A stretch of DNA of 34,220 bases from Deltaproteobacteria bacterium. GTDB lineage: Bacteria > Desulfobacterota > Binatia > DP-6. The DNA lies in NCBI GenBank assembly GCA_005879795.1, contig VBKJ01000143.1:1-34220 (forward strand), read 5' to 3'. The position numbers were made by a program, and so were the translations under genes. The notes beneath the pieces were generated by a model, which saw only the letters and a list, made by a program, of their open reading frames with translations, was not told the origin of the DNA and made no database searches. Shown piece after piece: positions 1-34,220 of the stretch. Position 1 is the first letter of the stretch; the number at the start of each line of letters is the position of its first letter.

Positions 1-310
1 GGAGACGCATGCGCCGTAGGCGGCTAGGCGAGATCGGCTCGACCCGCCTCGATTCGAGTTCACCGAAGCGGATCAGATTGCGAAGATCCTCCTCCCTTCG
101 ATCGACGAACCTCGAGAGCTCCGGGACGCTGTAGTCCGTGTCCGGATCGACCCGCTCCAGATGTAGTGGCTTCCGCTTTCGGATCGGATGGGTCGTGCCC
201 TCATGCCACAAGCGGTGCAGGTTCTCGATGGTGACTCGGTGGCACTGCCGTCGCCCCCTCCGCTCGGCGCCGGGCAGATCGAAGATCAGCTCAGCCTCCC
301 CAGTGATGCA
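1..310 (-). other. Intein (N-terminal splicing region) inside ThyX, continuing out of the window
   Basis: Protein-splicing element inserted in frame in thyX directly after RHRTA (codon at 308-310). The first residue is Cys108, followed by [13 protein letters not shown]. This fits the intein block A pattern (nucleophilic Cys, then hydrophobic-x-G-[DE]-[TA]-x-[VIL]). [15 protein letters not shown] stretch (132-145) follows, and a basic RLRRMRL segment closes the visible part, as is common ahead of block B. About 103 intein residues are visible. Block B, any homing endonuclease (blocks C-E) and the C-terminal HN/Ser junction are not in the window. Mini-intein or full-length intein therefore cannot be decided. 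ThyX is a known kind of intein host, and insertion at the catalytic or substrate-binding motif is the usual intein habit. Confidence 0.82.
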
Positions 311-631
311 TGCTGTCCGGTGGCGGATCCACTGTCGCGCCACGAAGATCGGCAGCTTGACGTGGAACTTCAGCTCCACCATTTCGAACGGCGTCGTGTG
401 CTGATGCCGCATCAGGTAGCGGATGAGCCCGCGGTCCTCGCTGACGCTCTTCGTGCCGAGGCCGTAGCTGACGCGCGCCGCCTGCACGATCGAGGCGTCG
501 CCCCCCATGTAGTCCACGAGGTAGACGAAGCCGTGATCGAGGCAGGGAATCTTTCGCCCGATCCACTGCTCCGCCTCGGGAGTGGTGAGGCGCCGATACA
601 CTTCGCTCAATTCACGTTCCTTGGTCATCAT
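1..631 (-). CDS. thyX: Flavin-dependent thymidylate synthase ThyX, intein-interrupted, 3' end outside the window
   Basis: ThyX makes dTMP from dUMP with methylene-tetrahydrofolate, FAD and NADPH. The frame is open from an ATG at 631 (a second ATG is at 628) to the left edge, 210 codons. Residues 1-107 are typical Thy[17 protein letters not shown] (42-57), [13 protein letters not shown] (64-76), [14 protein letters not shown] (79-92) and [12 protein letters not shown] (96-107). In the family the next residues complete the substrate-binding signature RHRxxSxNExSxRY. Here that signature breaks after RHRTA and a Cys opens a sequence unrelated to ThyX, read as an intein. An AGGAGG Shine-Dalgarno sits 3 bases before the first ATG and 6 before the second, so either start is possible. 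The C-extein must lie left of position 1. The identity of residues 1-107 is very secure; that the downstream part splices is inferred. Confidence 0.93.
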
Positions 632-656
632 CGGCCTCCTCGAGGGCGTGGAGATC

Positions 657-685
657 TCTAAATGCTTTCTAGCATGAAAATGCAA
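657..685 (-). promoter_or_regulatory. Possible thyX promoter with an embedded palindrome
   Basis: Reading the minus strand, TTGCAT (685-680), a 17-base spacer and TTTAGA (662-657) stand about 26 bases before the thyX start. This is a 4/6 and 3/6 match to sigma-70 boxes, so weak. The spacer carries the perfect inverted repeat ATGCT-TTCT-AGCAT (662-675 on the plus strand), which could be an operator. The stretch is AT-rich against a very GC-rich background, which is the main support. Confidence 0.3.
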
Positions 686-965
686 GGGCGTCGAGCCACT
701 CCGGAGGAGCGCTATTCCAATCAGGACACCCTCGCCTCGAAATTAGGACACCGCGGAGCCTGGCGGGCACCCGAGGATGGACTCCTTCTCGGGGCAGTCC
801 TTCGCTTCCTGCCCTGTCGCGTGGACGTAGATCCGGTACCATGTGACGAAGGTCGAGAGGGCGTCGTAGCGGCTCACGGCAGATCTTGGCTCGCGCGAAG
901 TTGGCGGGAAACCATGCCCCGTTTCCAGCCTGGAGTCGAGGGCATCAGCATAGTGGACGACGACC
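686..965. other. Gap between thyX and the DUF1015 gene, no convincing gene
   Basis: About 280 bases with no family-like reading frame. Two near-identical decamers, TCAGGACACC (721-730) and TTAGGACACC (743-752), lie 22 bases apart. Their GGACACC/GGTGTCC core recalls the tips of some insertion sequences. A minus-strand frame ending in TAA at 743-745 contains a protein-like segment (YDALSTFVTWYRIYVHATG) but has no clear start and no family I recognise. It may be a remnant of a decayed gene. No terminator with a T-run was found. Confidence 0.3.
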
Positions 966-2174
966 TCACACCCACGGCGGCCCGACGAGCGAGAAGACGA
1001 GCCCGGTGGCGAGCTTCGGGTAGAAGTAGGTCGACTTCTCCGGCATCACCTCGCCGGCCAGGCAGACCTCGCGCACCTGCGCCATGCTGGGCGGGTTCAG
1101 GAGAAAGGCGACGGCGGCCCGGCCGGCCGCGACCGCGGCGGCCGCCTCCTCGTCGTCGTGCGTGAACTCCAGATTCTCGGGACCGACGCCGAGGACGGGC
1201 TCGAGGATCGCGCGGTGGAGGAGCTCCACCGCGAGCCCGCGCAGCACGGGCGGGAGGTCGCGCAGGCGCTCGCGGGCGGCGGGCGCCGCGCGCAGCCGGA
1301 GCCGGCGGCCGGGGAGTACGCAGTCGATCTCGCCCACGGCCCGGCGCCGGCGCGCGTCCACCGGCTCGACCGTGAAGGACTCGCCGAGGCGCGCCGCGAG
1401 CGCCGCCCCGTCGGGGCCGAGGGGCCCGCGCACCAGGCGGTGCGTCGGCAGGATGACCGCGCCCTCCTCCTCCATGTTGGCGAGGCAGGCGAGGACGTAC
1501 CCGGCGGCCTCGTTGCCTGGCTGCTCGTCGCGGTAGGCGAGCGCCGTCTCGTAGCGGTGGTGGCCGTCGGCGATGATGATGGTCTGGTTTGCGAGCGCCG
1601 CCTGCACGCGCGCGATCACGGACGCGTCGGTCACGCGCCAGAGCTGGTGCCAGCCGCTCACGTCGACGAGCGGCGCGCCCAGGTGCGGGCCGCCGATCAG
1701 CGCGCGCACGGGCTCGCCCGGCCGCGCGTAGAGACCGAAGATGGCGCTCAGATTGGCGCCCGTGGCGCGCAGGAGCGCGAGGCGGTCGGCCTTGGGCCCC
1801 GGGAGCGTGCGCTCGTGCGGGCGCACGATGCCCGAGGCGAAGTCCTCGAGCCGGAGCCGGCAGAGGAGCCCGTCCCGCCGGCGCGTCGAGCCGTCGGGGA
1901 GCGAGAACCGCTGGGCGTAGAGGTAGAGGGCGGGCTCGGGGTCGGGCCGGAGGATACCTGCGCCGATCCACTCGCGCAGGGTTTGCGCCGCGGCGGCGGC
2001 GCGCTCCGCCTCGCGCGGCAGGATCAGCCGGATCACGTTGTACGGGCTGCGGGCGTAGAGCTCCGCCTGCTCGGCCGCGGTGATGACGTCGTAGGGGGGC
2101 GCCAGCACCTGGCCCACGTCGCCGACCCGGGCGGTATCGTAGCGCAGGCCGACGAGCGGACGGACGGCGGCCAT
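966..2174 (-). CDS. DUF1015 family protein
   Basis: A 402-residue protein of the DUF1015 family (COG4198), widespread and without an established reaction. Family-typical segments are APPYDVI (25-31), RSPYNVIRL (42-50), RPHERTLPGPKADRL (118-132) and the signature ADGHHRYETA (202-211), rich in His and acidic residues. No signal peptide or membrane segment is seen, so it is probably cytosolic. Length matches the family's usual 400-450. The ATG at 2174 overlaps the tsaC stop as TGATG, so it is translationally coupled and is the last gene of the alr-purHDE-tsaC operon. The co-location with purine and tRNA-modification genes gives no firm functional clue. The family call is secure; the function is unknown. 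Confidence 0.9.
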   Translation of the reverse strand: MAAVRPLVGLRYDTARVGDVGQVLAPPYDVITAAEQAELYARSPYNVIRLILPREAERAAAAAQTLREWIGAGILRPDPEPALYLYAQRFSLPDGSTRRRDGLLCRLRLEDFASGIVRPHERTLPGPKADRLALLRATGANLSAIFGLYARPGEPVRALIGGPHLGAPLVDVSGWHQLWRVTDASVIARVQAALANQTIIIADGHHRYETALAYRDEQPGNEAAGYVLACLANMEEEGAVILPTHRLVRGPLGPDGAALAARLGESFTVEPVDARRRRAVGEIDCVLPGRRLRLRAAPAARERLRDLPPVLRGLAVELLHRAILEPVLGVGPENLEFTHDDEEAAAAVAAGRAAVAFLLNPPSMAQVREVCLAGEVMPEKSTYFYPKLATGLVFSLVGPPWV

Positions 2175-2773
2175 CAGCCCTCCCCGAGGGCCGCGCGCAG
2201 CTCGGCTTCGGAGACGAGGCCCGGGCGCAGGATGCGCAGGCGCTCGCCCTCGATCGCCGCCACGGTGGAGGCGCCCCCGCGCAGCCGGCCGCCCTCGAGG
2301 TAGACGGCGACGCGCTCACCGAAGTAGGCGCGCGCCTCGGCGAGCCGCCGCGGTGGCTCGGCGCCGGGCGGGTTCGCGCTCGGCGCCGTGACCGGCGCGC
2401 CCAGCCCCACCACCAGTGCCGCCGCGTACGGGTGCGCGGACACCCGCACGCCGATCGTGCCGCTGCCCGCGGTGAGTGGCGCCGGGAGGCCCGCCCGCGC
2501 GGGCAGCACCAGCGTCAGCGCCCCCGGCCAGAAGCGCGCCGCGAGCCGGCGCGCGGCGCGTGGAATCTCGGCCGCGACCGCCTCCGCCATGGCGAGGTCG
2601 CGCACCAGGACGAGGATCGGCTTCCCCTCCTCTCGCCCCCTCACGGTGACGAGATGGTCGACCGCGGCGGTCGAGTGGGCATCGGCGCCCAGGCCGTAGA
2701 CCGTCTCGGTCGGGAACACGACCAGCGCTCCCGCGGCGAGCGCCGCGACGGCCGCGTCAGTCGGGGCTCTCAG
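2174..2773 (-). CDS. tsaC: L-threonylcarbamoyladenylate synthase (TsaC/Sua5/YrdC family)
   Basis: Makes threonylcarbamoyl-AMP from threonine, bicarbonate and ATP, the first step of t6A37 tRNA modification. The YrdC-domain signature VVFPTETVYGLGADA is near the N-terminus, followed by KPILVLV, RFWPGALTLVL and VTAPSANPPG, all typical of the RNA/ATP-binding fold. The start is odd. Counting from the conserved core, about 10-15 residues should precede VVFPTE, but no ATG, GTG or TTG lies there. A CTG at 2773 gives 199 residues, normal for the family, with AGAGGAAG ahead of it. The only upstream ATG in frame (2863) would add 30 Arg/Ser/Ala-rich residues and overlap purE by 107 bases, which I consider less likely. 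No Sua5 C-terminal domain is present. Confidence 0.88.
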   Translation of the reverse strand: MRAPTDAAVAALAAGALVVFPTETVYGLGADAHSTAAVDHLVTVRGREEGKPILVLVRDLAMAEAVAAEIPRAARRLAARFWPGALTLVLPARAGLPAPLTAGSGTIGVRVSAHPYAAALVVGLGAPVTAPSANPPGAEPPRRLAEARAYFGERVAVYLEGGRLRGGASTVAAIEGERLRILRPGLVSEAELRAALGEG

Positions 2774-3287
2774 GGAAGAGCTTCCTCTGCAGGCGCAGGT
2801 TCTTGCCCTCGACGCTCTCCGCCAGCTCGGCCTTGAAGCGCTCGAGGCGCTGTCGGAGCGCACGGTTCTTGAGGCTCAGGATCTGCGCCGCCAGGATGGC
2901 CGCGTTCTCGGCGCCGCCGCGGCCGATCGCCACCGTCGCCACCGGCACGCCGGGCGGCATCTGCACGGTGGCGAGGAGGGCGTCGAGCCCGCCGAGCGCG
3001 CCCGATCCGACCGGCACGCCGATCACCGGCAGCGTCGTGTGCGCCGCGACCACGCCGGCCAGGTGCGCCGCCCCGCCCGCGCCCGCGATCAGCACCGCGA
3101 GGCCGCGGCGGCGCGCGCTCTCCGCGTACTGCCGCACCAGCTTCGGCGAGCGGTGCGCCGACATCACCTGCACCTCGTACTCGATGTCGAGATCCTTCAG
3201 GCGTTCGGCCGCCGCCTCCATCGTGTCCCAGTCGCTGTCGCTCCCCATCACGATGCCGACCTGGGGCCGGCCGTCACGACTTGCCAT
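2757..3287 (-). CDS. purE: 5-(carboxyamino)imidazole ribonucleotide mutase PurE (class I)
   Basis: Converts N5-CAIR to CAIR in de novo purine synthesis. The 176 residues carry the class I signatures GSDSDW (15-20), SAHRSP (43-48) and GAGGAAHL (69-76), then PVIGVPV and VQMPPGVPVATVAIG. The C-terminal tail is helical and charged. Class I PurE usually needs PurK to make N5-CAIR, and purK is not next to it here, so it must be elsewhere if the pathway is standard. The ATG at 3287 lies 14 bases inside the end of purD, so the genes are translationally coupled. The gene ends inside the region upstream of tsaC. Confidence 0.97.
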   Translation of the reverse strand: MASRDGRPQVGIVMGSDSDWDTMEAAAERLKDLDIEYEVQVMSAHRSPKLVRQYAESARRRGLAVLIAGAGGAAHLAGVVAAHTTLPVIGVPVGSGALGGLDALLATVQMPPGVPVATVAIGRGGAENAAILAAQILSLKNRALRQRLERFKAELAESVEGKNLRLQRKLFPESPD

Positions 3288-4584
3288 GTGAGCCCATCTC
3301 CCGCGCCGCGGCTCCCGCGAGCGCGCGCTGTCCGATGTCCCGCCGGTAGTGCATGCCGGGCCAGCTGATGTGCGCCGCGGCGGCGTAAGCCTCGGTCACC
3401 GCCTGCCCGATCGTGTCGCCGAGCGCGGTCACGTCGAGCACGCGACCGCCGTCGGTCAGGAGCACGCCCTCGGGCCGCTTCGTCCCGGCGTGGAAGACCT
3501 TGCCGCCCTGCCACGCGCGGAGCGCGTCCACGCCGTCGATCGGCCGCCCGCGCTCGACCGCGCCCGGGTAGCCCGCGGCGGCGAGCACGACACACACCGC
3601 GGCGCGCGCGTCCCAGTCGACGGTGGCGCCGGCGAGACGGCCCTCGCACGCGCGCTCGAGCAGCTCGAGCAGGTCCGAGCGCAGGCGGACGAGCACCACC
3701 TCCGCCTCCGGGTCGCCGAAGCGCACGTTGAACTCGAGCACCTTGGCCCGGCCCTCCTGCACCATGAGGCCGGCGTAGAGGACGCCCGTGTAGCGGATGC
3801 CCTGCCGCGCGAGGCCGCGCACCACGGGCTCCATGATCTCGCGCATGATCCGGTCCTGGAGCGCGGGCGTCACGATCGGCGCCGGCGAGCAGGCGCCCAT
3901 GCCGCCCGTGTTCGGCCCCCGGTCGCCGTCGAGGGCGCGCTTGTGGTCCTGGGAGGTGGCGAGCGGCAGCACGGTCGTGCCGTCCGTCAGCGCCATGAAC
4001 GAGACCTCCTCGCCCTCGAGGAACTCCTCCACCACGACGCGGCTCCCCGCGTCGCCGAGGAGCCGCGCGCGCATGAGCTCGTCCACCGCCTCCAGCGCGG
4101 CGGCGACGGTCGGGCAGATGAAGACGCCCTTGCCGCTCGCGAGGCCGTCGGCCTTGACGACGACGGGCGCGCCCACCTCCTTCACGTAGCGGGCCGCGTC
4201 GTCGGGATCGCCGAACACGCCGAAGAACGCCGTCGGCACGTGCTCGTGGCGGAGCAGCTCCTTGGTGAACGCCTTCGAGCCCTCGAGGCGCGCGGCGGCG
4301 GCCGTGGGGCCGAAGGCCCTGAGTCCGGCGGCGGTGAGGCGGTCGACGAGGCCGAGCGTGAGCGGCAGCTCGGGGCCGACGACGGTCAGGTCGATCCGGC
4401 GCTCCTCCGCGAAGCGCAGGAGCCCCTTCACGTCGTCGGCGGCGATCGGCACGCACTCCGCGTCCTCGGCGATGCCGGCGTTGCCGGGCGCGCAGTAGAG
4501 CGCGCTGATCCGGCTGCTGCCCCTTTTGAGCTTCCACACGAGCGCGTGCTCGCGCCCGCCCCCGCCGACGACGAGGACGCGCAT
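3274..4584 (-). CDS. purD: Phosphoribosylamine-glycine ligase PurD
   Basis: GAR synthetase, the ATP-grasp enzyme joining phosphoribosylamine and glycine in purine synthesis. The 436 residues are the normal length. It begins MRVLVVGGGGREHALVWKL (the N-terminal PurD signature), followed by CAPGNAGIAEDAEC, VGPELPLTLGLVDRL and the ATP-grasp core KADGLASGKGVF. Next come RGPNTGGMGACSPAP and EFNVRFGDPEAEV, the latter carrying the Mg-binding acidic residues. The ATG at 4584 overlaps the purH stop (TGATG). The frame stays open far upstream, but that portion is antisense-like, Arg-rich and shadows purH, so the internal ATG is the true start. The last codons overlap purE. Confidence 0.97.
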   Translation of the reverse strand: MRVLVVGGGGREHALVWKLKRGSSRISALYCAPGNAGIAEDAECVPIAADDVKGLLRFAEERRIDLTVVGPELPLTLGLVDRLTAAGLRAFGPTAAAARLEGSKAFTKELLRHEHVPTAFFGVFGDPDDAARYVKEVGAPVVVKADGLASGKGVFICPTVAAALEAVDELMRARLLGDAGSRVVVEEFLEGEEVSFMALTDGTTVLPLATSQDHKRALDGDRGPNTGGMGACSPAPIVTPALQDRIMREIMEPVVRGLARQGIRYTGVLYAGLMVQEGRAKVLEFNVRFGDPEAEVVLVRLRSDLLELLERACEGRLAGATVDWDARAAVCVVLAAAGYPGAVERGRPIDGVDALRAWQGGKVFHAGTKRPEGVLLTDGGRVLDVTALGDTIGQAVTEAYAAAAHISWPGMHYRRDIGQRALAGAAAREMGSHGKS

Positions 4585-6095
4585 CAGTGGCGGAAGTGGC
4601 GCACGCCGGTGAAGACCATGGCCACGCCGTGCGCGTCGGCGGCGCGGATGACCTCCTCGTCGCGGGTGCTGCCGCCCGGCTGGATGACGGCGGTCGCGCC
4701 GGCGGCGATCGCCTCCTCGAGGCCGTCGGCGAAGGGGAAGAAGGCGTCGCTCGCGAGGACGGAGCCACGCAGCGAAATGCCGAGGCGCTCGGCGCGCGCG
4801 CGCGCGTTCCGCACCGGCTCGACGCGCGAGGTCTGTCCGCCGCCGAGTGCGAGCGTGCGGTCCGCGGTGGTGAACGCGATCGCGTTCGACTTGACGTGCT
4901 TGACGACGCGCCACGCGAAGGCGAGCGCGGCGAGCTCCCCCGCCGCGGGGGCGCGCCGGGTGACCACCTTCGCCGCGCGCGGGTCCTCGATGGCGCGATC
5001 CCCGTCCTGCACGAGGAGGCCGCCCGTGACGCCGCGGATGGCGGGCGCGCGCGCCGGCGCGGCCTCCGGATGCCAGCGCACGAGCCGGCGCGCCTTCTTC
5101 CGGCGCAGGAGCTCGAGCGCGTCGGGCTCGAAGTCGGGCGCGATCAGCACCTCGGTGAAGATCTCGTCGACGGCGCGCGCGAGGGCGAGCGTCCACGGGC
5201 GCGTCGACACCACGATGCCGCCGAAGGGCGACTCGGGGTCGGTCGCGTAGGCGCGCTCCCAGGCTTCGAGCGGGTCGCGCCCCGCGCCCACGCCGCAGGG
5301 CGTGTTGTGCTTCACGATCGCGACCGCCGCCTCGGGCCCCCGTCGGAACTCCTCGGCCAGGGCCAGGGCGGCGTCGATGTCGACGACATTATTGTAGGAG
5401 AGCTCTTTCCCGTGCAGCGGCTCGGCGACCCGGAGGAAGTCCCCGTAGAGCGCCCCCGCCTGGTGCGGGTTCTCGCCGTAGCGCAGGTCGAGCGCCTTGG
5501 CGCCGCCCCAGTGGAAGGTGCCGCCCCGACTCAGGTAGTCCGCGATCGCGCCGTCGTAGCAGGCGGTCGTGCAGAACACCTTCTCCGCGAGGCGCCGCCG
5601 CGTCTCGGGCTCGACGCCGCCCGCGCGGAGCTCGGCCAGCACGGGCCCGTAGTCGTCGGGATCGACGATGACGGTCACGTCGGCGTGGTTCTTCGCCGCC
5701 GAGCGCAGCAGGGAGGGGCCGCCGATGTCGATCTGCTCGATCGCCTCCGCGAGCGTCGTACCCGGGCGGGCGATCGTGTCGCGGAAGGGGTAGAGGTTCA
5801 CGGCGACCAAGTCGATGGTCTCGATGCCGTGCTCGCGCATCGCGCGCACGTGCTCGGGGAGGTCGCGCCGGCCGAGGAGGCCGCCGTGGATCTTCGGGTG
5901 CAGCGTCTTCACGCGCCCGTCGAGCATCTCGGGGAAGCCGGTGTAGTCGCTCACCTGCCGGACGCGCACGCCCGCGTCGGCGAGGAGCTTCGCGGTCCCG
6001 CCCGTCGACAGGATGTCGAAGCCGAGCGCGGCGAGCCCGCGCGCGAACTCGACCACGCCCCGCTTGTCGCTGACGCTCACCAGCGCCCTAGGCAT
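4584..6095 (-). CDS. purH: Bifunctional AICAR formyltransferase/IMP cyclohydrolase PurH
   Basis: Catalyses the last two steps to IMP. The 503 residues hold an N-terminal MGS-like cyclohydrolase domain (ALVSVSDKRG, DILSTGGTAKLL, GRVKTLHPKIHGGLL, LVAVNLYPF, IDIGGPSLLRSAAKN). A transformylase domain follows (LRYGENPHQAGALY, LSYNNVVDIDAAL, IVKHNTPCGVG, SDAFFPFADG, IQPGGSTRDEEVI). KHNTPCG contains the catalytic Lys-His pair. The start chosen is the ATG at 6095, which lies inside the end of alr with a GGAGGAG ribosome site 7 bases before it. An upstream in-frame ATG at 6119 would only add 8 unlike residues. The stop overlaps the purD ATG. The length and motif set are complete. Confidence 0.97.
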   Translation of the reverse strand: MPRALVSVSDKRGVVEFARGLAALGFDILSTGGTAKLLADAGVRVRQVSDYTGFPEMLDGRVKTLHPKIHGGLLGRRDLPEHVRAMREHGIETIDLVAVNLYPFRDTIARPGTTLAEAIEQIDIGGPSLLRSAAKNHADVTVIVDPDDYGPVLAELRAGGVEPETRRRLAEKVFCTTACYDGAIADYLSRGGTFHWGGAKALDLRYGENPHQAGALYGDFLRVAEPLHGKELSYNNVVDIDAALALAEEFRRGPEAAVAIVKHNTPCGVGAGRDPLEAWERAYATDPESPFGGIVVSTRPWTLALARAVDEIFTEVLIAPDFEPDALELLRRKKARRLVRWHPEAAPARAPAIRGVTGGLLVQDGDRAIEDPRAAKVVTRRAPAAGELAALAFAWRVVKHVKSNAIAFTTADRTLALGGGQTSRVEPVRNARARAERLGISLRGSVLASDAFFPFADGLEEAIAAGATAVIQPGGSTRDEEVIRAADAHGVAMVFTGVRHFRH

Positions 6096-7206
6096 TACCC
6101 CACTCCTCCACGTGGACACGCGGCACGCGCTTGCCGACCGCCGTCAGCACCTCGTAGGAGATCGTCTCGCACCAGCCGGCGAGCTCGTCGGCGCCCAGCC
6201 CGTCGCCGAAGAGGACGACGCGCTCGCCCACGTCCGCGCCGTCCACGTCGGTCACGTCGATCATGGTGTGATCCATGCAGACGCGGCCCGCGACCGGTGC
6301 GCGCCGCCCGCGCACGACGACCTGGGCGCGGTTGGACGCGAGGCGATGGTAGCCGTCCGCGTAGCCCACGGGCAGTGAGGCGATCGTGCTCGGACGCGCG
6401 GTGACGAAGGTGCCGGCGTAGCTGACCGGCGTGCCCGCCGGCACGCGCCGGGTGTGCGCGATCGCGGTGCGGAGCCGCATCGCCGGCCGCACGGCCGCGC
6501 GCTCCGCCAGGTGCGGCGCGGGCGCGTAGCCGTAGAGCATGATCCCGGGCCGCACCATCGTGAAGTGGGCGCCGGGGGCCGAGAGTACCCCTGCGCTGTT
6601 CGCGAGGTGGACGCGCGGCGGGCGGATACCGGCCGCGGCGAGCGCCTCGAGCACGCTCGCGAAGCGGGCCGCCTGCGCACGCGCAGCGGCCGTGTCGACG
6701 GCGTCCGCCGAGGCGAAATGCGAGAAGACCCCTGCGATCTCGAGGCCCTTCATGCCGCGCACCAGCTCCCCGAAGGCGCGCACCTGGGCCGCGTCGAGGC
6801 CGAGCCGCGTCATGCCCGTGTCGACCTTCAGATGGACGCGCACCGGGCGGCCGGCGGCCGCCAGCGCCCGCGCCCGCTCCGGGTCCCAGAGCGCCACCTC
6901 GAGATCGTCCGCCGCGACGTCCCGCTCCTCCCCGGCGAACGCGCCGCCCAGCACGACGATGGGCGCCGTCAGGCCCGCGCGCCGGAGCTCCCTGCCCTCG
7001 GCGACGCCCGAAACGCCGAGGCCCCAGGCGCCGGCGTCGAGGAAGGCCCGCGCCGCCGGCACGGCGCCGTGTCCGTAGGCGTCGGCCTTCACCACCGCGA
7101 GCACCGCCACGCCCGGGCCGACGAGCTCCCGGGCCCGGCGGCAGTTGTGCCGGAGGGCCGAGAGACTCACCTCGGCGACCGTGGGCCTCCCATGGATGTC
7201 AGGCAT
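6088..7206 (-). CDS. alr: Alanine racemase
   Basis: PLP enzyme interconverting L- and D-alanine for peptidoglycan, cytosolic. The 372 residues are the family length. The PLP lysine is Lys40 in [12 protein letters not shown]. The N-terminal TIM barrel continues with [11 protein letters not shown] (126-136) and HLANSAG (200-206). RPGIMLYG (219-226) is the phosphate-binding region, and the second catalytic base is Tyr263 in [17 protein letters not shown] is the C-terminal domain signature. It is the first gene of the minus-strand operon; its last 8 bases overlap purH. Pairing alr with purHDE is not the standard E. coli arrangement. No strong Shine-Dalgarno precedes the ATG. Confidence 0.96.
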
Positions 7207-7235
7207 TGGAAGAGGGACCGAACCGGAGGCCCATC

Positions 7236-7263
7236 ATTACCAAATGGCCGACGCGGCTGTCGA
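7236..7263 (-). promoter_or_regulatory. Possible alr-pur operon promoter
   Basis: On the minus strand, TCGACA (7263-7258, 5/6 match to -35), a 16-base spacer and GGTAAT (7241-7236, 4/6 match to -10) lie about 30 bases before the alr ATG. It sits in the 133-base divergent gap with thiS. Support is only by pattern. Confidence 0.3.
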
Positions 7264-7299
7264 GGCGGAGTCGACGTTCGTCGCGGGCGGCGCCGTCGG

Positions 7300-7328
7300 T
7301 TGTCAGGCTCCGGCTCGCGGGCTATCGT
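7300..7328 (+). promoter_or_regulatory. Likely thiS-thiG promoter
   Basis: TTGTCA (7300-7305, 5/6), a 17-base spacer and TATCGT (7323-7328, 4/6). Transcription would begin near 7335, only a few bases before the GTG at 7340 and about 14 before the ATG at 7349. The mRNA would be nearly leaderless or have a very short leader, which leaves no room for a TPP riboswitch; none is visible. Confidence 0.4.
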
Positions 7329-7339
7329 CTCGACGAGTC

Positions 7340-7540
7340 GTGCGAGTGATGGTCAATGGCGAGCCGCGGGCGCTCGACGCCGGGGTAACGGTGGCCGACC
7401 TGGTGGCCGCGCTGGGCCTCGGCCCGCGGCGTGTCGCGGTCGAGGTGAACCGGGCCGTGGTGCCGCGCGCCGAGTACGGCGCCACCGCGCTCCGCGAGGG
7501 GGACGCGGTCGAGATCATCCACTTCGTCGGAGGCGGATAG
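7340..7540 (+). CDS. thiS: Sulfur carrier protein ThiS
   Basis: Small ubiquitin-fold protein whose C-terminal thiocarboxylate donates sulfur for the thiazole of thiamine. From GTG at 7340 it is 66 residues, from ATG at 7349 it is 63. The GTG form begins with the typical beta strand (VRVMVNGEP). Family features are [36 protein letters not shown] and the obligatory terminal Gly-Gly just before the stop. The stop (7538-7540) directly abuts the thiG ATG, so the two are co-translated, as in many thi operons. ThiF/MoeB-type activating enzyme and thiO/thiH are not in the window. Confidence 0.93.
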
Positions 7541-8314
7541 ATGGACGATCCCTTCGTGCTCGCCGGCCGCGAGCACCGCTCGCGCCTCATCGTCGGTACC
7601 GGCAAGTACCGGTCCTTCGCGGAGACACGGCAGGCGGTCGAGGCCTCGGGTGCCGAGATCGTGACCGTCGCGGTGCGGCGCGTGAACATCACCGACCCGG
7701 GCAAGGAGAACCTGCTCGACTTCCTGCCGCCCGACCGCTTCACGATCCTGCCCAACACCGCCGGCTGCTACACCGCCGAGGAGGCCATCCGCACCTGCCG
7801 GCTCGCGCGCGAGGCGGGCGTGGGCCCGCTCGTCAAGCTCGAGGTGATCGGCGACGAGAAGACGCTCTTCCCGGACATCCCGGCCACCATCGAGGCGGCG
7901 AAGGTCCTGGTGAAGGAGGGTTTCCAGGTCCTGCCCTACATCACCGACGACCCGGTCGCCTGCAAGCGGCTCGAGGAGCTCGGCTGCGCCGCCGTCATGC
8001 CGCTCGCCGCACCCATCGGCTCGGGCCTCGGCGTGCGCAACCCCTTCAACCTGCGCATCATCGTCGAGCAGAGCCGCGTGCCCGTGATCGTCGACGCGGG
8101 CGTGGGCACGGCCTCGCACGCGGCCGAGGCGCTGGAGCTCGGCTGCGACGCGGTGCTCATGAACACCGCGATCGCGGGCGCCAAGGACCCGCTCCTGATG
8201 GCCGAGGCGATGCGGCTCGCGGTGGAGGCGGGGCGCAAGGCGTTCCTCGCGGGGCGGATTCCGGCGAAACTGTACGCGACGGCCTCGAGCCCGATCGAGG
8301 GGCTGATCCGCTAG
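7541..8314 (+). CDS. thiG: Thiazole synthase ThiG
   Basis: Builds the thiazole phosphate of thiamine from deoxyxylulose-5-phosphate, dehydroglycine and ThiS thiocarboxylate. The 257 residues are the normal length. Signatures are RLIVGTGKY (15-23), [14 protein letters not shown] (71-84), the Schiff-base lysine Lys99 in [40 protein letters not shown] and [10 protein letters not shown]. It immediately follows thiS with no spacer. The dependence on deoxyxylulose-5-phosphate matters here because isoprenoids in this genome appear to come from mevalonate. DXP synthase may still be needed for thiamine. Confidence 0.97.
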
Positions 8315-8345
8315 GCGCGCGCCCCGCGGCCGGACGCAGCGCGGC

Positions 8346-8375
8346 TCGACCGCGGAGCGCCGCCGTGCCTATAAC
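8346..8375 (+). promoter_or_regulatory. Possible promoter of the YeiH-type gene
   Basis: TCGACC (8346-8351), an 18-base spacer and TATAAC (8370-8375, 5/6 match to -10) lie in the 99-base gap between thiG and the transporter, about 38 bases before its start. The -10 is the best AT patch in the gap. Confidence 0.4.
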
Positions 8376-8413
8376 CCGCCCGCGTCAACGCGCCGCCGAC
8401 GGGGGATGCGATC

Positions 8414-9838
8414 GTGAAGGCGACCGACGACTGGTGGGCCCTCTGGATCGGCCTCCTGGTGTTCGCGCTCTCGCTCTTCACCCTGGCCGGCGCCGACCTC
8501 CTCGGCTGGGGCGTGACGACGCAGGTGTGGCTCTCCCCCGCGAAGGCGCTGGCACCGGTCTCGAAAGCGTACGCCGCGCTCCCCGGTGTCGCGAGCCTCG
8601 CCCTCACCTATCTCTTCCTCCTCGCCGTCATGACGGCCGGCGCGGCGCGCCTCGGCCTCGACGCGAAGCGCTTCGCCGCCGGCTTCAGCGTGATCCTGTG
8701 GGCGAGCTGGCTCTGCTGGCTCGCGGGCAACAACGCCTACGTCGCCGCCACACCGGACAAGCGCGGGGGGTTCGGCATCGGGTGGTCGCTCTCGCTGACC
8801 GGCGAGGCGGGCTTCATCGTCGCGCTCGCGGCGGGGCTCGCGATCGGCAACTTCCTGCCCGGTGTGGCGGGCTGGCTCGCGGAGGCGACGCGGCCCGAGT
8901 GGTACGTGAAGATCGCGATCGTGATCCTCGGCGGCGCGCTCGGCGTGCAGGCGGCAGGCGCGCGCGGGCTCGCGACGGCCGTCCTCTTCCGCGGCTTCGC
9001 GGCGATCGTGGAGGCGTACCTCATCTACTGGGCGCTCGTGTACCTGATCGCGCGGCGCATCTTCCGCCTGACGCGCGAGTGGGCGGCGCCGCTCGCCTCC
9101 GGCGTCTCGATCTGCGGTGTGTCGGCGGCGATCGCGACCGCCGCCGCGATCCGGGCCCGGCCGGTGGTGGCCGTCATGGTCTCGTCGCTGGTGGTGCTCT
9201 TCGCGGTGGTGGAGCTGGTGGTCCTGCCCTTCGCCGCGCAGGCCTTCCTCGCGCACCAGCCGCTCGTCGCCGGGGCGTGGATGGGGCTCGCCGTCAAGAC
9301 CGACGGCGCGGCGATGGCGAGCGGCGCCATCACCGAGGCGCTCGTGCGGGCCAGGGCCGCGGCGGGCGGCGTCGCCTGGCAGGAAGGCTGGATGCTGATG
9401 ACGACCACCACGGTCAAGGTCTTCATCGACATGTTCATCGGCGTGTGGGCCTTCGTGCTCGCGCTGGTGTGGGCGTACGGCATCCGCAGGGACGAGGGGC
9501 AGACCGTCTCGGCACGCGACATCTGGGAGCGCTTCCCGAAGTTCGTGCTCGGCTACTTCGTCACCTTCGCGGCCCTGCTCGGGCTCGTGGTCGCGCGGCC
9601 CGGGCTGCTCGACGCGGCCAGGCTCGCCACCGCCGAGACCAACGTCTTTCGCGTGCTCTTCTTCGTGATGACGTTCTTCACCATCGGCCTGGCCTCGAAC
9701 TTCGCGAAGCTGCGCCAGGAGGGCCTCGCGCGCCTGGCGCTCGTCTACGTCGTGTGCCTGTTCGGGTTCATCGTCTGGATCGGCCTCGCCGTGTCGTGGA
9801 TCTTCTTCCACGGCATGGTGCCCCCGCGGGTGAGCTGA
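8414..9838 (+). CDS. YeiH/UPF0324-family membrane transporter (putative sulfate exporter)
   Basis: An inner-membrane protein of 474 residues with roughly a dozen hydrophobic segments. The family hallmark lies in the middle: IVILGGALGVQAAG, then SGVSICGVSAAIATAAAI followed by VAVMVSSLVVLFAVVELVVLPF. This matches the conserved GxSICGxSA region of UPF0324 (PF03601). The family is annotated as putative sulfate export, but direct evidence is thin. It is longer than E. coli YeiH (about 350), with an extended N-terminal set of helices. The start is GTG at 8414, giving a short Lys/Asp-bearing N-terminus before the first helix. It is followed one base later by a small membrane-protein gene. Confidence 0.85.
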   Translation: MKATDDWWALWIGLLVFALSLFTLAGADLLGWGVTTQVWLSPAKALAPVSKAYAALPGVASLALTYLFLLAVMTAGAARLGLDAKRFAAGFSVILWASWLCWLAGNNAYVAATPDKRGGFGIGWSLSLTGEAGFIVALAAGLAIGNFLPGVAGWLAEATRPEWYVKIAIVILGGALGVQAAGARGLATAVLFRGFAAIVEAYLIYWALVYLIARRIFRLTREWAAPLASGVSICGVSAAIATAAAIRARPVVAVMVSSLVVLFAVVELVVLPFAAQAFLAHQPLVAGAWMGLAVKTDGAAMASGAITEALVRARAAAGGVAWQEGWMLMTTTTVKVFIDMFIGVWAFVLALVWAYGIRRDEGQTVSARDIWERFPKFVLGYFVTFAALLGLVVARPGLLDAARLATAETNVFRVLFFVMTFFTIGLASNFAKLRQEGLARLALVYVVCLFGFIVWIGLAVSWIFFHGMVPPRVS

Positions 9839-9839
9839 G

Positions 9840-9971
9840 ATGCGCCCGGACCTCTCGGACGAGCCGCTCCTCCCCGCCGAGGTGAAGCTCATCACCTGGA
9901 GCCTCGTCCTGGGCGTCGTGCTGCTCGGGCTCCTCGTGTGGATGAGCGAGGCGTTCTTCGCCGCCGGCTGA
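9840..9971 (+). CDS. 43-residue single-pass membrane microprotein
   Basis: A small gene starting at an ATG one base after the transporter stop (TGAGATG) and ending exactly where the convergent DUF72 gene ends (its stop begins at 9972). The product has a charged N-terminal stretch (MRPDLSDEPLLPAEVKL), one strongly hydrophobic helix (WSLVLGVVLLGLLVWM) and a short tail (SEAFFAAG). Position and composition suggest a transcriptionally and translationally coupled accessory subunit of the YeiH-type transporter. I recognise no family. Codon use matches the neighbours. Function is inferred only from context. Confidence 0.65.
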   Translation: MRPDLSDEPLLPAEVKLITWSLVLGVVLLGLLVWMSEAFFAAG

Positions 9972-10685
9972 CTAACGGAGCCGGTCGAGGAAGGCACGCG
10001 CCAGGGCGGGGCCCCGGCCCGACTCCTCGTGCTTGAAGTAGACGTAGACGCGCTTCCAGGTCGCGATGTCGCGGACGCGAGCCGCCCAGCGGTCGAGGTC
10101 GTCGTCGCCGTAGTCCGCGCGCCGGAGCCGCAGGTAGCCGAAGGGCGCGGTGGGGACCGGCGGGGTCGCGAAGTCGTCGGCCTCGGCGATGCAGAGCGCG
10201 GCGCGATGCTTGCCGAGGAGGTCGTAGGTCGCGTCGTTGAACCAGCTCTCGTGCCGGAACTCGAAGGCGGGCTCGAGGCCGGGCGGCAGGCCCGCCAGGA
10301 ACTCGGCGAGGCGCGCGGCGTCGAAGCGGAAGTAGGGCGGGAGCTGGAAGAGGAGGGGGCCGAGCTTCGGGCCGAGCCCTGCGGCGGCGCGGCAGAACGC
10401 CGCCGTGACCTCGCCGGCGTCGCGCAGGCGGAGCACGTGGGTGATGCGCTGCGGGGCCTTCAACGCGAAGCGGAAGCCGGCCGGCGTCTGGCGCGCCCAG
10501 CCGGTCAGGAGCTCGGGGGTCGGCAGGCGGTGGAAGGTGTGGTTGATCTCCACGGTGGCGAGCGCGCGCGCGTAGAAGCGGAGCATCTCGCGCGCCGGGA
10601 GCTCGTCGGGGTAGAAGCTGCCGCGCCAGGCCGGGTAGCTGAAGCCCGAGGTGCCGGCCAGCACGCGCGCCGCGCGGGCGGCCAT
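9972..10685 (-). CDS. DUF72 family protein (YecE-like)
   Basis: A 237-residue TIM-barrel-like protein of the DUF72 family (COG1801), whose biochemical role is not established. Typical segments are GTSGFSYPAWRGSFYP (11-26), REMLRFYARALATVEINHTFHRLP, FRFALKAPQRITH, GPLLFQLPPYFRFD, PAFEFRHESWFND and, near the C-terminus, YVYFKHEESGRGPALA. The usual C-terminal YFNNH element reads YFKHE here. The ATG at 10685 overlaps the stop of the upstream HTH/TPR gene (TGATG), so the two are coupled. A longer open frame upstream is a shadow of that gene. Confidence 0.92.
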   Translation of the reverse strand: MAARAARVLAGTSGFSYPAWRGSFYPDELPAREMLRFYARALATVEINHTFHRLPTPELLTGWARQTPAGFRFALKAPQRITHVLRLRDAGEVTAAFCRAAAGLGPKLGPLLFQLPPYFRFDAARLAEFLAGLPPGLEPAFEFRHESWFNDATYDLLGKHRAALCIAEADDFATPPVPTAPFGYLRLRRADYGDDDLDRWAARVRDIATWKRVYVYFKHEESGRGPALARAFLDRLR

Positions 10686-11542
10686 CAGCGCTGCGGCGCG
10701 AGGCGGCGGAAGATCGCCAGGTGGCGCACGGCGTCCTGCTTGCGCCCGCCGCGCTCGTAGAGGAGGGCCAGGTTGTAGTGCGCGTCGGCGAGCCTGGGAT
10801 CGGCGCGCACGGCGTGCTCGTAGCACGGCAGCGCCTGGTCCGGGCGGCCGTGGTCCTCGAGCAGCACACCCAGGTTGTACCACGCGAGCGCGTTCCCCGG
10901 CTCGTGGCGGAGCGCCTCGCGGTAGTGCGACTCCGCGCCCTCGAGCTTCCCCTCGGCGTGCAGGAGCCGGCCGAGGTTGATGCGCGCGGTCACCTGCGCG
11001 GGGTTCAGGTCGAGCGCGTGGTGGTAGGCGGCGCGCGCCTCGAGCGGCGAGCCGTCCTCCAGCTCGACGCCGAGGTCGCACCACTCGTCGGCGGAGAGCC
11101 GCGGGAGCTTCGTGCGCGGCTCCGGCGCCGGGAGCTGCGCGATCTTGCGCGCGCGCTGCACCACCTGGCCCGCCTCGAAGTTGAAGAGGAACTGGCCCGA
11201 CTCGGGCTGCCAGCGGCTCTCGCCGTCCCAGACGACGACGCGCTCGCCGTCGGCGTAGACCGCGAGGCGGGTGAGCGGCCGGTTCCCGATCTGACGGCGG
11301 AGCGACGCGAGGACGCGGCCGAGCTTCCCGACCGGCACCCTGCGGGCGAGCAGCCCCCGCATCGTCCGCAGCAGGACGAGGTCGACGAAGTCGAAGCGGA
11401 GGCGCCCGCGCGCGTCGCGCGCCGGGTGCAGGATGCCGGCGCGCACGCACTGGCGGAGCCGCGGCGGCGGCACGCCGGCGATGCGTGCCGCCTGCGCCGT
11501 GTCGAAGTGGGCGCGGGCTCCCGCCGCGGGCCGCGCGCCCAC
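10685..11542 (-). CDS. MerR-type HTH protein with C-terminal TPR repeats
   Basis: A 285-residue two-part protein. Residues about 12-85 form a MerR-like winged helix (FDTAQAARIAGVPPPRLRQC, then AGILHP, RLRFDFVDLVLLRTM and RRVPVGKLGRVLASLR). About 90-145 is a linker beta region (LAVYADGERVVVWDGES, SGQFLFNFE). Four TPR units follow at about 151-184, 185-218, 219-252 and 253-285 (DLGVELEDG, INLGRLLHAEGKLEGAE, WYNLGVLLEDHGRPDQAL, HYNLALLYERGGRKQDAV). It is probably cytosolic: the HTH suggests DNA binding, the TPRs a protein partner. The GTG start directly follows the Ku stop (TAA-GTG), suggesting one operon with ku and DUF72. No ligand site is recognisable. Confidence 0.8.
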   Translation of the reverse strand: MGARPAAGARAHFDTAQAARIAGVPPPRLRQCVRAGILHPARDARGRLRFDFVDLVLLRTMRGLLARRVPVGKLGRVLASLRRQIGNRPLTRLAVYADGERVVVWDGESRWQPESGQFLFNFEAGQVVQRARKIAQLPAPEPRTKLPRLSADEWCDLGVELEDGSPLEARAAYHHALDLNPAQVTARINLGRLLHAEGKLEGAESHYREALRHEPGNALAWYNLGVLLEDHGRPDQALPCYEHAVRADPRLADAHYNLALLYERGGRKQDAVRHLAIFRRLAPQR

Positions 11543-12427
11543 TTACTTCTTGTGCGCGCGACGCGTGGCGCCCGGCCGCTCGTGCGCGCGGACGCGGGCG
11601 GCGGAGCGTCGCTTCCCGGCCACCTCGGGCTCGGCCACTCGCTCGGCTCGCGCCGCGGTGCGCGAAAGGCTGGCCTTGAGCGCTTCCATGAGATCGATCA
11701 CCTGCGCCTTCGGCTTCTCGGGCTCGGCCGCCGTGACCTCCTGGCCCGCCACCTTCTTCTGCACCACCGCCTCGACCCGCTCGCGGTACTGGTCCTTGTA
11801 CTGCTCGGGACGGAACGCCTTGGCGGAGAGCTGCTGGACGAGCTTGCGCGCCATCTCGAGCTCGCCGGCGCGCACCTTCGGCTCGCCGCCCAGGTCGACC
11901 TCGGCGAGGCTCCGCACCTCGTCGGCGTAGTGCATGGTGTGGAGGACGAGCCCGCCGTCGTAGGGCCGCAGAAGGACCAGATGCTCCTTCCCGCCGCGCA
12001 CGTACTGCGCGAGCGCGACCTTGTCGGTCTCGCGCATCGCCTGCGCGAGCAGGTGGTAGGCCTTCTCGGCGCCCTTGTCCGGGCCGAGGTAGTGCGCGTC
12101 CTCGAAGTAGATGGGATCCACCCCGGCGAGCGGCACGAACTCGTGGATGTCGATGGCGCGGTTGGCCTCGGCCTCGAGCGCCCGGATCTCCTCGTCCGTG
12201 AAGGTGACGTAGCGGTCCTTCTCGAACTGGTAGCCCTTCACGATCTCGCTCCGCTCGACCACCTTGTCGTGGTGCGGGCAGTAGAGCTGCTGCTTGATGC
12301 GGGTGTGGCAGGGCGCGTGCAGCATGTTGAACGAGAGCTGCTCGGAGTGGGTCGCCACGTAGACGCGGATCGGGATCGACACGAGCCCGAAGCTGATCGT
12401 CCCCGAGCCGATGGAGCGGGCGGGCAT
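11543..12427 (-). CDS. ku: Non-homologous end-joining protein Ku
   Basis: Bacterial Ku homodimer that binds double-strand DNA ends and recruits LigD. The 294 residues start with the typical ARSIGSGTISFGLVSIPI, followed by FNMLHAPCHTRIKQQLYCP (28-46), a KGYQFEKDRYVTFTDEEI block, FEDAHYLGPDKGAEKAYHLL and QYVRGGKEHLVLLRP. The C-terminal tail (about 250-294) is Lys/Arg/Ala-rich, as in DNA-condensing Ku tails. GGAGG stands just before the ATG at 12427. It is divergent from the ligase gene across only 67 bases, forming a compact NHEJ locus, and it leads the HTH/TPR and DUF72 genes. Confidence 0.96.
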   Translation of the reverse strand: MPARSIGSGTISFGLVSIPIRVYVATHSEQLSFNMLHAPCHTRIKQQLYCPHHDKVVERSEIVKGYQFEKDRYVTFTDEEIRALEAEANRAIDIHEFVPLAGVDPIYFEDAHYLGPDKGAEKAYHLLAQAMRETDKVALAQYVRGGKEHLVLLRPYDGGLVLHTMHYADEVRSLAEVDLGGEPKVRAGELEMARKLVQQLSAKAFRPEQYKDQYRERVEAVVQKKVAGQEVTAAEPEKPKAQVIDLMEALKASLSRTAARAERVAEPEVAGKRRSAARVRAHERPGATRRAHKK

Positions 12428-12447
12428 GCGGCCTCCTTCCGGAAGCC

Positions 12448-12477
12448 AGGTAAGCGCACGGCCCCCGCCTGTGTCAA
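12448..12477 (-). promoter_or_regulatory. Possible ku promoter in the ku-ligD divergent gap
   Basis: On the minus strand a perfect -35 TTGACA (12477-12472) is followed after 18 bases by TTACCT (12453-12448), a poor -10. It sits 20 bases before the ku ATG. The exact -35 in such GC-rich DNA is the reason to list it; the -10 match is weak. Confidence 0.35.
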
Positions 12478-12494
12478 ACCCGCACCGTGCTACC

Positions 12495-13514
12495 ATGCCG
12501 CGCCGGATGCGGACGCCTCGACGGCTTGCAACGCTGCCGCGCGTGCGCCTCCAGCCGGCGAGCCTCCCCCTCATGCTGCCCACCCTGGTCGAGGAGGTGC
12601 CCCGCGGACCCGGCTGGCTCTTCGAGCTCAAGTGGGACGGCGTGCGCCTGCTCGCGCTGCGCGAGCAGGGGCGGGTCGAGCTCTGGGCACGCAGCGGCGC
12701 GCGCATGACGGAGCGGTACCCCGAGATCGCCGTCGCGCTCGCGCCGCTCGCGGGGGGGGACTTCGCGCTCGACGGCGAGGTCGTGGCACTCGACGCGGCG
12801 GGCCGCCCGAGCTTCGAGCGGCTCCAGCGCCGCATGCACCTGGTCCGCGGGGTGGCGGCCGCCGCGGCCGCGGTGCCGGTGACGGCGTACTTCTACGACT
12901 GCCTCGCCCTCTTCGGCCGCGACGTGCGCGGGCTCCCGCTCGCCGACCGGAAGGCGCTCCTCCACCAGGTCGTCTCCGCTCTCGGGGCGGTGCGCTACGC
13001 CGACCACGTGGAAGGCGACGGCGCGCAGTTCCTCGCCGCCGCCTGCAAGGCGGGGCTGGAGGGCATCGTCGCAAAGCGGGCCGACGCGCGCTACCTGGCC
13101 GGGCGCCGCATGGAATGGCGCAAGATCAAGTGCGTCCGGCGGCAGGAATTCGTGATCGGCGGCTACACCGATCCGAAGGGCACGCGCGCGCTTCTCGGCG
13201 CCGTCCACCTGGGAGTCTACGACGGCGACGATCTCGTCTACGCGGGCCGCGCCGGCTCGGGCCTCGACCGCGCGGGCCTGGACGAGCTCGCCGCCCGCCT
13301 CCGCCCGCTCGTCACCGAGCGCTGCCCGTTCACGCGCGGCTGCCCGCCGCGCGGGCCCGAGCACCACTGGGTCCGACCGGCGCTCGTGTGCGAGGTGCGC
13401 TTCTCGGAGTGGACGAGCGACGGGCTCGTCCGCCACCCGGTGTACCTGGGGCTCCGCACCGACCGCCGGCCGCGCGACGTGCACGCGGAGCGCCCTAGGA
13501 GCCTGTCCGAGTAA
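12495..13514 (+). CDS. ligD: ATP-dependent DNA ligase, ligase-domain-only LigD
   Basis: Seals DNA breaks in Ku-dependent end joining. The product is 339 residues from ATG at 12495 (alternative ATG at 12510). LPLMLPTLVEE leads into the adenylation domain, with the catalytic Lys46 in ELKWDGVR. FALDGEVVALD, GLEGIVAKRAD and MEWRKIKC are nucleotidyltransferase motifs. The OB-fold domain carries EFVIGGYTDPKG, LVYAGRAGSG and VCEVRFSEWTSDGLVRHPVYLGLR, all LigD-like. The polymerase and phosphoesterase domains of full LigD are absent and must be separate or missing. The last codons (RSLSE) and the TAA stop are encoded by the terminal repeat of the palindromic element that follows, so the native C-terminus was probably replaced by an insertion. 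Confidence 0.93.
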   Translation: MPRRMRTPRRLATLPRVRLQPASLPLMLPTLVEEVPRGPGWLFELKWDGVRLLALREQGRVELWARSGARMTERYPEIAVALAPLAGGDFALDGEVVALDAAGRPSFERLQRRMHLVRGVAAAAAAVPVTAYFYDCLALFGRDVRGLPLADRKALLHQVVSALGAVRYADHVEGDGAQFLAAACKAGLEGIVAKRADARYLAGRRMEWRKIKCVRRQEFVIGGYTDPKGTRALLGAVHLGVYDGDDLVYAGRAGSGLDRAGLDELAARLRPLVTERCPFTRGCPPRGPEHHWVRPALVCEVRFSEWTSDGLVRHPVYLGLRTDRRPRDVHAERPRSLSE

Positions 13515-13674
13515 CCGACGGAAGCGAGGCGAACGAGCCGGGGAGCGAGAGCGGCAAGCGCAGCGCCGACCGAGGAGGCGTAGCAAGCTACGCCGCACGA
13601 GGGAGGCGCGAGCACGCCGCTCGCAGCCCCCGGCTCGTTCGCCGCAGCCGGAGCGTTACTCGGACAGGCTCCTA
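13496..13674. repeat. 179-bp palindromic MITE-like element with 20-bp perfect terminal inverted repeats
   Basis: The left arm TAGGAGCCTGTCCGAGTAAC (13496-13515) is the exact reverse complement of 13655-13674. A second 16-bp pairing lies inside (13528-13543 with 13628-13643, GGCGAACGAGCCGGGG), and the centre is a hairpin GGCGTAGC-AA-GCTACGCC (13577-13594). It contains no gene. It sits between convergent ligD and tusA-like genes and provides the stop codon of each (TAA 13512-13514; TAG on the minus strand 13674-13672). It could be a non-autonomous transposable element mobilised in trans, or a REP-like palindrome acting as a bidirectional terminator. The arms are directly visible; mobility is inferred. 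No clear target duplication was seen. Confidence 0.85.
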
Positions 13675-13893
13675 CACCTCGATCGTGATCCGCCAGCGCC
13701 CGCCCTCGTCGGCCACCCCGACCACGTGATGCCCGGCGGCCTCGGCGGCGCGCGGGATGTCGGCCGCGCCCTGCGCGTCGTCGAGGAGGACGTCGATCTC
13801 CTGGCCGGGCGCGAGCGTCTCCAGATGGACCTTGGCCCGGGCCCAACTGAGCGGGCACTTCACACCCCGCAGGTCGAGCGTCTCACGCGCCAT
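13672..13893 (-). CDS. TusA/SirA-family sulfurtransferase-like protein
   Basis: A 73-residue small protein of the TusA fold, sulfur relay carriers with one reactive Cys. LDLRGVKCPLSWARAKVHLE (7-26) carries the catalytic Cys13 in CPL. The canonical CPxP second proline is replaced by Ser (CPLS). PGQEIDVLLDD, IPRAAEAAGHHVVGV and WRITIEV complete the beta-alpha-beta pattern. It starts 3 bases after the hicB stop (TGA-AGC-ATG), so it is co-transcribed with hicAB. Its TAG stop lies in the right terminal repeat of the palindromic element. A role in tRNA thiolation or cofactor sulfur delivery is plausible but not shown. Confidence 0.85.
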   Translation of the reverse strand: MARETLDLRGVKCPLSWARAKVHLETLAPGQEIDVLLDDAQGAADIPRAAEAAGHHVVGVADEGGRWRITIEV

Positions 13894-13896
13894 GCT

Positions 13897-14109
13897 TCAC
13901 CGGGCGCCTCCAGCCGGGGGCGGCGCGGGGAGTCCGCGCGAGGCCAGGTAGTCGAGCCAGGCCGCGATCGCCGTCTTGAGCTCCTCGATTGCGCGGCCCG
14001 GGGTGGGTGCCAGCCCCGAGAGCCCGGGGAGCTCCGCGCACGTCGCCACGCACTCGCCGTCGCGCTCCGACCACGACGTCCGGTACGTGTAGGGCGGCAG
14101 CTCAGGCAC
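13897..14109 (-). CDS. hicB: HicB-type antitoxin (short form)
   Basis: A 70-residue protein of the HicB/UPF0150 fold. PPYTYRTSWSERDGECVATC, then AELPGLSGLAPTPGRAIEEL and AIAAWLDYLASRGLPAPPP match the typical partial RNase H-like antitoxin domain (Y-sW-E-DgeyvA-c-ElPGl-a-g-t-eeAl-el). It lacks a C-terminal HTH or RHH DNA-binding domain, so autoregulation would need another factor or the toxin. The GTG start at 14109 overlaps the hicA stop by 8 bases, the standard toxin-first hicAB order. Expected to bind and neutralise HicA. Confidence 0.82.
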   Translation of the reverse strand: MPELPPYTYRTSWSERDGECVATCAELPGLSGLAPTPGRAIEELKTAIAAWLDYLASRGLPAPPPAGGAR

Positions 14110-14341
14110 GGCTCACCTCGAGCATGCGGCGTACCTGGTAGGCCTTGGCGTGCCCGTCGCGCCCCGCCTGGAGATTCAAGGCGACGGCGGCCGCGTGACG
14201 CATGATGCGGTGCCCGCGGACCTGCCGCACCTTCTCGAAGCCGAGCTGGCGGGAGAGACGCAGCGCCTCCTCGAAGCGCAGCGCCTGCGGACGGAGCCGG
14301 GCCTTCTCGAGGAGCGCCTGGTCGATGACCATCCCGAGCAC
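14102..14341 (-). CDS. hicA: HicA-type mRNA interferase toxin
   Basis: A 79-residue protein (76 if the ATG at 14332 is used instead of the GTG at 14341). LRFEEALRLSRQLGFEKVRQ leads to VRGHRIMRHA with the HicA catalytic His. ALNLQ and GHAKAYQVRRMLEV form the typical C-terminal AKPYQVRqvL element of the dsRBD-like toxin fold. The usual GSHH/GSHR motif reads RGHR, lacking the Ser, so activity should be tested rather than assumed. It would cleave mRNA independently of ribosomes and be held in check by the overlapping hicB. The pair diverges from the UvrD-type helicase gene. Confidence 0.78.
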   Translation of the reverse strand: MLGMVIDQALLEKARLRPQALRFEEALRLSRQLGFEKVRQVRGHRIMRHAAAVALNLQAGRDGHAKAYQVRRMLEVSRA

Positions 14342-14453
14342 GGGCTACGCGTGACCGGGGGCACAGTCAATGCGTAGGGGCGAAATACGTCGGCGAGACG
14401 AGCCGGCCGCACCCCACGCCGGTTCGGGAGCTGCGCTCGGAGCGGTCGCTTTC

Positions 14454-14483
14454 TTGCCGCCCCCCCACGCCGCACGGTACAGT
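14454..14483 (+). promoter_or_regulatory. Possible promoter of the UvrD-type helicase gene
   Basis: TTGCCG (14454-14459), an 18-base spacer that contains a C-run, and TACAGT (14478-14483, 4/6). The predicted transcript would start near 14490, about 10 bases before the ATG at 14501, consistent with the absence of a Shine-Dalgarno there. Moderate to weak support. Confidence 0.35.
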
Positions 14484-14500
14484 CGGCGCGTCGCGCGCCG

Positions 14501-16501
14501 ATGGAGACCTACACGCTTCGCCCGCGGCCGGACGCCCGGCCCGATCGCCGCTACCGCATCGACTACGCGGGCGAGCTGAACGGGGCGCAGTACGAGGCCG
14601 CCACCGCGCTCGAGGGGTCCGTGCTGGTGATCGCCGGCGCCGGCAGCGGCAAGACCCGCACGCTCGTCTACCGGGTTGCGCGCCTGGTCGAGTCGGGCGT
14701 CAGCCCGGGGCAGATCCTCCTCCTCACCTTCACGCGCAAGGCGGCCGAGGAGATGCTGCGGCGCGCGGCGGCGCTGGTGGGTGCGAGCTGCGAGCGCGTG
14801 GGGGGCGGGACGTTCCACTCCTTTGCCAACGTGGTGCTCCGCCGCACGGCGCGGCACGTGGGGCTCGAGCCCAACTTCACCATCCTCGACCGCAGCGACT
14901 CCGAGGACGTCGTGAACCTGCTGCGCAGCCGGGCGGGGCTCGACCGCAAGGACCGCCGTTTCCCGCGCAAGAGCGCGATCCTCGAGATCCTGAGCATGGC
15001 CGTCAACCGCGCCAAGCCGGTCGCCGACGTCCTCACCGAGAGCTATGCGCACCTGGCCGATCACCTGGAGGACCTGGAGCGACTCGGCCTCGAGTACGGG
15101 CGTTACAAGCGGGAGAAGAACCTGGTCGACTACGACGACCTCCTCGTCCTCCTGCGCGACCTCCTGCGCGACCACCCGGAGGTCGCGGCCCAGCTCTCGC
15201 GCACCTACCGCTTCATCATGGTCGACGAGTACCAGGACACGAACCCGCTCCAGGCCGAGATCGTCCGCACCCTCGCCGCCACGCACCCGAACGTGATGGC
15301 CGTCGGCGACGACAGCCAGAGCATCTACTCCTTCCGCGGCGCCACCTTCCGCAACATCATGGACTTCCCGAAGGCCTTTCCCGACACGCGCATCATCAAG
15401 CTCGAGGAGAACTACCGCTCGACGCAGCCCATCCTCGACCTCGCCAACGCGATCATCGACCAGGCGGCGGAGAAGCACACCAAGGTCCTGCGCACGCGGC
15501 GGGCCGACGGCCCTCCGCCGCTGCTGGCCCAGTGCAACGACGAGCAGGCGCAGTCCCGCTTCGTCTGCCAGCGCATCCTCGAGCTGCGCGAGGAGGGCGT
15601 GCCGCTCGACGAGATGGCCGTCCTCTTCCGCTCGAGCTTCCATTCCTTCGACCTGGAGCTCGAGCTCCAGCGCGCCGACGTCCCGTTCGTCAAGCGGGGC
15701 GGCTTCAAGTTCATCGAGACGGCGCACGTGAAGGACGTTCTCGCCCACCTCCGAATCATCGCCAACCCGCGCGACGCGGTGTCGTGGCACCGCGTGCTGC
15801 TGCTCCTCGAGCACGTCGGGCCGCGCACCGCCGACGACATCTTCACCCACGTCGCCCCCGCCGCCGACGTGGAGAGCGCGGCCGAGCGCCTGGCGGGCTA
15901 CCCCCGGCGCGGCGCGTACACCAAGGAGCTCGGCCGCCTGGCCGCGCTCCTCGGCGAGATCGCCCCCGACCCGCTGCCGCCGGGCGAGAAGGTCGCCAAG
16001 GTGGTGGGCTTCTATGCGCCCATGCTCCGCCATCTCCACCCCGAGGACTTCCCCAAGCGCGAGAAGGACCTCGAGCACTTCGCCACCATCGCCGGGCGCT
16101 ACCGGAGCCTGGCCTCGCTGCTCGCGGACATGGCGCTCGAGCCGCCCACGGACAGCGTGGGCGACGTGCTCGCGGCCGACGTCGAGGAGGGCCTCCTCAC
16201 GCTCTCCACCATCCACTCGGCCAAGGGGCTCGAGTGGAACACGGTGTTCGTGATCTGGTTGGTGGACGGTCGCTTCCCCTCCTACCAGAACCTGCACGAT
16301 GGGGAGGAGATCGAGGAGGAGCGCCGCCTCCTCTACGTCGCCGTCACGCGCGCCAAGGAGCACCTGTATCTCAGCTACCCGATCGACATCTACGACCGCA
16401 GCTCCGGCATGGTGCTGGGCCAGCCCTCGCGCTTCCTCGCCGACCTGCCCGACGGGGTGCTCGCCGGCCTCCAGGTGGTCGACGAGGTCGGCTTCCGCTA
16501 G
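14501..16501 (+). CDS. UvrD/PcrA/Rep-like superfamily 1 DNA helicase
   Basis: A 666-residue ATP-dependent 3'-5' helicase of SF1A. Motifs in order are LNGAQYEAATALEG (Q-like motif), Walker A AGAGSGKTRTL (45-55), LTFTRKAAEEML (Ia), GTFHSFANVVLRR (Ib), the DEYQDTNPLQ Walker B, GDDSQSIYSFRGA (III), LEENYRSTQPIL (IV), LSTIHSAKGLEW (V) and EERRLLYVAVTRAKEHL (VI). The set is complete, so it should be active. It ends shortly after motif VI, without the long UvrD C-terminal tail that binds RNA polymerase or MutL, so it may be closer to Rep/PcrA-like proteins. It is divergent from hicAB and probably acts in repair or replication restart. Confidence 0.95.
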   Translation: METYTLRPRPDARPDRRYRIDYAGELNGAQYEAATALEGSVLVIAGAGSGKTRTLVYRVARLVESGVSPGQILLLTFTRKAAEEMLRRAAALVGASCERVGGGTFHSFANVVLRRTARHVGLEPNFTILDRSDSEDVVNLLRSRAGLDRKDRRFPRKSAILEILSMAVNRAKPVADVLTESYAHLADHLEDLERLGLEYGRYKREKNLVDYDDLLVLLRDLLRDHPEVAAQLSRTYRFIMVDEYQDTNPLQAEIVRTLAATHPNVMAVGDDSQSIYSFRGATFRNIMDFPKAFPDTRIIKLEENYRSTQPILDLANAIIDQAAEKHTKVLRTRRADGPPPLLAQCNDEQAQSRFVCQRILELREEGVPLDEMAVLFRSSFHSFDLELELQRADVPFVKRGGFKFIETAHVKDVLAHLRIIANPRDAVSWHRVLLLLEHVGPRTADDIFTHVAPAADVESAAERLAGYPRRGAYTKELGRLAALLGEIAPDPLPPGEKVAKVVGFYAPMLRHLHPEDFPKREKDLEHFATIAGRYRSLASLLADMALEPPTDSVGDVLAADVEEGLLTLSTIHSAKGLEWNTVFVIWLVDGRFPSYQNLHDGEEIEEERRLLYVAVTRAKEHLYLSYPIDIYDRSSGMVLGQPSRFLADLPDGVLAGLQVVDEVGFR

Positions 16502-16538
16502 AGCGCAACTTCCTCGCGGGACGTGTGTTGCGGGCCGC

Positions 16539-17645
16539 GTGCGAGTCGCCGCCCCTCTCGTCCTCGCCCTGGTCCTCGCGCTCGGGCCCGTAGGTCCCGC
16601 ACGAGCCCAGGATGATGAAGGGTACCAGGACGAGGACGACCCCGGCGGCCAGTACGCGGCCGACACGGCGCCCGATCCGTCGACCTACGGAGAGGCGCTC
16701 GCCCCCTACGGCACCTGGGTCGACGACGACCAGAACGGGCAGGTCTGGCAACCAGCGGTGAGCGTCGACTGGGCCCCATACACCGACGGGTACTGGGCAT
16801 GGACGCCGTACGGCTGGACGTGGGTGTCGTCCGAGCCGTGGGCCTGGACCTTCCACTACGGGCGCTGGGTGCTCCTGCCGGGCGGCTGGGCGTGGGTGCC
16901 GGGCACCGTCTGGGGACCCGCCTGGGTCGACTGGTTCTGGGGCGACGGCTTCATCGGATGGGCGCCGCTCGCGCCCTTCGCGACCGAGGTGATCGTCCTG
17001 AACGAGTTCGTCTTCGTGCACGAGGGCGACTTCTGCTCGCACGACCTGGCCCACGTGGTGGTCAACCACCACCTCGTCCCCGACCACGTCATCCACCGCT
17101 GGCAGCACCGCGATTGGCGGAACGACCATCCCCCGGGCCGGCACCACGTCGAGCGGGTGTCGCACCACCCCGTGACTCGCATGGACCACCGGCCGCCGGG
17201 GACGGTCGCGCCGGCCGGGGTCGGAGCGCGGCAGCTGGCACGGCCCCGTGCGGAGCCCCGGCTCGGCGGGGCGCGCCGCAACCTGACCCGCCTCGGAAAC
17301 CCCTGGCGGCCCGGGCTCTCCGCACGGGCGAGCGCGCCCGCGTTCCAGGTTCGCCGGCCGGCCCTGCAGGCACCGGCGCGCCCGGGCATCGTGCGGCGGG
17401 ACCCGCCCGCCGTGTGGAGCCCGCCGCGCGCACCGTTCGGCGCGGGGGCGCGTCCCCCGCTCGGCCAGCCGGGCGGGCCGGTCGTCAGCACCGCCCGGCC
17501 GGTGCGGCCAGCCGTCCCCGGTGGCTCGGTCGCGCTCCCCCATCCAGGGCTGCCTGGCCAGCGCCGGCTGGAGAGCGGGCACACGTTCGCCGGCCGGCAC
17601 GACGGTGGACGGGGGTTCCAGCTCTCCTCGCCCGGCGGGCGATAG
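16539..17645 (+). CDS. Secreted Trp/Tyr-rich protein of the DUF6600 (YXWV-repeat) type
   Basis: A 368-residue exported protein of unknown role. GTG at 16539 gives a clean signal peptide (VRVAAPLVLALVLALGPVG, cleavage after ARA). About 25-60 is acidic and low complexity. About 60-190 is an aromatic-rich beta domain with YGTWVDDDQNGQVWQP, DWAPYTDGYWAWTPYGWTWV, SSEPWAWTFHYGRWV and GGWAWVPGTVWGPAWVDWFW, the repeated hallmark of this family. A His-rich patch (VVNHHLVPDHVIHRWQHRDW) follows. The last 150 residues are Pro/Arg/Ala-rich and disordered-looking. The domain is often found in envelope or FecR-like proteins. It lies 37 bases after the helicase but is probably unrelated functionally. Confidence 0.75.
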   Translation: MRVAAPLVLALVLALGPVGPARAQDDEGYQDEDDPGGQYAADTAPDPSTYGEALAPYGTWVDDDQNGQVWQPAVSVDWAPYTDGYWAWTPYGWTWVSSEPWAWTFHYGRWVLLPGGWAWVPGTVWGPAWVDWFWGDGFIGWAPLAPFATEVIVLNEFVFVHEGDFCSHDLAHVVVNHHLVPDHVIHRWQHRDWRNDHPPGRHHVERVSHHPVTRMDHRPPGTVAPAGVGARQLARPRAEPRLGGARRNLTRLGNPWRPGLSARASAPAFQVRRPALQAPARPGIVRRDPPAVWSPPRAPFGAGARPPLGQPGGPVVSTARPVRPAVPGGSVALPHPGLPGQRRLESGHTFAGRHDGGRGFQLSSPGGR

Positions 17646-17682
17646 CGAGATCCCTTGCGTACCGCGCGCGCCTGAGCGTTTT

Positions 17683-17877
17683 ATGGGCGCGATGCAGGCG
17701 AGCGAGCTGCGCGAGCGGATGGCGGCGGCGGGGATCGAGCTTCCCCCCGAGCTGATCGACGTGGTGGCCACGGCGGCCGGGCCGATGATCACCTCGCTCG
17801 ACGCCCTTCTCTCCCTCGACCTGGGCGACCTCGAACCGTTCTCGCCGGCGCGGCGCCTGCCCGACGACGTCGGCTGA
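17683..17877 (+). CDS. Small GatC/AtzG-like partner of the following amidase
   Basis: A 64-residue ORF from ATG at 17683 (alternative ATG at 17692) whose TGA overlaps the amidase ATG as TGATG. It starts with a charged helix (ASELRERMAAAGIELPPEL), continues with a hydrophobic helix (IDVVATAAGPMITSLDALLSL) and ends DLEPFSPARRLPDD. The ending recalls GatC and AtzG, where a C-terminal EP-x-P segment wraps the amidase. In those families the small protein stabilises its amidase partner. The similarity is by pattern, not a confident family match. Strict coupling to the amidase is the stronger argument. Confidence 0.6.
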   Translation: MGAMQASELRERMAAAGIELPPELIDVVATAAGPMITSLDALLSLDLGDLEPFSPARRLPDDVG

Positions 17878-19286
17878 TGGGCGCGCCACTCGCCGAGCTC
17901 TCGGTGGTGGAGGTGCGTGCCGCGCTCGCCAGACGCGAGGCGACGGCGGTCGAGGTCGCCCGCGCATGCCTCGAGGCGCTCGGCGCGCGCGACCCGCACG
18001 TGCACGCCTTCGTCACCGTCACCGCCGACGACGCGCTCGCCGCGGCGCGCGCCGCCGATCGGGCGCTCGCCCGCGGCGACGCGGGGCCGCTCGCCGGCGT
18101 GCCGATCGGCGTGAAGGACCTCCTCGCCGTGCGCGGAGTCGCGCGCACGAACGGCAGCCCGGCCTTCGCCGGCGCCCCGCCCGCCGCTGCCGACGCCGGG
18201 GCGGTGGCACGGCTGCGCACCGCGGGCGCGGTCATCGTGGGGACGACGCACCTCCACGAGCTGGCCTTCGGGCCGACGGGGGTCAACCGGGCGCTCGGCA
18301 CGCCGGTGAACCCGTGGGCCGCGGGCCGCGTGCCGGGCGGCTCGAGCAGCGGCTCGGGCGCGGCGGTGGCGGCGCGGCTCGTGCCCGCCGCGCTCGGTAC
18401 CGACACGGGCGGCTCGATCCGCATCCCGGCGAGCTTCTGCGGCGTGACCGGGTTCAAGCCGACCTACGGGCGCGTGACACGCGCCGGCGTCACGCCGCTC
18501 GCCTGGACGCTCGATCACGTGGGCCCGCTCGCGCGCAGCGTGGAGGACGCGGCACTGCTGCTCGGCGTGCTGGCCGGCCACGATCCCGCGGATCCGACGA
18601 GCGCGCGGATCTCGGTGCCGGACTACGCGGCGCGGCTCGACCGCTCGCTCCGCGGCGTGCGCGTCGGCGTGCCGCGCGACTTCGCCTGCGCCCTCGTCGA
18701 TCCGGAGGTGGTGCGCGCCTTCGAGGCGGCGCTCGACGAGCTCGGCAGCGCGGGCGCGACGGTGAGCGACGTGACGCTCCCGTCGCTCGGCCACGCGGGC
18801 CCGGCGCTCGGCGCGGTCATCCTCGCCGAAGCGCGGAGCGCGCTCGTGCCGCTGCTCGGCGCGCGGCGGGAGCGCGCGAGCGTCGACCTGCGGGTCTACC
18901 TCGAGCTCGGGAAGCTCGTGACCGCCGAGCAGTACGTCGCGGCGCAGCGCGTGCGCAGCCGCCTCTACGAGGAGATGCGCGCCGTGCTCGCGCGCGTCGA
19001 TCTCCTCGCCACGCCGGCCACGGTGCTGGCGGCACCGCGCCCCGACGAGCTCGAGGTGCGTCTCGGTGACGCCGAGATGGGCGCGTTCGAGGCGATCTGC
19101 CGCCTCTCGGGTCCGTTCAACCTGACCGGGCTGCCGGCGCTCGCGCTGCCCTGCGGGTTCACGGGCGACGGGCGGCCGATCGGGCTCCAGCTGGCGGGGC
19201 GGCCGTTCGCGGAGGCGGACGTGCTCGCGGCCGGGCACGCCTACCAGCGCGTCACGGACTGGCACCGGCGCCGGCCGCCGGGCTGA
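17877..19286 (+). CDS. Amidase-signature family amidohydrolase
   Basis: A 469-residue amidase-signature enzyme hydrolysing an unidentified amide. The Ser-cisSer-Lys triad is visible: Lys80 in GVPIGVKDLL, the cis-Ser in VPGGSSSGSGAAVAA (152-166) and nucleophile Ser180 in GTDTGGSIRIPASFCG. FKPTYGRVTRAGVTPLAWTL, DHVGPLARSVEDAALLLGVL and FNLTGLPALALPCG are also typical. It resembles GatA, AtzE and other stand-alone amidases. No gatB is nearby, so transamidation of Glu-tRNA is unlikely to be its job from this context. It is coupled to the preceding small ORF. The substrate cannot be told from sequence. Confidence 0.92.
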   Translation: MGAPLAELSVVEVRAALARREATAVEVARACLEALGARDPHVHAFVTVTADDALAAARAADRALARGDAGPLAGVPIGVKDLLAVRGVARTNGSPAFAGAPPAAADAGAVARLRTAGAVIVGTTHLHELAFGPTGVNRALGTPVNPWAAGRVPGGSSSGSGAAVAARLVPAALGTDTGGSIRIPASFCGVTGFKPTYGRVTRAGVTPLAWTLDHVGPLARSVEDAALLLGVLAGHDPADPTSARISVPDYAARLDRSLRGVRVGVPRDFACALVDPEVVRAFEAALDELGSAGATVSDVTLPSLGHAGPALGAVILAEARSALVPLLGARRERASVDLRVYLELGKLVTAEQYVAAQRVRSRLYEEMRAVLARVDLLATPATVLAAPRPDELEVRLGDAEMGAFEAICRLSGPFNLTGLPALALPCGFTGDGRPIGLQLAGRPFAEADVLAAGHAYQRVTDWHRRRPPG

Positions 19287-19356
19287 AGATGCGCGTCGAG
19301 CGGGTCGCGACGCGTGTCTCGGGTGGAGCCTGCGCGCGTCGTCGCCTCTCGCTCCC

Positions 19357-20136
19357 TCACGGCCGCCGGGCGACGATCTGGACGACGCGCAGGGCGCCGT
19401 CGGCGAGCGCGGCGGCGAGGGCTTCGCGCTCGCGCACGAGCTGGGCGCAGCGCGCATCACGCCGCAGGCGGGCGAGGAGGCGGTCGCGGGCGGCGAGGAC
19501 CTGGGCGGAGCGCTCCGGGGCCTCGGCGGTCCGGTCCCGCACCGCGAACTCGATGAAGCCCAGCCGTTCGAGCGCCGCCGCCCGCTCCGCCGTCGTGGAG
19601 GGACGCCAGCCGGGAATCTCGGGCGCGGAGCGGGCCTCGGGGCGCACGAGATCCTGGATGGCGAGCGTGCCGCCGCGCCGGAGCACCCGATGCGCCTCGC
19701 CGAGGGCCGCCAGAGGGTCGCGCAGGCGGGGCAGCGTCTCGAGGATCCAGACGTGCGTGAAGTGCGCGGCGCGGAAGGGGAGGGCGGCGGGGTCGGCCGG
19801 CACGAGGCGGACCTGCGCCGAGAGCCCCGTGCGGCGCGTGAGCGATTCGCCGGCCTCCGCCTCGGCGCGGCTCGCTGCCGTGCCGACGACCTCGCACCCG
19901 AGACGCGCCACGAGCCAGCGCGACGTGCCGCCGAGACCGGCGCCCAGGTCGAGGACGAACTCGTACTTGCGGAAGATGCCGCGCGCGGCGAGGGCGTCGA
20001 GCAGGTGGAAGCCGGTGCCGCTCGGGTGCTCGAGCCCGAGGTACGGGAGGCCGCGCGGCAATGGCGCGGCGGCCTTGTGCGCCCGCGCCAGGGTCTCGAT
20101 CGCGGCCGCGAGCCGCGCCACGGGCGCCTCGGACAT
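19357..20136 (-). CDS. SAM-dependent class I methyltransferase
   Basis: A 259-residue Rossmann-fold methyltransferase. Motif I is VLDLGAGLGGTSRWLV (61-76), followed by GCEVVGTAASRAEAEAG, VRLVPADPAALPF and FTHVWILETLPRL (motif post-I/II), then AHRVLRRGGTLAIQDLV (motif III). It looks like the UbiE/Methyltransf_11 group of small-molecule or lipid methylases. The start is taken at ATG 20136; a GTG at 20154 would add six residues. The gene converges on the amidase and diverges from the metallopeptidase. The substrate is unknown. Its position near the hopanoid operon makes an isoprenoid substrate conceivable but unproven. Confidence 0.88.
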   Translation of the reverse strand: MSEAPVARLAAAIETLARAHKAAAPLPRGLPYLGLEHPSGTGFHLLDALAARGIFRKYEFVLDLGAGLGGTSRWLVARLGCEVVGTAASRAEAEAGESLTRRTGLSAQVRLVPADPAALPFRAAHFTHVWILETLPRLRDPLAALGEAHRVLRRGGTLAIQDLVRPEARSAPEIPGWRPSTTAERAAALERLGFIEFAVRDRTAEAPERSAQVLAARDRLLARLRRDARCAQLVREREALAAALADGALRVVQIVARRP

Positions 20137-20198
20137 TGCGAGCGCCCCTACCACAGAATTGGCCCGGACGCCGCGCTCGCGCTAAGCTCGCCTCGCAC

Positions 20199-20744
20199 GT
20201 GCTCACGGACCGTCCCATCCGTCCGCCCGGGCCGCGGCCGGCGTGGTACCGGCGCCTGCCCGCGTCGCTGAGAAGGGTCGCGGCGGCGAGCGATCGCGTG
20301 CCCACCCTGCCGCTGCGCGCCGGTGCGACGCTCAAGGGTGCCGTGGCGGCGCTGCCGGCGGTGCTCGCCACCGGTCGGGAGCGCGACGTGCAGGCGCTCG
20401 CGCAGCGCATCAGCGACGACATCTGCGCCGGGCTCGGTGCCCCGGGCGTACGCGTGCGCGTCGCCGCGCGTCGGCCTCCGCTGCGCGGAGGGGAGCTCCA
20501 GGGCCTCTACACGGCGGCCGACGGCCGTGGCCGCGACCTCGTGACCGTGTGGATGCTCACCGCCAAGCGCGGGCAGGTGGTCGCCTTCCGCACTTTTCTC
20601 CGCACGCTCCTCCACGAGCTCTGCCATCACCTCGACTACACGCTGCTCCACCTGCGGGACTCGCTGCACACGCAGGGTTTCTATCAGCGAGAGTCGAGCC
20701 TCTTTCACGCGCTCGACGCGGGGAGACTCGACGCCGAGCATTGA
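20199..20744 (+). CDS. Small HEXXH zinc metallopeptidase-like protein
   Basis: A 181-residue protein from GTG at 20199. The zinc-protease motif is H139-E140-L-C-H143 in RTLLHELCHHLDYTLL. A short helix and SLHTQGFYQRESSLF follow, and Glu165 is a candidate third ligand, as in gluzincins. The upstream half (YTAADGRGRDLVTVWMLTAK) looks like a beta-sheet edge. No signal peptide is seen, so it is probably cytosolic. The family resembles small uncharacterised minigluzincin-like proteins. The -35 box of the next operon overlaps its stop codon. The function is unknown. Confidence 0.75.
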   Translation: MLTDRPIRPPGPRPAWYRRLPASLRRVAAASDRVPTLPLRAGATLKGAVAALPAVLATGRERDVQALAQRISDDICAGLGAPGVRVRVAARRPPLRGGELQGLYTAADGRGRDLVTVWMLTAKRGQVVAFRTFLRTLLHELCHHLDYTLLHLRDSLHTQGFYQRESSLFHALDAGRLDAEH

Positions 20745-20769
20745 CAGACCCGCCAGGATTCTCTATACG
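20741..20769 (+). promoter_or_regulatory. Sigma-70-type promoter ahead of the mevalonate-hopanoid operon
   Basis: A perfect TTGACA (20741-20746), a 17-base spacer and TATACG (20764-20769, 4/6). This is the best consensus promoter I found in the window. Transcription would begin near 20776, leaving a leader of about 150 bases before mvaD. The -35 box overlaps the metallopeptidase stop codon. Confidence 0.6.
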
Positions 20770-20847
20770 GCGCAACTCGACGAGGCGTGTGTATCCCCGC
20801 GTGTCCGGACCGTTTTCCCGGGCCACGGGGATTTTCTTGGATCGCTG

Positions 20848-20879
20848 CCTGACCGATCGGTCTATAGTGGTCGGTCAGG
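20848..20879 (+). promoter_or_regulatory. TetR-type operator overlapping a TATAGT box, upstream of mvaD
   Basis: An inverted repeat CCTGACCGA (20848-20856) / TCGGTCAGG (20871-20879) with a 14-base centre. The left half also forms a perfect 12-bp palindrome GACCGATCGGTC (20851-20862). There are thus three half-sites of GACCGA/TCGGTC around TATAGT (20863-20868), a 5/6 match to a -10 box without a well-spaced -35. GACCGA-type palindromes are common operators of TetR-family repressors. The repressor gene is not in the window. Confidence 0.55.
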
Positions 20880-20929
20880 GGGCGGATGTGCGTGAGCTGA
20901 GCCAAAGAGATAGAAGACGGCCGGCGGGA

Positions 20930-21907
20930 ATGACTGCCGCAGCGACCGCGCGTGCCAACGTGAACCTCGCGCTGGTGAAGTACTGGGGGAAGCGCGATGC
21001 GGCGCTCAACCTGCCGGCCACCGGGAGCATCTCGCTCACGCTCGACGGCCTCTCGGTCGAGGCATCGGTCGCCTTCGGCGGCGGTGAGGCCGACCGGATC
21101 GAGATCGACGGCGCCGAGGCCGCGGGCGACGAGGCGCTCCGGGTGGCGCGCTTCCTGGACCTCGTGCGCGCCGAGGCCGGCCGGCGCGAGCGCGCGCTCG
21201 TCACCACGCGGAGCACGGTGCCGCGCGGTGTCGGCCTGGCGTCCTCGGCGGCGGCCTTCGCGGCGCTGGCGCTCGCGGCGAGCCGTGCCGCCGGGATTGT
21301 GCTCGATCCGCCCGCGCTCTCGGCGCTCGCCCGCCGCGGCTCGGGCTCGGCGGCGCGCTCGATCTTCGGCGGCTTCGTCGAGTGGCGGCGCGGCGAGCGG
21401 CCCGACGGGCGAGACTCGGTGGCCGAGCCGCTCGCGCCGCCGGACTTCTGGGACGTGCGGGTGGTGGTGGCGGTGACGTCGAGCGCGCCGAAGGCGGTCT
21501 CGTCGCGCGCCGGCATGGAGCGCGCCGCGACCTCGCCCTTCTACCCCGCCTGGGTGGCGGGGGCCGAGGCGGACCTGGCGGAGGCGCGGGCCGCGATCCG
21601 CGCGCGTGACCTGGATGCCCTCGGCCTCGTCGCCGAGCACAGCGCGCTCGAGATGCACGCGGTCGGGCTGGCGGCGCGCCCGCCGCTCGTCTACTGGCGC
21701 GCGGCCACCGTCGGCTGCCTGGAACGGGTGTGGCAGCTCCGCGCCGAGGGCACGCCCGCCTTCGCGACTATCGACGCGGGCCCGCAGGTGAAGGTGCTGT
21801 GCGCACCCGCCGACGCAGGCCCCGTCGCCGAGGCGCTGCGCGCCGTGCCCGGCGTCGAGCGCGTGCTCACCTGCGCGCCGGGGGGCGGCGCCGAGGTGGC
21901 GGCATGA
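20930..21907 (+). CDS. mvaD: Diphosphomevalonate decarboxylase
   Basis: Converts mevalonate-5-diphosphate to isopentenyl diphosphate with ATP. The 325-residue GHMP-fold protein starts at ATG 20930. RANVNLALVKYWGKRD (9-24) with LPATGSISLTLDGL is the family N-terminus, and STVPRGVGLASSAAAFAAL is the phosphate-binding loop. RRGSGSAARSIFGGFVEW (catalytic-site region) and SSAPKAVSSRAGME follow. The conserved Asp is expected in the late TIDAGPQVKVL segment, which is present. It is the first gene of the ten-gene operon; its stop overlaps the next ATG (ATGA). The leader region carries the promoter and TetR-like operator. Confidence 0.96.
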   Translation: MTAAATARANVNLALVKYWGKRDAALNLPATGSISLTLDGLSVEASVAFGGGEADRIEIDGAEAAGDEALRVARFLDLVRAEAGRRERALVTTRSTVPRGVGLASSAAAFAALALAASRAAGIVLDPPALSALARRGSGSAARSIFGGFVEWRRGERPDGRDSVAEPLAPPDFWDVRVVVAVTSSAPKAVSSRAGMERAATSPFYPAWVAGAEADLAEARAAIRARDLDALGLVAEHSALEMHAVGLAARPPLVYWRAATVGCLERVWQLRAEGTPAFATIDAGPQVKVLCAPADAGPVAEALRAVPGVERVLTCAPGGGAEVAA

Positions 21908-22935
21908 GGCGCGTCACGGCGAGTGCGCCCGGGAAGCTCTTCCTCGCCGGGGAGTACGCCGTCCTCGCGGGCGCGCCCGCGCTGGTCGCGGCCGTCGACC
22001 GTCGCGCGGACGTCCACGTGACGCTCGAGTCCGGCGCGGGCCCGCTGGTCGTCGATTCACTCGCCGAGGGGAAGCGGCGCGTGATCGACGACCCCGAGCG
22101 CGGCCCGCTCGAGGGCGGTGACGCCGGTGCGATCCTGGCCGCGTGGCGCGCCGTCCGGGCCGCGGCGCCGTCGCTCGCCGCCGTGCGTGCCGAGGTGGTG
22201 GTCGACTCGCGCGCGTTCCTCGCCGACGGCCGGAAGCTCGGGCTCGGGAGGAGCGCCGCCACCGTCGCGGCCGCCGCCGCCGCCTTTCTCGCCGGCGTTG
22301 GGCGCCAGGACCGGGGTGAGATGCTGGACGCGGCGCTGGCTGCGCACGCGCTCTTCCAGGAAGGGCGCGGAAGCGGCGCGGACGTGGCCGCGGCGGCGCG
22401 CGGCGGCGTGCTCGAGTTCCGGCGGAGCGGGGGGCGGATCACGGTCGCGGCGCGGGCCCTGCCGCGCGGGCTCCACCTGCTCGTCGGCTGGAGCGGCGAG
22501 GGCGGGGCGACCGACCCGATGCTCCGGCGCTTCGCGACCGGGCCGGGCGCGCCCCGCGCGCTCGGCGAGCTCTCGGCTGCCGCCGAGCGGGCGGCCACAG
22601 CGGTCGAGCGCGGCGACGGCGCCGGGCTGCTCGACGCCGTGGCGAGCTCGGCCGACCTGCTCGCCCGGCTCGGTGCGGAGACGGGCATCCCGATCGTGAC
22701 GCCGGCGCTCGCGCGCCTGGTGGCCGCCGCGCGGCGGGTGGGTGCGGTCGCGAAGCCCTCGGGGGCTGGCGGCGGCGACTGCGGGATCGCGCTCGCGACC
22801 TCGCCGGCCGAGGCCGACGCGGTCGCCGCGGCCTGGCGTGCGGCGGGCATCGTGCCGCTCCCGGTCGCGATCGCGGCCGAGGGCGTCCGCCACGAGGCGC
22901 GCGACGAGGTCGCGCATGCGGTGTCGCTTGGCTGA
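21904..22935 (+). CDS. mvaK2: Phosphomevalonate kinase
   Basis: Phosphorylates mevalonate-5-phosphate to the diphosphate. This 343-residue GHMP kinase shows TASAPGKLFLAGEYAVLAG (5-23), the GHMP motif 2 GLGRSAATVAAAAAAFL, the acidic helix motif LFQEGRGSGADVAAAARGG and the C-terminal PSGAGGGDCGIAL. The last is diagnostic of bacterial phosphomevalonate kinase rather than mevalonate kinase. Its start overlaps mvaD by 4 bases, and the end overlaps fni by 20 bases. With mvaD and mvaK1 it forms the classical three-kinase/decarboxylase lower mevalonate branch. Confidence 0.94.
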   Translation: MRRVTASAPGKLFLAGEYAVLAGAPALVAAVDRRADVHVTLESGAGPLVVDSLAEGKRRVIDDPERGPLEGGDAGAILAAWRAVRAAAPSLAAVRAEVVVDSRAFLADGRKLGLGRSAATVAAAAAAFLAGVGRQDRGEMLDAALAAHALFQEGRGSGADVAAAARGGVLEFRRSGGRITVAARALPRGLHLLVGWSGEGGATDPMLRRFATGPGAPRALGELSAAAERAATAVERGDGAGLLDAVASSADLLARLGAETGIPIVTPALARLVAAARRVGAVAKPSGAGGGDCGIALATSPAEADAVAAAWRAAGIVPLPVAIAAEGVRHEARDEVAHAVSLG

Positions 22936-23983
22936 GACGATCAGCGACCGCAAGCGCTCGCACCTCGCGCTGTGCGAGGGCGAGGAGGTCGAGTTCGCCG
23001 GCAAGACGACGCTCCTCGAGGAGGTCGACCTGGTGCACGACGCGCTCCCCGAGCTCGCCGTGGACGAGGTCGACGTCTCGACCACGCTCCTCGGCAAGCG
23101 GCTCCGCGCCCCGCTGCTCATCACCGGCATGACCGGCGGCACCGACGAGGCCTCGGCGATCAACCGCGGGCTGGCGCAGGTGGCCGAGGAGCACGGCATC
23201 GCCTTCGGCCTGGGCTCGATGCGCGCCATGCAGCGCAAGCCCGCGCTCGCCTGGACCTTCGAGGTGCGGGCGCACGCGCCGACCACGCTCGTGCTCGCCA
23301 ACCTGGGCGTGGTGCAGGCCGGCGGGCTCTCCTCGGCCGAGGTGGAGGCGCTCGTGCGGCGCGTGGGCGCCGACGCGCTCTGCCTCCACCTGAACCCGGC
23401 GCAGGAGCTGATCCAGCCGGGCGGCGACCGCGACTTCCGCGGCGGGGTCGAGACGATCAGCCGACTCGTCCGCGAGCTGCCGATGCCGGTGGTGGTGAAG
23501 GAGACCGGCTGCGGGATCTCGCGCCCCGTCGGCGAGCGGCTCGTCGGTGTGGGCGTGCGCACCGTCGACGTCTCGGGCGCCGGCGGCACGTCGTGGATCA
23601 AGGTGGAGGCGCTGCGGGCGGGCGCGGCGGAGCGTGACCTCGGCGCGCTGTTCGCCGACTGGGGCATCCCGACGGCGGCGGCGCTCGTCGGGCTCCGCGG
23701 CCTCGGTCTCGAGCTGGTTGCGAGCGGCGGGGTGCGCACCGGCCTCGACGTGGCGAAGACGGTCGCGCTCGGCGCGCGGGTGGCGGGGGTGGCGCTGCCG
23801 GTCTTCCGGGCCTACCAGGAAGGTGGGCGGCAGGCGGCAGGAGAGTTCATCGACCGGCTCACGGCCGGCCTCAGGACGGCGATGGTGCTCACCGGCGCGC
23901 GGGATCTCGATGCCCTCGCCCGGGTGCCCGTCGTGCTGGGGCAGCGGCTGCGCGAGTGGCTCGCAGCGGGAGGAGGAGCATGA
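22916..23983 (+). CDS. fni: Type 2 isopentenyl-diphosphate delta-isomerase
   Basis: FMN-dependent interconversion of IPP and DMAPP. The 355 residues begin at ATG 22916; a TTG at 22928 is an alternative start (351 residues). ISDRKRSHLALC (N-terminal signature), LLITGMTGGT, FGLGSMRAM, LVLANLGVVQ, LHLNPAQELIQPGGDRDF, VVVKETGCGIS, VDVSGAGGTSWIKVE and ELVASGGVRTGLDVAK are all typical of Fni/IDI2. Type 2 isomerase is the usual companion of a bacterial mevalonate pathway. The end overlaps mvaA as ATGA. No redox partner gene is seen nearby. Confidence 0.96.
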   Translation: MRCRLAETISDRKRSHLALCEGEEVEFAGKTTLLEEVDLVHDALPELAVDEVDVSTTLLGKRLRAPLLITGMTGGTDEASAINRGLAQVAEEHGIAFGLGSMRAMQRKPALAWTFEVRAHAPTTLVLANLGVVQAGGLSSAEVEALVRRVGADALCLHLNPAQELIQPGGDRDFRGGVETISRLVRELPMPVVVKETGCGISRPVGERLVGVGVRTVDVSGAGGTSWIKVEALRAGAAERDLGALFADWGIPTAAALVGLRGLGLELVASGGVRTGLDVAKTVALGARVAGVALPVFRAYQEGGRQAAGEFIDRLTAGLRTAMVLTGARDLDALARVPVVLGQRLREWLAAGGGA

Positions 23984-25263
23984 GCAGCTCACGGATCGCG
24001 GCGTTCTATCGTCTGACGGTGGAGGAGCGGCGGCGGAAGCTCGCCGAGGCTCTCGACCTCTCGCCCTCGGAGATCCAGGCGCTGGGAGCGGCGGACGCGC
24101 TCCCGCTCGACGTTGCCGACATCATGGTCGAGAACGCCGTCGCCACCTTCGCGCTGCCCTTCGGCGTGGCGCTCAACTTCCAGGTGAACGGCCGCGACCA
24201 CGTGATCCCGATGGTGGTCGAGGAGCCGTCGGTGATCGCCGCGGCGTCCAACGCCGCGCTGGTGGCCCGCGGGGGCGGCGGTTTCACCGCCGAGGCCGAC
24301 CCGGGTGCCATGATCGGGCAGATCCAGCTCGTCGACGTGACCGACCCGGGCGCGGCGGTCGAGCGCCTGGGCGCGGCGCGCGCGCGCATCCTGGCCGCGG
24401 CCGAGGAGCTGACGCCGGGCCTCTGCCGGCGGGGCGCCGGCCCGCGCGACGTCGAGGTGCGGCTCGTGCGCAGCGCGCGCGGCGAGACGATGGTGGTGGT
24501 GCACGTGCTCCTCGACACCGGCGACGCGATGGGCGCCAACGCCGTCAACTCGCTGGTCGAGGCGCTGGGGCCGATGGTCGCGGAGATCGCGGGCGGCACG
24601 ACCTGTCTCCGCATCCTCTCCAACCTGGCCGACCGCCGGCTGGCGCGCGCGGCGGTGCGCATCCCGTTCGCGGCGCTCGCGCGCGACGGCATGGACGGGA
24701 CTCAGGTGGCCGAGCGGATGCTCTCCGCGTACGAGTTCGCGGCCGCCGACCCGTATCGGGCCGCCACCCACAACAAGGGGATCATGAACGGCATCGACGC
24801 GCTCGCGGTCGCCACCGGCAACGACTGGCGCGCGATCGAGGCGGGGGCGCACGCCTACGCGAGCCGGGCGGGCCGCTACGGCTCGCTCACCACCTGGGGG
24901 ATCGAGGACGGGCACCTGGTGGGCTCGATCGAGCTGCCGATGGCGGTCTCCACGGTCGGACCGGTCGTGCAGTCCCATCCGCGCGTGCGCCTGGCGCTCC
25001 GGCTGCTGGGCGTGGCGAGCGCGCGCGAGCTGGCGGGCATCATGGCGGCGGTGGGACTCGCCTCCAACCTGGGAGCGATGCGGGCGCTCGCCACGGAGGG
25101 CATCCAGAAGGGGCACATGGCGCTGCACGCGCGCGCCGTCTCCCATGCGGCGGGCGCGCGCGGCGAGGAGGCCGAGGAGCTGCGCCGCCGGCTCCTCGCC
25201 GCGGGCGAGGTGAAGATCGACCGCGCCCGCGAGCTGCTGCGTGCCCTGGAGTCGCGCTCGTGA
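23980..25263 (+). CDS. mvaA: Hydroxymethylglutaryl-CoA reductase, class II
   Basis: Reduces HMG-CoA to mevalonate, the committing step. The 427 residues have the class II layout: MVENAVATFALPFGVALNF (49-67), PMVVEEPSVIAAASNAA (77-93, catalytic Glu), VLLDTGDAMGANAVNSLVE (catalytic Asp), AATHNKGIMNGIDA (catalytic Lys) and EGIQKGHMALHAR near the C-terminus (catalytic His). There is no membrane anchor, so it is soluble. AGGAGG lies just before the ATG at 23980, which overlaps the fni stop (ATGA), so this gene has its own good ribosome site inside the operon. It ends at a GTGA overlap with mvaK1. Confidence 0.97.
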   Translation: MSSSRIAAFYRLTVEERRRKLAEALDLSPSEIQALGAADALPLDVADIMVENAVATFALPFGVALNFQVNGRDHVIPMVVEEPSVIAAASNAALVARGGGGFTAEADPGAMIGQIQLVDVTDPGAAVERLGAARARILAAAEELTPGLCRRGAGPRDVEVRLVRSARGETMVVVHVLLDTGDAMGANAVNSLVEALGPMVAEIAGGTTCLRILSNLADRRLARAAVRIPFAALARDGMDGTQVAERMLSAYEFAAADPYRAATHNKGIMNGIDALAVATGNDWRAIEAGAHAYASRAGRYGSLTTWGIEDGHLVGSIELPMAVSTVGPVVQSHPRVRLALRLLGVASARELAGIMAAVGLASNLGAMRALATEGIQKGHMALHARAVSHAAGARGEEAEELRRRLLAAGEVKIDRARELLRALESRS

Positions 25264-26186
25264 GTCTCCCCGCCCGCGGCCGCGCCGCGGGGAAGGTGAT
25301 CCTGCTCGGCGAGCACGCCGTGGTGTACGGCCGGCCGGCGCTCGCCGCGGCCCTGGGCCTCGGGCTCGCGGTCGAGGTGACGGCGTCGGACGGAGCGCTC
25401 CGCGTCGAGAGCGACCGCGCGGCGCTGGCGGACGATGCGCGGCCCGCGGCGCTCGCCACCGAGGCGGCGCGCGCGCTCGGCCTCGAGCCGCGCGGCATGA
25501 CCGTCCGCATCCGCTCCCAGCTGCCGGCGGGCGCCGGGCTCGGCAGCTCGGCCGCGCTCGCGATCGCCGTGCTGCGCGCGCTCGCGGCGGCAGCGGGACG
25601 GCGGCTTCGGCCCGACGAGGAGCTGGCGCTCGGCCGGAGCCTCGAGGCGATCTTCCACGGCCATCCCTCGGGCATCGATCCGGCCGCGGCGGCGCAGCCG
25701 GGCGGCGGCTGCATCCGCTTCGTCCGCGGCGAGCCGCCCGCCATCGGCGCCCTGCGCACCGCCCGCCCGCTGCCCCTCGTCATCGCGCTCGGTCCGCCGC
25801 GCAGCACGGGCGCCGCGGTGGGCGGGCTGCGGGCGCGCTGGGAGGCGGACCGCGTGCGCCACGAGCGGCTCTTCGACCGGGTGGCGGCGGTGGTCGAGGC
25901 CGGCGCGCGGGCGGCGGAGGCCGGCGACCTCCCGGCGCTCGGCCACGCCTTCGACGAGAATCAGGCGCTGCTCGCCGCGCTCGGCGTGTCGGCGCCGGCG
26001 GTGGAGGCGCTGGCAGCCGCGGCGCGCGCGGCCGGCGCGCTCGGCGCGAAGCTCACGGGCGGCGGCGCCGGCGGGGCCGTGATCGCGCTCGCGGCGGAGC
26101 CTGAGCGGGTGGCCGCGCAGCTTCGCACGCAGCAGGTCGAGACGATCGTCGTGCGCGTGGGCACGGCCGAGGAGGCGGCAGCATGA
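25260..26186 (+). CDS. mvaK1: Mevalonate kinase
   Basis: Phosphorylates mevalonate to mevalonate-5-phosphate. This 308-residue GHMP kinase starts at a GTG inside the mvaA stop (GTGA). GKVILLGEHAVVYGRPALAA (11-30) is the mevalonate kinase N-terminus. LPAGAGLGSSAALAIAVLRA (88-107) is the ATP-binding motif, FHGHPSGIDPAAAA carries the catalytic Asp, and GAKLTGGGAGGAVIALA is GHMP motif 3. The long upstream open frame is an Arg/Gly-rich shadow of fni and mvaA. It ends with ATGA at shc. Slightly short but within the family range. Confidence 0.95.
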   Translation: MSLPARGRAAGKVILLGEHAVVYGRPALAAALGLGLAVEVTASDGALRVESDRAALADDARPAALATEAARALGLEPRGMTVRIRSQLPAGAGLGSSAALAIAVLRALAAAAGRRLRPDEELALGRSLEAIFHGHPSGIDPAAAAQPGGGCIRFVRGEPPAIGALRTARPLPLVIALGPPRSTGAAVGGLRARWEADRVRHERLFDRVAAVVEAGARAAEAGDLPALGHAFDENQALLAALGVSAPAVEALAAAARAAGALGAKLTGGGAGGAVIALAAEPERVAAQLRTQQVETIVVRVGTAEEAAA

Positions 26187-28141
26187 GCAGCGAAGGACGG
26201 CTCGTCCTGGTCGGCGGCACGGAGGCCGCGGACGGCGGGCTCGGGGCGCGCGCCGGGCAGGCGATCGCGCGCGCCACGCAGTACCTGGTCGCGACCCAGC
26301 ATCCGCACGGCTACTGGCACGCGCCGCTCGAGGCGAACGTGACCATGGAGGCCGAGTACGTCTTCTTCAACCGCATGCTCGGGCGGGACCGGCCGGACCT
26401 CGACCGGCGCATGGCCGAGCGCATGCTGGCGCTCCAGCAGGCGGACGGGAGCTGGCCGCAGTACCGGGAGGGCCCGGGCAACCTCTCGACCACGATCGAG
26501 GCGTACTTCGCGCTCGAGCTCGCGGGACTTAAAGCGGACGAGCCGGCGCTCGCGCGGGCGCGCGACTTCATCCTGGGCCACGGCGGCCTCGCCCGCGCCG
26601 GCGTCTTCACGCGCTTCTGGCTCGCCTACTTCGGGCAGTTCCCCTGGGCCGGGCTGCCCGCGCTGCCGGTCGAGCTGGTGCTCCTCCCGCCCTGGTTCCC
26701 GGTCAACATCTACGCCATGTCGAGCTGGGCGCGCGGCACGGTCGTGCCCCTGGCGCTGCTCGCCGCGCACCGGCCGTCGGTCCCGACGCCGCCCGGCGCC
26801 CAGCTGGGCGAGCTCTGGACGCGGACGCCGACGCGCGCCGATCTGGCCTTCCCGCGCTCGCGCGAGCTGATCACCACGAGGAACTTCTTCCTCGCGCTCG
26901 ACCGTGCGATCAGGCTCCTCGGTCAGAGCCCGTGGAAACCGCTTCGCCGCCGCGCCATCGCGCGCGCGATCGAGTGGCTGGTGCGCCACCAGGACAGGAA
27001 CGGGCAGTGGGGCGGCATCCAGCCCGCCATGCTGAACTCCGTGCTCGCGCTCCACACGGTCGGCTTCGCGCCCGAGCACCCGGCGATGGTGAGCGGCATC
27101 CAGGGCGTCGACGACTTCCTGGTCGAGTGCGAGGGGACGCTCGTGTACCAGCCGTGCGTCTCCCCCACCTGGGACACGGCGCTCGCCATGAAGGCGCTGC
27201 TCGAGTCGGGGACGGATCCGGCGCACCCGATGCTCGGGCGCGCCGCCGAGTGGCTGATCGCGAACCAGATCTTCCGCCCCGGCGACTGGTCGGTCCTGAA
27301 CCCCGCGCTCGAGCCGGGCGGCTGGGCCTTCGAGTTCGCGAACGACTCGTACCCGGACGTGGACGACTCGGCGGTGATCCTGATGGTGCTGGGTCAGCTC
27401 CCGATCGCCGCCACCCCTGCCGGCAGGCGTGCCATCGCCTACGGCCTCAACTGGACGCTCGGCATGCAGAGCCGGAGCGGCGGCTGGGCGGCGTTCGACA
27501 CCGACAACACCGCGGGCTTCCTGAACCGCATCCCCTTCGCCGACATGGAGGCGATGATCGACCCGCCGACCGAGGACCTGACCGGGCGGCTCCTCTCGCT
27601 CCTGGGCGCGTACGGCTATGGCGCGGACTTCGGCCGCGCGCGCCGCGCGCTCGAGTTCGTGCGCCGCACCCAGCGCCCCGACGGCTCGTGGTGGGGCCGC
27701 TGGGGCGTCAACTTCATCTACGGCACGTGGTCCGTGCTCGACGGCCTCGCCGCCATCGGCGAGGACCTGCGTGCGCCCTGGGTGCGGCGCGCCGTCGAGT
27801 GGCTCAAGGCGCGTCAGAACCCCGACGGCGGCTGGGGCGAGACGGTCGCCTCGTACGACGACGAGTCGCTGGCGGGGAAGGGGGAGAGCACGGCGTCGCA
27901 GACGGCGTGGGCGCTCCTCGGGCTCATGGCCGCGGACGGGGTCGCGAGCCCGGCCGTGCAGCGCGGCACCGACTGGCTCGTCCGCACCCAGGGCGCGAAC
28001 GGCACGTGGACGGAACGGCTCTTCACCGGCACCGGCTTCCCGCGCCACTTCTACCTCCGCTACCACCTCTACCGGCACTACTTCCCGCTCATGGCGCTCG
28101 GACGCTACGTCCGGCTGGTGGGAGAAGGGGAGAGGAGATGA
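26183..28141 (+). CDS. shc: Squalene-hopene cyclase
   Basis: Cyclises squalene to hopene/diplopterol, a monotopic membrane-bound class II triterpene cyclase. The 652 residues are the typical length. The protonating DXDD motif is DVDD at 392-395 in SYPDVDDSAVIL. QW-type repeats are seen, for example QQADGSWPQY, QDRNGQWGG, GGWAFEF, PDGSWWGRWGVNFIYGTW and QNPDGGWGET. CVSPTWDTALAMKAL is the family hexad around the active site, and the C-terminus RYHLYRHYFPLMALGRY is typical. It is embedded between mvaK1 and mvaS with 4-base overlaps, tying hopanoid output directly to mevalonate supply. Confidence 0.97.
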   Translation: MSSEGRLVLVGGTEAADGGLGARAGQAIARATQYLVATQHPHGYWHAPLEANVTMEAEYVFFNRMLGRDRPDLDRRMAERMLALQQADGSWPQYREGPGNLSTTIEAYFALELAGLKADEPALARARDFILGHGGLARAGVFTRFWLAYFGQFPWAGLPALPVELVLLPPWFPVNIYAMSSWARGTVVPLALLAAHRPSVPTPPGAQLGELWTRTPTRADLAFPRSRELITTRNFFLALDRAIRLLGQSPWKPLRRRAIARAIEWLVRHQDRNGQWGGIQPAMLNSVLALHTVGFAPEHPAMVSGIQGVDDFLVECEGTLVYQPCVSPTWDTALAMKALLESGTDPAHPMLGRAAEWLIANQIFRPGDWSVLNPALEPGGWAFEFANDSYPDVDDSAVILMVLGQLPIAATPAGRRAIAYGLNWTLGMQSRSGGWAAFDTDNTAGFLNRIPFADMEAMIDPPTEDLTGRLLSLLGAYGYGADFGRARRALEFVRRTQRPDGSWWGRWGVNFIYGTWSVLDGLAAIGEDLRAPWVRRAVEWLKARQNPDGGWGETVASYDDESLAGKGESTASQTAWALLGLMAADGVASPAVQRGTDWLVRTQGANGTWTERLFTGTGFPRHFYLRYHLYRHYFPLMALGRYVRLVGEGERR

Positions 28142-29361
28142 GCGTCGGCATCGAGCGGCTGCAGGTCTACGTGCCGCAGTACGCGCTGCGCCTGACCGAT
28201 CTGGCAGCGGCGCGTGACGTCCCGCCGGAGAAGCTGACCGCGGGCCTCGGCGTGCAGGAGATGGCGATCGCACCGCCCTGCGAGGACGTGGTCACGCTGG
28301 CGGCGACGGCGGGTGCGCGCCTCCTGCGTGCGGCGCGCGTCGATCCGGAGGAGATCGGCATGCTGCTGGTCGCCACCGAGACCGGCGTCGACCACTCGAA
28401 GCCGGTCAGCATCTTCGTGCACGACCTCCTCGGCATCGGGCGGCGCTGCCGGGTCTACGAGCTCAAGCACGCGTGCTATGCCGGCACGGCGGCGCTCATG
28501 ACCGCGGCCGACTGGGTGCGCGCGGGCGGCGGCCGCGCGCGGCGCGCGCTCGTCATCGCGGCCGACATCGCGCGCTACGAGCTCGGCTCGCCCGGCGAGC
28601 CGACGCAGGGCGCGGGGGCGGTCGCCATGCTGGTCGGGTCCGCGCCGCGCGCGCTCGGGCTCGGCGAGCAGAGCGGGACCTACGCGGGCAACGTCCACGA
28701 CTTCTGGCGCCCGCTCGATCGCCGCGAGGCGATCGTCGACGGCAAGTACTCGGTCGCGTGCTACCTGGACGCCCTTGCGGGCGCCTTCACGGCCTACCGT
28801 GGCCTCGAGCGGCCACCGCTCGGCCCCGGCGAGGCGCTCTCCGACCGCCTGGTGCGGCTCCTCTACCACACGCCCTACCCCAAGATGGCGATGAAGGCGC
28901 ACCGGCGCCTGGTCGAGATCGACTGGGCCGCCGCCGGCCGAGCCGTCGCGGAGGATGCGGCCGCGGCCTCCTACCGGGATCGGGCAGCGCCCGGGCTGGC
29001 CGCCGTCGCGCGCGTCGGCAACACCTACACCGCCTCGCTCTACCTCTGCCTCGCCGCGCTGCTCGAGGCCGAGGGCCGCGCGCTCGCGGGCGCGCGCCTG
29101 GGGCTCTTCTCCTACGGGAGCGGGTGCTGCGCGGAGTTCTTCACCGGGACGGTGCCGAGAGGTGTCGAGGCCGTGGCCGACGCGGGCGTGGCGGCGCTAC
29201 TTGCGGGGCGGACCTTCATCGACGTGCCGGCCTACGAGCGGCTCGTCCGCGGCGGCGAGGCCGGGGGCGAGCCGCCCGCGGACTTCGCCGGCGAGTTCGT
29301 CTTCGCCGGCGTCCGCAACCAGCGGCGCGAGTACGCGCGCCCGGGAGCGCTGGCGGCGTGA
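28138..29361 (+). CDS. mvaS: Hydroxymethylglutaryl-CoA synthase
   Basis: Condenses acetyl-CoA with acetoacetyl-CoA to HMG-CoA. The 407-residue thiolase-fold enzyme shows GIERLQVYVPQYALRL (N-terminus), VATETGVDHSKPVSIFVHDL (catalytic Glu about 81), ELKHACYAGTAALMTA with the acyl-accepting Cys113, NVHDFWRP, YHTPYPKMAMKAHRRL and NTYTASLYLCLAALLE, then LFSYGSGCCAEFF. All are typical of bacterial MvaS. It lies unusually between shc and hpnC rather than beside the other mevalonate genes. GGAGAGGAG precedes its ATG. No acetoacetyl-CoA thiolase gene is in the window. Confidence 0.96.
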   Translation: MSVGIERLQVYVPQYALRLTDLAAARDVPPEKLTAGLGVQEMAIAPPCEDVVTLAATAGARLLRAARVDPEEIGMLLVATETGVDHSKPVSIFVHDLLGIGRRCRVYELKHACYAGTAALMTAADWVRAGGGRARRALVIAADIARYELGSPGEPTQGAGAVAMLVGSAPRALGLGEQSGTYAGNVHDFWRPLDRREAIVDGKYSVACYLDALAGAFTAYRGLERPPLGPGEALSDRLVRLLYHTPYPKMAMKAHRRLVEIDWAAAGRAVAEDAAAASYRDRAAPGLAAVARVGNTYTASLYLCLAALLEAEGRALAGARLGLFSYGSGCCAEFFTGTVPRGVEAVADAGVAALLAGRTFIDVPAYERLVRGGEAGGEPPADFAGEFVFAGVRNQRREYARPGALAA

Positions 29362-30254
29362 GCCTCGGCGTCGCCGCTCGCGCCCCCGTGGGCGCCGTCG
29401 ATCCCGCCCGGCTGGCGGCGGCCTACGCCCACTGCGCGCGCGTCGCGCGCGGGCACTACGAGAACTTCACCATCGGCTCGTGGCTGCTCCCGCGCCGGCT
29501 CCGCCACGACCTCGCCGCGGTCTACGCCTTCGCGCGCGGCGCGGACGACCTGGCGGACGAGGGGGCCGACGCCGGGCGCATCGGGCGGCTCGAGGCATGG
29601 GAGGCGAAGCTCCTCGCCTGCGCGCGCGATCCGGCGCGTGCCGACGATCCCGTCTTCCTGGCGCTCGGCCACACGGTCGCGCGCCGCGACCTGCCGCTCG
29701 AGCCGCTGCGCGACCTGCTCGCCGCCTTCCGGCGCGATGCCGCCGGCGACACGGCCGCCTTCCCGGCCTTCGCCGACGTCCTCGCGTACTGCCGCTGCTC
29801 GGCCAACCCGGTCGGGCGCATCGTGCTCGCGCTCTTCGGCTACCGCGACGCGGAGCGCCAGGCGCGCTCGGACGACATCTGCACCGCGCTCCAGCTCACC
29901 AACTTCTGGCAGGACGTGGCGGGCGACCTGGGGCGCGGCCGCGTCTACGTGCCGCAGGAGGACCTGGATCGTTTCCCCGAGAGCCGTGCCGCTCTGGCGG
30001 CGCGCGCCGTGAACGACGACTTCCGCCGCCTCCTCGCCTTCGAGGTCGCCCGCACGCGCGACCTCTTCGCGCGCGGCCTCCCCCTCGCCGCCATGGTGAG
30101 CGGCCGGCTCGCGCGCGAGGTGCGCGTCTTCGCGCGCGGCGGGCTCGCCGTGCTCGGCCGCATCGCGGCCGCCGACTACGACGTCTTCGCGCGCCGCCCG
30201 ACGCTCACGCGCGGCGACCTCGCGCGCCTCGTGCTGCGAGGGCTCCTCGGATGA
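29358..30254 (+). CDS. hpnC: Hydroxysqualene synthase HpnC
   Basis: Converts presqualene diphosphate to hydroxysqualene. The 298-residue squalene/phytoene synthase fold starts at a GTG overlapping the mvaS stop (GTGA). GHYENFTIGSWLLPRRLRHD, then AAVYAFARGADDLADEG (first Asp-rich motif) and YCRCSANPVGRIVLALFGY lead to ALQLTNFWQDVAGDLGRGRVYVP (second Asp-rich motif). NFWQDV and RCSANPVG distinguish HpnC from HpnD. Order hpnC-hpnD-hpnE is the canonical bacterial squalene module. The family and order make the assignment safe, although single-enzyme activity is not shown by sequence. Confidence 0.95.
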   Translation: MSLGVAARAPVGAVDPARLAAAYAHCARVARGHYENFTIGSWLLPRRLRHDLAAVYAFARGADDLADEGADAGRIGRLEAWEAKLLACARDPARADDPVFLALGHTVARRDLPLEPLRDLLAAFRRDAAGDTAAFPAFADVLAYCRCSANPVGRIVLALFGYRDAERQARSDDICTALQLTNFWQDVAGDLGRGRVYVPQEDLDRFPESRAALAARAVNDDFRRLLAFEVARTRDLFARGLPLAAMVSGRLAREVRVFARGGLAVLGRIAAADYDVFARRPTLTRGDLARLVLRGLLG

Positions 30255-31153
30255 GCCTCCCGGCGCTGGAGCTCCGCTGCCCGCTCTCCGCCGCCTACGA
30301 CCACTGCGAGGCGCTCACCCGCCGCGCCTCGTCCAACTTCTACTGGGGCTTCCGCCTGCTCTCCCACGAGCGGCGCCGCGCGCTGTGCGCCGTCTACGCC
30401 TTCTGCCGCGCCGCCGACGACATCGCCGACGAGCCCGGCGGCGCGCGCGACCCCGCGCGCCGGCTCGCGCGCTGGCGGGCCGAGCTGGAGGCGGTCTACG
30501 CCGGCTGCCCGCGCCATCCGATCGGCGTCGCGCTCGCCGACACGGTCGCGCGCTTCGCCATCCCGCGCGCGCACTTCGACGCCGTGGTCGCCGGCGTCGA
30601 GATGGACCTCCGCCGCGACCGCTACGAGACCTGGGAGAACGACCTCGAGGAGTACTGCTGGCGCGTGGCGGGCGCGGTCGGCCTCATCTGCATCCGCGTC
30701 TTCGGCTACCGGAACCCGTCCGCCGAGCAGTACGCGGTCGAGCTGGGCCTGGCCTTCCAGCTGACCAACATCCTGCGCGACGTGGCCGAGGACGCGCAGC
30801 GCGGCCGCATCTACCTCCCGCGCGCCGACCTGCGCCGCTTCGGCTGCCGCGAGGAGGACGTGCTGGTCGGCCACTGCACCGAGGCGTTCCGGCAGGTGAT
30901 GGCGTTCGAGTGCGCGCGCGCGGGCGAGCACTACGGCCGGGCGCGCTTCCTCCTCGCCGAGGAGGACCGGCAGTCGCTCGCGCCGGCGGAGGCGATGCGC
31001 TTGATCTACGAGCAACTCCTCCGCCGCATCATGTTCCGGCACTACGACGTCTTCGGGCCGAAGGTGCGCCTCACGCGACCGGAGAAGGCGGGCCTCGCGG
31101 TCGCAGCCTGGGTGCGTCCGCACCTGAGCTTCTACTACTGGCTCGCGGGATGA
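30251..31153 (+). CDS. hpnD: Presqualene diphosphate synthase HpnD
   Basis: Joins two farnesyl diphosphates to presqualene diphosphate. The 300-residue protein has the squalene/phytoene synthase fold. SNFYWGFRLLSHERRRAL leads to AVYAFCRAADDIADEPGG (first Asp-rich motif). MDLRRDRYETWENDLEEYCW, RVAGAVGLICIRVFGY and LAFQLTNILRDVAEDAQRGR IYLP (second Asp-rich motif) follow. A phytoene synthase has the same fold, but the pairing with HpnC/HpnE and shc favours HpnD. ATG overlaps hpnC and the end overlaps hpnE, both as ATGA. FPP synthase, which supplies its substrate, is not in the window. Confidence 0.94.
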   Translation: MSLPALELRCPLSAAYDHCEALTRRASSNFYWGFRLLSHERRRALCAVYAFCRAADDIADEPGGARDPARRLARWRAELEAVYAGCPRHPIGVALADTVARFAIPRAHFDAVVAGVEMDLRRDRYETWENDLEEYCWRVAGAVGLICIRVFGYRNPSAEQYAVELGLAFQLTNILRDVAEDAQRGRIYLPRADLRRFGCREEDVLVGHCTEAFRQVMAFECARAGEHYGRARFLLAEEDRQSLAPAEAMRLIYEQLLRRIMFRHYDVFGPKVRLTRPEKAGLAVAAWVRPHLSFYYWLAG

Positions 31154-32520
31154 CGGCCCGCCGCGTGGTCGTGGTGGGCGGCGGCTTCGCGGGCCTCGCG
31201 GCGGCGGTGCGGCTCGGGCGCGGGGGCGCGCAGGTGACGCTCCTCGAGCGCCGGCCGTTCCTCGGCGGGCGCGCCTACTCCTTCGCCGACCCGGCGACGG
31301 GCGAGGTGGTGGACAACGGGCCGCACGCGCTCATGGGCGCGTACACCGAAGCGCTCGACTTCCTCCGCGAGATCGGCGCGTCGGCGAAGCTCCGCGTGCA
31401 GCCGCGGCTTCGCGTGGCGCTCGCGCACCCGGAGCTGGGCGTCGGGGAGGTCGCCGCGCCGCCCGTGCCGGGGCCGCTCCAGGCGCCGCTGGCGCTCCTT
31501 CGCTACCGGCTGCTCGCGCCCGGCGACCGCGTTCGGCTCCTGGCCGGCGCGCTGCGCCTGACCGCGCGGGACAGAGCGCTCGCGGGGCGGACCGTGGCCC
31601 AGGCGCTCGCCGACGTCGGGCAGTCGCGCGCAGCCTGCGAACGCTTCTGGCATCCGCTCGCGATCGCGACGCTCAACGAGGCGCCCGAGATGGCGGCCGC
31701 GGCGCCGTTCGCCGCCGTCCTCCGCCGCGCCTTCTTCGCCGGCGCGCGCGCCGCGCGCTTCGCCCTCGCGGCCGTGCCGCTCTCGGAGCTCTACACCGCC
31801 GATGCGCGCCACGCGATCGAGGCCGCGGGCGGGAGCGTCGTGACCGGCGCGGCCGTGGCCTCGCTCGCGCTCGAGGCCGAGCACGCCCGGGCGGTCCTGC
31901 TGCGCGACGGCCGCCGCGTCGACGCGGACGCCGTCATCCTCGCCGTGCCGTGCGCCGCGCTGCTGCGCCTGCTGCCGCCCGCGCTGCGCGCTGCGCCGCC
32001 CTTCCGCGCCCTCGCCGCCGTCGGCACCTCGCCGATCGTGAGCGTGCACCTGTGGCTCGACCGGCCGGTTGGCTGGGGGTCGTCGTTCCTGGGGCTCCTC
32101 GGCGGCCGCGCGCAGTGGCTCTTCGACTGCGGGCCGGCGCGCGACGGCGGGCGTCGCGTGGCGAGCGTCACCAGCGGCGCCCGCTTCTGGAACGATGCTA
32201 GCGACGAGGCGATCGCGGCCGAGGTGCTGGCCGACGCGGGCGCCGTCCTGCCCGCGCTGCGCGCCGCCCGCTGCACACGCGCGCTCGTCGTGCGCGAGCG
32301 GCACGCGACCATCTCGCTCACGCCCGCGGCCGACGCCGTGCGGCCGCGGGTGACGACGCCGCTCGCGAACCTCTTCCTGGCCGGCGACTGGGTGCAGACC
32401 GGGCTGCCGGCGACGATCGAGGGGGCGGTGCAGGCGGGGCGAGAGGCGGCGGGGAGGGCGCTCGGGGCACCGCTGGTACGCGCCCGCGCCGAGGCGGCGC
32501 GGCGCGCGGGCGTCGGCTGA
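31150..32520 (+). CDS. hpnE: Hydroxysqualene dehydroxylase HpnE
   Basis: FAD-dependent amine-oxidase-fold enzyme reducing hydroxysqualene to squalene. The 456 residues begin VVVVGGGFAGLAAAVRL, the dinucleotide-binding loop, then LLERRPFLGGRAYSFAD and VVDNGPHALMGAYTEAL. FWHPLAIATLNEAPEMAAA is the HpnE-typical segment, and TPLANLFLAGDWVQTGLPATIEGAVQAGREAA is the C-terminal FAD motif, split here by my reading only. The relatives CrtI/PDS desaturases are similar, but NE(A/x)P and the operon context support HpnE. It is the last operon gene, ending 108 bases before a strong hairpin. Confidence 0.93.
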   Translation: MTARRVVVVGGGFAGLAAAVRLGRGGAQVTLLERRPFLGGRAYSFADPATGEVVDNGPHALMGAYTEALDFLREIGASAKLRVQPRLRVALAHPELGVGEVAAPPVPGPLQAPLALLRYRLLAPGDRVRLLAGALRLTARDRALAGRTVAQALADVGQSRAACERFWHPLAIATLNEAPEMAAAAPFAAVLRRAFFAGARAARFALAAVPLSELYTADARHAIEAAGGSVVTGAAVASLALEAEHARAVLLRDGRRVDADAVILAVPCAALLRLLPPALRAAPPFRALAAVGTSPIVSVHLWLDRPVGWGSSFLGLLGGRAQWLFDCGPARDGGRRVASVTSGARFWNDASDEAIAAEVLADAGAVLPALRAARCTRALVVRERHATISLTPAADAVRPRVTTPLANLFLAGDWVQTGLPATIEGAVQAGREAAGRALGAPLVRARAEAARRAGVG

Positions 32521-32628
32521 GCCTTCTCGGTTCCGACGGCGCGGGCCTTCCCGGTTGGTCGAGCGAGTCTCCTACGCAGGCGCGGCCCGCCGTCGGCAGA
32601 GCGTCAGAGCCGAGCCGGCGAGGAATGC

Positions 32629-32663
32629 CCCCCGGCCCGTCGCCTCGGGCGACGGGCCGGGGG
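32629..32663. terminator. Strong GC hairpin between convergent hpnE and the Cys-rich gene
   Basis: A perfect 15-bp stem (32629-32643 with 32649-32663, CCCCCGGCCCGTCGC / GCGACGGGCCGGGGG) and a 5-base loop CTCGG. It lies 108 bases after hpnE and 14 bases past the end of the convergent minus-strand gene. There is no T-run on either strand, so it is not a textbook intrinsic terminator. Its location and stability suggest a bidirectional transcript end or mRNA-stabilising stem. Confidence 0.7.
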
Positions 32664-32677
32664 AAGTGTGCGGGCGC

Positions 32678-33457
32678 CTACCAGAGCCCCTCGCGACGAT
32701 CCAGGAACGCACCACTCGGTGAGCCCGGTGTCGTGGTGGTCGTCGTGCTGGGCGGGCAGGGGTTCGGTGTGCAGGTCGCCGAGCCCGAGGGGATCCCGCC
32801 CTGCGCGGTACACTGGCTCGTGTCGCCGACGGAGATGCAGGTATCGAAGGCTCCCGACGCCGACGACTGCACGCAGCACGCGACGGCGCCCGCGATCGTG
32901 GTGGTCGTGGTCGTCGTCGTGGTCGTGGTGGTGCTCCCCCCACCACACGAGCTGCCCGGGCCGCACGCATCGCAGCAGCTCGGCACCGACCCGACGCACG
33001 CCGTGCCGCCATCGGGCGGTCTGCAGTCGTCCGCGCTCCTCCGGATCGAGCACCTCGTGTGGCCTCTGCGGCTGGTGCGGCAGCAGGTCACGAAGCCCGG
33101 CAGGCCGCAGGTCGACTCCTCCGCGCAGGACACCACGGCATCCTCGCACTCGGGCCGCAGCGATCCGTCCTGGATCGCCGCGTCCGCCACCTCGTCCACG
33201 CAGCTCACGTAGTCGTCGTGGCTGGCGGCGCTGGCGCAATCGCATTCGCCGGCCGCCGTCGCGCGCACGACGGCGACCTGATCGGCGTCCTCGGGCGCCG
33301 TGCCGCAGCCGTTCTCGTCGTCGCCGTTCTCGTGAGCGGGGGCGAGGCTGGCGAGCTGCTGCGGATCCTGTCTCTTCGGTACGGCCGCGCGTGGGAGCAG
33401 CACCATCAGGGTGAAAAGCCCGCCCAGAAACAGAAAACCTCGCACTACACTACGCAT
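32678..33457 (-). CDS. Secreted Cys-rich protein with poly-threonine linkers
   Basis: A 259-residue exported protein of unknown role. The N-terminus is a signal sequence (RGFLFLGGLFTLMVLLPRAA). The mature part has 22 cysteines in patterned clusters (ECDC, TCC, SCCDAC, ACC, NPC), suggesting many disulfides. The first Cys-rich module (about 50-165) includes GFVTCCRTSRRGHTRC and GGTACVGSVPSCCDACG. A homopolymeric linker of 12 threonines follows, then a second module (AGAVACCVQSSASGAFDTC, CTAQGGIPSGSATCTPNPC), a second Thr run of 6 and a short tail. Poly-Thr linkers separate extracellular modules and may be glycosylated. GGAGGAAG precedes the ATG at 33457. The Thr codons give a GTGGTC-type repeat on the plus strand. 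Confidence 0.8.
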   Translation of the reverse strand: MRSVVRGFLFLGGLFTLMVLLPRAAVPKRQDPQQLASLAPAHENGDDENGCGTAPEDADQVAVVRATAAGECDCASAASHDDYVSCVDEVADAAIQDGSLRPECEDAVVSCAEESTCGLPGFVTCCRTSRRGHTRCSIRRSADDCRPPDGGTACVGSVPSCCDACGPGSSCGGGSTTTTTTTTTTTTIAGAVACCVQSSASGAFDTCISVGDTSQCTAQGGIPSGSATCTPNPCPPSTTTTTTPGSPSGAFLDRREGLW

Positions 33458-33730
33458 GGCTTCCTCCGTTCCGCCGGGACGAGGTCCGCGCGGTCCCTCG
33501 CCCGATCCCTTCCGGGTTGGTGACCCTGTGCGGTTGCAAACTGGCCAAGTGTGCCTGCGGCGACAATCCCCCGGCCTCCGGCCCAGAACTCCCGAGACGG
33601 GGGAAAGGGCCGTCCCGCGCTTGGGCCCCCGCGACTACCCCGGACGTGAAAGGCGCCTCCCGAGGGACGGGACGCGGACCCCGCGCGGCCAGCTTCCCTT
33701 CGCGCGCGCATCGGGCCGGAGGGGCTCGCC
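33458..33730. other. Gap upstream of the Cys-rich gene, no gene seen
   Basis: About 270 bases, very GC-rich, with no reading frame resembling a family. It contains an imperfect repeat, CTCCCGAGACGGG (about 33588) and CTCCCGAGGGACGGG (about 33657), and several short self-complementary patches. I compared it by eye with cobalamin and c-di-GMP riboswitch consensus sequences on both strands and found no match. Promoter elements for the minus-strand gene should be here, but none is clear. Confidence 0.35.
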
Positions 33731-33877
33731 ATGCACTGCCCGCTCTGCGCCGCCCCCAGCCGCCAACCACCCGCCTTCGTGGAAGGCCGGATAGCCGATC
33801 GCGCGCTACGCGTGCGAGATGGTCTTCACGAGCGCTGGTGCGGCGAGAGGGAGCTCAGGAAGAAGCACCTCCTGTAG
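33731..33877 (+). CDS. Possible 48-residue zinc-ribbon-like protein
   Basis: A short ORF with a good ribosome site (GGAGGGG, 7 bases before the ATG) beginning MHCPLCAAP, a CxxC knuckle. A basic middle (GRIADRALRVRDGLHERW) and a CGERELRKKHLL end follow. Only one further Cys is present, so a full four-ligand zinc site would need His. Codon use is less GC-biased at third positions than in the neighbours. It could be a true small regulator, a fragment of a longer gene, or chance. No family is recognised. Confidence 0.4.
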   Translation: MHCPLCAAPSRQPPAFVEGRIADRALRVRDGLHERWCGERELRKKHLL

Positions 33878-33899
33878 AAAATCCTCGCCGCGAGAACGT

Positions 33900-34220
33900 C
33901 CGCGTAAAATTTACTGGCTCTGGGCGTGCAAGTCTTTCTCCGATCATAGCTTTTGACGTGCAACCGCTGACTCGATCGGCGCGCGCCATCCGCAAGGCCG
34001 GGCGCGTGGCACATGGGTTGCTCGTACACGGATGCAAGGAGAACGAGGTCTATCCGGTCACGAGGCCGGAACCGACGGTGGGCGGCGAGGGGTGGCGCGA
34101 GCCGTCGTCGGAGGTCGCCGGAGGGGGTATTGCACCGCGCTGGGACCTGTAAGGCGGGAGGGAACCCTGCCGATAGCGAGAGGTGCGCGACCTGTCGCCC
34201 GCGGGCGGGCAAGTGCATGT
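33900..34220 (+). mobile_element. Candidate 5' region of a group II intron, running off the window
   Basis: The stretch is free of a plausible gene and looks like structured RNA. It includes CCGG-TCACGAGG-CCGG, a GNRA-capped stem GGC-GCGA-GCC (about 34090) and GGCGGG...CCCTGCC (about 34153-34171). Sequence blocks such as GAACCGACGGTGGGCGGCG and ACCTGTAAGGCGGGAGGGAA match my recollection of domain I of bacterial group II introns. The maturase/reverse transcriptase ORF would lie beyond the right edge. The 5' boundary is not fixed; GTGCA at 33925 and at 33958 are only candidates for the intron's GUGYG start. This rests on pattern memory, so confidence is limited. Confidence 0.42.
34007..34022 (+). 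promoter_or_regulatory. Exact sigma-54 promoter match
   Basis: TGGCAC, five bases, TTGCT at exactly the -24/-12 spacing. The match to the RpoN consensus (TGGCAC-N5-TTGCW) is full-length. Transcription would start near 34034 and read off the right edge. It lies inside the stretch that also resembles a group II intron, so it may be coincidence within a structured RNA. No enhancer-binding site or regulator is visible. Confidence 0.3.

Follow-up and report, generated by a model that had tools for sequence, protein, structure and literature searches.

Does an operon that joins a mevalonate pathway to squalene and hopene synthesis merely feed hopanoid production, or does it supply all the isopentenyl diphosphate (IPP) of its host, and how did the two gene sets come together? 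This question is raised by a stretch of 34,220 nucleotides from a member of the class Binatia (the window, the whole of the DNA analyzed), in which ten genes (mvaD, pmk, fni, class II hmgr, mvk, shc, hmgs, hpnC, hpnD, and hpnE) lie on the plus strand between positions 20930 and 32520. The ten-gene mevalonate-to-hopene operon proposed by a sequence-only reading was confirmed, with every gene on that strand and in that interval. Genes were named with NCBIfam equivalog cut-offs, and paired values below are bits/cut-off.

20930..21907, plus strand: mvaD, diphosphomevalonate decarboxylase (TIGR01240, 246 bits, cut-off 171; 6n0z, E 5.5e-71; Lys, Ser, and Asp kept)
21904..22935, plus strand: pmk, probable phosphomevalonate kinase, divergent (GHMP kinase C domain; TIGR01220, 135 bits, below the cut-off of 166; place in the block; ATGA overlap)
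22916..23983, plus strand: fni, type 2 isopentenyl-diphosphate isomerase (TIGR02151, 363 bits, cut-off 281)
23980..25263, plus strand: hmgr, class II HMG-CoA reductase (PF00368, 350 bits; TIGR00532, 398/260; 1qax, E 9e-127)
25260..26186, plus strand: mvk, mevalonate kinase, GTG start (TIGR00549, 199/163; GHMP N and C domains)
26183..28141, plus strand: shc, squalene-hopene cyclase (TIGR01507, 763/431; 1gsz, E 2.5e-173; DVDD motif)
28138..29361, plus strand: hmgs, HMG-CoA synthase (PF01154 and PF08540; TIGR01835, 344, below the cut-off of 360; solved HMGS 5hwq, E 4e-107; Glu, Cys, and His kept)
29358..30254, plus strand: hpnC, hydroxysqualene synthase, GTG start (TIGR03464, 306/250)
30251..31153, plus strand: hpnD, presqualene diphosphate synthase (TIGR03465, 315/279)
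31150..32520, plus strand: hpnE, hydroxysqualene dehydroxylase (TIGR03467, 396/283)

The gene content and order are those of a genuine, tightly packed operon. Neighboring ends overlap at all nine junctions, eight of them by a 4-bp ATGA or GTGA, and the pmk/fni overlap amounts to 20 or 8 bp depending on whether fni starts at the ATG at 22916 or the TTG at 22928. Eight of the ten proteins pass their equivalog cut-offs; HMGS and PMK fall below theirs, although TIGR01835 and TIGR01220, respectively, are still their best-scoring models, and these two putative assignments rest partly on position. The classical mevalonate enzyme set (HMGS, HMGR, MVK, PMK, MVD, and IPP isomerase) is complete, with catalytic residues kept: the positions that we take to be catalytic are conserved in MVD, HMGS, and SHC, as are those presumed for HMGR, judged by eye in the 1qax alignment. 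The decarboxylase passed TIGR01240 and was not matched as a phosphomevalonate decarboxylase of the archaeal-type alternative branch (NF040704, 154 bits vs. a cut-off of 475). HpnC, HpnD, HpnE, and SHC, the set that defines a hopanoid cluster, all score above their equivalog cut-offs. The claim that a full mevalonate route is fused to shc and hpnCDE is thus supported by gene content and order, and the statement that the set lacks just thiolase and FPP synthase holds for the operon; the genome contains two polyprenyl synthase matches, both on other contigs. A promoter scan of positions 19200-34000 found none, at about chance expectation. The ten genes are presumably co-transcribed, and their products would have the activities that their names imply: the operon enzymes would convert acetoacetyl-CoA and acetyl-CoA through mevalonate to IPP and DMAPP, an FPP synthase encoded elsewhere would follow, and the remaining operon enzymes would proceed through presqualene, hydroxysqualene, and squalene to hopene. 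We consider it probable (about 0.8) that the locus as a whole is a genuine operon leading from acetyl-CoA-derived IPP to hopene, that in all probability no other route makes IPP in its genome, and that it follows a class-wide habit in the use of one operon position.

The source of IPP was examined in a sample of 148 genomes of the class, comprising the source family f1 (n = 7, including the source genome, G000) and, among others, families f2, f3, f5, f6, f7, f13, f16, and f17. The dxr and ispH models match 119 and 117 of these genomes, respectively, and neither matches the source genome or the other six genomes of its order (0/7); both are also missing from all 14 f13 genomes. Because dxr and ispH are absent from all seven genomes of the order, the operon is probably the sole IPP route of the genome and not merely a hopanoid feeder. 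Even with a DXR-II enzyme in place of dxr, the MEP pathway would be incomplete, since ispH is missing. The sequence-only reading had tied sterol-like lipid output directly to IPP supply, a wording that is not supported, because the weight lies the other way: without an MEP pathway, all isoprenoids that the cell makes must draw on this one locus. That reading had also named a complete MEP pathway elsewhere as evidence against it; the genes sought, dxr and ispH, are absent from the source genome and present in some relatives, such as G075 and G077.

It is in those relatives that a Streptomyces-like arrangement deserves attention, in which the mevalonate genes serve the adjoining terpenoid only and a separate MEP pathway provides housekeeping isoprenoids, a functional partitioning reported in the available sections of PMC13001223. 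G075 (f6) and G077 (f7), which carry all ten genes and, at other loci, dxr and ispH, fit such a dedicated supply, and so perhaps do G070, G071, and G073, in which the mevalonate block with shc accompanies dxr and ispH and no HMGS scores above the cut-off. For the source genome we regard this arrangement as very improbable, because the lack of any dxr or ispH match in 7/7 genomes of the order argues that its mevalonate genes are not dedicated; otherwise MEP genes would have to lie in assembly gaps in every one of the seven.

The operon recurs in relatives, as a comparison across the class suggested by the sequence-only reading established. The order mvaD-pmk-fni-hmgr-mvk followed by shc is found in f1, f6, and f7, where these five mevalonate genes are joined to the front of shc, and selection may keep precursor supply coupled to hopanoid output. 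A patchwork or contig-only assembly was rejected, as the operon is present in the other six family genomes and in f6 and f7. Within f1, it is spread over two contigs in G002, divided into two clusters in G006, and devoid of HMGS in G005, which encodes an archaeal-type HMGS beside thiolase (PRK04262, 488 bits, cut-off 244), a likely substitute. Matches to the same model below the cut-off occur in G071 (220), G072 (214), G073 (205), G094 (153), and G096 (227), and the HMGS candidate scanned in G076 was rejected as a FabH-like protein. Two f6 genomes lack both dxr and ispH, and one f5 genome (G069) has a catalytically broken mvaD ahead of fni-shc. HpnH scored above the cut-off near the cassette at L154 (f3), L040 (G006, f1), L059 (f6), and L168 (f5).

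The position between shc and hpnC, occupied by hmgs in the source operon, holds a different gene in other families. In 39 of 41 f3 genomes, in all five f17 genomes with shc, and in 6 of 16 f2 genomes, shc runs into dxr, and the five dxr-type loci examined in full read shc-dxr-hpnC-hpnD-hpnE. An HMGS above the cut-off is encoded by 21 class genomes; in 14 of them it directly follows shc, and in 13 of these hpnC comes next. Outside the class, dxr was found beside shc at none of 30 SHC loci (flanks of about 1.5 kb). Nine f2 genomes, as well as the three f16, two f5, five f6, and one f7 genomes that contain both dxr and shc, lack this adjacency, and the slot is empty in eight of the mevalonate genomes examined (G005, G071, G072, G073, G076, G102, G103, and G104). 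The hopanoid operon of this class probably has the habit of carrying an early isoprenoid-supply gene between shc and hpnC: dxr in several MEP lineages and often HMGS in mevalonate ones.

The pattern among relatives looks like a pathway swap inside the operon, with intermediates, in which HMGS would have replaced dxr in place. A shc-dxr cassette (f3, f17) would represent the first stage, a mevalonate operon with dxr and ispH elsewhere (G075, G077) the second, and loss of MEP (f1, f13, G074, G076) the third; G069 may mark a further stage, in which the cell regained MEP or fell back on it and a catalytically dead mvaD was left before fni-shc. We hold it at even odds that the hopanoid operon served in this way as a docking site for the pathway-defining early step, with dxr giving way to HMGS in place at the change from MEP to mevalonate and the stages surviving in living families.

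Trees bear on this scheme in several ways, and they point to a single origin within the class for both the mevalonate block and the cassette genes. In the SHC+HpnCDE tree of 32 rows, dxr-type and mevalonate-type rows are split by one branch (97/97), after hand-chosen omission of L158, L159, L162, L163, L266, L268, and L280 (outgroups, long-branched or other type) and of rows that had one of the four genes or none. In an SHC tree with 15 of 30 outgroup loci, SHCs of other types, from f16 (three), f2 (G013), and f5 (G067), lie outside the cassette clade. From the rooted SHC tree, 18 of 69 rows (ten phylum outgroups) were dropped by eye for long branch, other type, or partial length, so its class clade comprises cassette-type SHC only. 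The ancestral position of dxr under this rooting depends on f3, whose branch is long (0.82), and without f3 a single f2+f17 clade was not rejected (AU p 0.32, with the same 18 SHC rows, two further outgroups, and f3 removed).

Independent insertion of dxr and HMGS at the shc-hpnC junction, with no replacement and with an empty junction as the ancestral state, would account for the several genomes with an empty slot, and with only about four junctions in the cassette, double use of one is not very unlikely. We nevertheless find it rather unlikely, as the empty-slot rows nest among HMGS rows, which looks like loss, and dxr is present in both f3 and f17, which branch deeply when the SHC tree is rooted. 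Somewhat less doubtful, though still not favored, is the possibility that, once the switch had occurred, whole HMGS-bearing cassettes passed from family to family, in which case the pattern reflects transfer and not inheritance. Cassettes of G093, G105, and G106 (f13) and of the second G006 cluster group with those of f6/f7, contrary to rpoB, and because the SHC and cassette trees break up f13, which rpoB (a quick tree with an unresolved backbone) keeps whole, the hopanoid cassette must have passed from one family to another. Against such spread as the general explanation, the block of five mevalonate genes tracks the families, and the f1 cassettes form one clade apart from the second G006 cluster.

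The mevalonate genes of the class group together as a single clade (SH-aLRT 99) in a quick tree that included 16 of 80 named outside loci and omitted the f5 rows and the second copies of HMGR in G003 and G006. The gene trees that the sequence-only reading called for hence indicate one shared origin, and the patchwork that would have spoken against it did not appear. Of these 16 loci, those of Myxococcales are the neighbors of the class block, and myxobacterial contamination is unlikely, since the block forms its own clade.

Studies of isoprenoid evolution still ask how a cell can exchange an essential pathway for one unrelated to it, and this class seems to preserve the states before, during, and after such an exchange, marked by the operon slot. 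The carbon isotopes of hopanes depend on the precursor route, and the swap may therefore have a bearing on hopanoid biomarkers.

Among known systems, the mevalonate clusters of Streptomyces CL190 and Myxococcus are reportedly compact and contain the same enzymes. The Myxococcales loci L074, L075, L076, L077, and L082 contain fni-hmgr-mvk-mvaD, and no shc or hpn genes were detected in them. In Streptomyces, MEP accompanies the mevalonate genes, according to the available sections of PMC13001223; G000 lacks such a dual pathway, whereas dxr and ispH are present in G075 and G077. The sterol route of Nannocystis, in which mevalonate genes and HpnCDE feed a triterpenoid, differs in that its genes are proposed to be scattered over the genome and its cyclase is an oxidosqualene cyclase (available sections of PMC10152446). 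Acidobacterium SD22 'Mor1' is hopanoid-capable, with most mevalonate genes and no MEP genes found, and differs from the present case in lacking hpnCDE and having a putative squalene synthase (PMC5462960, in part). In the same sections, acidobacterial hopanoid clusters contain ispA or ispH with shc, the Figure 7 legend assigns a color to mevalonate genes, and the usual four-gene hopanoid cluster, hpnC-hpnD-hpnE with shc, is described with no mevalonate gene named. Compared with that usual cluster, the operon analyzed here has five mevalonate genes before shc, and HMGS separates shc from hpnC.

The ten genes that the sequence-only reading had placed at 20930-32520 on the plus strand were borne out in the order mvaD-pmk-fni-hmgr-mvk-shc-hmgs-hpnC-hpnD-hpnE, with ends interlocked along 11.6 kb: start and stop codons overlap by 4 bp at eight of the nine junctions, and at the ninth (pmk/fni) by 8 or 20 bp. 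Eight of the ten proteins passed the NCBIfam equivalog cut-offs; those of hmgs and pmk scored below them. In alignments, MVD, HMGS, and SHC of the window retain the residues taken to be catalytic. Profile matching across the genome assembly (G000; 4.1 Mb, 280 contigs, 99.6% complete) gave a single HMGR and a single SHC, both inside the operon, and two polyprenyl synthases on contigs other than the operon's. The operon is real, conserved, and functionally coherent, and its relatives make it more interesting than the sequence-only reading had stated. The following genes lie beside it:

Window 19357-20136, minus strand: methyltransferase gene, divergent from the operon
Window 20199-20744, plus strand: 181-aa ORF with a HEXXH-like motif (HELCH)

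The methyltransferase gene was found at the same place in all six relatives examined from the same family (f1, seven genomes), and the HELCH ORF, which gave no Pfam match, is conserved immediately before mvaD in five further genomes of f1; a weak terminator-like site lies between this ORF and mvaD at window position 20815.

The mevalonate block (mvaD-pmk-fni-hmgr-mvk) followed by shc recurs in f1 and in two other families of the class, f6 and f7, so the conservation that the earlier reading had marked for checking was confirmed. The arrangement is present in six of the seven f1 genomes (contigs of the seventh, G002, end between mvk and shc), in six of the seven f6 genomes (in G074, a contig beginning inside mvk continues into shc), and in f7 G077; f7 G078 matched neither HMGR nor SHC. 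All ten genes, in the same order on one contig, occur in G000, G001, G003, G004, G075 (hpnC and hpnD read as a single frame), and G077. The stretches read at 14 f13 loci, several of them truncated where a contig stops, contain neither shc nor hpn genes; f13 G093 and G100 carry shc-HMGS on another long contig.

The MEP pathway, the rival route to IPP, had also been marked for a search of the genome, and its tracers dxr and ispH both proved to be without a profile match in G000, as in all seven genomes of the order, G000 included; the pathway appears to have been lost here. Across the class, dxr was matched in 119 and ispH in 117 of 148 genomes; therefore, the models work on this group. Judged by absence from match lists, both genes are missing in 14/14 f13 genomes. 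Among f6 genomes, G074 and G076 lack both and G072 lacks ispH only, and both are present in G070, G071, G073, and G075, as in f7 G077. Only G075 and G077 combine the ten operon genes with dxr and ispH.

Five fully read loci of MEP genomes (f3 L154 and L155; f17 L160, L161, and L281) have the order shc-dxr-hpnC-hpnD-hpnE, and in L154 hpnH, FPP synthase, and hpnA belong to the same gene run. Scored by coordinates, within 600 bp, shc runs into dxr in 39/41 f3 genomes (the exceptions being G061, with the two genes on different contigs, and G026, without a dxr match), in all five f17 genomes having SHC, and in 6/16 f2 genomes, where dxr is followed by one hpnD-like gene in the loci read. This adjacency was absent from genomes with both genes in f16 (0/3), f5 (0/2), f6 (0/5), and f7 (0/1), and outside the class from 30 SHC-bearing genomes read about 1.5 kb to each side, part of the 42 found in the phylum sample. 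In mevalonate lineages, HMGS occupies this slot of dxr: it directly follows shc in 14 of the 21 class genomes with HMGS over the cut-off, with hpnC next in 13 and hpnD next in one (G006, second cluster). The remaining seven, all f13, have HMGS elsewhere, in six as a divergent form. The slot is empty in eight mevalonate genomes. In f6 G071, G072, G073, and G076 (L055, L056, L057, and L060), the mevalonate-hopanoid operon occurs with no convincing HMGS in the genome, and leucine breakdown is one guess for their HMG-CoA source. In G005, whose operon lacks HMGS, an archaeal-type HMG-CoA synthase adjoins thiolase (L292 1486-3677).

In a 32-row tree of concatenated SHC, HpnC, HpnD, and HpnE, dxr and mevalonate types fell on opposite sides (97/97), and the slot labels require five changes, implying several losses or relocations of HMGS. 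In an SHC tree with 20 outgroup rows, the cassette-type SHCs of the class formed one clade; f3 was outermost, followed by f17 and f2, with mevalonate types innermost. This rooted order suggests that dxr was first in the slot; f3 sits on a long branch, and support for the relative placement of f17 and f2 is weak. SHCs of other types in the class (f16, f2 G013, and f5 G067) fell elsewhere in a separate tree. With f3 left out, mevalonate-type SHCs formed one clade at 90, and a single f2+f17 clade was not rejected. A quick tree of mvaD, fni, hmgr, and mvk united the class at 99, with Myxococcales next at 95, and the base of the HMGS tree was poorly resolved. In the rpoB tree, families with at least two rows hold, except f6, and f4, f5, f6, and f7 group at 95 on an unresolved backbone. 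Family f13 is whole in the rpoB tree and split in the SHC tree, where the second cluster of G006 groups with part of it, which points to cassette transfer.

Two clusters occur in G006. In the first, the genes from mvaD to mvk are retained, but SHC has lost its DXDD motif, and the HMGS region is split between two reading frames, with Glu, Cys, and His missing from the aligned catalytic positions. The second cluster, hmgr-shc-hmgs-hpnD-hpnE-hpnH, appears undamaged. One of the two f5 loci read, that of G069, has the order mvaD-fni-shc-hpnCD-hpnE-hpnH; this genome carries dxr and ispH and gave no match to HMGR:

L168 12013-12978 (f5 G069): full-length mvaD, in front of fni-shc

This mvaD has lost the Lys, P-loop Ser, and Asp, presumably catalytic, that the other 26 rows keep (one row ends before the Asp). 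We read the mvaD-fni-shc locus as a probable remnant of the fused operon; a new function for this mvaD is possible. In the other f5 locus (L266, of G067), the genes are ordered differently and mvaD gave no hit.

Further HMGR genes were observed. Those of f2 (L062-L066, L070-L072) have lower scores than the HMGR of the operon type; no mevalonate genes were detected nearby, and most genomes carrying them also have dxr. G003 has a second HMGR, next to a polyprenyl synthase (L041, G003:C186), and in a Myxococcales MAG HMGR directly adjoins a squalene/oxidosqualene cyclase-like gene (L084 10007-13138).

Among the papers listed by searches of the open-access literature, which covered neither subscription papers nor preprints, we found no description of a mevalonate-hopanoid operon or of dxr between shc and hpnC, and the Binatota paper (PMC8262859) uses none of the words mevalonate, hopanoid, and squalene in its main text. 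Among these papers, the nearest descriptions are PMC5462960, PMC10152446, and PMC13001223. Mevalonate clusters and hopanoid clusters are kinds already known, and the operon is not a new kind.
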